Assembly: GCA_017436865.1 (NCBI GenBank)
Contig: JAFSCH010000055.1
Span: forward strand, 1-49,619
DNA from: Lachnospiraceae bacterium
GTDB lineage: Bacteria; Bacillota; Clostridia; Lachnospirales; Lachnospiraceae
Length of the DNA stretch: 49,619 nucleotides
Direction of reading: 5' to 3'
The position numbers and the translations under genes were made by a program. Of this stretch, positions 1 through 49,619 are shown piece by piece. Every line of letters begins with the position of its first letter. Position 1 is the stretch's first letter. The notes below the pieces were generated by a model. It was not told the origin of the DNA. It searched no databases and saw only the letters and a list, made by a program, of their open reading frames with translations.

Positions 1-791
1 AATACTACCTGTTCCTGCATGATGTCTTTCATAATTTCAAAGGCTTCCACTCCTGTACAATGCCCGGTATAGAACACAGTATTATACTTTTGCAGCTCTC
101 TTGCCGTTTCCTGAATCGTCTGAATCTCTTCTACCTCATAAGGCTCCTTTTTTATCAAATGAAAGCCACTGATTACCATACTTGGCTGCTTATCAAAGTA
201 AGTATGATACGCTTCCAGAATATTCAAAATGCCATTATGCGCGCAACCGGATAGTAAGACATGCTGATTGTCTTCTGTAATCACCAAACACTGCTCATGT
301 TCAAAATTATCCTGCACAAATTCTCCATCAACTTTACGCTTTAGCAGAAGATTACTTTTTGCCCAGTATTTTCTTCCTGTTACATTAGTAAACAAGAACA
401 GTTCCTCATCAATCCTGCAATTTCCATCCAATAACTGCACCTGTGGAAGCTCTAGAATTGCTTTATCTATACCAATATATTTTTCTTTATCATCCTTCAG
501 ATTATAATAATCATAGCCTGCTGACCTTTGTAAATAAATCTTTGCTGTTTGATTCAGCTTTGTAAATGCCATAATTCCACCGGAATGGTCATAGTGTCCA
601 TGGCTTAAAATAACCATATCTACCTGTGTTAAGTCAATTCCAAGCTTTTGAGCATTTTTTAGTGTTGCTTCTGATGCTCCCGTATCTAATAATAACTTGT
701 GTTTTTTTGTTTCTATATAAAAGCTCAAGCCATGTTCAAATACGCATCCATTTCCACCATCGGTATCTTCCATTAAATTCACGATTCTCAT
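1..791 (-). CDS. MBL-fold metallohydrolase, COG1237-like (3' end outside window)
   Basis: The reading frame starts at the ATG at 791-789 and runs open off the left edge, so at least 263 residues are present and the C-terminus is missing. The metal-binding motif SHGHYDHSGG lies at about residues 63-72. Further along are SGCAHNGILN and TGHCTG, the signature of the COG1237 group of metallo-beta-lactamase-fold hydrolases. Members are often labelled as dihydropterin-related synthases, but the substrate here is unknown. The strong site GGAAAGGATAGG lies just upstream, overlapping the end of the acyltransferase gene, and only two bases separate that stop from this start. The two genes are therefore almost certainly co-transcribed and translationally coupled. 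The family is clear from motifs; the exact reaction is not. Confidence 0.85.
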   Translation of the reverse strand, partial: MRIVNLMEDTDGGNGCVFEHGLSFYIETKKHKLLLDTGASEATLKNAQKLGIDLTQVDMVILSHGHYDHSGGIMAFTKLNQTAKIYLQRSAGYDYYNLKDDKEKYIGIDKAILELPQVQLLDGNCRIDEELFLFTNVTGRKYWAKSNLLLKRKVDGEFVQDNFEHEQCLVITEDNQHVLLSGCAHNGILNILEAYHTYFDKQPSMVISGFHLIKKEPYEVEEIQTIQETARELQKYNTVFYTGHCTGVEAFEIMKDIMQEQVV

Positions 792-793
792 AA

Positions 794-1525
794 TTAACCT
801 ATCCTTTCCATTTCTTTATATTTATTATACTTTTCTTCTATAATTGTCTGCACAAAGCCAGCAATCGCAACCGTACTCTTCAAAGCTTCTTTTTCCACAT
901 TAATAGGTTCCTCAATTGCCATTTTTACCTGCGCAGACACTATTTTATGATTCCTCTCATAACAATCCTCTGTCTTATAAAAGGTTACCGGTACAATATC
1001 TACACCTGTTTTTGCTGCCAGCTTCAAGCTTCCCGATTTGAATTCACGAATCCCATCTTCCCTTGTTCTTCCACCTTCTGGAAATATTACGAGAGAATAT
1101 CCTTCTTTTATTCGCTCAATTCCCTTTAAAATTGCATTCAAAGACTCTTTTGCGTCCTCTCTGTCTATGAAAATACATCCAATATCCTCAAACCATTTCC
1201 CAATAAATGGCATCTTCTTAATCTCACTCTTTCCAATAAATATCATAGGTCTTTTTAAGTATGCAATCATAATCAGACTATCAAAATCACTTCTATGATT
1301 TCCAACAAACAGCAATGGCTTTTTCTCTTCATACTGACAACTACCCTCAACTTCTACTTGAATACCTGCTATTTTCAGCATACGATATACCATCTTATGG
1401 AGCATATCATAATTTTTATCAAATCTCTTTTTACTTTCTTTATAAACGGCTTTGTTATATGCTCTTATCGGATAAGAACATATCGTTTTTATGAATACAT
1501 ATATAATCATTAATAATGGTCTCAT
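794..1525 (-). CDS. PlsC-type 1-acyl-glycerol-3-phosphate acyltransferase
   Basis: This 243-residue protein has the two hallmark blocks of the PlsC/LPLAT family. NHRSDFD supplies the catalytic HX4D motif at roughly residues 77-82, and FPEGGRTRED is the phosphate-binding FPEG(T/G)R block. A hydrophobic N-terminus (residues about 3-22) fits peripheral or single-pass membrane attachment. Family members move a fatty acyl chain onto the sn-2 position of lysophosphatidic acid at the inner face of the membrane, making phosphatidic acid. Length is typical. It is the first gene of a two-gene unit with the MBL-fold hydrolase. A dedicated phospholipid role is likely, but the family also contains accessory acyltransferases with other acceptors. 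Confidence 0.85.
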   Translation of the reverse strand: MRPLLMIIYVFIKTICSYPIRAYNKAVYKESKKRFDKNYDMLHKMVYRMLKIAGIQVEVEGSCQYEEKKPLLFVGNHRSDFDSLIMIAYLKRPMIFIGKSEIKKMPFIGKWFEDIGCIFIDREDAKESLNAILKGIERIKEGYSLVIFPEGGRTREDGIREFKSGSLKLAAKTGVDIVPVTFYKTEDCYERNHKIVSAQVKMAIEEPINVEKEALKSTVAIAGFVQTIIEEKYNKYKEMERIG

Positions 1526-1714
1526 TTTTACTCCTTTTCATTTATCATCAATATAAATATCTTAATATTAATTCTTCTTCGCTCATTCTACTCTAAATAT
1601 TTTACACGGTCAATCTACCCTTCTATTATGATAAATACTAGTACGCTTAATATTTCTCTGATATAATATTATAAAAACTATACATTGTCTGATATTAAAG
1701 TGGATGAATATGCT

Positions 1715-1897
1715 ATGAGCAATAATATTGTATTAATCGGAGAAGAAAACAGAATTAACAACGAATTGTACCAGCTCTTAAACTAGAGATTTAAAGTTAC
1801 TTATTATAATGATATAGAATGTATTTCTTTTCAGGAGTTAAAAGAATCATCACCGTCAATCGTAATTGCTAATGTCGTAGGAAATACATATGTATAA
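1715..1897 (+). pseudogene. Remnant of a receiver-like gene with in-frame stop
   Basis: An ATG at 1715 opens a frame reading MSNNIVLIGEENRINNELYQ and so on, interrupted by TAG at 1784-1786. The same frame then continues with sensible protein (FKVTYYNDIECISFQELKE, then SSPSIVIANVVGN) to TAA at 1895. The pattern of a short beta strand, an acidic pocket, a helix and a second strand looks like the first half of a response-regulator receiver fold, but the aspartates are not convincing. It ends by overlapping the ATG of the broken kinase at 1890, so the two probably formed one operon before decay. I infer a degraded partner gene; there is no direct proof of function. Confidence 0.5.
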
Positions 1898-3783
1898 AAC
1901 ACAAATTGCATGTGCGATTTTTGTATTATTTATTGGCATTCTTTCTTTTTCATCCGGCAGAAAAAGAAATAAGTCCTCGAAATGTTTTTCCATATTACTG
2001 GTTACCACATTTTTTCAGTTAATCTTTGACATCTGCTCTGTATATACTGTCAATCATCTGAATACGGTATCCGCAATTACAAACAGAATCATCCATATCT
2101 TTTATATGGGATTGATGCTTATTATTTTCTACACCGCATACAAATATATAGAAACCATAATCAAGGAAGAAATAGGCAAAAATATTAAACATTATCAATT
2201 TACCATAATCCCCCTAATTATTACTATTTTAGGAGTTATCTTTTTACCGCTTTCTTATATTGAATCCAAACGAAGCAACTACTCTTATGGCCCGGCTGCA
2301 TTTATGACCTACTTAGGTGTTGCAATTTACTTATTTATGATTATTCGTCTGATGGTTCAATATGGTAAGCTTCTTCCAACCAAGAAGAAAAAAGCAATCT
2401 ATATCGCATTACTCAGTGAAATACCAGTTGCTGTCTATCAAATAATTCCAGATTCCTTAATTACCTGTATAGGAATGGTACTGCTTAATCTTGGTATCTA
2501 TATGACCACGGAAAATCCAGATGCTTTGTTAGCAGAGCAGTTAGAAAAAGAAAAAAAGCGTGCAGACACTGCCAACGAAGCTAAAACAAACTTTTTGGCT
2601 AATATGTCTCACGAGATAAGAACCCCTATTACTGCTGTTCTGGTATGAATGAATTGATACTAAGAGAATCTAAGGAAACCTCCATTAAACAATACGCCAA
2701 AGATGTTGAAAGTGCCGCTAAATCTTTGCTCAGTATTATTAACGATATTCTGGACATAAGTAAAATTGAAAAAGGAAAGCTTAGCGTCATTTCAGCCGAA
2801 TATGATTTCCGTGCCCTCCTAAGAGATGTTACAAATATGATTTCCTTCAAGGCTCGTGTGAAAGATATAACTTTCCAGACCCTTATCGACGAAAACATTC
2901 CGAAATCACTCATGGGTGATGATATTCGTATCCGTCAGATTCTTGTAAATCTGTTAAACAACGCTGTAAAATACACACCAAACGGAATTGTTACCTTAGA
3001 AATCGCTTTGCTTCCTTCGGAAAGCACAAACATAGCAAGACTTTATTTTAACATAAAAGACACCGGTATCGGAATCAAAGAAGAAGACTTACAAAAATTA
3101 TGTGTTCCCTTTGAACGAATCGAAGAAAAAAGAAACCGTAACATTGAAGGTACAGGACTTGGCATGAGCATTACCAAACAGCTTCTTTCCTTACTACACA
3201 GCGAATTAAAGGTGCATAGTGTTTATGGAGAAGGTAGCGAGTTCTCCTTCGAGTTACAGCAAGAAATCGTTGATTCCACACCAATTGGTACACTCGAGCA
3301 GTATACCTACTCCGCAAATGCCATTGTTGGCGCAAAGAAACGGTATATGGAAGAAGGCTTTACCGCCTTTTTAGAAAAGCCCATTGACTGTTATAAACTT
3401 GAGGCATTGATAAAAGAGTTGTTAAATTCCTCTCTTCTTCGTGAAACAACCACACCGATAGATACTATGCATACCACAACCTTTGAATTTCCTGTCATAG
3501 AAGGACTTGATTGGAACTATGCCCGTATACATTTCCACGATGAAGAGACCATGCTGGACACTGTTACTTTTTTTGTAGAATCCATTGATTATGATGCGCT
3601 TGAATTAGATACTCTTTTTACTGCGATTGGAACCGATGATGGAAACAGAAATTATTGTACCAAAGTACATAGCCTGAAAAATTCTGCGGCAACTATCAGT
3701 TCCCGGAAGAGAAGCAAGAATTTATAGCTCAAATACATCACGCCATTTTAGATTTTGATGTGGATTTTCTACAGAATATCTAA
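1890..3783 (+). pseudogene. Broken hybrid sensor histidine kinase (membrane-HisKA-HATPase-REC-HPt)
   Basis: The first frame (1890-2648) encodes about seven membrane segments and the H-box FLANMSHEIRTPITAVL. The expected next residues GMNELIL are in another frame, and one G is missing near 2642. The second frame (from 2645) carries the rest of HisKA (NDILDISKIE) and an intact-looking HATPase domain with N, G1 (DTGIGI) and G2 (GTGLGMS) boxes. The receiver domain is then missing most of its sequence: the kinase domain joins straight to SANAIVGAKKRYMEEGF and FLEKPID, the last part of a receiver, so the phospho-accepting aspartate is lost. An HPt-like stretch (KVHSLKNSAATI) is cut as well, and its natural tail (FPEEKQEFIAQIHH) is in yet another frame up to 3783. 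At least three independent lesions make this a pseudogene. A whole relative is at 22347-24548. Confidence 0.88.
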
Positions 3784-3789
3784 AAACAG

Positions 3790-3828
3790 GGCTGCGTACA
3801 TTCTTAATCGTACGCAGCCTTACTTTTA
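3790..3828. terminator. Intrinsic terminator between convergent genes
   Basis: Perfect 10-bp arms GGCTGCGTAC (3790-3799) and GTACGCAGCC (3810-3819) are followed by a T-rich stretch. It sits between the end of the broken kinase on the plus strand and the end of the aminotransferase on the minus strand, so it could serve both. Confidence 0.8.
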
Positions 3829-3846
3829 TATACATATATCATGTCA

Positions 3847-5019
3847 CTATTTACACAATTCTCCAATTCTCCTTATTCCCTCTACCATTATTTCTTTTGA
3901 TGCATTTGTATAATTCAGTCGCATGGTATTGGCTACTCTTCCATCCGTATAAAACGGATCACCTGGTACAAAAGCAACCTTTTTCAGTATTGCCTGTTCA
4001 AACAAAGCCTTTGCACTCTGTCCCTCCGGCAAAATAGCCCATATAAACATTCCACCTTGTGGTCTAGTAAATGTTATGTTTTTAGGGAAATACATCTCCA
4101 TCGCTTTTATCATTGATTCACATTGCTCCTTATATAAATATCTTATATTCTGTATGTGTTCTTGTAAGTTATTATGTAATACATAATCATATAAGCAATA
4201 TTGTGCAAAAATATTGGAGTGCAAATCAGCCGCTTCCTTCGCCGTATTGATGTATTTCCGAAGTCTCTCATTCTTAATAATCATGAATCCAAGCCTCATC
4301 CCCGGCGTTACAATTTTAGAAAAACTGCCAAGCAAAATGCTCTCATTCAACTCCCCCTTGCTGATATACCCTCTTACCTTCCCATCAAAGCTCAATTCTC
4401 CATAAGGATCATCCTCAACCAGAATACAATGATATTTTCTTACCAGTGCTAAAACTGCCTTACGCTTTTCCTCAGAGTAGGTAATCCCTGTTGGATTTTG
4501 GAAATTTGGTACTACATAGGCAAACTTTACTTTTCGATTTTGCAAAATTTCCTCAAACTGCGCAATGTCTGGTCCATCCTCTTGTAAAGCTACACCACAA
4601 AAATTTGGCTGATACTGCGAAAATGCCTGAATTGCACCTAAATAACCCGGTTCTTCCAACAAAACAGAATCTCCTTTATCTATTAATACTTTACCAATTA
4701 AATCAAGCGCCTGTTGAGATCCTGTCGTTATAATGATGTCCTCTGCACACACATCTAGGTTGTACTGACCCCTATATTTTTCCGCGATATATTCACGTAA
4801 CGATAATAATCCAGCTGTTGATGCATATTGAAATACACGACTTCCATACTCTGTAATTATCCTATTCATGGACTTCTTGAGTGCTTCTTGCGGAAACGAA
4901 ATTGGATTTGGCAATCCCCCTGCAAAAGAAATAACATCCTCACTCTCTGCAACCTTCAAAATCCCTCTGATAAAAGATGGTGGTGTCTGCCTAATTCTCT
5001 CTGATACGATATGGTTCAT
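3847..5019 (-). CDS. PLP-dependent aminotransferase, class I/II (2-aminoadipate/MocR-like subgroup)
   Basis: This 390-residue fold-type I aminotransferase has the expected landmarks: FAGGLPNP near the N-terminus, TTGSQQALDL at 98-107, PNFQNPTG with the conserved Asn at about 175, EDDPYG around 202-207, and the PLP lysine K235 in GSFSKIVTPGMRLGF. The closest characterised subgroup uses aromatic amino acids or 2-aminoadipate, but the substrate cannot be read from sequence. It is transcribed divergently from a MocR-type regulator gene that itself carries an aminotransferase domain. The 26-bp palindrome between them is the likely operator, so this gene is probably the regulator's target. Length and start are typical. 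Confidence 0.9.
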   Translation of the reverse strand: MNHIVSERIRQTPPSFIRGILKVAESEDVISFAGGLPNPISFPQEALKKSMNRIITEYGSRVFQYASTAGLLSLREYIAEKYRGQYNLDVCAEDIIITTGSQQALDLIGKVLIDKGDSVLLEEPGYLGAIQAFSQYQPNFCGVALQEDGPDIAQFEEILQNRKVKFAYVVPNFQNPTGITYSEEKRKAVLALVRKYHCILVEDDPYGELSFDGKVRGYISKGELNESILLGSFSKIVTPGMRLGFMIIKNERLRKYINTAKEAADLHSNIFAQYCLYDYVLHNNLQEHIQNIRYLYKEQCESMIKAMEMYFPKNITFTRPQGGMFIWAILPEGQSAKALFEQAILKKVAFVPGDPFYTDGRVANTMRLNYTNASKEIMVEGIRRIGELCK

Positions 5020-5087
5020 AATATTCGCCTACCTTTCTGTGTAATAATGAGCAATTAAATTTTCTCTATCATACTCTTGAATTCTTA

Positions 5088-5113
5088 TGCATACAATCGT
5101 AAAATTGTATGCA
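5088..5113. promoter_or_regulatory. Perfect palindrome in divergent promoter region, probable MocR operator
   Basis: Arms TGCATACAAT (5088-5097) and ATTGTATGCA (5104-5113) are exact reverse complements around a 6-bp spacer. The site lies 69 bp from the aminotransferase start and 31 bp from the regulator start, a position from which both promoters could be controlled. MocR/GntR regulators bind such sites. The assignment to this regulator is an inference from position. Confidence 0.7.
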
Positions 5114-5143
5114 AGACAATATTTTAGGAAGGAGTATTTCACC

Positions 5144-6532
5144 ATGCCTGTTAATTCATTCGAAAACTATCCAATGAGTTGGAAACCAATTCTCACGGAT
5201 ACAAAAAAACCAATCTATATCTATCTTGCTGACACCTTAGAGGCTGATATTTTAAGCGGAAAGCTAACTCCCGGTACAAAATTACCTCCTCAAAGAGAAC
5301 TTGCTGATTTCTTAGACATCAATCTAAGTACCATCACTAGAGCCTTTAAGCTCTGTGAGCAAAGAGGACTAATATGCAGTGTTGTCGGCAATGGGACATA
5401 TATATCTTCAGACGCTGCTTCGAACAGTATGCTAATGCTAAATAACCCAACTCATAACATTATTGAAATGGGTGCTATTTTACCAAATGTAGAATTTAAT
5501 AAATACGTTTCTGCATATCTACAAACGATGGCAACCGAACCTGATTTTTACAAACTGCTCCAATATGGCACTATAGAATACGATGATTTACAAATTCAGG
5601 CTGCACAGCATTGGCTCTCCTGTTTCTCGCTTTCGTCTTCAAAAGAACACATTTTATACAGCACCGGAAGCCAAAATGCTATTTTTGCAACCCTTTCTGC
5701 CCTTTTCCAAGCAGGCGACCGTATTGCAACCATGCCAACTACTTATCCCGGTTTAAAGGTTGCTGCTAAAATTCTCGGCATTCACTTAGTACCGCTTCAT
5801 TTAGAGGAGGGAAACATAACCGAAAACGTTCTTCAATACGCTCAAAAAACACAAAATGTTAAAGGCTTTTATTTTATTCCTGATTTTCATAATCCGACCT
5901 CCGAATTACTATCTATTGAAACGCGAAAACTTATTGCCAACTTTTGTAAAAAAGAAAAAATGGCATTCATAGAAGATGCTATATACTCTCTCTTTTTGCC
6001 AACCCCCTTACCATCCATTACTTCTTTTTCACCAAACCAAGGTATCTTTATTTCAAGTACCTCAAAGGTTCTTGCTCCAGGATTACGTCTTGCTGTAATA
6101 CATTGTCCACAGACAGCATACCCCCTTATAAAAGAAAGTCTCTATGGTATGCAGATTGCTCCACCTGCCCTAATGATGCAGCTTTTTACAAGGATTATTC
6201 TGTCAGGACGTTTTGATGAAATACGCAGACTTCGTATCCAAGACTTAGAACACCGCAATCAACTCTTTGATGAAATGATAAAGGACTGTGAAAATACTGG
6301 TGATTTCCACAGTCCCATTCGTTGGATTCAGATTCCGAAGCATATGACTCCAGCACAATTTGAAGCCCTTGCTCTATCTCACAATCTTCAAGTATATGGA
6401 GCTGACCGCTTTATTGTAGGCTCTGAAGCTATACCAAATGCTATCCGTGTTTCTCTAATCTCTACTGAAAAAATAGAAGATTATAAAACCGGTTTACAGA
6501 TATTAAGAGAATTACTGTTTCAAAAGACATAA
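5144..6532 (+). CDS. MocR/PdxR-type transcriptional regulator (GntR wHTH plus aminotransferase domain)
   Basis: The start at 5144 is chosen because AGGAAGGAG lies at 5127-5135, directly upstream; an in-frame ATG at 5087 lies inside the palindrome and has no such site. The 462-residue protein has an N-terminal GntR winged helix (ADTLEADILSGKLTPGTKLP, then QRELADFLDINLSTITRAF) and a complete fold-type I aminotransferase domain with the PLP lysine in STSKVLAPGLRLAV. Such regulators use PLP or an amino-acid-PLP adduct as the signal. Known relatives control PLP synthesis (PdxR), GABA use (GabR) or taurine use (TauR). Here the divergent aminotransferase is the obvious target, suggesting control of an amino-acid catabolic or transamination step. 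Confidence 0.9.
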   Translation: MPVNSFENYPMSWKPILTDTKKPIYIYLADTLEADILSGKLTPGTKLPPQRELADFLDINLSTITRAFKLCEQRGLICSVVGNGTYISSDAASNSMLMLNNPTHNIIEMGAILPNVEFNKYVSAYLQTMATEPDFYKLLQYGTIEYDDLQIQAAQHWLSCFSLSSSKEHILYSTGSQNAIFATLSALFQAGDRIATMPTTYPGLKVAAKILGIHLVPLHLEEGNITENVLQYAQKTQNVKGFYFIPDFHNPTSELLSIETRKLIANFCKKEKMAFIEDAIYSLFLPTPLPSITSFSPNQGIFISSTSKVLAPGLRLAVIHCPQTAYPLIKESLYGMQIAPPALMMQLFTRIILSGRFDEIRRLRIQDLEHRNQLFDEMIKDCENTGDFHSPIRWIQIPKHMTPAQFEALALSHNLQVYGADRFIVGSEAIPNAIRVSLISTEKIEDYKTGLQILRELLFQKT

Positions 6533-6649
6533 GAGCAAGCTTTTTGTTCCTCCTATGTTACTTTGTATCATAATCATTTAATATTTTAGCCTCCGCATCA
6601 CAAATGGTAATTTGCTACATAAACATTCCTCTTTTTTTAGAATAATTTT

Positions 6650-7108
6650 CTATATATCAATGTCCGTCCTTATCTTTCGCAGAACATTCTGCATCATGAC
6701 ACTAAATGCCCATATGATGCTAATTCCGATCGCTATCGCTATTGCCGATTCAAGCGTTAACATACCATACTTCTTTGTCAACTGCCAATCCTTATAAACT
6801 ACGTTACTCATCGTATAATATAACTTACTTCCTGGTATTACAGGCAAAACACCGGTTATAAGAAATAATGTAGCCGGTGCCTTTTTTATTCTTGCCAAAA
6901 TCTCTGCATAAAGGGCAGCGACCGCTGATGCCAGCAAACAGGGAATGAACTCTTCATTATAATAATGTGCGCCCAGCAAATAAATTCCCCAGCACAATAC
7001 ACTTCCAAGTGAAGCAATCGGTATAAGTCGTTTTCTAAGATTAAACACAAAACTAAAGCTAACAGAACCTATCCATGCCGTTAGTAATTGAAGTATTATT
7101 TTTTCCAT
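6650..7108 (-). CDS. Threonine/serine exporter small subunit (ThrE C-terminal half, YjjB-like)
   Basis: This hydrophobic 152-residue protein has about five membrane segments and the pattern LFLITGVLPVIPGSKLYYTM, typical of the DUF3815/ThrE_2 family. That family corresponds to the C-terminal half of full-length ThrE exporters. The site AGGAGG overlaps the stop of the upstream gene, and one base separates the stop codon from this ATG, so expression is translationally coupled. Together with the preceding YjjP-like gene it should make a two-component inner-membrane exporter. The substrate class (threonine, serine or, in enterobacteria, succinate) comes from family knowledge only. Confidence 0.82.
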   Translation of the reverse strand: MEKIILQLLTAWIGSVSFSFVFNLRKRLIPIASLGSVLCWGIYLLGAHYYNEEFIPCLLASAVAALYAEILARIKKAPATLFLITGVLPVIPGSKLYYTMSNVVYKDWQLTKKYGMLTLESAIAIAIGISIIWAFSVMMQNVLRKIRTDIDI

Positions 7109-7109
7109 C

Positions 7110-7880
7110 TCAGCCTCCTATTAATTGAATTGCAAGCATGAAACCACATGCAATTGCACCTGCCCATAAAAAGCATTCAACAAACTTCATCACACCTGCT
7201 ATTGTATCTCCAACTAATACATCACGAATGGAATTGGTCATGGCGATTCCGGGAATCAATAACATAATATCCCCCATCATAATTTTATCCGCATGTAGAG
7301 ATTCAAAAAAACTGGCACAAAAACAGATTCCAACGCCCGCTATAAACGAACATAACACATTAAATATCACATTATTTGGGCAAATTGGCTTTAAATATTT
7401 TTTCAAAAAACAAATTATAATCGCAAAAACAGCAGCTACGATACCATCTTCTAATGCACCATCAAAAAACAATGCAAAACTGCCTGCACCTATTGCACTT
7501 CCTATGCAGCTTTGCAACTGTGAAGTTTTTTTATCCAAAACGGTAATTCTATTCCGAAGCTCATCCACTGTCATTGGATTCTTACAAAAAGAACGACTTA
7601 ATTCATTTAAAGCTTCCAGTCTTTTAAAATCGGTTCCCGACTCATCTATGATTCTTCTTGTCTGTGTCAACTCCGTTCCATCCGCAAACCCCATAGTAAC
7701 AACAATGCTGGATGTAATTACAAATACGTTCATTTTTTTGGCACCATACGCTACTCCCATTCTTATTAACGTATCTTCTACCCTCTTTATTTCTCCGCCA
7801 GCTATTAGCATCATTTCTCCAATATTCAGTAATTCATGCAATAATTCATCAAGTTCACTTATTTCATGCTTTGTATTCAT
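7110..7880 (-). CDS. Threonine/serine exporter large subunit (ThrE N-terminal half, YjjP-like)
   Basis: The start at 7880 (MNTKHEISELDELLHELLN) is preferred over 7898 because AGAGGT lies just upstream of it. The protein (256 residues) has a cytoplasmic N-terminal part with GEMMLIAGGEIKRVEDTL, the DUF1212 signature, followed by TELTQTRRI and about five membrane segments ending in the glycine-rich GDTIAGVMKFVECFLWAGAI. This is the ThrE N-terminal domain. It pairs with the downstream YjjB-like gene in one operon. The split arrangement is usual in Firmicutes. Nothing in the sequence shows what regulates it. Confidence 0.83.
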   Translation of the reverse strand: MNTKHEISELDELLHELLNIGEMMLIAGGEIKRVEDTLIRMGVAYGAKKMNVFVITSSIVVTMGFADGTELTQTRRIIDESGTDFKRLEALNELSRSFCKNPMTVDELRNRITVLDKKTSQLQSCIGSAIGAGSFALFFDGALEDGIVAAVFAIIICFLKKYLKPICPNNVIFNVLCSFIAGVGICFCASFFESLHADKIMMGDIMLLIPGIAMTNSIRDVLVGDTIAGVMKFVECFLWAGAIACGFMLAIQLIGG

Positions 7881-8354
7881 ATTTACCTCTGATACCAAAT
7901 CATTTCTGATTCAATTTTTCTACTATTTTTATAATCCATTATAACAGTTTTTTGGTAAAAATACTCTTTTATTTCCTATTTATGCATTTTGTAATCTTTA
8001 TATATTACTATTTGTAATTCTTTATATATTTCACCGAACTATCCCATATTTAGTAATACATATACTATGCCATAGACTACTATATATCAGAATACTTTTT
8101 GTACTACATTTGTTTTGCCTGTTTTTCAATGCAATCTTTTTTTGCTTATCCACACTACATTTTCTTACGAATTTAACCATAAATACTAAGTGGTGTTTAA
8201 ATAGCAAATTTCAAAATGGTTACTTTTCACACAGTTCCAGTAACGCAAAATCACCCTTAAAGATATTTAAAACTCAATTATATTTACATTTTGTAATAAA
8301 TCATATAAAATTATAAATATAAATATTTACATAATATTGATTTGGAGAGTTACT
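7881..8354. other. AT-rich divergent intergenic region with one DnaA-box match
   Basis: About 470 bp separate the exporter operon from the TetR gene. No convincing coding sequence is present; the longest open stretch (8110-8316) is low-complexity and hydrophobic with no ribosome binding site. A single perfect consensus DnaA box, TTATCCACA, occurs at 8146-8154. The last 80 bp before the TetR gene are almost pure A/T and probably hold its promoter and autoregulatory operator, but I could not define a clear palindrome. Confidence 0.5.
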
Positions 8355-8918
8355 ATGAGACAAAAGCTTGATCGTAGGGTCGAAATGACTAAGCGTTTAT
8401 TAAAAAAAAGCCTTATTGAATTATTAAAAACAGAAAATATTCAAAAAATATCTATTCGTACTTTATGTGAGAATGCTGATGTAAATCGTTCTACCTTTTA
8501 TAAACATTACAATTCTCAATATGCTTTGTTAAAAGATATTGAAGATGATTTATTTGCTGATATTGAAGATATTTTATCCACACATACTTCTTCTGATAAT
8601 GATTCTGATAAAGATGTCCAACTTACTAAAGTACTTACTCATCTGAAAGATAATCTTGATTTATGCCAGATTTTAATGTTATATAACATTGACCCAGAGT
8701 TCGAGAACAAGCTTATGAGTATTCCTAGTGTAATCAAACGCTCTAAGCTCGATTCTAGTTCTGCTTTCTCATTCTCTAGCTATTCATATACACAACTTTT
8801 TATACTAGATGGTGCCTATTGCATGATTAAACGCTGGATTATTAATAATTGCCCTGAATCGCCTGCTGAGATTGCTTCTTTAATTAGAAAAATCTCAAAA
8901 AAACTATATAATGAATAA
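8355..8918 (+). CDS. TetR/AcrR-family transcriptional regulator
   Basis: The start at 8355 is chosen because GGAG lies 8 bp before it; 8337 has no site. The 187-residue protein opens with a TetR-type helix-turn-helix: TKRLLKKSLIELL, then KISIRTLCENADVNRSTFYK HYNSQYALLKDIE, where the RSTFYKHY recognition helix is diagnostic. The C-terminal ligand and dimerisation domain is all-helical and not assignable to a ligand. It lies 37 bp upstream of a flavin reductase-like gene in the same orientation, so the two probably form a small self-controlled operon responding to an unknown small molecule. Confidence 0.85.
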   Translation: MRQKLDRRVEMTKRLLKKSLIELLKTENIQKISIRTLCENADVNRSTFYKHYNSQYALLKDIEDDLFADIEDILSTHTSSDNDSDKDVQLTKVLTHLKDNLDLCQILMLYNIDPEFENKLMSIPSVIKRSKLDSSSAFSFSSYSYTQLFILDGAYCMIKRWIINNCPESPAEIASLIRKISKKLYNE

Positions 8919-8955
8919 TATATATATATATCTTTTTAGAAAGGAAGTGCAAGAT

Positions 8956-9462
8956 ATGCATGATTTTCAACCTTGTCCAATTGAAATGCTGGACTGTAAT
9001 CCATTTACCAAACTCGGAAAGGAATGGGCGCTCGTTACTGCCGGTTCCAAGCAAAACACAAACACCATGACCATCAGTTGGGGAGGAATGGGTGTCTTAT
9101 GGGGAAAAGATGTCGTCTATGTCTTTATCCGTGATTCCCGATATACAAAAGAATTAATTGATCATAGTGATTTCTTTTCGCTTACCTTTTTAGACGAAAA
9201 ATATCGTAAAGAAATGAGTTACTGTGGAAGCCATTCAGGTAGAACAGAAGATAAAATAACCAATGCTGGACTTACTGTTGGAAGAAAACATGGAATACCA
9301 TATATTGATGAAGGAAATCTTGTATTTCTTTGTCAAAAGCTTTCAGCAACTCGTATTACTGAAGCTTCCTTTCTTTCTCCAGAAATAAAGGATAAATGGT
9401 ATGCTGATGGTGATATGCATACAATGTATGTTGCTGAGATTATAGAAGTTCTTGCAAGATAA
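8956..9462 (+). CDS. Flavin reductase-like FMN-binding split-barrel protein
   Basis: The start at 8956 follows AAAGGAAG at 8940-8947, whereas the earlier ATG at 8911 lies inside the end of the TetR gene. The 168-residue protein matches the flavin reductase-like domain: TAGSKQNTNTMTISWGGMG (the FMN phosphate-binding strand-turn), VVYVFIRDSRYT, and FFSLTFLDEKYRKEMSYCGS. Such proteins bind FMN in a homodimeric split barrel and reduce flavins or act as small NAD(P)H-dependent reductases. The partner is unknown. It lies downstream of the TetR gene. A truncated group II intron, antisense to it, begins a few bases after its stop. Confidence 0.85.
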   Translation: MHDFQPCPIEMLDCNPFTKLGKEWALVTAGSKQNTNTMTISWGGMGVLWGKDVVYVFIRDSRYTKELIDHSDFFSLTFLDEKYRKEMSYCGSHSGRTEDKITNAGLTVGRKHGIPYIDEGNLVFLCQKLSATRITEASFLSPEIKDKWYADGDMHTMYVAEIIEVLAR

Positions 9463-9923
9463 TAGAGTAGAGAAATAACAGTAAATGCTATTTCCCTCTC
9501 TTTGATCCGTACGTACGTGTCTCGTATACGGCTCTACAACTTACATTTCAACATTACTTAGGTAATAAGATAAAGGATTTAGCAACCCTGCTGAGTCCTT
9601 TATTTTTGTTTCAAGCAACTCTTTACTGATAATGAAATTTACAACATTCATACCACTTCTTCTGTACCATCCATGTCTGAAATTGGCTACTTTGTAAATA
9701 TCTTCATGGCTAAATCCCATTTGATACTTTCTGTTTAGATAACTGATAGCAGTCCGCCTTGTGGTACACCAGTTTTTGTTGCTTTCTCCAATCCGTTTTC
9801 CATTACTCCTGCACGCAGATATTTGCGTATAAGGTTTAATGTAGTGCTATCGTTTATCTGCTCCCTAAGTATCTGCATTAACTTGTCATGATTTACCTTA
9901 TCAAAGAATGCCTTGCTTGGCAC
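9463..9923 (-). mobile_element. 3' remnant of a group II intron (maturase tail plus domain V/VI)
   Basis: Read on the minus strand, 9923-9735 encodes the reverse-transcriptase piece AFFDKVNHDKLM through TKTGVPQGGLLS. After a frameshift, the end of an LtrA-like maturase follows to TAA at 9543-9541 (QMGFSHEDIYKVANFRHGWY, then NVVNFIISKELLETK). Further on lies GAGCCGTAT...GTACGGATC (9534-9504), the domain V hairpin of bacterial group II introns, and then a domain VI-like hairpin (about 9490-9468). The 5' ribozyme domains and the N-terminal RT are absent, and the middle of RT, including the YADD block, is gone. The element cannot move by itself. It lies just 3' of the flavin reductase gene, antisense. 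Confidence 0.88.
9504..9534 (-). ncRNA. Group II intron domain V hairpin
   Basis: On the minus strand GAGCCGTATACG and CGTACGTACGGATC form the 34-nt-class catalytic hairpin found at the 3' end of group II introns. It is placed correctly downstream of the maturase stop codon. The short loop differs from the usual GNAA tetraloop, so activity is doubtful. Confidence 0.75.
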
Positions 9924-9932
9924 ACACTATTA

Positions 9933-9964
9933 AAATGGTGCGTCTAACGGCGCACCATTTTTCT
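9933..9964. terminator. Intrinsic terminator at the intron remnant's truncated edge
   Basis: Arms AAATGGTGCG (9933-9942) and CGCACCATTT (9951-9960) are exact reverse complements and are followed by T residues on the plus strand. It lies 10 bp beyond the truncated 5' edge of the intron remnant. It may be the original terminator of the TetR-flavin reductase operon, since some group II introns insert beside terminators. Confidence 0.8.
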
Positions 9965-10687
9965 TACTCCCTTCCTTTTTTGTATCTCATAATTATCACA
10001 CATTATCAATCTTCGCTATTGCTTAATCTCCACCTACCTATTCATACATATTAGTAAAAACATAAAATTTTCTTATGGCATAACATATATTTTATGTCTC
10101 TATTCTTTTAGCAATTTTTCTCAAATGTTTTCTTTTTTTCTTTTTTTGTTTTTTCTGCATAAATCTTTATTTATATTTTTCATATTCTACTTTCCATTCT
10201 TTATTATACTTTTTTAAACCAAATAACCGTCATTTTTTCATATCTATAAAAAATTTATTTGTTCTCTACTTTTTCTTGTTTTTTACTTTTTACTCATTGA
10301 GTCAATTATCATTTTGAATATATTTGTATTATTACTTTTATATATTTTAAGTATATTGACATATTGAGTCACCAATCTTATTTGTCTTTCACATACAATT
10401 TCTTTGATTTTACTATAAATTTTAGTCTTCAATTGACTCAATTACTCTATAAATTCCATTTATATCTTTACCGTTATTCTTTTATACCTTCATTTCTTTT
10501 AATTTATGAAAGTTATTTATGTTAATAATGATACATTTCTTTCATAAATATTTTTACATAACAGATATTATTATATAAATATGTTATGTAAATCATTGTC
10601 TTTCTTATAATATATTTCCTGTTTAGTAGAATTTTGTTGACTTTATACCATTTCTCTTTAATAATAATTCTATGGAGGTAGAAATAT
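9965..10687. promoter_or_regulatory. AT-rich control region: two inverted iterons, three palindromes, long inverted repeat
   Basis: No gene is visible. The region holds: (a) two 17-bp iterons on the minus strand at 10226-10242 (reverse complement TATGAAAAAATGACGGT) and 10470-10486 (TATAAAAGAATAACGGT), the same motif as the array at 14982-15902; (b) palindromes ATTGAGTCAAT at 10296-10306 and ATTGACTCAAT at 10432-10442, with a half-degenerate copy ATTGAGTCA at 10363-10371, spaced 67 and 69 bp; (c) an 11-bp inverted repeat, TTTACATAACA (10553-10563) and TGTTATGTAAA (10582-10592). Items b and c lie upstream of the XRE gene and are candidate operators. The ribosome binding site TGGAGG is at 10672-10677. 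Confidence 0.7.
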
Positions 10688-11497
10688 ATGGAATATAAAA
10701 ATCATACACAGCAAATTAGAAAAGGCGATCCGCTAGCCAAAATAAGCAACGCAAAAAATCATAATTCTTTGTCTCAACCAAATCAGTTTATTGGTTATAA
10801 ATTAAATACTAGACTTAGAGCATTACGTACCGCAAAAGGATGGTCTCAATCAGAATTAGGCGAAAAATTAGGTGAGACTTTAGGTCAAACAAGCAAAATC
10901 CCAACCTCAACCATTGCCAGTTGGGAACATAAAAATCCTTCTTTAGCTAAGATTCCTTCTCCCGAAAAAATAGAAGCTCTTTCAAAGCTTTTTCATGTTA
11001 CCATCGACTATTTAAAAGGTCTTTCAGATGACCCCAAAAGAACAGCCATTGAATTTATTTCTACACAATCACAAATAAAAAATATTGAAATCCTTCCTCA
11101 GGAACTTGCGCAACATATGGGTGAGCCCATTTGGATTGCAAGTGATTCTTATAATGGTTGGATGTTATTGACAACATACTATGAATTAATTGATTCATCC
11201 GGTGTAACACACTCCGTACATGATATTCGTCAGCAAAATGCGACATTTTCCATTTTTCCTCCTTGTCACGTATATTTCAAGCAGGTATATAATAGATATG
11301 TCATTCCAGAAACTCAAATCCGCAATTACCGCGATAAAATGTGGGTTTGTATCAATTCTCCTGATCCTAAAATGCAAGAACTTAATGGTTGGTATACAAG
11401 AACCCCTGATGGTTTAGGTGTAAAAGGTAAATCTATTTTATCTTTTGATTCCTATTTTGACTTATGGCTTGCTTATACAACTCCATTATCTGACTAA
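10688..11497 (+). CDS. XRE-family DNA-binding protein with unknown C-terminal domain
   Basis: This 269-residue protein has a basic N-terminal arm of about 35 residues, then a lambda-Cro/XRE helix-turn-helix at roughly 38-100 (LRALRTAKGWSQSELGEKLG, then IPTSTIASWEHK, then KIEALSKLFHVTIDYLKGLS). The last 150 residues contain HMGEPIWIASDSYNGWMLL and several conserved-looking aromatic positions, but I recognise no domain. It sits alone between the control region with iterons and the AT-rich tract, ends at a perfect terminator, and points toward parAB. Its place within the replicon-maintenance block suggests a copy-number, replication or partition regulator. That is inference; an unrelated phage-type repressor is the alternative. 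Confidence 0.75.
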   Translation: MEYKNHTQQIRKGDPLAKISNAKNHNSLSQPNQFIGYKLNTRLRALRTAKGWSQSELGEKLGETLGQTSKIPTSTIASWEHKNPSLAKIPSPEKIEALSKLFHVTIDYLKGLSDDPKRTAIEFISTQSQIKNIEILPQELAQHMGEPIWIASDSYNGWMLLTTYYELIDSSGVTHSVHDIRQQNATFSIFPPCHVYFKQVYNRYVIPETQIRNYRDKMWVCINSPDPKMQELNGWYTRTPDGLGVKGKSILSFDSYFDLWLAYTTPLSD

Positions 11498-11500
11498 GAT

Positions 11501-11528
11501 AAACCCATCTATAGATGGGTTTTTTTTA
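11501..11528 (+). terminator. Intrinsic terminator of the XRE gene
   Basis: AAACCCATC and GATGGGTTT (11501-11519 plus following base) form a 9-bp stem with a TATA loop, followed by an unbroken run of T residues. It begins 3 bp after the stop codon at 11497. Confidence 0.92.
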
Positions 11529-11920
11529 TAGAGTATATATTACATGATATAATTTCCATTACATTTTCTCATACATTATGTAATATATTTTATAATTTAT
11601 TATGTTTAGTTTCAATAATTTATAAAATCATTATATTACTATATATACTAACCTTATTATTATATTATTTATACCATGTATATAACATTACTAATTGTAA
11701 TACATTATATAACATTGCCACAAATACATTGCATATTATATATTATGATATATTACGTACTATATTGTTGAACATATTTTAAAAAAACTTTTTGTATTAT
11801 ATAACATATTATAATACATTTGCAAGAAACAATGTATTATATTTCATTTTGTAATATAGAGTATATTATCTATTATTACATATATTATAAAAGAAGCATT
11901 TTATAATATATGTAAAGGGC

Positions 11921-12015
11921 TTTATTGTTAAAACACTTCATGGTAAGTTATATTCTATAATATATTATGTAATATATTATAAATTTCATTGACTTATTTG
12001 TATTTTAACAATAAA
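11921..12015. repeat. Concentric nested inverted repeat
   Basis: Outer arms TTTATTGTTAAAA (11921-11933) and TTTTAACAATAAA (12003-12015) are exact reverse complements. The inner palindrome has 12-bp arms TATAATATATTA (11956-11967) and TAATATATTATA (11970-11981). Both share the same centre at about 11968, so the whole block can fold as one large cruciform. Confidence 0.8.
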
Positions 12016-12024
12016 TGAATCTAA

Positions 12025-12072
12025 TTTTTTTGATATAATAATACTATAAACGTAATTATTATATCAAAAAAA
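12025..12072. repeat. 18-bp perfect stem with 12-base loop
   Basis: TTTTTTTGATATAATAAT (12025-12042) and ATTATTATATCAAAAAAA (12055-12072) are exact reverse complements around a 12-base loop. The T run precedes the stem on either strand, so it is not arranged as an intrinsic terminator. It lies 10 bp from the nested repeat at 11921-12015. Confidence 0.85.
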
Positions 12073-13180
12073 GCTTGATTATTCAACAAATTTTATGTAT
12101 TATATTTTATATGCTATCATTTATTATTTATTATAATAAATGATATATTTTATCTTATCATTTATATCTTTACATTTTACAAGAGAGTAATAATTTTTTT
12201 AATTATTTTATTGTATATTATGTATTACAAGATATATGCTAAATAGTATAACGCATTGTATGGCATGATATAATTTTAATTTCATGGTGTTGTATGTTAT
12301 ACGTTGGTGAATATATTTTTTTAATATATTATATAATACATTATGTATTATACTTAGGGTTACTTTTACTTTTGCATCAATATGTAATACAATTAAGATT
12401 ACTATTATTTTTAGTATTATTATTTGTATTACACGGTGTAATGATATTATTGTTGTTATTTCCATTTGCAATAAGCATCTTATTGCTGTATGTGATATTA
12501 TTAGTATGTTTCATATTAACATCAATACGTTTACTAATATTTATAATAATAATATAACTATTTTGATATATACATTCCATTACTATTACAAATAAGGCTT
12601 GCATTATCATCACTTTTACATCGTATACATTGTACACGTAATGTATCTTGTATATATATGATATATTAGTATTACACATATATTATATATATATATGATA
12701 ATATATTACTAATTCAAATACAATTAGTAATACGTTTGGTAATAGACGTGATATTATTAATTTTTATGTTATTATGTGAATTGCGGCAATTCCTATTAAA
12801 ATAGTTGTAATGCATTACATTCTATATTCTTGCGTATATTATGTAATGTATTACTTGTTATTAGATGTGGTGTATTTTTTAATATATTTTGTATTACATT
12901 GTATTATATATTCTATAGGACATTTTAAAATGTGTTCGAAATGTAAATGGTATTACTTTTTCTAATAATAGTATAAATACACATTGTTGTATAATGTAAA
13001 TTATTAAATGTGTACATTATGATAATGTGTAATATAATAATTAACATAAAATAAAGTAAGATACTTGATATATGATAAAGTTTGTGCTATATTATTAATA
13101 CTAAAACGCAATATATGATATTCTTTTTTCATATATTGTGACTAAAATGACTTAAAACAAGTAAGAAGGGTAGTAGATTT

Positions 13181-13978
13181 ATGAAAACAATTGCTTTTGG
13201 AACACTAAAAGGCGGAACCGGAAAGACAACAACTTGCTTCAATTTAGCAGGCACACTGGCTTTGGATCCAAATAATAAGATTTTATTAGTTGACGGTGAT
13301 CCACAATGTAACTTAACTAATGACATTGGTATTGATTGCTCTGATATGAATAGAAATAACATTCGTACAATATTTGAGAACAAAAAAATTGATCCATCTG
13401 AGCTTATTGTTAAGGGTGCTATTGATGAGTTGCCAAATGTTGACATAATTCCATCTAATATCCTTTTAATTAAAACAGAAATGCAACTTGTCAGTATTGC
13501 AGGTAGAGAAAAGCTTTTAGCTAACTATTTCTCTAAAAACAGCGATTTCTTCTCTCAATACACACATGTTATTTTTGATACCAATCCAAATTTAGGTGTT
13601 GTAAATCAGAATATTTTTTACTTTGTAGATTCCATTATTTTGGTTTCAGATGTATCTTTGAATGCTATTCAAGGAGCTGAATTGTTCTCATTCCTTTGGG
13701 AAGAAAATATTGAAGATTTGGGTATTGAAAATAATATAAAAGCATTAATAATAAACAATTTTGATAAACGAATTAATCTTGCAAAAGATCTTCAGGATTA
13801 CTATTTATCCGAAGAAGAATTTAAAGATATTTTAGTTGAAACACCTATTCCTGGCTCTGTTGCCATGAAAGACACATCCCTGAGCCATTTACCAATTGTC
13901 GTCTTACAGCCACAGCATCAAGCTGCCATTGCGGTAAGAAGAGTTGTTAAAGAATTAGTATCACGGGAGGTTTTCTAA
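13181..13978 (+). CDS. parA: ParA-family partition ATPase
   Basis: This 265-residue protein carries the deviant Walker A motif KGGTGKTTT at residues 10-18 with the signature lysine K10, the Walker A' block LLVDGDPQCNLT at 35-46, and the Walker B strand VIFDTNP at 130-136. This is the MinD/ParA class that moves plasmid or chromosome cargo on the nucleoid by ATP-dependent DNA binding. No N-terminal helix-turn-helix is present, which resembles type Ib or chromosomal ParA. Its stop codon is immediately followed by the ATG of the ParB-like gene, so they are co-translated. The unusually AT-rich upstream tract and the iteron array downstream point to a complete partition locus. Confidence 0.93.
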   Translation: MKTIAFGTLKGGTGKTTTCFNLAGTLALDPNNKILLVDGDPQCNLTNDIGIDCSDMNRNNIRTIFENKKIDPSELIVKGAIDELPNVDIIPSNILLIKTEMQLVSIAGREKLLANYFSKNSDFFSQYTHVIFDTNPNLGVVNQNIFYFVDSIILVSDVSLNAIQGAELFSFLWEENIEDLGIENNIKALIINNFDKRINLAKDLQDYYLSEEEFKDILVETPIPGSVAMKDTSLSHLPIVVLQPQHQAAIAVRRVVKELVSREVF

Positions 13979-14860
13979 ATGAATCAATTTAAAAGAGCAA
14001 AACAAAAGGCATTAGACTCAGGTCATCAGGTAGAAAATATTACAGATATACAGACTGCTGGTGTTAAACCTCCAGCCAAAGAAGAAAAAAGCACAAAAGA
14101 AACACAAGAAAAGCCAATAGAAACTCCGATACCTGCACCTATAAAGGTTGAATCTCCGGTTGTTGAAGCTCCAGCTCCTGTCATAACCGAGATTCAGGAT
14201 GTTTCTGATTCAGCTCCTGTAATATCCGAAACACCTGTTGTTGCAGATTCTACTCCTTTTATAACCGAAGCTCAGGTTGCAACAGAGTCTAGTCCTATGA
14301 TAACCGAGGCTACAAATGTATCCGAGCTTACTCCAGTTATCACAGAATCTGCTTCTGTGATAACGGAAACTCAGGTTAAAACTGAACCCGTTCCTGTTAA
14401 AGTTGAAACACCTCTAACTATCACCTCTATTCCTGTTAGAAATGAAGTTCCAACTACAACAGAACCTATTCAAAAACCACTAGCAACCCCGGTTGCTGTT
14501 ATTCCTCAACCTGTTTATGAAGAACCGATATTGGAACCCGTAGTTGAAGTACAACAACCGCAGACAACTCCAATACCAGTTCCTGTTAAAATTGCACCTG
14601 CACCTAGCACTCAAGAGGTTGTATATACAGCACCTCCAACGGTTACAACTACTCAGCCAACTGCAAAACCTTCTACAGGTAAAAAAAATATTCCAAATAT
14701 CTTTGCACCTAAGAACGAAGCAAAGTCTATGAGAAAATCTCTTGTACTTAAACCTACTTCTGTAAAAATTGCAGAAAATTACTGTGCAAAAAATGGTGGT
14801 TCTTTCAATGAATTAATTCAAACACTATTAGATAATTTTATTGATGAATACGGCTTATAG
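13979..14860 (+). CDS. ParB-like centromere-binding protein with 13-residue repeats and RHH tail
   Basis: This 293-residue protein starts directly after the parA stop codon. Residues 1-45 are basic and polar. Residues 66-117 form four tandem 13-residue units (APVITEIQDVSDS, APVISETPVVADS, TPFITEAQVATES, SPMITEATNVSEL) with a partial fifth. A Pro/Val/Thr-rich linker continues to about 235. The last 45 residues (SMRKSLVLKPTSVKIAENYC, then FNELIQTLLDNFIDEYG) look like a ribbon-helix-helix DNA-binding domain. No ParB-type CTPase or HTH domain is present. Position and the RHH fold suggest an adaptor linking ParA to the iterons just downstream. The long disordered repeat linker is unusual for this class. 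The function assignment rests on context. Confidence 0.8.
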   Translation: MNQFKRAKQKALDSGHQVENITDIQTAGVKPPAKEEKSTKETQEKPIETPIPAPIKVESPVVEAPAPVITEIQDVSDSAPVISETPVVADSTPFITEAQVATESSPMITEATNVSELTPVITESASVITETQVKTEPVPVKVETPLTITSIPVRNEVPTTTEPIQKPLATPVAVIPQPVYEEPILEPVVEVQQPQTTPIPVPVKIAPAPSTQEVVYTAPPTVTTTQPTAKPSTGKKNIPNIFAPKNEAKSMRKSLVLKPTSVKIAENYCAKNGGSFNELIQTLLDNFIDEYGL

Positions 14861-14863
14861 TAA

Positions 14864-14888
14864 AAAGGACCGTTTATCGGTCTTTTTT
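14864..14888 (+). terminator. Intrinsic terminator of the parAB operon
   Basis: AAAGGACCG (14864-14872) pairs with CGGTCTTTT (14878-14886) with one G-T position, followed by T residues. It begins 3 bp after the stop codon of the ParB-like gene. Confidence 0.85.
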
Positions 14889-14981
14889 ATATTGAAATAT
14901 TCTACTATTCAGTAGAACTAACGTTACTTTTTAGTTAATTACGGTATTTATAGCGTTTTTGACTTGTGTAGTCATATTAGG

Positions 14982-15902
14982 TGTGAAAAAATCACGGTGA
15001 AATGCTTAAATGCATAAGATATAAAAAAATAACTGTTAGGTAAGTTGAATTTTTAAGCATTTTATTATATACAGCTTTTTAAAGGAATGAATAAATGACG
15101 GTAAATATATTTATATTATTTGACTCTTGTAGTCATTTAATTGTTTTTTTAATCTTATCTTGTTTTTTAAAACCCTTGATTTTACGCTATTTCGAGATAA
15201 GATATGAAAATTCAACGGTATTTTAAGTAAGATATGAAATTTTCACGGTTATACAATGTCAAAATTTACTTTTATGTAGAACAATTTGAAAGCTATGAAA
15301 GAATTACGGTTCAAAATAGAGATATTTTAAGCAGATGAGTCAAAAAGGTATAAAAAATTTACGGTAATAATTTGTCAAGAAATGAAAAAATTACGGTTCA
15401 TTTTTTATTTAATAAAATATTTTCTGTTAAGCTATGATAAATTGACGGTATAAAATATACAGCAAATAAAGCCTTTCATAGAGATTTAGTAAGATATGAA
15501 TAAATAACGGTAAATGAAACATTTCAATTTGGTTATTTATATTATTAACTATATTGCTATAAACATTCAAATGGAAAGCAAGTTATATTGCCTAAAAGTA
15601 TTTATCTAATGAATATGATTGGTTTAATTATAATTTTCTACAACTATGTTGTATGAAATAGTATGATATTAAGTATGAAAATGTATGATATGTATGATTA
15701 TGTATGAGGGATATGGTAGAACCCAGTATTTATATGAGATAGAGCCATTTTGCTATGAAAAAATCACGGTTAAGTCATGAATGAATAACGGTTATTAAAT
15801 GAAAAAATCACGGTTAGGATATGAAATAATGGCTGATAAGGTATGTAAGAACCACAGTTAAGCCATGAAATGACAACGGTAAGGCTGTGAAAGATTAACG
15901 GT
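14982..15902 (+). repeat. Array of about 17 iterons, 17-bp consensus TATGAAAAAATNACGGT
   Basis: Copies start at 14982, 15019 (degenerate), 15086, 15203, 15233, 15294, 15349, 15381, 15433, 15495, 15754, 15776, 15798, 15820 (degenerate), 15842 (ends ACAGT), 15864 and 15886. All are on the plus strand, and most end in the invariant ACGGT. The last seven are exactly 22 bp apart; the earlier ones have irregular gaps of 30-67 bp or more. The block has no gene. Such arrays are binding sites for plasmid Rep proteins (replication iterons) or for RHH/HTH centromere-binding proteins. Direct position after parAB favours a centromere; the strict 22-bp period also fits an origin. Confidence 0.9.
15651..15707 (+). 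repeat. Six GTATGA words at near-helical spacing
   Basis: GTATGA occurs at 15651, 15661, 15673, 15683, 15692 and 15702, that is every 9-12 bp, in the gap between the irregular and the 22-bp-phased iterons. TATGA is also the left end of the iteron, so these may be half-sites on one face of the helix. Confidence 0.7.
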
Positions 15903-16215
15903 ATGGAAATTAATATAAAAATAGTAATATTTATGTACACCATATGGTAGAAAATATAATACTCCTATTTTGAAGGAAAAAATTCAAAAATACAACAAAA
16001 TATGACAATATCTTATAAAAACTTATGTAAATCTGAATGAAAAATGCAAGTTATGTTTTACATATTTTATCCAATTAACAATAATACTATTCAAAACATA
16101 AAATGTGTTAGAGTGTAATACTATCTATTTCATTTGAAATTTAGTATAATAAATACATTGAAAAGAAAGGGATTACTGGAAGAAAACGAACAGTAATAAG
16201 AAGGGCTAGATTACC

Positions 16216-17499
16216 ATGAAGGAAAGAGAAATACAGCAGAATGAATGGTATAAAATGGATCTATCTGCTGTTGTATATCCGACATTACAAAGAAGGGATT
16301 TTTCCTCTGTATATCGTTTATCAGTAGTATTGAAAGAAAAGGTTAATCCTAGAATACTTCAGCAGGCTGTTAATATTGGCTTAAAACGATTTCCGACTTA
16401 TAAGGTTGCAATTCGGAAAGGAGTATTTTGGAGATATTTGGAACCAAACAATAGGCCTGGTCCTTTTGTCATGAAAGATATCAAGAATCCATGTATGCCT
16501 ATGCCCTTTAAGTCAAATAACAGATATCCGATTCGATTCTATTATTATGAAAAGAGAATTGCATTTGAGGCACATCATTCTTTAGGAGATGGAACAGGTG
16601 GCATGTATGTACTTCATACAGTGCTGGCAGTTTATTTTAGATTGTTGGGTATACCTGTAAAACCAGGAGGCTTTGTACTAGATGTAGATGAGAAACCAGA
16701 TGCTGAAGAATTAGAGGATGCATATATTCGCTATGCAAGTGCTAAGGTATGTCCACCTCGAATTGGAGAAAAAGCATATCGTATTTGTGGAACAAAAGAA
16801 CCGTTTTATACGTTAAATATCATTGACGGTATTATTTCAGTGCAGGAAGTGAAAAAAGTTGCAGCATCTTATCATGTGACAATAACAGAATATTTGAATG
16901 CAGTATTGCTATATGCATTGATGCAAAAACAAGAGAAGGATTCACCTTATAGATATAGACCTGTAAAGATTGCAATGCCAGTTAACTTAAGGCAGTTTTT
17001 CCCTTCAAAGACTTTAAGGAATTTTATTACAATGGTGTATCCGTCAATCGATCCAAGACTTGGCGAGTATACTTTTGAGGAAATTGTAGAGCAAGTGCAT
17101 AATTTCATGAGATATTATATAACTGAAAAGTTTATGAGGGGAGATATTACAACAAATTATGCAACAAGAGCAAATCCGATTATTAGGATTGCTCCGTTAT
17201 TTATTAAAGATATTGTGGTTAGAGAGTTTTATCGAATGGTACAGGATAAAAATTCATCAGCAGGATTAACAAATATGGGAGTTATGAAGGTTAATCCAGA
17301 TATGGAGCCATATATAGAACGTTTTGATATTTATATGGGACAGCCGTTTTCTACTAGAACCAATTGTGCCATTATAAGCTTTCAGGATACACTCACGATT
17401 AATTTTGCAAGCAGTATCAAGGAAGCAGAAATAGAGCAGTTCTTCTTTCGAAAGCTAGTAAAGGATGGAATACATGTAAGGATTGAAAGTAACCGATAA
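16216..17499 (+). CDS. Condensation-fold acyltransferase (alcohol acetyltransferase-like)
   Basis: This 427-residue protein contains AHHSLGDGTGG at about residues 118-128, the HHxxxDG catalytic motif of CoA-dependent acyltransferases and NRPS condensation domains. The second histidine acts as base, and the C-terminal half has the matching MPVNLRQFFP block. It is stand-alone, without carrier proteins, like the alcohol acetyltransferase/Pap-type group, so it probably moves an acyl group from CoA to a small hydroxyl or amine acceptor. The next gene, 46 bp downstream, encodes a zinc-ribbon membrane protein. The pair looks like one operon and may act on a membrane-associated product. The acceptor is unknown. 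Confidence 0.75.
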   Translation: MKEREIQQNEWYKMDLSAVVYPTLQRRDFSSVYRLSVVLKEKVNPRILQQAVNIGLKRFPTYKVAIRKGVFWRYLEPNNRPGPFVMKDIKNPCMPMPFKSNNRYPIRFYYYEKRIAFEAHHSLGDGTGGMYVLHTVLAVYFRLLGIPVKPGGFVLDVDEKPDAEELEDAYIRYASAKVCPPRIGEKAYRICGTKEPFYTLNIIDGIISVQEVKKVAASYHVTITEYLNAVLLYALMQKQEKDSPYRYRPVKIAMPVNLRQFFPSKTLRNFITMVYPSIDPRLGEYTFEEIVEQVHNFMRYYITEKFMRGDITTNYATRANPIIRIAPLFIKDIVVREFYRMVQDKNSSAGLTNMGVMKVNPDMEPYIERFDIYMGQPFSTRTNCAIISFQDTLTINFASSIKEAEIEQFFFRKLVKDGIHVRIESNR

Positions 17500-17545
17500 G
17501 TATTGGGGCAGGAAGAATTAAGAATAAGTGTGTCGGGAGGAAAAA

Positions 17546-18247
17546 ATGTCATATTGTGTAAATTGTGGTGTAGAATTAGATGCCACGTTAAAAAAATGTC
17601 CGTTATGTGAGACGATAGTTTATCATCCTGGAAAAATGGAAGTGAATACACAGGAAACTTTTCCGAAAAAAAAGGGTGAGGTAGAAACGGTTAGTAAGAA
17701 AGAGAGTATTATCTTTGTGTCAATATTGCTATTTACAATAGCGGTGACTTGTGCGTTACTAAATATTCTTGTGTACAATCGTAATTGGTGGTCAATACCA
17801 GTCAATGGTGTATGTATTACGTTATGGGTATTTTTTATGGCTGCTATATTCTGTGAAAAAATAACGGTTTACGGAATGTTACTACTAGATGCTATTGCGA
17901 TAGGGAATTATTTGTTTATGATTTCATTGATAACAAGTTCGGATCATTGGGTAATTATGATTGGTTTACCAATTTTGGTTGTTACATTTGGATTATTAGA
18001 GCTTTCTGTGTTTCTGAGTAAAAAGCTTCCGTCATCTTTGTTGACCGGTACGTTATATTTCTTTGTAACGATTGCAGGAGTATGCATTACCGTTGAAGCA
18101 ACCATTGATAATTATTTAAGAGAAGTAATTCGTTTAGGATGGTCAGCAATTGTAGTAACGGTTTGTGCGATCATATCTGTCTTTATTATCTTAATAATGA
18201 TGATGGGAAGATTAAGAAACAGTATTAGGCGCAGATTGCACTTTTAG
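17546..18247 (+). CDS. Zinc-ribbon integral membrane protein (DUF6320-like)
   Basis: The start at 17546 follows GGGAGG at 17535-17540; the upstream GTG at 17528 has no site. The 233-residue protein opens with a zinc ribbon, CVNCGVELDATLKKCPLC (two CxxC pairs), then a short charged linker and about six hydrophobic segments ending in a basic tail (RLRNSIRRRLHF). I recall this architecture beside stand-alone condensation-fold acyltransferases in Lachnospiraceae, as here, so the two probably work together. The role is not known. Oddly, the codons for CEKITV (17852-17868) spell a perfect copy of the iteron found at the partition locus 2 kb upstream. Confidence 0.7.
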   Translation: MSYCVNCGVELDATLKKCPLCETIVYHPGKMEVNTQETFPKKKGEVETVSKKESIIFVSILLFTIAVTCALLNILVYNRNWWSIPVNGVCITLWVFFMAAIFCEKITVYGMLLLDAIAIGNYLFMISLITSSDHWVIMIGLPILVVTFGLLELSVFLSKKLPSSLLTGTLYFFVTIAGVCITVEATIDNYLREVIRLGWSAIVVTVCAIISVFIILIMMMGRLRNSIRRRLHF

Positions 18248-18355
18248 GATTGATAGATGAAAATCCTTAAATGAAAGAAAAAATACATGAACGAGAGCCT
18301 CATAGTATCTTAGGGGCATAAAAACATATGATAAATGAAAAAGAAAGGCAGGTAT

Positions 18356-19000
18356 ATGCAAATGAATGAAAACAGAGATGTAAGAAACAAATTGTTGGCA
18401 GAGAAAGTGATTAAAGGATTACAGTCTAGGAATATGGAAGGATATTTTGTGCAGACAAAAGAGGATGCATTGAAAATGGCATTAAATTTTATTCCAACGG
18501 GAGCTTCTGTTGGATGGGGAGGTTCTGCATCGATAGAAGAAATAGGACTCAAAAAAGCTGTATGTGAAGGTAATTATGTAGTTTATAATAGAGATGCATG
18601 TAAGAGCCCTGAGGAAAAAAGGGAAACAGAAATGAAAATTTTTGGATGTGATTATTTTCTTTCAAGTAGCAATGCAATCACAGAAGATGGCATTTTAGTT
18701 AATATCGATGGGAATTCAAATCGTGTTGCGGCAATAGCTTATGGTCCAAGAAATATTATTATGATTGTTGGCATGAATAAAGTGACAAAGGATGAAGAGG
18801 CGGCGATGTATAGAGCTAGAAATGAGGCAGCAACTATCAATGCACAAAGGTTTCCGATTGATACACCGTGTAAAAAGAATGGTGCTTGTGCAAATTGTAA
18901 ATCCATGGATACCATTTGTTGCCAATTTCTAACTACTAGATTTTCAAGACATAAGGGACGTATAAAAATCATTCTGGTCAATGAAAATTTAGGCTTTTAA
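18356..19000 (+). CDS. LUD-domain protein (lactate-utilisation type, DUF162)
   Basis: The start at 18356 follows AAAGGCAGG. The 214-residue protein fits the LUD family: SVGWGGSASIEEIGL (conserved gly-rich loop), NAITEDGILVNIDGNSNRVA (the strongest family block), GPRNIIMIVGMNKVTKDEEAA, and a C-terminal cysteine cluster CKKNGACANCKSMDTICC. In LutC and LutB the domain acts in lactate oxidation, but short stand-alone LUD proteins of anaerobes have no proven role. The Cys cluster may bind metal or an Fe-S cluster. It is followed 14 bp later by the TetM-like GTPase gene, which suggests co-transcription but no obvious functional link. Confidence 0.85.
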   Translation: MQMNENRDVRNKLLAEKVIKGLQSRNMEGYFVQTKEDALKMALNFIPTGASVGWGGSASIEEIGLKKAVCEGNYVVYNRDACKSPEEKRETEMKIFGCDYFLSSSNAITEDGILVNIDGNSNRVAAIAYGPRNIIMIVGMNKVTKDEEAAMYRARNEAATINAQRFPIDTPCKKNGACANCKSMDTICCQFLTTRFSRHKGRIKIILVNENLGF

Positions 19001-19014
19001 GAGGTTTGACATAA

Positions 19015-21690
19015 ATGAAAACAAGTAATATAGTAGTTGGAATTCTAGCACATACAGACTCAGGAAAAACTACACTTTCTGAGAGTTTGTTGTACTTGAA
19101 CGGTAGTATAAGAAAATATGGGCGTGTTGATCATGGTGACACATTTTTAGACACGAATCGACTGGAAAAGTCAAGAGGAATTACGATATTTTCCAAACAG
19201 GCACAGTTTAAACTTCCTGATAAAAATATAACTTTACTGGATACGCCGGGACATGTTGACTTTTCGGCAGAGATGGAGAGAGTGTTGCAGGTGTTGGATT
19301 ATGCGATATTGGTTATTAGTGGAGCGGATGGAATTCAAGGACACACACAGACTTTGTGGAAGCTACTGAAGATATATCAGATTCCAACATTTATATTTGT
19401 TAATAAAATGGATCAGAATGGAACAGATAAGTTAAATATATTAAGTGAAGTGCAGCGTAAACTTTCGGAATGTTGTATTGATTTTGGACAGGGTAAGGAA
19501 ACAGAAGTGTTTTATGAGCAAATAGCAATCTGCGATGAAAACCTGATGGAGACTTATCTGGAGAATGGGATTGTTGATATGGAAATGATCCGAGAGGCAA
19601 TTCGCGAGAGGAAAGTATTCCCATGTTATTTTGGTTCTGCATTAAAGCTAGAAGGTGTGGAAGAATTACTTATGGCAATGAATGAAGATATGCTTTGTAA
19701 GAATTACCCAGAAGAATTTGGTGCAAGAGTTTTTAAGATTGTACGTGATGAGCAGGATAACAGACTTTCGTATATGAAGATTACTGGTGGAAAAATGAAG
19801 GTTAAGGAGCTTTTGACGAATGTAAAAGAAGGTCAAAAGGGAAATGAGAAGGGGTGGAATGAAAAAATAGATCAGATAAGGATTTACTCGGGCAGTCAAT
19901 ACAAACTTACTGACGAGGTAGAGGCTGGAATGGTATGTGCAGTAACTGGCTTATCTAGTACGTTTTGTGGAGAAGGGTTAGGGATTGAAAAAGAACCTGA
20001 AGTGCCAGTGTTAGAACCGGTGCTGACTTACAGAGTCAAAACACCAGCAGAGACGAATATTCATACGCTATATATTCAATTGTGTCAATTAGAGGAAGAA
20101 GAGCCGGAGTTACATATTGTATGGGATGAGGATTCGAAAGAAATTCATGCACAGGTTATGGGTGAGGTGCAGATAGAGATTTTAAAAAGTCTGATACAGG
20201 AAAGGTTTCATGTAGATGTGGAATTTGATTCTGGTAGTATTGTTTATAAAGAGACAATAGAAGAACCAGTGATAGGAATAGGCCACTTTGAACCTTTACG
20301 TCATTATGCAGAAGTTCATCTTATGTTGGAGCCGTTAGATAGAGGAAGTGGTCTTGAATTTGTAACGGATTGTAGTGAAGACATACTTGATCGAAATTGG
20401 CAAAGATTGATTTTGACTCATTTAGAGGAGAAGAAGCACAAGGGAGTACTTACTGGTTCAGAAATTACGGATATGAGAATTACTTTAGTAGCTGGAAGGG
20501 CACATTTAAAACACACAGAAGGAGGCGATTTCAGACAGGCTACTTATCGCGCGGTTCGTCAGGGATTAAAGGCAGTAAAGTCGAAATTGTTAGAACCTGT
20601 GTATGAATATCGTTTAGAGGTTCCTCAGGAAATGGTGGGAAGAGCTATGACGGATATACAGAGAATGTGTGGAAACTTTGATGCTCCAATCATAGAAGAT
20701 AATATGGCGGTTCTTATAGGAACGGCTCCTGTGGTTACCATGCAGAATTATCAACGAGAGGTAATTTCATATACAAGAGGACATGGTAAATTATTTTGTG
20801 CATTAAAGGGATACGAGTTATGTCACAATGAAGATGAAGTAATTGCAGAGAAGGGATATGACTCTGAAAGTGATGTGGACAATCCGACAGGCTCTGTATT
20901 CTGTTCGCATGGGGCAGGGTTTGTAGTTCCATGGAATGAAGTTCCTTCTTATGCTCATGTAGAATATGGAAGAGGTAAAGAGGAAAAGGTGGAAGAAGAA
21001 CCGATTACGCCAATAAAGGAAAGAAAAGCATATTTAGAAGGTGTGATTGGACAAGAGGAAATAGAAGAAATTTTTGCTAGAACATTTGGTAATATTAAAA
21101 AAGAGAGAACTGGATGGAAACGAACCATAACAGCACCTTCGCAGGATGAATATAAGGGAAGTAGTACATATAGTACAAACAAAAAGCTTCAGGAATATTT
21201 ATTGGTAGATGGCTATAATATTATCTTTGCGTGGGAAGAGCTTAATGAATTAGCAAAGGTAAATATTGATAGTGCAAGAGACAAACTGATGGATATTATG
21301 TGTAATTATCAAGGCTATAAAAAATGTGAACTTATTCTTGTATTTGATGCCTATAAGGTTGCTGGAGGAAAAGGAGAAATCTTTGACTATCATAATATTC
21401 ATGTAGTTTATACAAGAGAGGCAGAAACGGCGGATCAATATATTGAGAAATTTACACATGAAAATGGAAAAAAGTATGATATTACAGTAGCGACATCTGA
21501 TAGATTAGAACAGATGATTATATGGGGAGCTGGTGCAAAACGAATGTCTGCATCAGGTCTTTTAGAAGAGGTCGAAGGAATCAAACAGGAAATCAGTGAA
21601 CATTTGGCACAAAAGACGATATCAGAGAAAAATTATTTATTTGATCAGTTAAAGGATAAAAAGAAGAATCTGATAAATGAGCTTTACTAA
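19015..21690 (+). CDS. TetM/EF-G-like ribosomal GTPase fused to a NYN (YacP-like) nuclease domain
   Basis: This is 891 residues, compared with about 640 for Tet(M). The N-terminal part is a ribosome-protection or EF-G-type translational GTPase: G1 AHTDSGKTT at 12-20, SRGIT switch I, DTPGH, NKMDQ, then beta-barrel, domain III and domain IV/V-like regions (GVLTGSEITDMRITLVAGRA, then SYTRGHGKLFCALKGYE). From about residue 728, LLVDGYNIIFAWEEL begins a NYN/PIN-like domain with conserved acidic positions (D732, then VFDAY, ADQYIE, VATSDR), related to YacP/Rae1, an A-site mRNA endonuclease in Bacillus. The fusion suggests ribosome binding coupled to RNA cleavage. Whether it gives tetracycline resistance is uncertain; the domain order recurs in Lachnospiraceae as far as I recall. 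Confidence 0.88.
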   Translation: MKTSNIVVGILAHTDSGKTTLSESLLYLNGSIRKYGRVDHGDTFLDTNRLEKSRGITIFSKQAQFKLPDKNITLLDTPGHVDFSAEMERVLQVLDYAILVISGADGIQGHTQTLWKLLKIYQIPTFIFVNKMDQNGTDKLNILSEVQRKLSECCIDFGQGKETEVFYEQIAICDENLMETYLENGIVDMEMIREAIRERKVFPCYFGSALKLEGVEELLMAMNEDMLCKNYPEEFGARVFKIVRDEQDNRLSYMKITGGKMKVKELLTNVKEGQKGNEKGWNEKIDQIRIYSGSQYKLTDEVEAGMVCAVTGLSSTFCGEGLGIEKEPEVPVLEPVLTYRVKTPAETNIHTLYIQLCQLEEEEPELHIVWDEDSKEIHAQVMGEVQIEILKSLIQERFHVDVEFDSGSIVYKETIEEPVIGIGHFEPLRHYAEVHLMLEPLDRGSGLEFVTDCSEDILDRNWQRLILTHLEEKKHKGVLTGSEITDMRITLVAGRAHLKHTEGGDFRQATYRAVRQGLKAVKSKLLEPVYEYRLEVPQEMVGRAMTDIQRMCGNFDAPIIEDNMAVLIGTAPVVTMQNYQREVISYTRGHGKLFCALKGYELCHNEDEVIAEKGYDSESDVDNPTGSVFCSHGAGFVVPWNEVPSYAHVEYGRGKEEKVEEEPITPIKERKAYLEGVIGQEEIEEIFARTFGNIKKERTGWKRTITAPSQDEYKGSSTYSTNKKLQEYLLVDGYNIIFAWEELNELAKVNIDSARDKLMDIMCNYQGYKKCELILVFDAYKVAGGKGEIFDYHNIHVVYTREAETADQYIEKFTHENGKKYDITVATSDRLEQMIIWGAGAKRMSASGLLEEVEGIKQEISEHLAQKTISEKNYLFDQLKDKKKNLINELY

Positions 21691-21710
21691 GAGGAATAGT
21701 TTATAATAGA

Positions 21711-21744
21711 AAAGGAGTAGCATGACGATTTATGCGGCTCCTTT
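21711..21744. terminator. Bidirectional intrinsic terminator
   Basis: AAAGGAGTAGCAT (21711-21723) pairs with ATGCGGCTCCTTT (21732-21744) except for a two-base bulge. It lies between the convergent TetM-NYN and DtxR-family genes. Confidence 0.75.
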
Positions 21745-21756
21745 CCTTATTATAGA

Positions 21757-22119
21757 CTATGAATTAACATAGTTTTTGATTGCATCATAACTTTCTTTGC
21801 TTAAGATATGTTCCATTTTACAAGCATCCTCAGAGGCTGTTTGTTCAGGGACACCAAGTTTGGTGAGCCACGATGACAAAAATTCATGTCTTTCATAAAT
21901 CATTTCGGCAATTTCTTTTCCAGAATCGGTTAGATAGATAAAACCTGCATCTGTTACAGTAATATGATTCTTTTCACGAAGATTCTTCATGGCAATGCTG
22001 ACACTGGATTTCTTAAAGCCAAGTTCATTTGCAATGTCAACAGAACGAACAACAGGAAGCTTTTTGCTTAATCTTAATATGGTTTCTAAATAATTTTCAG
22101 CTGATTCATTAACATTCAT
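21757..22119 (-). CDS. DtxR/MntR-family metal-dependent repressor
   Basis: The start at 22119 (MNVNESAENYLETILRLSKK) follows AAAGGAG; 22167 has no site. The 120-residue protein has the DtxR winged helix (VRSVDIANELGFKKSSVSIAM KNL) and the helical dimerisation and metal-binding region HEFLSSWLTKLGVP, then SEDACKMEHILS. The CxxEH block is the metal anchor of iron-type DtxR/IdeR proteins, while MntR has HxxEH, so iron sensing is favoured. It has no C-terminal SH3 domain, as usual in short Firmicute members. FeoAB lies 10 kb away and a Mn-type riboswitch 2.5 kb away; no direct link can be shown. Confidence 0.85.
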   Translation of the reverse strand: MNVNESAENYLETILRLSKKLPVVRSVDIANELGFKKSSVSIAMKNLREKNHITVTDAGFIYLTDSGKEIAEMIYERHEFLSSWLTKLGVPEQTASEDACKMEHILSKESYDAIKNYVNS

Positions 22120-22346
22120 GTATAAATTCTCCTTTAAAAAGCCCCTAATTTTTCTACAGTATAGCATGAAATGGAAGAAGTTTCAATGTGTGAAAAAATG
22201 AAACATATTGTTTGATTAACAAATGTAGATATGATAGAAAAAAACATACTGAATAAATATATGTATACAGTAAAAAAGATAGAGATATATTTGGTAATGT
22301 GTTAAGATAATAAGAAATATAGCGTCTTAATAAAAGGAGTCAAACT

Positions 22347-24548
22347 ATGAATATAATGATAAGTGCAATTTTATATACAATTGGGATATTGACGCTGATT
22401 ACAGGATTTGGCATTTATAGGCGAGATCACGATTATATTTATAAAAAACAGAATTTTTTATATTGTTTTGCTGCTTTTTTTAGTTCAATATGGAGTTTTG
22501 GATATGCGATGATTTGGATACAGACGAATCCAGAAATAGCTAGAAAATGGCGTGCATTTGGTATGGTTGGAGTTTTTCTGCTGTTTATATTTTTGACGGA
22601 GTTTTTTATTCGATGGTTGGATGAGGCAAAGTATATTAAGATTTATGTCAAGATTATTGCCGCTTTCGGTGTTTTTTTATGGCCGTTTGTTGTAGGCGAA
22701 GAAAGCGTTACTTTTTATGCGCATGATAAAATTGGTATGACATATCAATTTTCGCAGAATATATGGAACACTTTATATAATATTTATGCAGTAGTTGTTG
22801 GAGTTAATCTTTTTATTATTTGTTTGTGCATATTAAAACAAACAAATAGAAAAAAACTTCAGGTTATTATAAAGCGATTGATAAAATGTATTATTGTAGT
22901 TATGCTTGGTATGGTATTTGATACTCTTCTTCCTGTCTTTGGTTATGATGCATTGCCTGGAAGTACGTTAACACAGGGTATTGGTGTTATCTTAGTGGCT
23001 GGAGTATTGGATTTTCAAAGGAAATCGGAAATAACAATAGAAAACATATCACAATTTGTTTATTCTTCTATAGATACACCTGTTATTATTTATGATAGTA
23101 AAGGGAAATTTCGAATTGCGAATAGCGGAGCGATGGATTTTTTTGCAGAATATGGAAAAGATATTGAGAACAGGTTATTTAGTGAGTTGTTTGCAGTTGA
23201 AAAAACATGCTTTGATTTTGAGGAGAATAAAAAAGAAGAAGAAGCAGAATGTATATTAAATAATAGATATTGTCATATTGAAATTAGTAAAATTTTTGAT
23301 GAATATCGAGATATTACAGGATATATTGTAGTTTTGAATGATCTTACAGAGAAGAGAGATATTATACAAAAATTACAGATTTCGGAGCATGAAGCAGAGA
23401 GGGCTAATCATGCAAAAACAGAATTTTTGGCAAGAATGAGTCATGAAATCAGAACTCCGATTAATGGAGTGATCGGAATGAATGAGATGATATTGCAAAA
23501 GAGTGAAGATGAAAAAATTACAGAATATGCAAAGTTAGTGAAAGTATCAGCGAATAATCTGATGAATTTGATTAATGATATTCTGGATATATCTAAGATT
23601 GAAGCAAACAGAGTAGTGATTGAAAATTCTGATTATAAGTTAAAAAAGCTTTTAAAGGAATTAGCAATTTTAGGAAATGTAAGGGCGCAAGAAAAGGGAA
23701 TTCGCTTTGAAATGGAAATTAAGGGAAATATCCCTGAAATATTACATGGAGATGATAAAAAGCTTAGGCAGATAGCTATAAATTTGATTGGAAATGCAGT
23801 GAAATATACAAAAGTAGGAGAGGTAAAGGTTGCTATTGAAGGCTTTTGGGAAAAGGAAAAATATTTTGTAAGAATAAGCGTTCAAGATACAGGAATTGGT
23901 ATTAGAGAGGAGCATATAGAAAAGATATTTGATGCTTTTGCAAGAGTAGATTCCAAGATGAATGAAGGAATACAGGGAACTGGATTAGGACTTTCTATTG
24001 TAAAGAGTCTTGTTGAGATTATGGAAGGTGAAATACATGTTCGTAGTGAATATGGAAAGGGATCTAATTTTGAAGTTGTGATTCCTCAAAGACCAGTAAG
24101 TGAGAAAACGTTTAATCATGTAGAAATAGAAAGTATAGAAGATGCAGGAGATACAGTGCATGAAATTTCTTTGAAAATTCCCGGAAAGAAGATTTTGGTG
24201 GTAGATGATAATGAAATTAATCGTTTTGTTGCAACAGAGTTGCTTGCATATACAGAGGCGGAAATTGATAAAGCGGAAAGTGGCAAGGAATGTCTAAAGC
24301 TTGTAGCAAAGAATTGTTATGATTTTATTCTGTTAGATCATATTATGCCGGAAATGGATGGTATTCAAACGTTACAGGAATTAAGGAAGATGACAGATAA
24401 TAACAGTAAAGATGCTAAGATTATTGTATTGACAGCAAATGCGATACAGGGGGCAAAGGAAGATTACTTAAGCAAAGGATTTGATGATTATTTGTCAAAA
24501 CCGATTGATATGGCAGATGTTGAGAAGGTTCTAGGACGATATTGTTAA
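22347..24548 (+). CDS. Hybrid sensor histidine kinase with receiver domain
   Basis: This 733-residue protein has about seven N-terminal membrane segments (residues 3-225), a PAS-like segment (250-340), then HisKA with H366 in MSHEIRTPINGVIGMNEM, and a HATPase domain with N (NLIGNAVKYT), G1 (DTGIGIREE) and G2 (GTGLGLSIVKS) boxes. The C-terminal receiver starts at KILVVDDNEINRF, with acidic pocket D620/D621, and the phospho-acceptor is D664 in ILLDHIMPEMDG. It ends at YLSKPIDMADVEKVLGRYC without an HPt domain, so an external HPt or response regulator must finish the relay. It is monocistronic by spacing. The same architecture is found broken at 1890-3783. Confidence 0.9.
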   Translation: MNIMISAILYTIGILTLITGFGIYRRDHDYIYKKQNFLYCFAAFFSSIWSFGYAMIWIQTNPEIARKWRAFGMVGVFLLFIFLTEFFIRWLDEAKYIKIYVKIIAAFGVFLWPFVVGEESVTFYAHDKIGMTYQFSQNIWNTLYNIYAVVVGVNLFIICLCILKQTNRKKLQVIIKRLIKCIIVVMLGMVFDTLLPVFGYDALPGSTLTQGIGVILVAGVLDFQRKSEITIENISQFVYSSIDTPVIIYDSKGKFRIANSGAMDFFAEYGKDIENRLFSELFAVEKTCFDFEENKKEEEAECILNNRYCHIEISKIFDEYRDITGYIVVLNDLTEKRDIIQKLQISEHEAERANHAKTEFLARMSHEIRTPINGVIGMNEMILQKSEDEKITEYAKLVKVSANNLMNLINDILDISKIEANRVVIENSDYKLKKLLKELAILGNVRAQEKGIRFEMEIKGNIPEILHGDDKKLRQIAINLIGNAVKYTKVGEVKVAIEGFWEKEKYFVRISVQDTGIGIREEHIEKIFDAFARVDSKMNEGIQGTGLGLSIVKSLVEIMEGEIHVRSEYGKGSNFEVVIPQRPVSEKTFNHVEIESIEDAGDTVHEISLKIPGKKILVVDDNEINRFVATELLAYTEAEIDKAESGKECLKLVAKNCYDFILLDHIMPEMDGIQTLQELRKMTDNNSKDAKIIVLTANAIQGAKEDYLSKGFDDYLSKPIDMADVEKVLGRYC

Positions 24549-24625
24549 AAAACAGGAATGTAAAAAATAAAAAAATTTGTTTTATTATTGACGAAATAAA
24601 CACCGTCATGCTATTATCCTATTAA

Positions 24626-24755
24626 TATTAGGGAGTAGTTCACATCTAATGTGTTAGGTGTTGTACTTTTCGTCATCACGTTGTCAGCAGGACATATATA
24701 TATTTCTGACTGATAACCGGACAGTACATTGAAATAGGAACGAGACTTTTATTGT
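24626..24755 (+). ncRNA. yybP-ykoY-type manganese riboswitch
   Basis: The leader between the kinase and the P-type ATPase contains the family landmarks: GGGAGTAG at 24631-24638, CGTCATCACG at 24671-24680, a CTGACTGATAACCGGACAG hairpin region, and GAAATAGGAACGAGAC before the terminator. The 3' conserved strand is shared with the left arm of the following terminator, so metal binding would prevent termination and switch the pump on. The family is known to sense Mn2+ and to lie upstream of cation ATPases. Recognised by pattern, without a covariance-model search. Confidence 0.8.
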
Positions 24756-24786
24756 ACACAAGCCGTGCAATAGAGGTCTTTTTTGT
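24743..24786 (+). terminator. Riboswitch expression-platform terminator
   Basis: AGACTTTTATTG (about 24743-24754) pairs over 12 positions, with two G-T pairs, to CAATAGAGGTCT (24768-24779), followed by TTTTTT. It overlaps the conserved 3' end of the riboswitch and precedes the ATPase start by about 60 bp. Confidence 0.85.
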
Positions 24787-24843
24787 TTTTCAATAAAATC
24801 TCTTTTGCATGGGAAGAATAGATTAGGAAAAGGAGATTGGTGT

Positions 24844-27471
24844 ATGAATAAGAAAGAATACTGGAATTATTCTGAAGAAGATCTAAGAAAAGAATTTGGA
24901 GTGGAAAGAAATGGTCTTTCTCCAAAACAGGTTGAAGAAATTCGTGCAGAAAAGGGAGAAAATGTTCTGCAGGAAGGAAAGAAAAAGAGTGTACTAGAGG
25001 TGTTTCTAAGTCAGTTCTGTGATTTGCTGGTTGTTATATTGATTATAGCTGCTAGTATTTCGATGTTCTCAGGAAATATAGAGAGTACGATAGTCATTTT
25101 ATTGGTGCTTATTATGAATGCAATTCTTGGAACGGTTCAGCATGTAAAGGCTGAGAAGTCTCTTGATAGTTTAAAGCAGTTATCTTCTCCGAATGCAAAA
25201 GTAATACGAGATGGAATCAAACAGGAGATTCCATCAAGAGAAGTGGTTCCGGGAGATATTGTAATTCTTGAAGCTGGAGATATGATTGTGGCAGATGGGC
25301 GTATTCTTCACAATTATTCGTTGCAGGTAAATGAAAGTTCTCTGACAGGTGAATCTACGAATGTTGATAAGTCAGATGTAGTGTTGGAGGGGGATGTGCC
25401 GCTTGCTGATCGAATTAACATGGTATATTCGGGAAGTTTGGTTACTTATGGTCGTGCAGAAGTATTGATTACCGGAACTGGTATGAACACGGAACTTGGA
25501 AAGATTGCTGGATTAATGAATGCTGCAAAAGAGCGTAAGACTCCGTTGCAGGAAAGCTTAGATGAGTTTAGTAAAAAGCTTGCAATTTTGATTATGATTA
25601 TCTGTGCGTTAGTATTTGCACTTTGCTTATACCGACAGATGAATATGCTGGATTCCATGATGTTTGCAGTAGCTTTGGCTGTTGCAGCGATTCCTGAGGC
25701 ATTGAGTTCTATTGTGACGATTGTTCAGGCAATGGGAACACAGAAGATGGCGAAGGAAAATGCAATTATTAAGCAATTAAAGGCGGTAGAAAGTCTTGGA
25801 TGCGTGTCTGTTATCTGTTCTGATAAGACGGGAACCTTAACTCAAAATAAAATGACAGTACAGCAGGTCTACGTGGATGGAAAGGTGTTGGAATCAGAAG
25901 ATATTGACTTGTCTAGTCAGACACATAGATATTTGTTATATGATGCGGTGTTGACAAATGATTCTAGTATTGTAGATGGAAAAGGAATTGGAGACCCAAC
26001 AGAATATGCATTATTGGAGATGTTTAGAACCGTATCGGTCAATGAAAATAGTGTACTTGGCCAAGGTGGTGTGCATGAAGATATTATCCGACAAGCGATG
26101 CATAGACTGGAAGAAGTGCCTTTTGATTCAGACAGAAAATTAATGAGTACAAAATACAATTTGCATGGTGAGCCAACGATTTTAACGAAGGGTGCAGTGG
26201 ATGTTCTTCTAGACCGCTGTACGCATGTTCAGTACTCCGATGGAATTAAGGAAATGACAGAAGAGGAAAAGGAGAAGATTCGTAAACAGAATCAGAGCTT
26301 TTCAGAGAATGGACTTCGTGTTTTAGCTTTTGCCTACAAGGAATCAGATGAAGAATTGAGTATTCAAACAGAGAAAGATTTTACATTTTTAGGTCTAATC
26401 TCGATGGTTGATCCTCCAAGACCAGAATCGGTAGAGGCAGTTGCAAATGCAAAACGTGCAGGAATACGTCCGGTTATGATTACCGGTGATCATAAGATTA
26501 CAGCCGTTGCTATTGCAAAGCAGATTGGTATTTTTATGGATGGAGATATGGCTGTTACTGGTGCGGAATTGGATGCTATGTCTGAGGAAGAACTGGATAG
26601 TAAAATTGAAAAAATTTCTGTATATGCAAGAGTTTCACCGGAGAATAAAATCAGAATTGTGGAAGCATGGCAGAGAAAAGGAAATATTGCAGCAATGACA
26701 GGTGATGGTGTAAATGATGCACCAGCATTGAAAAAAGCGGATATTGGTGTTGCAATGGGAATTACAGGAACAGAGGTTTCCAAGGATGCTGCAGCAATGA
26801 TTCTGTCGGATGATAACTTTGCGACAATTATTAAGGCGGTTGCAAACGGTAGAAATGTATACCGTAATATTAAAAATGCAATTTTGTTCCTATTATCAGG
26901 TAATACAGCAGGTATTTTGTCGGTTTTATATACTTCGATTGCAGGACTTCCAGTTCCATTTGCACCGGTTCACTTGTTGTTTATTAATCTGTTGACAGAT
27001 TCACTTCCTGCGATTGCAATTGGTATGGAACCAGCAGATGATAAGTTGTTAGAGGAGAAACCGAGAGACCCTAAGGTTGGTATTTTAACTAAGGATTTTA
27101 TGATAACTTTGTTGTGTGAAGGTGCATTGATCGCGGTAACAACGATGATAGCATTCCACATTGGATTAGAGACAAGCGCAGAAATGGCATCAACTATGGC
27201 ATTTGCAACGCTGACGCTTGCAAGATTATTCCATGGTTTTAATTGTAGAGGTGAACAATCCATAGTTAAGCTCGGATTAGGCTCTAACAAATATAGCGTA
27301 TTAGCATTTTTAGGCGGGTTATGCTTACTTGCACTTGTACTATTTGTACCATTTTTGAGCAGTGTGTTTAGTGTGGCTTGTGTATCTACAACAGCAATTT
27401 TGCAGATTGTAATTTTTGCGATTATTCCAACGATTGTAATCCAAATTGTTAAAATGGTGAAAGGTAAATAA
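24844..27471 (+). CDS. P-type cation-transporting ATPase (P2, Ca2+/Mn2+ type)
   Basis: The start at 24844 follows AAAAGGAGATT; the upstream ATG at 24805 lacks a site. The 875-residue protein has the full P2-type layout: N-terminal cation-ATPase domain (YWNYSEEDLRKEFGV), actuator loop with LTGES, M4 motif AAIPEALSS, phosphorylation site D327 in CSDKTGTLTQNK, nucleotide region KGAVDVLLDRC, hinge TGDGVNDAPALKKADIG, and a C-terminal set of membrane helices. It should expel divalent cations from the cytoplasm using ATP. The manganese-type riboswitch directly upstream suggests Mn2+ export, with Ca2+ as the alternative. Length and motifs are complete. Confidence 0.92.
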   Translation: MNKKEYWNYSEEDLRKEFGVERNGLSPKQVEEIRAEKGENVLQEGKKKSVLEVFLSQFCDLLVVILIIAASISMFSGNIESTIVILLVLIMNAILGTVQHVKAEKSLDSLKQLSSPNAKVIRDGIKQEIPSREVVPGDIVILEAGDMIVADGRILHNYSLQVNESSLTGESTNVDKSDVVLEGDVPLADRINMVYSGSLVTYGRAEVLITGTGMNTELGKIAGLMNAAKERKTPLQESLDEFSKKLAILIMIICALVFALCLYRQMNMLDSMMFAVALAVAAIPEALSSIVTIVQAMGTQKMAKENAIIKQLKAVESLGCVSVICSDKTGTLTQNKMTVQQVYVDGKVLESEDIDLSSQTHRYLLYDAVLTNDSSIVDGKGIGDPTEYALLEMFRTVSVNENSVLGQGGVHEDIIRQAMHRLEEVPFDSDRKLMSTKYNLHGEPTILTKGAVDVLLDRCTHVQYSDGIKEMTEEEKEKIRKQNQSFSENGLRVLAFAYKESDEELSIQTEKDFTFLGLISMVDPPRPESVEAVANAKRAGIRPVMITGDHKITAVAIAKQIGIFMDGDMAVTGAELDAMSEEELDSKIEKISVYARVSPENKIRIVEAWQRKGNIAAMTGDGVNDAPALKKADIGVAMGITGTEVSKDAAAMILSDDNFATIIKAVANGRNVYRNIKNAILFLLSGNTAGILSVLYTSIAGLPVPFAPVHLLFINLLTDSLPAIAIGMEPADDKLLEEKPRDPKVGILTKDFMITLLCEGALIAVTTMIAFHIGLETSAEMASTMAFATLTLARLFHGFNCRGEQSIVKLGLGSNKYSVLAFLGGLCLLALVLFVPFLSSVFSVACVSTTAILQIVIFAIIPTIVIQIVKMVKGK

Positions 27472-27603
27472 AGTAAGAAAATGATACGGTACGCAAAAAT
27501 CCTATCGCTGAAAGCGATTTTAAATGGATTATTGCAAAACATCAAAGATGTCTCGTAATTATGAAGGTACTGAATAATTACGTTAAAAAACTAAATATAT
27601 GTA

Positions 27604-27644
27604 TAAAAAAGTTCGATATATAAATATATACCGAACTTTTTTTG
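27604..27644 (+). terminator. Intrinsic terminator
   Basis: AAAAAGTTCG (27606-27615) pairs with CGAACTTTTT (27632-27641), ending in seven T residues. It lies in the gap between the ATPase and the next gene. A weaker hairpin with arms ATCGCT and AGCGAT (27504-27518) lies closer to the ATPase stop. Confidence 0.8.
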
Positions 27645-27682
27645 TGAGATTAAGGAAAATATTTTTTTATGGAGGAGAGTCA

Positions 27683-28687
27683 ATGAACATTTCATATAAA
27701 GCATCAGATTTTTACAATAAAATATCTTCTAATGGAAATTCATATGTTTCCTCGTATCGCAAGAATGTTAGAGAGGCAGATTTGAATGTACAGAATTTAC
27801 AGAAGGATATTGAGCGTTTTCGAAAGAGTGTGCGTAAGCTTAAAAATTTTGATCCTGATACTATAACAAGTAACAAGCTTGAGAAATATTTAGAGAATTT
27901 TTCTGAGTCTTATAATAAATTAAAGGATTCTGGTGAAAAAATTACAGATAAGGAATTGTCAAAAACATTATCTAATCTGGATGATTTTATGAAAGAGAAT
28001 AAGAAGAGTTTGAAAAAACTAGGGTTAAAGGAGTCAAATGGAGAATGGGAATTTGATAGTGAAGAGTTAGAGGAGACAAAAGAGTCAGATGTTAACAAGA
28101 TGTTCAAGGGAAAAGATGCACTATTCAAGAAGCTGGATAAGCTAATGCGTAACGTTGAAAAGAAGGCAGATGAGGAAGAGTATCAGATTGTTTTGCGAAA
28201 GTTTCGAACAGTTACAAAATTCAGTGATGAGGAGATGTGGCAAGGTAGCTCTGCATTTTATGCTCAAAGGGTAGTTGGTGGGCTACAGGAGCTTAATATG
28301 CAGGTGCAGAATTATGATGCGGCTATAAACGATGCGGATACGACACAAGATATAAAGGAAGGTATCGATGCTTTTGTATGGGCATATGATGATCTTCTTA
28401 CAAAGGCGACAGATTCAGTTAGTAATTATACCAAATATATGATAGAGAAAACGAAGGAAGCAGAAACAGTTAATAACTTTTCGAAACTTGGAATTACGGT
28501 TGAAGATGATGGAAGATTGAAGTATTATTCAGATGCTATTATAAATGATACCTTTAAAGAAGGATATGCAGCACTCTTTGGAGAGAATGCTGCATATGGA
28601 AATCTAATGAAACAGTATGCGAAAGATATTTTTAATATAACGATGAAAACAGAAAGTCTTGGTATTACCATTGACAGTTATGCGTAG
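27683..28687 (+). CDS. Hypothetical helical protein with FliD-like repeats of motif
   Basis: The start at 27683 follows GGAGGAG at 27671-27677. I do not recognise the family with confidence. The 334-residue protein is hydrophilic, has no signal peptide, and is rich in Lys, Glu and Asp with coiled-coil-like stretches (residues about 25-60). Two short blocks, LKKLGLKESNGEWEFDSEEL and LGITVEDDGRLKY followed by ALFGENAAYGNLMKQYAKD, resemble the LGIT-x-DGxL-x-LDxxxL...LF motif near the C-terminus of flagellar cap protein FliD. A distant FliD or adhesin-like relation is possible. Its 3' end overlaps the convergent HAD gene by 10 bp. Confidence 0.6.
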   Translation: MNISYKASDFYNKISSNGNSYVSSYRKNVREADLNVQNLQKDIERFRKSVRKLKNFDPDTITSNKLEKYLENFSESYNKLKDSGEKITDKELSKTLSNLDDFMKENKKSLKKLGLKESNGEWEFDSEELEETKESDVNKMFKGKDALFKKLDKLMRNVEKKADEEEYQIVLRKFRTVTKFSDEEMWQGSSAFYAQRVVGGLQELNMQVQNYDAAINDADTTQDIKEGIDAFVWAYDDLLTKATDSVSNYTKYMIEKTKEAETVNNFSKLGITVEDDGRLKYYSDAIINDTFKEGYAALFGENAAYGNLMKQYAKDIFNITMKTESLGITIDSYA

Positions 28688-29499
28688 AAACCAAAATGTT
28701 TCAAGGCCTGGCCGATACCGTTTTTGCTGGATTTAGCGGTTACATAGGCAACTTGTTCGAAAAGTGAGACTGGAAAAGAGTTCCCCATTGCAATGCTATG
28801 TTTTACATAGGTGAGCATAGAGAGGTCGTTATTGCTGTCTCCGAGTGCATAGGCATTTTCTAATGGTAGACCGAAGTGGTCAAGAATGAATTGGATGCCT
28901 GTTGCTTTAGAGTAGCCGTGTGGTACGAATTCGCGAAAGACTCCGCCGCGGTCGATACAAGTGAAATATTTATCACTTACTGTTCGGAATTCGGCTAAAT
29001 CATTGATGTTATCAAACCATACAACAAATTTATCACATGTGAAATCATCGCATTCGGGATCATGTGACATATCACAATTGCAGTTTATAAAAGTATTGTA
29101 TTGACGTATTCCACCAGGAGTAACAAGAGGTCGTTTGGTATCGAAACGAACCTCTTGTTTTGACTCAAAGAGTAAATCAAGAGAGAAGTTTCTAGCATGT
29201 GTTAAAATCTCAGATACAACTTGATGTGACTGTTCCACATGAAGAAGTTCTTCTAATTTTCCGTTATTGTTGCAAAAAATATTTGTTCCGCAACCACAAA
29301 CATAACCATCAAATCCTATTTCGCGGAAGCGTTCTTCTACATAATCCATACAACGTCCGGTGTTTATAAACATAAGATGTCCATTCTCTCTTGCTCTGCG
29401 GATTGCTTCTTTGGTGTCATGAGGTATAGAGCCATCTATTTCAGAAGTAAGTGTGCCATCAATATCAAAAAATGCCACTTTTCGATTCATCATTTTCAT
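28678..29499 (-). CDS. HAD-superfamily Cof-type phosphatase
   Basis: The start at 29499 (MKMMNRKVAFFDIDGTLTSE) follows AAAGGAA. The 273-residue protein has HAD motif I DIDGT, motif II INTGR, and motif III/IV LGDSNNDLSML, with a C2-type cap between them. This is the Cof/YkrA class that removes phosphate from sugar phosphates or nucleotides such as FMN precursors. The substrate is not predictable. A double stem-loop (29522-29584) lies immediately upstream in its 5' leader, and a near copy precedes the XRE gene at 46277. Its last codons overlap the convergent hypothetical gene. Confidence 0.88.
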   Translation of the reverse strand: MKMMNRKVAFFDIDGTLTSEIDGSIPHDTKEAIRRARENGHLMFINTGRCMDYVEERFREIGFDGYVCGCGTNIFCNNNGKLEELLHVEQSHQVVSEILTHARNFSLDLLFESKQEVRFDTKRPLVTPGGIRQYNTFINCNCDMSHDPECDDFTCDKFVVWFDNINDLAEFRTVSDKYFTCIDRGGVFREFVPHGYSKATGIQFILDHFGLPLENAYALGDSNNDLSMLTYVKHSIAMGNSFPVSLFEQVAYVTAKSSKNGIGQALKHFGFYA

Positions 29500-29521
29500 A
29501 ATTATTCCTTTCTCAGATTCT

Positions 29522-29584
29522 GCGAATTTGAGCAAAGCACAAATTCGCCGTGTGAAAAATCTTTCGTCTATGGATTTTTCACAC
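29522..29584 (-). repeat. Double stem-loop leader element (copy 1)
   Basis: Two adjacent perfect hairpins: GCGAATTTG (29522-29530) with CAAATTCGC (29540-29548), and GTGTGAAAAATC (29550-29561) with GATTTTTCACAC (29573-29584). It lies just upstream of the HAD gene's ribosome binding site. A similar pair lies at 46338-46375. Function unknown; an mRNA-stabilising or dispersed palindromic element is possible. Confidence 0.75.
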
Positions 29585-29789
29585 TACCTGCCTTTCATTA
29601 GCTAAGTGCTATTGTAATAAATGCTATTATAATAGGAAAAGGAATATCTGTCAAAAGTGAAGTCAGTGATTGAACGTTACATTATTTTGTGCTAGTATTA
29701 GTATGCTATTGGAATTCAATGGTGTGTGATATGCAGCTTAAGGAAGTTGCAGAATGAATTTATTAAAACAAGAGAAACGAGGAAGAATA

Positions 29790-31196
29790 ATGGGTGGATT
29801 TTTTGGCGTAGCTTCAAAGCAGGATTGCGTATTTGATTTATTTTTTGGAATCGATTACCATTCGCACTTGGGAACAAGACGCGGTGGTATGGCGGTATAT
29901 GGCAAGGATGGCTTTAATCGTTCCATTCATAATATTGAAAATGCACCTTTCCGTACCAAATTTGACAAGGATATGCAGGAAATGTCAGGGCATCTTGGTA
30001 TTGGATGTATTTCTGATTATGAACCACAGCCGTTGATTGTGCGTTCGCATCATGGAACTTATGCATTAACAACGATTAGTAAGATTAATAATCAGGAACA
30101 GTTAACACAGAAGTTGTTTGATAGTGGCCATTCACATTTTCTTGAGATGAGTGGTGGTGATATCAATGCAACAGAGTTGATTGCAGCATTGATTAATCAA
30201 AAGGCAAATATTATAGATGGTATTCATCATGCATTAGAAGAAATTGATGGTTCTGTATCAATTTTATTAATGAATCAGGCAGGAATCTATGCGGCAAGAG
30301 ATAAGCATGGACGTACTCCTGTTGCGATTGGAAAAAAGGATGATGCATACTGTGTTTCTTTTGAAAATTATGCATATAAAAATTTAGGATATTCAGATTA
30401 TAAGGAGTTAGGACCGGGAGAAATCGTAGTTGTAACAGATAAAAATTGTGTTACTCTCATGAATCCAAATGAAGAAATGAAGATTTGTACTTTCCTTTGG
30501 GTATATTATGGATATCCTGCGAGTTCCTATGAAGGAAATAGTGTGGAAAATATGCGTTATCGTTGTGGACGTATGATGGCTCAGCGTGATAATGTAAAAC
30601 CGGATATCGTTGCCGGCGTACCGGATTCTGGAATTGCACATGCGATTGGTTATGCAAATGAGTCAGGAGTACCGTTCTCTAGACCATTTATTAAATATAC
30701 GCCTACTTGGTCACGTTCCTTTATGCCAACCATTCAAAGTCAGAGAAATCAGATTGCTAAGATGAAACTTCTTGCGGTAGAAGAACTCATTCGTGATAAA
30801 AGTCTTCTTTTAATTGATGACTCTATTGTTCGAGGAACCCAGCTTCGAGAAACAACAGAGTTCTTATATGATAGTGGCGCTAAAGAAGTGCATATTCGTC
30901 CGGCATGTCCTCCATTGTTATATGGTTGTAAATATTTGAATTTCTCTCGTTCCTCATCAGAGATGGATTTGATTACTCGTCGAGTAATTGATCGCTTAGA
31001 AAATGGTAAGGTTACAGAGGAAGTATTACAAGAATACGCAAATCCGGATTCAACAAAGTATGAGCAGATGGTAGAAGAGATTCGTAAGGAGATGAATTTT
31101 ACTTCACTTGCATTTGCGCGTTTGGATGATATGCTTGAGTCTGTTGGTATTGATAAGTGTAAGCTTTGTACTTATTGCTGGAATGGAAAAGAATAA
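29790..31196 (+). CDS. Amidophosphoribosyltransferase (PurF) paralogue lacking the N-terminal cysteine
   Basis: The start at 29790 follows GAGGAAG. The 468-residue protein is colinear with PurF: an Ntn glutaminase-like N-terminal domain (HSHLGTRRGGMAVYG, then SGHLGIGC, then SGGDINATELI) and a phosphoribosyltransferase domain with the PRPP loop LLLIDDSIVRGTQ. In PurF the mature protein begins CGVFGI and Cys1 attacks glutamine. Here the equivalent is MGGFFGV, with glycine in place of cysteine, so glutamine hydrolysis is probably lost. A C-terminal CKLCTYC cluster could bind metal. It may be ammonia-dependent or have a different role from purine synthesis. Single gene, followed by a terminator. 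Confidence 0.85.
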   Translation: MGGFFGVASKQDCVFDLFFGIDYHSHLGTRRGGMAVYGKDGFNRSIHNIENAPFRTKFDKDMQEMSGHLGIGCISDYEPQPLIVRSHHGTYALTTISKINNQEQLTQKLFDSGHSHFLEMSGGDINATELIAALINQKANIIDGIHHALEEIDGSVSILLMNQAGIYAARDKHGRTPVAIGKKDDAYCVSFENYAYKNLGYSDYKELGPGEIVVVTDKNCVTLMNPNEEMKICTFLWVYYGYPASSYEGNSVENMRYRCGRMMAQRDNVKPDIVAGVPDSGIAHAIGYANESGVPFSRPFIKYTPTWSRSFMPTIQSQRNQIAKMKLLAVEELIRDKSLLLIDDSIVRGTQLRETTEFLYDSGAKEVHIRPACPPLLYGCKYLNFSRSSSEMDLITRRVIDRLENGKVTEEVLQEYANPDSTKYEQMVEEIRKEMNFTSLAFARLDDMLESVGIDKCKLCTYCWNGKE

Positions 31197-31246
31197 AATA
31201 AATATGACAAAAATGCAATAATAAATGTGCATAAAACATGGTGCAT

Positions 31247-31297
31247 AATCGTGCGTTAATGCGATGGAAAATCGTTATTAATGCACGATTTTTTTTG
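31247..31297 (+). terminator. Intrinsic terminator after the PurF paralogue
   Basis: AATCGTGCGTTAAT (31247-31260) pairs with ATTAATGCACGATT (31277-31290) except for one mismatch, followed by T residues. Confidence 0.88.
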
Positions 31298-31498
31298 CTG
31301 TTGCATTTCAATAGTTGACATAAGAATATACTGTATATGTAATTCACTTCATAAAATAATCAAAAACGAAAAAGTTGCACAAGTCAGAGGAGATGCAAGT
31401 AAAATGCACAAAAAAACATAGTGCAATAAAACGTGCATCAACGTGCAAAATACAAGTGCAGTGAGAAAGGAAAAAAGAAAGTAAGTCAAAAAATAGTT

Positions 31499-32239
31499 AT
31501 GATCAATATGATTTTTCAGCAGAGGATTCTTGAATGCGGAAACAAAAGAAAAGAGTGGTATATAGAAATTCTTGATATTTTGACAAAGCCAGAATATGAT
31601 TGTTGCTATTTTATGTTATGGTCGAATTACTCAAGAGAAGGAAGCTATTATACACCATTCATTGCAGAAAAAAATCAAAATGGTACTTATCATGGACATG
31701 AGATGTTGGATTATTTTATTGAGATGTATAATAGTTCAAAAAGTGTTTTTGCATCGGACCAGAGTGCGATTATAAGGGATGTGAATGCAGGAAAAATAGT
31801 GGTGCCACAGGTTTTAGGTTATGAAGAATTGAGTGGTTATATTACTGCTCCTATCTCAAATAAGTTTATTTCGGAGAAAACAGAACTAAAGGCAAGAGTA
31901 AATAAGAAAGTAACAGAAGCAGAATTTAGGGTAGTAGGAAAAGAGGAAGAAGTTGTTATCCCTGCGAAGGTAAAAAACAGGCAGGTAACCGCTATTTTAA
32001 CAAAAGAAAACATAAAGAAGATGAAAGAGACTGCGAATGGAAAAATAGAGTTGTATGCAGATGGAAAAAAACTAGCATCAATCAATGTACTTTTAAATGT
32101 TGATATACCAGAAATGGAAATAGATACAGTGGATAACTTTGAAAACTATTTTGGTTTAGATACTCTATTAAATGGTAGTTGGGCAATTAATAAAGATAGT
32201 GGATGTGAATTAAATCTCAGTAATACGAAAGAAAAATAG
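31499..32239 (+). pseudogene. 3' remnant of a GH26 beta-mannanase with mannan-binding module
   Basis: From about residue 10 the frame reads ILECGNKRKEWYIEIL, then CCYFMLWSNYSREGSYYTPF and HEMLDYFIEMYNSSKSVFASD. This matches the end of glycoside hydrolase family 26, in which the Glu of the first block would be the catalytic nucleophile. An Ig-like segment follows (ITAPISNKFISEKTELKARV), then the start of a carbohydrate-binding module (NFENYFGLDTLLNGSWAINK, similar to CBM23), which stops after about 30 residues. There is no signal peptide, no acid/base half of the barrel, and no ribosome binding site. Both ends are truncated, so this is a relic of a secreted mannanase. Confidence 0.75.
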
Positions 32240-32321
32240 GTATAAAGCTTGTATATTTTCTATTGAGATAAATGAGAATATGGTATGGATTTGTTAGGAA
32301 ACGCTATCGTTGGTTAGATGC

Positions 32322-32348
32322 TTGACTTTTGGGTTATAAGGGTATAAT
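32322..32348 (+). promoter_or_regulatory. Probable promoter of feoAB
   Basis: TTGACT (32322-32327) and TATAAT (32343-32348) lie 42 bp before the start codon. The 15-bp spacing is short of the ideal 17, so this is moderate evidence. No clear DtxR-type palindrome overlaps it. Confidence 0.45.
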
Positions 32349-32389
32349 CTTAAAATGAAAAATGCTAAATAGTAATAAGAGGTATACAG

Positions 32390-34765
32390 ATGAAAAAGGA
32401 AAATACGCTTATGACGTTAGATGAGTTGAGTATAGGAAGTACTGCAGTTATTCGTACTGTTGGTGGAGAAGGGGCGTTGCGTCAGCACTTTTTAGATATG
32501 GGTGTTATTCCGGGAATAGAAGTGACGGTTGTGAAGTTGGCTCCGATGGGAGATCCGATGGAATTACAGATTCATGGATATGCATTGACGATTCGTATAG
32601 ATGATGCAAAAAAGATTGAAATAGTTCCGGTGGAAAAAGAAGAACTAATAAAGAAAGAGATTGAAAAGGAAAAAAGCATTTCTAATAGGAAGATAGAGCA
32701 TCCTGGATTAGGTGAGGAAGGAAAATATCATCAGCCGGGAGATGGAGATCCTTTACCAGAGGGGACAACGTTGAGCTTTGCTCTTGTAGGAAATCAAAAT
32801 TGTGGAAAGACAACGCTTTTTAATCAGTTAACAGGAGCAAATCAGCATGTTGGAAACTTTCCGGGAGTAACGGTAGATAAAAAAGATGGTGTTATTAAGG
32901 GATATCCGAATACGATAATAACGGATTTGCCTGGAATTTATTCGATGTCTCCGTATACCAGTGAAGAGATTGTATCCCGTAATTTTGTATTGCAAGAAAA
33001 GCCAACAGCGATTATTAATATTGTTGATGCAACCAATATTGAACGAAATCTGTATCTGACGATGCAGCTTTTGGAAATGAATATTCCAATGGTAGTAGCC
33101 CTGAATATGATGGATGAGATTGAAGGAAATGGCGGATATATTGATGTAAATGCGATGGAACAGCAATTAGGAGTTCCTGTCGTACCAATTTCAGCAGCCA
33201 AAAATCAAGGAATTGAGGAATTGATAAAACATGCGGTTCATGTGGCATATTATCAGGAGAGACCGCTTAGACAGGATTTTTGTGATGAAAATGACCATAA
33301 GGGTGCTGTACATAGATGTCTACATGCAATGATTCATTTGATAGAAGACCACGCAAAAGCGGCAGGTATACCAGTTCGTTTTGCAGCAAGTAAGTTGGCG
33401 GAAGAAGACGCCTTGGTGTGTGAAGGGCTAGGATTGGACCAAAATGAAAAAGAAATGATGGAACACATCATTGCACAAATGGAAACAGAAAGAGGATTGG
33501 ATTGCAGTGCTGCCATGGCAGATATGCGTTTTTGCTTTATAAGGAAGGTTTGCGACGAGGCAGTAACGAAGCCGAAAGAAAGCAAAGAACATTTACGAAG
33601 CCGAAAAATAGATCGGATTTTAACGGGAAAATATACAGCAATACCTGCGTTTCTTATGATTATGATAGCAGTATTTTATCTCACATTTAATGTTATTGGT
33701 GCATGGTTACAAGGTTTGCTGGAGATGGGGGTAGAATGGATTATTGAAATCATAGCAAATGCAATGGAAAATGCAAATGTTAATGCGGGACTTCAAAGTC
33801 TCGTAGTGGAAGGTATGCTTGCCGGAGTAGGAAGTGTACTTAGCTTTTTGCCGGTTATTGTAACACTGTTTTTCTTCCTTTCTTTATTAGAAGATAGTGG
33901 ATATGTTGCAAGAGTAGCATTTGTTATGGATAAGTTGCTTCGTAAGATTGGTCTTTCGGGAAGAAGTATTGTTCCGATGCTGATTGGATTTGGGTGTACG
34001 GTTCCGGCTGTTATGGCCACAAGAACCTTACCGAGTGAACGTGATAGAAAAATGACCATATTATTGACACCGTTTATGAGTTGTACTGCAAAGCTTCCTA
34101 TTTATGCTTTTTTTGTAAGTGCCTTTTTTTCTGAGAATAGGGGCTTAATTATGTCTGGTCTTTATGTATTAGGAATTGTGACAGGAATTGTAGCAGCTGT
34201 TTTATATAGGAAGATACTGTTTCGTGGGGAGGCGGTTCCGTTTGTGATGGAGCTTCCGAACTATCGTTTACCAAGTGCAAGGAATGTAATTCAGTTATTG
34301 TGGGAAAAGGCAAAAGATTTTTTGCAGAGAGCATTTTCCGTAATTTTGCTTGCAACGGTTGTAATTTGGTTCTTGCAGAGCTTTGATTTCCATTTAAATA
34401 TGGTAGAATCTTCAGAGGATAGCATATTAGCGATTGTGTCAGGTTTGCTTGCACCATTATTAAGGCCTATTGGGCTTGGTGATTGGAGAATCTGTACGGC
34501 ATTAATCAGTGGCTTTATGGCAAAGGAAAGCGTTGTTTCAACCTTGGAAGTTCTCTTTGGAGGAGGTGTAGCAACTGCGATGTCGTCTGTTAGTGCTGCA
34601 ACATTACTGGTATTTAGTCTTTTATATACTCCTTGTGTAGCGGCAATTGCAGCAATTAGGCGAGAGCTAGGTACAAAATGGGCAGTATTAGTGGTAGTAT
34701 GGCAGTGTATATTGGCTTGGATGGTTGCTTTTATCGTAAGATTAATCGGATTGATAGTATTTTAA
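32390..34765 (+). CDS. feoB: Ferrous iron transporter FeoA-FeoB fusion
   Basis: This 791-residue protein begins with an SH3-like FeoA domain (about residues 8-80, LSIGSTAVIRTVGGEGALRQ, then HFLDMGVIPG), a charged linker, and a FeoB G domain: G1 GNQNCGKTTLFN at 134-145, switch FPGVTVDKKDG, G3 DLPGIYS, G4 NMMD. The membrane part follows, with the gate motifs GFGCTVPAVMATRTLPSERD and a second GFMAKESVVSTL. It imports Fe2+ across the inner membrane in a GTP-linked way. The FeoA-FeoB fusion is known in Clostridia and Bacteroidetes and removes the need for a separate FeoA. It is a single gene closed by a strong terminator. Confidence 0.95.
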   Translation: MKKENTLMTLDELSIGSTAVIRTVGGEGALRQHFLDMGVIPGIEVTVVKLAPMGDPMELQIHGYALTIRIDDAKKIEIVPVEKEELIKKEIEKEKSISNRKIEHPGLGEEGKYHQPGDGDPLPEGTTLSFALVGNQNCGKTTLFNQLTGANQHVGNFPGVTVDKKDGVIKGYPNTIITDLPGIYSMSPYTSEEIVSRNFVLQEKPTAIINIVDATNIERNLYLTMQLLEMNIPMVVALNMMDEIEGNGGYIDVNAMEQQLGVPVVPISAAKNQGIEELIKHAVHVAYYQERPLRQDFCDENDHKGAVHRCLHAMIHLIEDHAKAAGIPVRFAASKLAEEDALVCEGLGLDQNEKEMMEHIIAQMETERGLDCSAAMADMRFCFIRKVCDEAVTKPKESKEHLRSRKIDRILTGKYTAIPAFLMIMIAVFYLTFNVIGAWLQGLLEMGVEWIIEIIANAMENANVNAGLQSLVVEGMLAGVGSVLSFLPVIVTLFFFLSLLEDSGYVARVAFVMDKLLRKIGLSGRSIVPMLIGFGCTVPAVMATRTLPSERDRKMTILLTPFMSCTAKLPIYAFFVSAFFSENRGLIMSGLYVLGIVTGIVAAVLYRKILFRGEAVPFVMELPNYRLPSARNVIQLLWEKAKDFLQRAFSVILLATVVIWFLQSFDFHLNMVESSEDSILAIVSGLLAPLLRPIGLGDWRICTALISGFMAKESVVSTLEVLFGGGVATAMSSVSAATLLVFSLLYTPCVAAIAAIRRELGTKWAVLVVVWQCILAWMVAFIVRLIGLIVF

Positions 34766-34811
34766 GAATGAAAAACGTTTGCTGCTTAGCAAGCGTTTTT
34801 CATTCTTTGTT
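34766..34811 (+). terminator. Intrinsic terminator of feoAB
   Basis: The 18-bp arms GAATGAAAAACGTTTGCT (34766-34783) and AGCAAGCGTTTTTCATTC (34788-34805) pair with one G-T position, followed by a T-rich stretch. Confidence 0.9.
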
Positions 34812-34904
34812 TTTCAATACGCATTTTTCTATAAATTGTACATGGTGTATTTTATAAAATGTGGTATAATAAAATAACTGATAAAGAGTGGAGTAAAAGA
34901 GGAA

Positions 34905-36608
34905 ATGAATAGAAAGTATAAAAGCAGAAGTAAAACAATAATAAGTACATATCTATTAGGATTACTTGGGATGTTGCTTATTATAGGAATAATTATTATT
35001 GATCGTGAGGAACGTAGTGAAACCATTCAAGAAATAACATATAAAAATGTTACAGCGGACTGGACGTTAGATCGAGAAGGCTTGGAAGCTGCGGATGTTA
35101 AAAAGCTGGGGGAATACATGGATGAAGAAAAAGGTATTTTATCCTTGTATTATCAACTGCCAGAGATGAATGCAGATGTTAGCTTAGTATATCGTTCTAA
35201 GGATGTTTATACTCGTGTGCTTGTTGGCGAAGATGTTATATACGAGACAGAAGTATATGATTCAAAATATTACAATAAATCACCTGGAAATTTATGGAAT
35301 GTATTGACTGTTAATTCGAAGTATTCGGGTGCATGTTTGGAACTACAGATTATTATGGTATATGATACCGATGCATTGACAGTAGATTCTATGCTATTAG
35401 GAGATAAGGCGGATATCATTTTAGGTTTATTTGCAGATAATATGTATGGAATAGTTGTCAGCCTGTTGATGATTCTGTTAGGTGTGGGATTAATAGTAGT
35501 GGATTTGCTTCCTTCGTATGGAAGAGCAAAGAAGAATCATAGCATGCTGTGGATTGGTTTATTTGCATTGATAACAGGGGGGTGGAGTCTATTAGAGACA
35601 AATGTAATACAGTTTTGTGTAAAAGATATGCGTATCTTGCAATTAATTAACAATATGTTTATAGTGGTAGATAGCATGCCTTTACTTCTATATTTGAATA
35701 GTGAATATAAGGTATTTCAAAATCGTATTTTGCGTATATTAGCATATATTAACACGGGTTATATACTATTATGTGTGTTTATTCAGCTAGAAGGAACATG
35801 GGATTTACATCATATGTTGTTGGGTGGCATATTAATTATGGTGGCAATTGACATAGTAACGTATATATGGGTTACAAAAATGCTAATAAAACTTAAAAAA
35901 GAAAACAAACCAATTTTTCAGTGCGCAATGCAGATTACCGGTTTATGCTCCTTGTGGTTCTTTACTGTTTTTGAAACGGTTCGTTCATTAAATGTAGATA
36001 GAATGGATAGATCAGGGCTCATTCGTGTTGGAATGCTGATTATGTGTTTGTGTTTTGCGATTAGTAGTCAGGTTGAAACATATAAGATAGTAGAACAGGG
36101 ATTAAAGTATGACTTGGTTACTAAACTTGCATATTCAGATGGATTGACTGGACTAGGTAATAGAACGGCATATTTGGAACAATTGGATGAATATGTGAAT
36201 CCGGAAAGCAATATAAAGAGTTTAGGTATTATTTATTTGGATGTCAATAATCTAAAAACGGTAAATGATAATCAAGGTCATGAGATGGGAGATAATTTAA
36301 TTCAGATAGCATCACATATTATTTCAGATAGCTTCGGTCATTATGGAAAAACGTATCGTATTGGTGGCGATGAATTTTGTGTTTTTATAACAGGTATTAA
36401 TATTGAAGAAAAGTATAAAAAAGGTTTGCTTGTCTTTAATGAGTTGATTACAGAGGCTAATTTGGCGAAATGGTATCCCTATCCGATTCAGATTGCACAT
36501 GGATTTTCAATCTGTCAAGAATTTACACGTGATAAAATTGATGAGGCAATTGCAATTGCGGATAGCGAGATGTATCATAATAAGCAGGAAATAAAAAATA
36601 ATAAATAA
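34905..36608 (+). CDS. Membrane diguanylate cyclase (GGDEF)
   Basis: This 567-residue protein has one N-terminal anchor (residues about 13-32), an extracytoplasmic region of about 145 residues, then seven or eight membrane segments (about 180-390), resembling 7TMR-type sensors. It ends in a GGDEF domain: YSDGLTGLGNRTAYLEQLDE, LDVNNLKTVNDNQGHEMGD, and the active-site RIGGDEF with GGDEF at 487-491. The intact motif suggests it makes cyclic-di-GMP in response to an external or membrane signal. There is no EAL domain, and the RxxD inhibitory site is not evident. It stands alone between two terminators. Confidence 0.92.
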   Translation: MNRKYKSRSKTIISTYLLGLLGMLLIIGIIIIDREERSETIQEITYKNVTADWTLDREGLEAADVKKLGEYMDEEKGILSLYYQLPEMNADVSLVYRSKDVYTRVLVGEDVIYETEVYDSKYYNKSPGNLWNVLTVNSKYSGACLELQIIMVYDTDALTVDSMLLGDKADIILGLFADNMYGIVVSLLMILLGVGLIVVDLLPSYGRAKKNHSMLWIGLFALITGGWSLLETNVIQFCVKDMRILQLINNMFIVVDSMPLLLYLNSEYKVFQNRILRILAYINTGYILLCVFIQLEGTWDLHHMLLGGILIMVAIDIVTYIWVTKMLIKLKKENKPIFQCAMQITGLCSLWFFTVFETVRSLNVDRMDRSGLIRVGMLIMCLCFAISSQVETYKIVEQGLKYDLVTKLAYSDGLTGLGNRTAYLEQLDEYVNPESNIKSLGIIYLDVNNLKTVNDNQGHEMGDNLIQIASHIISDSFGHYGKTYRIGGDEFCVFITGINIEEKYKKGLLVFNELITEANLAKWYPYPIQIAHGFSICQEFTRDKIDEAIAIADSEMYHNKQEIKNNK

Positions 36609-36609
36609 C

Positions 36610-36657
36610 AAGAGGGCGCTTATTTACGATAAGATTGAAGTAAATAGGTGCTCTTTT
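36610..36657 (+). terminator. Intrinsic terminator of the diguanylate cyclase gene
   Basis: GAGGGCGCTTATTTAC and GTAAATAGGTGCTCT form an imperfect stem around a 12-base loop, followed by TTTTT. Confidence 0.8.
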
Positions 36658-36697
36658 TGTATTTTAGTATGCGATATTTGTATGTTGGTTGAAGGAG

Positions 36698-36714
36698 TAT
36701 TGTATAATACAATA
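36698..36714. promoter_or_regulatory. Palindrome overlapping a -10 box upstream of the LytTR operon
   Basis: TATTGTAT (36698-36705) and ATACAATA (36707-36714) form a perfect dyad around one A. TATAAT at 36703-36708 lies inside it and is a plausible -10 element 45 bp before the GTG start. Binding here would block transcription, so it is a candidate operator of the ABC-exporter operon. Confidence 0.6.
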
Positions 36715-36752
36715 GATTACGATACAGTAGGTTCAGGTGGTGGAGGAATAAA

Positions 36753-37196
36753 GTGTTACTTAAACTGGAAGAAAATAAATCTTATAAGGAATTAGAGGTA
36801 TTAATTAAATATGCAGCTATGAATGAAGAAGTTGAACGAGTTATAGCATTGATTCGAGCTGCGGAAATAAAGGTAAAATGTAAATGTGACGGGCAGGAGA
36901 AATATTTGAATGCATCGGATATTTATTACATTGAGAGTGTAGATAAGAAGACATTTGTGTATGGAGAAGAGAAGGTGTATCAGACGGATTATCGTTTGCA
37001 TGAGATAGAAGACAGGTTACAGAACGCTGGATTTGTCCGTATTAGTAAGTCGTGTTTGCTGAATATACATATTTTAGATTCCATTAGGCCGCTTCTGAAT
37101 AGCAGGTTAGAGGCAACCCTGCAAAATGGAGAAAGAGTATACGTTACAAGAAAATACTTAAGAACGATTAAAGAAATGTTGGAGAGGATGGTGTAA
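36753..37196 (+). CDS. LytTR-domain DNA-binding regulator (no receiver domain)
   Basis: The start is GTG at 36753, with GGAGG at 36742-36746. The 147-residue protein has a short helical N-terminus and a C-terminal LytTR domain (CKCDGQEKYLNASDIYYIES, then YRLHEIEDRL, FVRISKSCLLNIHILDSIRP, YVTRKYLRTIKEML). No receiver domain is present, so it is not a classical response regulator. It is followed 2 bp later by a DUF3021 membrane protein and then by an ABC exporter. LytTR-DUF3021 pairs are known as membrane-linked autoregulatory switches in Firmicutes, so the pair probably controls the downstream exporter. Confidence 0.9.
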   Translation: MLLKLEENKSYKELEVLIKYAAMNEEVERVIALIRAAEIKVKCKCDGQEKYLNASDIYYIESVDKKTFVYGEEKVYQTDYRLHEIEDRLQNAGFVRISKSCLLNIHILDSIRPLLNSRLEATLQNGERVYVTRKYLRTIKEMLERMV

Positions 37197-37198
37197 CT

Positions 37199-37597
37199 AT
37201 GCGAAAGATGTTGATAAATATTTTGGCGACTACTGGAGTTTCGATCGTTGCTTTAGCTGTGATTGCAACTTGTTATCAAGCAAGTTTTTTGTGTATTGAG
37301 ACAGTATTTCAGTCTTTTTTGGCCAATATATTGATTCATATTGGTATCAGATGTTTGAACAAAATAGAATTTCAGTATTTTATTGTAGAATTTATACTGT
37401 ATATCAGTTATACGATTATTGTAGTGCTTATTTGCGGAAAGATTTTTCATTGGTATAGCAGTACACCAATAGGAGTATTGATACCACTTGCTGTTTTTGT
37501 TTATTTGGCAGGCTGGTGCCTTAGAATTTTTCAGGTTAAGCAGGAGATAGATGATATTAATGTACTTTTGAAAAGACAAAAGGAACGAAGAGGTTAA
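37199..37597 (+). CDS. DUF3021-family four-helix membrane protein
   Basis: This 132-residue protein with four hydrophobic segments (about 8-27, 38-55, 64-82, 92-112) and a charged cytoplasmic tail (QEIDDINVLLKRQKERRG) has the size and layout of DUF3021 proteins, which occur immediately downstream of LytTR regulators. It is separated from the LytTR gene by 2 bp and from the ABC ATPase gene by 15 bp. It is thought to act as the membrane-bound inhibitor or sensor of the LytTR protein. That role comes from the known gene pair, not from a motif in this sequence. Confidence 0.8.
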   Translation: MRKMLINILATTGVSIVALAVIATCYQASFLCIETVFQSFLANILIHIGIRCLNKIEFQYFIVEFILYISYTIIVVLICGKIFHWYSSTPIGVLIPLAVFVYLAGWCLRIFQVKQEIDDINVLLKRQKERRG

Positions 37598-37612
37598 GGA
37601 GTAAAGGACGAA

Positions 37613-38308
37613 ATGACTATTGTTTTACAGGCAGAAAGTATAACAAAGACCTTTGATAAGGAGGAGATTTTAAAAGGTATTTCACTTAGTATTGAAGAAA
37701 ACACGTTTACAGCAGTCTTAGGACCTAGTGGCTCTGGAAAATCAACCATGTTACACGTGCTTTCAGGTCTTATGAAACCGACAAGTGGTGTTGTAAAGTG
37801 TGAAGGAAAAGTAGTTTCCCAATATCGTGAAGCACAGCTTGCTGAATGGAAAAGAAACGAAGTTGGACATGTTTTTCAGAATTATTTATTGTTGGAAAAT
37901 CTTACAGTGGAAGAGAATATACGAGTTGGTATTAATAATGGAAAAGCTTCTTTTTCTTTTGACAGATTGGTGAGAATATTGGAATTAGAGCAGTATCTAA
38001 AAAAGTTTCCTGCACAGCTTTCCGGTGGACAGCAACAAAGAGTTGCTATTGCGAGAGCAGTAATTAAGTGTCCAAAACTTTTATTCTGTGATGAGGCAAC
38101 TGGTGCTTTGGATGAGAAAAATAGCAAAAAGGTGGTGGAATTGCTACATACAATCAAACGAGAGCTTGGTGTGACGATTCTCTTTACCACACATAACGAG
38201 CAGATTGCTAAAACAGCGGATCGAGTGCTTACTATTAAGGATGGAATGTTGTATCGGGATATCAGAAATGAACATCCGATTGCGGCAAGTGAAATGGTAT
38301 GGGGGTAG
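37613..38308 (+). CDS. ABC transporter ATP-binding protein (MacB/LolD type)
   Basis: This 231-residue protein has Walker A GPSGSGKSTMLHVLSG, Q-loop HVFQNYLLLENLTVEENI, signature LSGGQQQRVAIARA, Walker B LLFCDEATGALD, and the H-loop TTHN. ALDEKNSKKV and the overall pattern place it with the LolD/MacB-type exporters that serve FtsX-like permeases. The next gene encodes such a permease and starts 5 bp after its stop. These systems in Firmicutes often expel antimicrobial peptides. The upstream LytTR-DUF3021 pair is the likely controller of the operon. Confidence 0.93.
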   Translation: MTIVLQAESITKTFDKEEILKGISLSIEENTFTAVLGPSGSGKSTMLHVLSGLMKPTSGVVKCEGKVVSQYREAQLAEWKRNEVGHVFQNYLLLENLTVEENIRVGINNGKASFSFDRLVRILELEQYLKKFPAQLSGGQQQRVAIARAVIKCPKLLFCDEATGALDEKNSKKVVELLHTIKRELGVTILFTTHNEQIAKTADRVLTIKDGMLYRDIRNEHPIAASEMVWG

Positions 38309-38313
38309 GAAAT

Positions 38314-40005
38314 ATGTTGTTGTACAAAAGTGTAACGAAACAGATTATGAAAAACAGGACTTATGTTTTTCTGGTATGGGTTCTTACAATATTAACTTCG
38401 TTATCATATTTCTTTGTAAAATTCTCGATTGATGGTAATATAGATTTACTGCATAGGAAAGATATTGTTCAGGAAAATGAAGTATTATGGAAAAATGCAT
38501 TAAAAAGCAACACTTCCTTGGCTAATATTTTCCTTCTGGCAACAACACTGCTGACATGTTTTGTATTCGCTATGTTCTTTTATCGTTTTTTTAGGGCGAA
38601 TAAGGTTTCAATTGGATGTATGAAGGCATTGGGAATGAAGAACCGGGAGTTACTTGCTTGCTTTTGTAGCTTTTCGCTTGTACTTTCCTTGACAGGTGGA
38701 GTAACGGGTATTGTATTTGGATTTTTCCTGTCGGATGTATTATTACAGGCTTATACACAGAGTTATTGTGTTACAGAGGTGGTAAAAGAGATTCATGTTT
38801 CCAGTATCCTGTTGGGGTGTGGTTTGCCGATACTTGCTTATTCAGGTGTTGCGGCCTTATGTTTTCTTATGATAAGTGGTAAGGAACCGGGCATATTATT
38901 AGTAGGGATAGTACCATATAAAAAACTTGGAACTGCCTTTCATATGGCGGATGTGGTTACTGGATTGATTCCGGTAAAGCAGAAGTTTCCATTCCGAATC
39001 GCATTTCGTAAGCCAATAGCAATGATTATAATGCTTGCAGCAATTATGGTATTTCAAGTGTGTGTCATTTTAGGGCAATCGCTCAATTTGAGTAGTCTGA
39101 AGATTATGCAAAGCCAAATACAGGGACATAACTATGAATATGATATTCGCTTGGAGCATGTGACGAATAAAGAAGTGACAAATACAGCAGTACCATATCT
39201 GTATCAGGAATGTGAAGTTATTTTGGCGGATAAAAATATAAGCATACCGCATACAATTATTGGTATGTATGGCAAAAATGACATGTATATCCCTGAAAAT
39301 GGCAAAGAAGTAGCGATTAGTGAAATATTGACTGATACAGTCTGTATCAACAAAGGGTTGGCGGATATGTATGGAGTGAAAATTGGAGAAACAGTACAGA
39401 TAAGCGTGAATGGTACATGTAAAAGCTTTGAGGTCGCCAATATTATAGAAAATGCAAAAACAGCATGTGTTTATTGTGGTGCATGGGATTTGGCACAGTT
39501 TTTAGGTTATGAAAACGGTAGCTACAATGGACTGTGGAGTATGGAACAGATAGATATCGATGGACTTGTTGAGTCAAGGCTACAAAGGGTGGAGAGATTG
39601 GAAAGAGATGCGGTATCGAATAAAATAAGTGCGGTTATCAATCAGGCTACAGGCGTATTAATCGGAGTAATTCTATTGTTTCTTGCTTTATTTATTAATT
39701 TTCAGGATAATCAAAGAGATATGGATATTTTAAGATTGATTGGTTATCAGAATAAGGAAATCAGACGTTTGTTTGTTGATGTGTATTTACCAATTGTCGT
39801 TTTCTTTTTTCTAATTAGTGCTTTTCCAAGTATTTTGCTTGCAAAAGCGATTCAAAAAGGACTTTCGCTGTCGATACAGGACTATTTGCCATTTGGAATA
39901 AACATCAAGGTGTTTGTGGTGATGTTTATCATGATGGGATTGTTATATGGATGCGTGTGGGGAAGCTTTGTGCGGAAACTTGTGAAGTATGATAAGGGGG
40001 TGTGA
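38314..40005 (+). CDS. FtsX-like ABC transporter permease
   Basis: The start at 38314 (MLLYKSVTKQIMKNRTYVFL) follows GGGGGTAGG; the ATG at 38299 overlaps the ATPase gene and has no site of its own. The 563-residue protein has an N-terminal membrane helix, an extracellular segment, a block of three helices with MFFYRFFRANKVSIGCMKAL GMKNRELLA, a second half with a large extracellular domain of about 170 residues, and three C-terminal helices (DMDILRLIGYQNKEIRRLF). Two FtsX-like repeats are visible, like BceB/MacB-type permeases. Together with the preceding ATPase it forms a mechanotransmission-type exporter, possibly for peptide resistance. Confidence 0.88.
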   Translation: MLLYKSVTKQIMKNRTYVFLVWVLTILTSLSYFFVKFSIDGNIDLLHRKDIVQENEVLWKNALKSNTSLANIFLLATTLLTCFVFAMFFYRFFRANKVSIGCMKALGMKNRELLACFCSFSLVLSLTGGVTGIVFGFFLSDVLLQAYTQSYCVTEVVKEIHVSSILLGCGLPILAYSGVAALCFLMISGKEPGILLVGIVPYKKLGTAFHMADVVTGLIPVKQKFPFRIAFRKPIAMIIMLAAIMVFQVCVILGQSLNLSSLKIMQSQIQGHNYEYDIRLEHVTNKEVTNTAVPYLYQECEVILADKNISIPHTIIGMYGKNDMYIPENGKEVAISEILTDTVCINKGLADMYGVKIGETVQISVNGTCKSFEVANIIENAKTACVYCGAWDLAQFLGYENGSYNGLWSMEQIDIDGLVESRLQRVERLERDAVSNKISAVINQATGVLIGVILLFLALFINFQDNQRDMDILRLIGYQNKEIRRLFVDVYLPIVVFFFLISAFPSILLAKAIQKGLSLSIQDYLPFGINIKVFVVMFIMMGLLYGCVWGSFVRKLVKYDKGV

Positions 40006-40081
40006 AGAGAAACTCATAATATATTTACAAAAAGTAACGAGAAACACAAAGTTTTTGCATTGCAATACAAAAAGTATTGAT

Positions 40082-40137
40082 AAAACCAACCTAAATGCAT
40101 ATACTAGAATTAGGATATGCGAGAGGTTGGTTTTTAT
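40082..40137 (+). terminator. Intrinsic terminator of the LytTR-DUF3021-ABC operon
   Basis: AAAACCAACCT (40082-40092) pairs with AGGTTGGTTTT (40124-40134), with an inner GCATAT/ATATGC stem, followed by T residues. Confidence 0.82.
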
Positions 40138-40195
40138 TATGGGGAGACTAGAATGCGCAAAAGATGCCATCCCTACGATCTGAAAATCAAAATAT

Positions 40196-40240
40196 AAAGC
40201 TTCTAAAAAGTTTTAACAATTAACTTTTTAGAAGCTTTAA
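40196..40240. terminator. Bidirectional intrinsic terminator ending the agrDB transcript
   Basis: The exact 17-bp arms AAAGCTTCTAAAAAGTT (40196-40212) and AACTTTTTAGAAGCTTT (40222-40238) flank a 9-base loop. It lies 30 bp past the end of the minus-strand gene at 40270 and faces the plus-strand exporter operon from the other side. Confidence 0.85.
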
Positions 40241-40269
40241 TTTTTAGCAATACCCAAAATGATAGCATC

Positions 40270-40977
40270 CTATAATTCATTCTTATTTTTATAAATCATT
40301 CCAAAGTAGGTATGTTTTATATATTTGCTTTGGTTCATTAATACATCTATGATATTACCGGATACCTTCCCTTTTTCCCATCTTTCTAGCTCATGTATCA
40401 TTCCTAGTAACTGACCAGAACGTTTTGTGAGTGTTGCAATTTCCATTTCCCATTTCGCAAGAGTTTTTAGGGTACGTTCATCCAAAGACGATTTCTGCTT
40501 AGCAAAATGTGCGATATCACCATAAGCTTCATCCAATAATTGCAGTTCTTCTTCCATGGTCAGCTTTCGATATCCGGATTCTGCCTCATCATCTTGAACA
40601 TATCTAGTTCTTGCACCTGTTTGATAACCTTCCATAATTTCATGATACAGTTTTTGATATGTCTTAGAAAAGCATTCAACCATATTTTGCTCAGTAATGC
40701 CAATATGACTATTTACCATTTTATTATACTCTTCATAAAAACTAGACAACATATAGTCATCCATTGTCATGTTTCCTATGTATTCCCTTTGCTTTTCCAG
40801 TTCTTCAATTGTAATATTGTTTGCATTGTTAACATGTTCTCTACCAATTCTTGATATACTTAATTTTACAGCACAGTTTTCATTCAATGTATCATTTCTG
40901 CTAACATTTTTTCGTTGTTCCATGCATTTATCTACCGACAAAGTATTTATCATACTTGTTATAGAATCTATTTTCAT
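40270..40977 (-). CDS. Hypothetical soluble protein, last gene of the agrDB transcript
   Basis: The start at 40977 (MKIDSITSMINTLSVDKCME) is chosen because GAGGTG precedes it; the upstream GTG at 40986 overlaps that site. I do not recognise the 235-residue product. It has no signal peptide or membrane segment and is strongly helical and acidic (MTMEEELQLLDEAYGDIAHF, then SLDERTLKTLAKWEMEIATL), with a basic end. It starts 19 bp after the secreted PPC-domain gene and shares its orientation, with a strong terminator after it. It is therefore probably expressed with agrD-agrB. A cytoplasmic helper or a leaderless exported partner of the PPC protein are both possible. Confidence 0.7.
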   Translation of the reverse strand: MKIDSITSMINTLSVDKCMEQRKNVSRNDTLNENCAVKLSISRIGREHVNNANNITIEELEKQREYIGNMTMDDYMLSSFYEEYNKMVNSHIGITEQNMVECFSKTYQKLYHEIMEGYQTGARTRYVQDDEAESGYRKLTMEEELQLLDEAYGDIAHFAKQKSSLDERTLKTLAKWEMEIATLTKRSGQLLGMIHELERWEKGKVSGNIIDVLMNQSKYIKHTYFGMIYKNKNEL

Positions 40978-40996
40978 TGAAAACACCTCGCTTATA

Positions 40997-42478
40997 TTAG
41001 AACTTATACAAAGTCATAGAATAGGGATTAGTAAATGTAATACTATTTGTTCCAACAGGTGCAAAATCGTAAAAATAATTGTATGATACAATATCAACCA
41101 ATTTTCCAGTACTTGGATCAACTAATACAATTACAGCATCCATTTCTGTCCATAATGTATTCATTGAATATGAGCCAGTTCCTCTACAATGTATTGCATA
41201 AAAATCGTCAGCTGAATTATATGTAAGCATTAATACTGCACGACTACCTACATTCATAGCTGGGCGTGTGGAACTTACATAATGTACTGCAGCCGGACCA
41301 CTTGCATCATCTCTGATACTAGCATAAACATCATCTCTATGATTAATCGAAATGTTATAAGATTGAGAACCAGCTGAATTTGAAGAACTGGATTTATATG
41401 AATAGTTTATATTAATTTTGTTACCGTTAACATAGCAATTCTTACCTAAACTGTCTGATTGAAAGTTTATATTTGCTTTATCACATATACCAATTATTTC
41501 AATTGAACTGTCAACAACGTCAAATACTTTAGAAAATTTAACTGTGTAAGCAGAGGTAGTAGAATAATTTTTATCTTGACTATAAACTACAAAATAATAA
41601 GTTCCAGCATTAACCTTAACTGTATTAGTAGAGGCATCAACTGAATAAATTGCTGCGTTACTTCCTTCTTTTTTGGCAAATAGTAACGAGTAACCTGTTG
41701 AAGATGAAATAGAATATTTCATAATCATAGGATTTGATACAGTTAATTTGTAATAATCAACGTCGAAAGTACTGTCAATTATTCCTGTAGTACTTGAATT
41801 AATACTAACACTGGTTGCTGTATCATATGTATCATTAACTTCATTAAGCGCATCCGTTGAACTTTGGAAGTAGGCAAATGCATAATCGCCAGTCCCTTCA
41901 TAGCCTGAAACGGCAAAATAGTAAATTCCTGCATCTAAAACGGTGCTAACATATTCAGAATTTCCAGTACCTGAAACGGCACTTCCACCAATCAAAGACA
42001 ATTGATAGCTAGTTTCATCCAATTGAAACATATATAAGTCTGCATCTAATGTTTCAACCATCTGTAATAATATCGTTATTTTACTTTTTTCATTTAATCC
42101 AAACGCATACCAACGCATCTCGTTTACATTTAAAATACTTCCCTGATATACAGTATCATGATTAACAGCATAGGCATAGTTCGGGTCAGTATTCTCGGCT
42201 ATATCACAAGTGTTAATTGGATTTACATACATTACTTCGCCTTCATAAGTTCTTTCAAGAACATTAGTTTTTTCTTCTGGTATATTAGTAGCATCCATTT
42301 CTGATTCAGCTATTTTAATATACTCCATATCCGTTCTTTGATTCTCTTCAAGTATGCTTTCTTGAGTTATTTCGCTTTCGTTAGCATAAACAGAAAGTGT
42401 TGGCAAACATACATTACTCATTACCAACAGACCACTGAGTATATAAGATACCATTTTTACATTCTTTTTTCTAAACAT
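40997..42478 (-). CDS. Secreted protein with two PPC (pre-peptidase C-terminal) beta-domains
   Basis: This 493-residue protein begins with a clear signal peptide (MFRKKNVKMVSYILSGLLVM, cleavage likely after VYA near residue 32). Residues about 105-210 and 215-310 are two PPC-like beta-sandwich domains (ILQMVETLDADLYMFQLDE...LDAGIYYFAVSGYEGTGDYA, and DVDYYKLTVS...VNAGTYYFVVYSQD). The last 180 residues are Ser/Asn/Tyr-rich and of unknown fold. PPC domains usually accompany secreted proteases, but no protease motif is visible. It lies 13 bp downstream of agrB with its own AAAGGGG site, so it is probably made when quorum signalling is on. It may be a surface or carbohydrate-binding effector. Confidence 0.82.
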   Translation of the reverse strand: MFRKKNVKMVSYILSGLLVMSNVCLPTLSVYANESEITQESILEENQRTDMEYIKIAESEMDATNIPEEKTNVLERTYEGEVMYVNPINTCDIAENTDPNYAYAVNHDTVYQGSILNVNEMRWYAFGLNEKSKITILLQMVETLDADLYMFQLDETSYQLSLIGGSAVSGTGNSEYVSTVLDAGIYYFAVSGYEGTGDYAFAYFQSSTDALNEVNDTYDTATSVSINSSTTGIIDSTFDVDYYKLTVSNPMIMKYSISSSTGYSLLFAKKEGSNAAIYSVDASTNTVKVNAGTYYFVVYSQDKNYSTTSAYTVKFSKVFDVVDSSIEIIGICDKANINFQSDSLGKNCYVNGNKININYSYKSSSSNSAGSQSYNISINHRDDVYASIRDDASGPAAVHYVSSTRPAMNVGSRAVLMLTYNSADDFYAIHCRGTGSYSMNTLWTEMDAVIVLVDPSTGKLVDIVSYNYFYDFAPVGTNSITFTNPYSMTLYKF

Positions 42479-42491
42479 ATTATATCCCCTT

Positions 42492-43073
42492 TCAATTTAT
42501 CCTTTTAACTTGCTCTAAGAATAATAGTGCAAATAGTAGAAAATAAGTAAACAATACTTCAATACATATAACTTTTGATTGAACTAAAATTGCATCCATA
42601 ATTATGAATATCAAGTGTATTAATGTAATAATATGTATATATTTCTTATATCGCCTTCTTTCATTAAAACTTATTTTTTTATTACTAGTTTCGACAGGAG
42701 CAGCAATATTTACATAAATCATTAACATACAATCAATGGTAAATACTAAATTCCTATCGTAATTGCATACCTTAAGAACTTTACTTAAAAGAATAATCCC
42801 TAAAACAACACTACTAGAAAATAGAATGCATTTTTCATTGCTGCTCGCATGAAAACCACCAGCATATTTACGAATCGGTATATATAATAAAAAGAATAGT
42901 ATTGTACTATAAACTTCTCTAAATATTACAGCCATTGCAAAACTTATTATCAAATTAATTGATTGGTTAATTGTAATTTCATATGCATATACATACTTAT
43001 TTCGTTCTGTTGAATCTAGGTAATCTCTAGTAATTTGATAATCAACAATTTTTTCAGCTAATTCTTGAATCAT
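42492..43073 (-). CDS. agrB: AgrB-like peptide-processing membrane protease
   Basis: This 193-residue membrane protein has the AgrB block PIRKYAGGFHASSNEKC, in which the histidine and the cysteine 7 residues later are the catalytic pair of the cysteine endopeptidase. About five or six membrane segments follow. AgrB removes the C-terminal tail of AgrD and joins the new end to an internal cysteine, making a thiolactone ring. Its ATG is one base from the agrD stop codon, so the two are coupled. It is followed by a secreted PPC-domain protein, not by the usual agrC-agrA pair, which here lies upstream behind a terminator. Confidence 0.92.
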   Translation of the reverse strand: MIQELAEKIVDYQITRDYLDSTERNKYVYAYEITINQSINLIISFAMAVIFREVYSTILFFLLYIPIRKYAGGFHASSNEKCILFSSSVVLGIILLSKVLKVCNYDRNLVFTIDCMLMIYVNIAAPVETSNKKISFNERRRYKKYIHIITLIHLIFIIMDAILVQSKVICIEVLFTYFLLFALLFLEQVKRIN

Positions 43074-43074
43074 A

Positions 43075-43236
43075 TTACTTCATATATTCTTTCATTTCTT
43101 CTGGTACCTTTGGTTGGTGCATAATCCATACACAAGCAGCATTTACCGAATCTATTGCTAGCGTCAGCGCAAGTGCATTTATTAAATGCATAAACTTTAA
43201 GTTGTTTAGTTTTTGGGATAATTTTTTTAATTTCAT
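43075..43236 (-). CDS. agrD: AgrD autoinducing-peptide precursor
   Basis: The start at 43236 (MKLKKLSQKLNNLKFMHLIN) is chosen because GGAGGT lies 5 bp upstream; longer starts have no site. The 53-residue peptide has a basic amphipathic leader, a hydrophobic middle, then NAACVWIMHQPKVPEEMKEY. The layout A-C-x-W-x-x-HQP-x-x-P-E matches the Clostridium perfringens AgrD (CLWFT before HQPEEPK). By analogy the signal should be the five-residue ring CVWIM, with a thiolactone between the Cys thiol and the Met carboxyl. N-terminal extension by one or two Ala is possible. AgrB is encoded next. Confidence 0.88.
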   Translation of the reverse strand: MKLKKLSQKLNNLKFMHLINALALTLAIDSVNAACVWIMHQPKVPEEMKEYMK

Positions 43237-43310
43237 GTCGTACCTCCATTTGTTTTTATTATCAATAAAATTTTCGTTTAAATACGCAAACAAATCAACC
43301 CTCTTAACAA

Positions 43311-43340
43311 AATCGACATCTAAAATGACAAAATTGACAA
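43311..43340 (-). promoter_or_regulatory. Direct repeat resembling a LytTR/AgrA binding site upstream of agrD
   Basis: On the minus strand TTGTCAATT (43340-43332) and ATGTCGATT (43319-43311) agree at 7 of 9 positions and are 21 bp apart, the spacing used by LytTR-type regulators such as AgrA. A further TTGTCA (43331-43326) lies between them. It stands 75 bp before the agrD start codon. Confidence 0.6.
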
Positions 43341-43341
43341 A

Positions 43342-43372
43342 AAAACACAGTGCCATGTTAGCACTGTGTTTT
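43342..43372 (-). terminator. Intrinsic terminator between agrC and agrD
   Basis: AAAACACAGTGC (43342-43353) and GCACTGTGTTTT (43361-43372) pair exactly. The agrC stop codon lies in the loop. It separates an agrA-agrC transcript from the agrD-agrB transcript. Confidence 0.85.
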
Positions 43373-44656
43373 TGAAAGTGTTAAAATCGAAACAAATGTT
43401 TTCTCTTTTTGTTCCAAAAATAAAATCCCACCATATCTATTAGCAATATCTTGTACACTTTTTAATCCTATTCCATGATAACCAGTCTCTTTTTTAGTAG
43501 AAAAGTATTGAGTTCCTTTTTTTATTATTTCATTTCCATATGTATTTTCAATGTCCAAAACAATGAAATTTCCATCTGATTCAAAGAATTTTAAATCTAT
43601 TATTTTTTCGTATTTACAGATTGATGCAGCTTCAATTGCATTGCTTATAAGATTTCCAACCATAACAATTAAATCACCACTAGTGACAAAACTTAAATCA
43701 AGCGTAGGCTCTATCATAATATTAAATTGTATTCCCAGAGAATTAGCATATTCCTTCTTTTCACACAACAATGCATTTAAAATGCTGTTATCCGTATATA
43801 TTTTATCAGAAATTGCATCAATTTTCACTTCCATCTCATTTAACAGAGCAATAATATCACTATTCTGAGATGTATATGCTAATCCGCATATCGTTTGTAA
43901 GTAATGTTTTAGATCATGCGCGTACTTTTTGTGTTTATCACCAACTTCTTCTAGCTTTTCATAGTAAAGATTCTGATATGAATTTTGCAACTCCATTAAT
44001 CTATATTCAGTATTTTGTTCCATTACACTTGTAAGCTTCTCCAATATGTAGAACATTAAAATATTGGAAAATAGTAAAAGTACACATCCAATACTTAATA
44101 ATAACCGCCCATGTTCCATTTGAATGTTTGCATAATACAATCCCGTATATAACAATATCGTAGTTATAGGTAACAGGAATGTCATTTTAAATAATTTTCC
44201 ACTGATACCATTAACTTTTCGGTTCATAAATAGTTTGACTGCTCTTAATACTACAAAAGTCATCAGTTTAGTAATAATTATCAGGTAAAAATTATTGTAC
44301 AAATTTATATTTTTTGTAACAAATCCTGACATTCCTATCACAGAGAATAGGACACCAACTACAAACTCCATTCCCAATATAATGATATAAAAAACAAGAC
44401 AACAAGTTATTTTTGTCTTTAAATCGCCATAAAACAACACAAGTGTACCGAACAAGAATAGAAAAGCAATGCCAAATAAGTTCAACTGAGATATTTGCAA
44501 ACTGTTTATTTCATACATTGCGCCACTCATTAGTACCAATGCAGCGTACTTCGCTTTTTTTGAAACAATGATTTCCTCCAAAAAATTATGTAAAAAATCA
44601 TAGTATATATATATTTCAAACAGACATATAGAAAAAGTAATCAATGTATCTAGCAT
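43358..44656 (-). CDS. agrC: AgrC-like sensor histidine kinase (GHKL type)
   Basis: This 432-residue protein has six or seven N-terminal membrane segments (to about residue 210), a coiled segment, then the phospho-acceptor histidine in HKKYAHDLKHYLQTI and a GHKL ATPase domain: NLISNAIEAA (N box) and GYHGIGLKSVQDIANRYGG (G box). This matches the AgrC/ComD group of peptide-sensing kinases. Its ATG overlaps the last base of the agrA stop codon (TAATG), so the two are translated together. It should sense the AgrD-derived ring peptide encoded just downstream. The final codons form part of a terminator hairpin. Confidence 0.9.
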   Translation of the reverse strand: MLDTLITFSICLFEIYIYYDFLHNFLEEIIVSKKAKYAALVLMSGAMYEINSLQISQLNLFGIAFLFLFGTLVLFYGDLKTKITCCLVFYIIILGMEFVVGVLFSVIGMSGFVTKNINLYNNFYLIIITKLMTFVVLRAVKLFMNRKVNGISGKLFKMTFLLPITTILLYTGLYYANIQMEHGRLLLSIGCVLLLFSNILMFYILEKLTSVMEQNTEYRLMELQNSYQNLYYEKLEEVGDKHKKYAHDLKHYLQTICGLAYTSQNSDIIALLNEMEVKIDAISDKIYTDNSILNALLCEKKEYANSLGIQFNIMIEPTLDLSFVTSGDLIVMVGNLISNAIEAASICKYEKIIDLKFFESDGNFIVLDIENTYGNEIIKKGTQYFSTKKETGYHGIGLKSVQDIANRYGGILFLEQKEKTFVSILTLSKTQC

Positions 44657-45414
44657 TATTGAATCCCCCTTCGATACTTTTTACTGAAATAATAAGAAAA
44701 TCTTTCATGGAACTTCTGCTTATAGGTTCTTGTTATCCTTAGCAGTTGTCCGTTTTCCATACAAATATCATCTTTTATAATGCTTTTAATCTTTTGCATA
44801 TTTATAATATAACTTGTATGCGCAAATTCGAAACCATAATCAAATAATTGTACATACCAATCTGCCATTTTTTCATTGCTTTCCAGCTCAATATAATTAC
44901 AATTTTTTTCTAGTTGCGCCTTTCCATTATCAATTACTAAAACACTTCCCCTGTTCTGTCTATAAACATATAAAATATCTTTTGTATTGATTCTATATGC
45001 TTTTCCATCACTTACAACTTCTATAATATTTTTCCTCTTTCTGCGCTTCATTTCTGCAAGTAATTCTGTTACTGATTTTTGGATTTCGGTAGTATCTATC
45101 TTCTTTATCATATAGCGATATGGTTGTACTTCAAAATGTTCTGGCATTGGCATCACAACTCCTGAACAAAAACCAATCACCATATCATGGTTTTTCAGTC
45201 TTATTTGCTTTGCAGCTGAAAAACCATCTACGTCATCCATTTGCATATCAATAATAAGCAAATCAATGTCTGATACATTAGCAGCAATCAATTCAGTACC
45301 AGATGAATATCTGGTACATATCATATTGCTATCGTATTCTGAATTGCTTTCAACAATTCTTTCCATTTCCTCTAAAAAAATTTCATTATCGTCACACAAC
45401 GCAATATGATACAT
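44656..45414 (-). CDS. agrA: AgrA-like response regulator (receiver plus LytTR)
   Basis: This 252-residue protein has an N-terminal receiver domain with acidic pair D8/D9 in IALCDDNEIFLEEM and phospho-acceptor D56 in LLIIDMQMDDVDGF. The C-terminal LytTR DNA-binding domain reads KNIIEVVSDGKAYRINTKDI LYVYRQNRGSVLVI, then FEFAHTSYIINMQKIKSI and RITRTYKQKFHERF. It is the partner of the overlapping AgrC gene. The probable target is the 21-bp-spaced direct repeat upstream of agrD. The ribosome site GGGGGG lies 5-10 bp upstream. Gene order agrA-agrC before agrD-agrB differs from the staphylococcal BDCA order. Confidence 0.9.
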   Translation of the reverse strand: MYHIALCDDNEIFLEEMERIVESNSEYDSNMICTRYSSGTELIAANVSDIDLLIIDMQMDDVDGFSAAKQIRLKNHDMVIGFCSGVVMPMPEHFEVQPYRYMIKKIDTTEIQKSVTELLAEMKRRKRKNIIEVVSDGKAYRINTKDILYVYRQNRGSVLVIDNGKAQLEKNCNYIELESNEKMADWYVQLFDYGFEFAHTSYIINMQKIKSIIKDDICMENGQLLRITRTYKQKFHERFSYYFSKKYRRGIQ

Positions 45415-45461
45415 TTGATTCCCCCCAACTATAGTCTTTATATTTCGTGATTATAACATTT

Positions 45462-46277
45462 TTAAATCTTTGCTTTCCTTTTCATTATATGCTTAAACAG
45501 CTCAAAGAACAATTGCTGTTCTGTCTTATCCATATCCAGTGTTCCAGACTCTATCAGCATTTCTGTTGTGATTTTAGCCATATCATCTTCGGTTAACTCA
45601 CGTTCTCCTTTAATTTCATTACGCTTTGCTTTGATGATTTCGTATTGCTCTTGGAACATATTTTGACTCATATCCTGTGGTGATGTTCCATAATCGGCTT
45701 TGATATCCTTTAGCATTGCCATAAAGATATTTCGAAGCTTATTTAGGTCAGCTTCTTCTCCGCCAATTTTCTGAGCATTTAGATGTCTGATATCCCGATT
45801 ACATTCCTGTCTTTTCTCTGGGTGTAGTTTGATAAAATCCCTAATACCGCCTGTGGCAAGGTTAATAATATCATTTCGTGACTGTATTCCTGCTTTCGTA
45901 GTATCTGTGAAATAGGCATCAGCACTATCAAGCAATGTAACAAAATGTGGATGCTCTATCATACGACTAAGCAGGTCTGTACTCAGATTACCGGATAGTA
46001 GTGCAAATAGTGCTTTATTTGATAATCCAAGCTCTGACAGTTCTATATTCTTCCTGAATTTCACATTTGTTAACCCAAGCAAATAATCCGTTGATACATT
46101 AAAGAAATTGGATAGCTTAATCAAAATATCATTACTGACATTCGTAATTTCTCCACGTTCTATACGGCTCAATGTGGAATACGGAAAATCTACCTTGTCA
46201 CATAGTTCTTTCTGCGTTAATCCGCTCATATTTCGCAAATCTGCGATTCTTTCATTTGTAGTTATGTATGTCTGCAT
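45462..46277 (-). CDS. XRE-family regulator of a relict integrative element
   Basis: This 271-residue protein has an XRE helix-turn-helix at residues 8-66 (ERIADLRNMSGLTQKELCDK, then FPYSTLSRIERGE, then LIKLSNFFNVSTDYLLG). A long helical C-terminal region of unknown fold follows (FALLSGNLSTDLLSRMIEHP). Proteins of this kind stand divergent from CHC2-primase genes in conjugative elements of Clostridia, exactly as here. Two TTGCA-type palindromes at 46442-46488 in the divergent region are likely operators, and a double stem-loop lies in its leader. The rest of the element is missing, so the regulator may have outlived it. Confidence 0.8.
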   Translation of the reverse strand: MQTYITTNERIADLRNMSGLTQKELCDKVDFPYSTLSRIERGEITNVSNDILIKLSNFFNVSTDYLLGLTNVKFRKNIELSELGLSNKALFALLSGNLSTDLLSRMIEHPHFVTLLDSADAYFTDTTKAGIQSRNDIINLATGGIRDFIKLHPEKRQECNRDIRHLNAQKIGGEEADLNKLRNIFMAMLKDIKADYGTSPQDMSQNMFQEQYEIIKAKRNEIKGERELTEDDMAKITTEMLIESGTLDMDKTEQQLFFELFKHIMKRKAKI

Positions 46278-46337
46278 TCTACTTACTTTCCCCCTTTCAA
46301 TCCCTGCAAACTTTGGGCCGCAGGCACAATATTTGCA

Positions 46338-46375
46338 ATACGAACTTTGTTCGTATGTGAAAATTTATTTTCACA
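46338..46375 (-). repeat. Double stem-loop leader element (copy 2)
   Basis: ATACGAAC (46338-46345) pairs with GTTCGTAT (46349-46356), and TGTGAAAAT (46356-46364) pairs with ATTTTCACA (46367-46375). Order and the TGTGAAAAAT-type stem match the element at 29522-29584. Both precede minus-strand genes. Confidence 0.7.
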
Positions 46376-46441
46376 CTGCACTCTCCTCAACGTTCTTTTT
46401 CGAACATACATTCAGTATAGTTATGTAACCATAGCTTGTCA

Positions 46442-46488
46442 ATTGCAAATGTGCAATTAACATCTTCCTTCCGATTGCAGATTTGCAA
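46442..46488. promoter_or_regulatory. Two ATTGCA-N4-TGCAAT operator-like palindromes
   Basis: ATTGCAAATGTGCAAT (46442-46457) is a perfect 6-4-6 dyad. ATTGCAGATTTGCAA (46474-46488) is the same with one mismatch. They are 32 bp apart, about three helical turns, between the XRE gene and the primase-like operon. Confidence 0.7.
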
Positions 46489-46618
46489 AAGTGCCTAAAA
46501 TCAAGGTTTTTGAAAAATCCATGCTATTCTCTGTGTACAGCAAACCGCTGACATATGCGCATATGGGTAACTCATTAACAAGTCACTTATGACTCACCTT
46601 TGGAAGGAGGAACCCAAA

Positions 46619-46717
46619 TTGGAAAAGAAAATAGCAAAAGAAATTATCAGTAATCATCCATTAAATTACACCGTTTTGTTACAGACAGCAGACCAGTTTC
46701 TACGTACCAGCAACTGA
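46619..46717 (+). CDS. Small 32-residue ORF of the relict integrative element
   Basis: A TTG start at 46619 lies 10 bp after GGAAGGAGG (46602-46610). The product reads LEKKIAKEIISNHPLNYTVL, then LQTADQFLRTSN, and its TGA stop overlaps the ATG of the primase-like gene, so translation is coupled. Short proteins with this KEIISNxPLNYTVLLQTAD pattern precede CHC2-type genes in conjugative elements as far as I recall. No domain or function is recognised. Confidence 0.65.
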   Translation: MEKKIAKEIISNHPLNYTVLLQTADQFLRTSN

Positions 46718-47349
46718 TGTCAATTTTCAAGGAAGTAAAAGAACATCTGTCAATCAAAGAGGTTGCGAGATATTACGGAATAACAACTAACAGGTCTGGA
46801 TTTACCAAGTGTCCGTTCCACAAGGAGCGGACACCTAGCATGAAAATTTACGATGACCATTTTTACTGCTTTAGCTGTCAATGTGGTGGAGATGTCATTA
46901 GCCTAACAAGTCAGTTATTCTCATTATCCCCATTAGAAGCTACGAAAAAGCTTCAAGCCGATTTTGGGATTGCAGATGTGCAATATGACAAAGAACAGTA
47001 TCAAAAAGAACGCAATACCAGAATGAACCAATTGCTGAAAGAGAAGCAATTTGAAAGCTGGAAACACAATACCTATTTACTTCTTACGGATTATTGTTCC
47101 CTGCTTAGGGAATGGAAAGAATCCTATTCACCAAAGGATTTAGAAGAACCTATTACCGAGGAGTATGTAGAAGCCTTGCAAGAGCTTGAGAAAATGGAAT
47201 ATTATTGTGACCTTTTTCTCTATGGAAACAGGGCAGATTTAGAAGATTTTAAACGACACGAAGAAAGGCTGGTAAAACGAATTGAGCAATGTATTAGAGA
47301 ACATAAACAACAATACATGGGAAGTACCACTCCCGTTATCGGAGCATAA
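46717..47349 (+). CDS. CHC2 zinc-finger primase-like protein
   Basis: This 210-residue protein carries the DnaG-type CHC2 zinc finger near its N-terminus: KCPFHKERTPSMKIYDDHFY CFSC, then GGDVISLT. The remaining part is charged and helical, with no TOPRIM domain, so by itself it can bind DNA but probably not make primers. Stand-alone proteins of this type are accessory replication genes of Tn1549-like and related conjugative elements. It is coupled to the small ORF before it, and its last codons overlap the start of a DUF3987-like fragment that is broken after about 30 residues. Confidence 0.85.
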   Translation: MSIFKEVKEHLSIKEVARYYGITTNRSGFTKCPFHKERTPSMKIYDDHFYCFSCQCGGDVISLTSQLFSLSPLEATKKLQADFGIADVQYDKEQYQKERNTRMNQLLKEKQFESWKHNTYLLLTDYCSLLREWKESYSPKDLEEPITEEYVEALQELEKMEYYCDLFLYGNRADLEDFKRHEERLVKRIEQCIREHKQQYMGSTTPVIGA

Positions 47350-47419
47350 AGATGGATTGCAAAGCTTTCCTATTGATGCATTTCCACAAGCAGTTGGTGA
47401 CTATATCAATGATGCTGGA
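47334..47419 (+). pseudogene. N-terminal stub of a DUF3987-like helicase/primase gene
   Basis: In the frame one base off the CHC2 gene the DNA reads VPLPLSEHKDGLQSFPIDAF, then PQAVGDYINDAG. This resembles the start of the DUF3987 (VirE-type ATPase) gene that usually follows CHC2 in these elements. After about 47419 the similarity stops and a different gene tail begins, marking a deletion junction. Confidence 0.55.
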
Positions 47420-47990
47420 AAGAGTGATTCGTTTTTTGGCTGATAATATAGGTAATCCTCTATCTACAAAAAAAATTAGTGATACTATGACATCCAATGG
47501 AAGAAGTATCAATGTTAGAACGGTTGAATCCTATATATCTGCGTTTATGGATTCTTATATTGTTTATCAGGCAAAAAGATATGATGTGAAAGGAAAGCAA
47601 TACCTTAAAACGATAGAGAAGTATTATATGGTTGATATCGGTTTAAGGAATGCTATGCTCGGAAGTAGTGCTAATGCAGATGTAGGACATATCTTAGAGA
47701 ATGTGATTTATTTAGAGCTTCTTAGAAGAGGATATGAAGTATATATCGGAAAAGTTGATAGCGTTGAAGTAGACTTTGTTGCTAAGGGGACTAAGGGATT
47801 AAAATATATTCAGGTTTCTGCCAGTGTTCGAGATGCAAATACTTTGGAAAGGGAGCTTAGACCTTTACAGAAAATATCAGACCACTATCCGAAATGCATT
47901 ATGACTTTAGATGTTGATCCGGAGGCGGATTATGAGGGAATCAGAAAAATTAATGCACTAGATTTTTTGATGCACAGGGTTGAGTTTTAA
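47409..47990 (+). pseudogene. C-terminal fragment of a DUF4143 AAA ATPase
   Basis: From MMLERVIRFLADNIGNPLST the frame matches the second half of DUF4143-type ATP-binding proteins: TVESYISAFMDSYIVYQAKR YDVKGKQYL, then YYMVDIGLRNAMLG, and the nuclease-like ILENVIYLELLRRGYEVYIG with EVDFVA and YIQVS. The AAA domain with Walker motifs, normally about 200 residues, is absent. Its first codons come from the element stub on the other side of the junction. Because the C-terminal half has its own nuclease-like signature, a fragment with residual activity cannot be excluded, but no good ribosome site precedes it. Confidence 0.78.
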
Positions 47991-48040
47991 GGGAAATCAT
48001 TGAGAAAATGAAAAAATATTAGAAAAAATGCACAAAAATA

Positions 48041-48102
48041 TTGAGTATTAGAAAACTATATTGTATAATAAGTTACAAGCTTATAACATAAAATAATGTT
48101 AT
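48041..48102 (+). promoter_or_regulatory. Sigma-70-type promoter followed by a 20-bp palindromic operator
   Basis: TTGAGT (48041-48046), a 17-bp spacer and TATAAT (48064-48069) form a good promoter. ATAACAT (48083-48089) and ATGTTAT (48096-48102) form a perfect dyad just after the expected transcription start, where a bound repressor would block the alcohol dehydrogenase gene. Confidence 0.72.
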
Positions 48103-48176
48103 GTAAATTATGCATTATGTGGGAAGCAAATAGAAGCTATTTTAAATTGGTTTAACAAAAAGAAAGGGGTAACAAA

Positions 48177-49358
48177 GTGGCTAGATTTACATTACCAAGA
48201 GACGTTTATCATGGAAAAGGATGTTTAGAAGAACTTAAAAATTTAGGAGGAAAGAAAGCTATTTTAGTAGTTGGTGGCGGTTCCATGAAGCGTCAGGGAT
48301 TTCTCGATAAAGCAATTAATTATTTAAAAGAAGGCGGAATGGAAGTTGAAGTATTTGAAGGTGTTGAGCCTGATCCATCCGTAGAAACTGTAATGAGAGG
48401 TGCAGAAGCAATGCGTGCTTTTGAACCAGACTGGATTGTATCGATGGGTGGAGGTTCTCCTATTGATGCAGCCAAGGCAATGTGGGCATTTTATGAGTAC
48501 CCAGACGTTACATTTGAAGATTTATGTATTCCATTCAATTTCCCAAAGTTAAGACAAAAAGCAAAATTTGCAGCGATTCCAACAACATCAGGTACAGCAA
48601 CAGAAGTAACGGCATTTTCTGTAATTACGAACTATCAGACAGGAGTAAAGTATCCACTTGCTGACTTTAATATTACACCGGATGTGGCAATTGTTGACCC
48701 TGAATTAGTAGAAGGACTTCCTGCAAAGCAGGTAGCTTATACTGGTATGGATGCGTTGACACATGCTATTGAAGCGTATGTTTCTACAGCAAATTGTGCA
48801 TTTACTGATCCACTTGCTTTACAGGCAATTGAAATGGTATTTGATTATCTTCCAGCTTCCTATAGAGGAAATATGACAGCAAGAGAAGAGATGCATTATG
48901 CACAGTGTTTGGCTGGAATGGCATTCTCAAATGCATTATTAGGAATCGTTCATTCAATGGCACACAAGACAGGGGCTGCATTCTCAACAGGACATATTAC
49001 TCATGGTTGTGCAAATGCAATGTATCTTCCTTATGTAATCAAATATAATGCAAAGGATAAGGTTGCAGCACACAGATATGCTGAAATCGCTCGTAGAATG
49101 GGACTTGAAGGAACATCAGAGCAGGCATTGATTAATAGTCTTTGTGAAAAGATTGATGATTTTAATGTTCAGATGAGTATTCCGAAGTCATTAAAAGAAT
49201 TCGGTATTATTGAAGAAGAATTCAAAGAGAAAATTGCTAAGATTTCTGAGCTTGCAGTAGGTGATGCTTGTACAGGATCAAATCCAAGAGAAATTGACCC
49301 TGCAACGATGGAAAGATTATTCAATTGCGTATATTATGGAACAGAAGTAGATTTCTAA
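48177..49358 (+). CDS. Iron-containing alcohol dehydrogenase (butanol dehydrogenase type)
   Basis: The start is GTG at 48177 after AAAGGGG. The 393-residue protein is a complete group III alcohol dehydrogenase: cofactor loop VSMGGGSPIDAAKAMW, the block TTSGTATEVTAFSVI, and the metal-binding region DALTHAIEAY, then GIVHSMAHKTGAAFSTGHIT HGCAN with three histidines. It oxidises primary alcohols or reduces aldehydes with NAD(P)H in fermentation. Codon choice is regular, and the strong promoter and site suggest high expression. It stands alone between a palindromic operator and a strong terminator. Confidence 0.93.
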   Translation: MARFTLPRDVYHGKGCLEELKNLGGKKAILVVGGGSMKRQGFLDKAINYLKEGGMEVEVFEGVEPDPSVETVMRGAEAMRAFEPDWIVSMGGGSPIDAAKAMWAFYEYPDVTFEDLCIPFNFPKLRQKAKFAAIPTTSGTATEVTAFSVITNYQTGVKYPLADFNITPDVAIVDPELVEGLPAKQVAYTGMDALTHAIEAYVSTANCAFTDPLALQAIEMVFDYLPASYRGNMTAREEMHYAQCLAGMAFSNALLGIVHSMAHKTGAAFSTGHITHGCANAMYLPYVIKYNAKDKVAAHRYAEIARRMGLEGTSEQALINSLCEKIDDFNVQMSIPKSLKEFGIIEEEFKEKIAKISELAVGDACTGSNPREIDPATMERLFNCVYYGTEVDF

Positions 49359-49381
49359 ATTACATATTATAGATATGATTT

Positions 49382-49413
49382 TGCCCTAGGCAGTTTGCCT
49401 AGGGCATTTTTAT
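49382..49413 (+). terminator. Intrinsic terminator of the alcohol dehydrogenase gene
   Basis: TGCCCTAGGCA (49382-49392) pairs exactly with TGCCTAGGGCA (49396-49406) around a 3-base loop, followed by TTTTT. Confidence 0.93.
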
Positions 49414-49603
49414 TGTAATCTGATGTTGTTGACATAAATTTGGTAAAAATATTCAAAATGTGGGTGTTATTTTTGGATTGGGTTACGCGTTTAACCTATT
49501 GTGTAATTTATAACTTGTAATTATACTGAAACACGTAAATGAAAGAGCTCGTTCATATACAGGTAAAATTGTATTTGGTATTTAATACAATAGGAGAATA
49601 TGT

Positions 49604-49619
49604 ATGATAGAAAAATACT
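49604..49619 (+). CDS. Start of a further gene, cut by the window edge
   Basis: TAGGAGAATATGT precedes an ATG at 49604, and five codons (MIEKY) follow before the window ends. The site and spacing fit a real start, but nothing can be said about the product. Confidence 0.45.

Follow-up and report, generated by a model that had tools for sequence, protein, structure and literature searches.

The locus analyzed here raises the question of what purpose is served by an array of short iterated sites located directly downstream of a parA-parB gene pair in a Lachnospiraceae bacterium. The original prediction was that of a combined origin and segregation site, in a replicon that replicates by means of a protein other than a recognized Rep. 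The stretch of DNA that was analyzed, referred to as the window, is a contig of 49,619 nucleotides; its features are compiled in Table 1. As discussed below, it is probable that the array lies at the bidirectional-replication origin of a small, circular, chromid-like secondary replicon, which is found in some gut bacteria, within part of a single Lachnospiraceae genus. Two relatives have replicons of about 21 and 28 kb; that of the source genome would measure at least about 50 kb, provided that all of the contig is part of it. From its gene neighborhood and by analogy, the array is likely to be a centromere, i.e., a segregation site, as well.

Table 1. Features of the locus and of the DNA around it. 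Positions refer to the window unless another molecule is named.
Feature	Position	Strand	Remarks
Reverse-strand iterons, two, upstream of xre	10226-10242, 10470-10486	-	17-mer search
TGACTN5AGTCA, two one-mismatch copies	10290..10371	.	upstream of xre
xre, HTH_3 protein, initiator candidate	10688..11497	+	HTH and conserved C-terminal part
AT-rich gap, xre to parA	11498..13180	.	81% AT; possible unwinding region
parA, Walker ATPase, 265 aa	13181..13978	+	Pfam AAA_31 4e-36; PHROG ParA-like 3e-41
parB-like, putative centromere-binding protein, 293 aa	13979..14860	+	alignment of 6, AlphaFold2, Foldseek
TCTACTN4AGTAGA palindrome	14901..14916	.	just ahead of array
TGACTN5AGTCA, two exact copies	14960, 15121 (14960..15135)	.	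array start
Iteron array	14982..15902	+	15 good 17-bp sites and 2 degraded units in register
Spaced sub-array	14982-15511	+	first part of iteron array
22-bp-phased cluster, seven units	15754..15902	+	22-bp spacing recurs in all 7 scanned loci
Acyltransferase-like gene (below Pfam cut-off), DUF6320, LUD-domain protein	16216..19000	+	
EF-G/TetM-like GTPase fused to YacP-like NYN domain	19015..21690	+	replicon marker
MntR-like regulator (below NCBIfam cut-off)	21757..22167	-	
Extra iteron pair	COE1 circle 20576, 20700; G012 17404, 17538; G004 (reverse) 22184, 22340		

Matches to the 17-mer with up to three mismatches number 19 in the window, as compared with a mean of 1.59 and a maximum of 5 in shuffled sequences (0 of 100 shuffles reached 19), and 14 of them lie on the same strand between 14982 and 15902. 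A 16-mer scan with the same tolerance detects 15 sites in that interval. The array had been described as having about 17 copies; it is real, and 15 of these are good same-strand sites, but the remaining two are degraded units that stay in register. The exact 22-bp step ascribed to the last seven units, which start at 15754, 15776, 15798, 15820, 15842, 15864 and 15886, is borne out, though the fourth unit lacks ACGGT and the fifth has ACAGT instead. Two of the 19 sites match without any mismatch, namely those at 15754 and, on the reverse strand, 10226. Sites that the original prediction had not included are the reverse-strand pair at 10226 and 10470, upstream of xre, and another at 17852.

Across seven loci, 85 sites define a fuller iteron unit of 22 bp, TAAGNTATGAAAAAATNACGGT; two of these sites, both from the same genome (G031), fall outside the array. 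Within the unit, ATGA and ACGGT are separated by about one turn of the helix, and the 22-bp length makes up about two; the iteron sites would thus stack on one face of the helix. The core of the unit, ATGAAANNNNNACGGT, is matched exactly at 12 sites of the 4.2-Mb assembly, and 8 of these sites are in the window. That is, the repeat is not common genome-wide. When one mismatch is allowed, the genome-wide counts (87 + 70) are barely higher than those of a reversed-pattern control (77 + 58).

The same arrangement, i.e., xre, an AT-rich gap, parA, parB and the array, in that order, is conserved in relatives of the same genus. An array of the same motif follows parB in all seven loci that reach far enough, while an eighth contig, that of G017, stops short. 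The series of spacings, of about 38, 66, 118, 30 and 61 bp, followed by a gap and the 22-bp steps, is common to the window, G021 and G012, and is retained in part by COE1, G028 and G004. In six of six loci, xre is preceded by a reverse-strand iteron at a distance of about 460-580 bp, with a second one in the window and G021 only. The five xre-parA gaps scanned, all of them AT-rich (81-87%), are free of iterons. In addition, a goat MAG (RGIG1692) carries 11.8-22.6 kb of the window unbroken on its contig, at 98.9% identity. A conserved extra pair of iterons (Table 1) was also observed between genes that, by eye, are epimerase-like and transporter-like.

The parB gene was detected in 8 of 38 genomes of the genus, the source genome included, and in two genomes of a 396-genome sample of the family, both from the same genus, along with one marginal short match. 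For xre, the 38 genomes yield a long match in seven, a partial match that contains a stop (G034) and an end fragment (G017); neither gene was seen in 27 of the 38. Outside the genus, XRE has one weak match among 396 genomes of the family and one among 393 of the order, both sets being draws from larger groups. One genome, G023, has an intact solo xre (68% identical; L120 16799-17605) within a 585-kb contig, with no parB in the genome and no array in the 36 kb examined around it. The replicon itself may be inherited vertically. The DnaA proteins of G000 and G021 are 95% identical, and those of COE1 and G012 91%; the corresponding ParA identities are 94% and 93%. This parallel between the pairwise identities of replicon proteins and DnaA in the closest pairs suggests vertical descent; among more distant pairs, ParA identities of 85-88% are non-discriminating. 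As a side observation, two full-length dnaA genes, 61% identical, are found in G000 (C17 and C164), consistent with the 7.7% contamination reported for that bin.

As the original prediction anticipated, the GC skew does change at this locus. In the window, the GC3 skew of the plus strand is negative to the left of the locus and positive between 16.2 and 40 kb, regardless of gene strand; the right arm has a single minus-strand gene of at least 150 aa (28678-29535), with the skew sign of that arm. Two genes at 8.3-9.5 kb have a skew near zero, and those at 40.3-49.4 kb are mixed and off-pattern. The latter block (40270-49358), which encodes a GHKL kinase, a LytTR regulator, an HTH protein, a CHC2 zinc-finger protein, a DUF4143 protein and an iron-type alcohol dehydrogenase, is perhaps a later insert. 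Separately, a minus-strand ORF at 9735-9923 resembles, by eye, part of the reverse transcriptase of a group II intron.

The origin was located by a strand-corrected GC3 scan, in which the fit includes a gene-strand term, and the sign of the fitted term tells an origin from a terminus. The tied best origins are at 14.5-16.75 kb in the window (array, 14.98-15.90), at 9.75-10.25 kb in COE1 (array, 10.03-10.87) and at 14.5-15.0 kb in G028 (array, 13.75-14.63); fits within 0.03 R2 extend over 13.75-16.75, 9.75-11.25 and 13.25-15.0 kb, respectively. The R2 values for COE1, G028 and the window are 0.73, 0.80 and 0.955, versus 0.24, 0.34 and 0.48 for gene strand alone. This first scan took mechanically called ORFs with a minimum length of 140 aa, restricted in the window to those that end before 40.2 kb; a repeat with all of them gave an unchanged interval, with an R2 of 0.84. 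The fits rest on 16, 20 and 27 such ORFs, some of them spurious, e.g., that at 7138-7944 in the window, antisense to the ThrE gene. The minima of the cumulative skew, at 10.0 kb in COE1, 14.5 kb in G028 and 15.0 kb in the window, agree with the fits. The maximum at 40.0 kb in the window would be opposite the origin on a 49.6-kb circle, which is suggestive only. In these plots the array was set mid-circle and the curve does not return to zero, so that the place of the maximum depends partly on the cut.

A replication origin at the stretch from xre to the array is therefore supported by the skew data; the strand switch coincides with the array both in the window and in the circles of two relatives, in line with the original prediction. 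With little skew in xre, parA and parB, and with fits based on ORFs that are partly spurious, the exact start may lie elsewhere within this stretch. The dnaA genes of the same genomes are on other contigs, with a skew switch of their own.

That the locus belongs to a replicon, as also claimed at the outset, is upheld by the copies in two relatives. In G028, the first 77 bases of a 28,119-bp contig (C32) recur at its end, defining a 28.0-kb circle; when closed, xre lies 1.6 kb before parA, matching the unbroken order of the other contigs. An alignment of 3,491 bp (95.6%) with a contig from a separate MAG (G017:C201) spans this junction without a break. Given the overlapping ends and the independent assembly, we conclude from these sequences that the G028 copy is a circle. 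In COE1, a strain from the mouse gut, the ends of the 21,300-bp contig overlap by 75 bp, for a 21.2-kb copy; this overlap may be a flanking direct repeat, as the adjacent ORFs resemble transposase pieces by eye. The G009 contig breaks on either side of the origin region, with its start beyond the array region and its end shortly past xre, and that of G004 lacks xre and terminates just upstream of parA. The contig of the window has no terminal overlap, and joining its ends yields no convincing continuous gene; for the window itself, a separate molecule is thus only presumptive.

The proteins of the locus were characterized by profile searches and predicted structures. ParA is short, with no N-terminal HTH DNA-binding domain, and its Walker A motif is KGGTGKTT. 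In an alignment of six, ParB has a conserved N-terminus, a disordered, Pro-rich linker and a C-terminal domain that is ribbon-helix-helix-like. AlphaFold2 predicts two helices in this domain (259-272 and 276-291) at a pLDDT of about 90, with the rest modeled poorly and the strand absent; Foldseek returned three matches in all, each to Arc repressor and weak (best E 1.6), and no Pfam family was matched. The predicted structure of XRE is good in the HTH only, and too poor to use elsewhere; this HTH is similar to those of P22 c2, SinR and ImmR, none at E <= 0.001. No match to a Rep family was found among the scanned proteins of the locus, the other window proteins and 10 proteins of the G028 circle, a scope that leaves some circle ORFs outside (SDR-like, epimerase-like and small ORFs). 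Profiles with RepA in their names are ParA-type models, matched by parA far under the cut-off. The original prediction thus holds in this respect too, with no recognized Rep among the proteins scanned. A candidate that was considered and rejected is that XRE is a known plasmid Rep: its sole plasmid match with over 80% coverage, on Butyrivibrio pCY186 (28% identity), lends no support, because pCY186 carries other proteins that are annotated as replication initiators.

A mechanism can be proposed in which replication would start somewhere in the stretch from xre to the array. XRE, with host DnaA in most relatives, would initiate replication near the array; its targets would be the palindromes, the iteron ahead of the xre gene, or both. 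The ribbon-helix-helix-like ParB would bind the phased iterons, and ParA would move the ParB-iteron complex and so segregate the replicon; the pairing of proteins with motifs is the weakest step of this scheme. XRE is the best, though unproven, initiator candidate; it need not be the initiator, since G023 has an intact solo xre with neither parB nor a nearby array.

Two palindromes are present at the locus. TCTACTN4AGTAGA is exact in the window, COE1, G012 and G028, and has two mismatches in G021 and G004. TGACTN5AGTCA, at up to one mismatch, has 12 copies in the window (10290, 10357, 14960, 15121, 19159, 19884, 20024, 20859, 25905, 29161, 39329 and 39562), as compared with 1.4 in shuffles; some copies are intragenic, and none lies in the first 10 kb. 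Eight replicon contigs carry 41 copies versus about 4.4 expected, and 190 kb of chromosome samples carry 3 versus 4.1 expected. No excess like that of N5 was found for spacings of 3, 4, 6, 7 or 8, and G021 alone shows no excess (1 versus 0.5). In the source genome, the window holds 12 of 85 sites and 4 of the 5 exact ones, on a contig that makes up 1.2% of the genome. The genome-wide total of 85 is below that of a reversed-pattern control (99); the palindrome is therefore concentrated on the replicon contig, rather than enriched genome-wide. By analogy only, a dimeric XRE protein would be a natural binder of this motif. Around the solo xre of G023, the 20 kb examined contain no palindrome with up to one mismatch, which is uninformative on the motif of XRE.

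A competing explanation, doubtful but the most resilient, is that XRE is a new type of Rep that binds the iterons, with ParB acting on another site, and that the array serves chiefly in replication control, as an incompatibility locus. Array-type loci of this kind are known in P1 and F. The 17-bp sites are asymmetric and spaced at a 22-bp step, a reverse iteron lies upstream of xre in all six loci, none lies in the five xre-parA gaps, and a DnaA box is found upstream of xre in five of six, all of which would fit a Rep. On the other hand, HTH domains of the P22 c2 and SinR type usually bind palindromes, and a replicon-concentrated palindrome does exist; moreover, xre is present without parB in G023.

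Alternatively, the locus could be a centromere, with host DnaA starting replication at the region upstream of xre, and XRE being a regulator only. We consider this unlikely. An exact, same-strand DnaA box is indeed located within 350 bp upstream of xre in five of six loci, and the gap is very AT-rich; the window is, however, the exception, with no such box there. Each of the five regions has a single exact box, as opposed to 3, 3 and 5 in three 20-kb stretches around dnaA, and the skew fit favors the array over the region upstream of xre. Over the whole window there is no excess of DnaA boxes (20 matches with up to one mismatch versus 20.0 expected), and it is the region upstream of xre in the relatives alone that is conspicuous for them; matches to a dif-like terminus site are scattered only.

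It is quite improbable that the element is an ordinary plasmid, phage-plasmid or integrative element with no special standing. Its ParA is of a common plasmid type, with 118 plasmid records at E <= 1e-10, all below 60% identity. However, parB is unmatched among plasmids (72,556 records), phages (50,697 records) and the viral contigs scanned, which argues against a plasmid or phage source for this gene; the replicon identities parallel those of DnaA in the closest pairs, a family-core gene is aboard, and no relaxase, integrase or phage family was recognized among the 10 scanned proteins of the G028 circle. Finally, integration of the element in the main chromosome of the source genome, as a second chromosomal origin or a recent insertion, would account for the lack of terminal overlap, the ordinary genes of the left flank and the off-pattern genes at 40.3-49.4 kb, but is very improbable, as the skew signs persist for about 10 kb to the left and 25 kb to the right whatever the gene strand, 12 of 85 palindrome sites fall on 1.2% of the genome, and the copy of a relative is circular.

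Our preferred reading, i.e., a secondary replicon with its origin at the array, gains its chromosome-like character from the GTPase gene. This gene was found in 134 of 150 genomes of the family, five of them single-contig (G085, G095, G129, G215 and G219). In this genus it is present in 13 of 38 genomes, always on contigs of 3.5-49.6 kb, not all of which extend to the origin locus; contig size is uninformative in very fragmented bins, and the informative genomes are COE1 (contigs up to 1.1 Mb) and G028 (up to 306 kb). It accompanies parB or xre in 10 of 11 genomes, versus 3 of 27 that have neither (p = 6e-6). The GTPase is missing from 25 of 38 assemblies of the genus versus 15 of 148 genomes of other genera, a comparison in which cut-offs and completeness filters differed; with quality filtering, the figures are 9 of 18 versus 15 of 145 (p = 1.5e-4). 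It may be that bins lose the small circle; the alternative is a true loss of the gene. Among the neighboring genes, the acyltransferase-like one is common to G020, G028 and G009, the DUF6320 gene to G020 and G009, and the MntR-like regulator also occurs in G028, G012, G004 and G009, and is absent from the COE1 circle.

Chromids are recognized, among other traits, by a core gene that is chromosomal in relatives, and the GTPase is such a gene. In terms of composition, which in chromids is close to that of the chromosome, the GC content of the replicon is below that of chromosome samples by 1.0 (window), 2.5 (G028), 0.5 (G012) and 6.0 (COE1) points; once the origin region is excluded, the differences become 0.1, 0.3, 2.6 and 3.2 points, and the dinucleotide distance is 0.028-0.052, versus 0.011-0.075 for 20-kb pieces of the COE1 chromosome (1 of 14 stretches, L096, with a GC of 0.095, was dropped as presumably mostly masked). 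As to maintenance and replication, which in chromids are of the plasmid type, ParA and ParB are present, and the scanned proteins include no recognized Rep. In size, chromids usually exceed the plasmids that reside with them. Because the circles, of 21.2 and 28.0 kb, are far smaller than reported chromids, the comparison made here, we call the replicon chromid-like, rather than a chromid. A fuller claim, which we put forward tentatively, is that of a vertically inherited mini-chromosome of 21-50 kb, possibly genus-wide, with an iteron origin, an undescribed XRE-type initiator, a scattered palindrome of its own as a mark and the sole copy of the family-core translation GTPase. If right, a core gene has moved off the main chromosome, and the initiator is outside the Rep families searched.

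Among known systems, the iterons of P1, F and RK2 are of about 17-22 bp and have a step of about 22 bp, with an AT-rich region and DnaA boxes, and par genes are nearby in P1 and F. The layout of the array resembles theirs; unlike in those plasmids, no Rep-type initiator was found among the scanned proteins. The delta/omega system of pSM19035 (inc18) is similar in that it combines a ParA-type ATPase, a ribbon-helix-helix ParB (putative here) and a parS of short repeats; ParA is, as in delta/omega and ParF/ParG, short and without an N-terminal HTH. Omega sites are reported at the promoter of the cop gene as well (PMC4498918), to which the iteron upstream of xre is a parallel. However, the sites of delta/omega are contiguous heptads in promoters, whereas here they are 17-bp sites with a 22-bp step, downstream of parB, and the ParB proteins, of 192-302 aa, have a disordered linker, unlike omega. 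The delta/omega repeats also overlap the par promoter, while none of the five xre-parA gaps contains an iteron; since omega-type partners bind the promoters of their own operons, this weakens the notion that ParB binds the iterons.

None of the matches listed, all from open-licence papers, is a published account of this replicon. As a secondary replicon of Lachnospiraceae, it resembles the Butyrivibrio chromids BhuII and pINBov266. pINBov266 has parB at a GC-skew switch and a recognized repA (PMC5716241, PMC6249431), unlike the replicon described here, among whose scanned proteins no Rep is recognized; BhuII, at 91,776 bp, was in 2017 described as the smallest of the reported chromids (PMC5716241), unlike the 21-28 kb circles. 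If our interpretation is right, this chromosome-like replicon is thus well below the smallest reported chromid that was found (91.8 kb; PMC5716241, 2017). Its size is within the range of the rrn plasmids of Persicobacteraceae and Aureimonas, small, long-term carriers of core genes that measure 13.7-25.9 kb in three Persicobacteraceae (PMC10645730). All rrn plasmids in that study have Rep_3 initiators, unlike the replicon described here, among whose scanned proteins no Rep_3 was recognized, and whose core gene is a GTPase, not rRNA.
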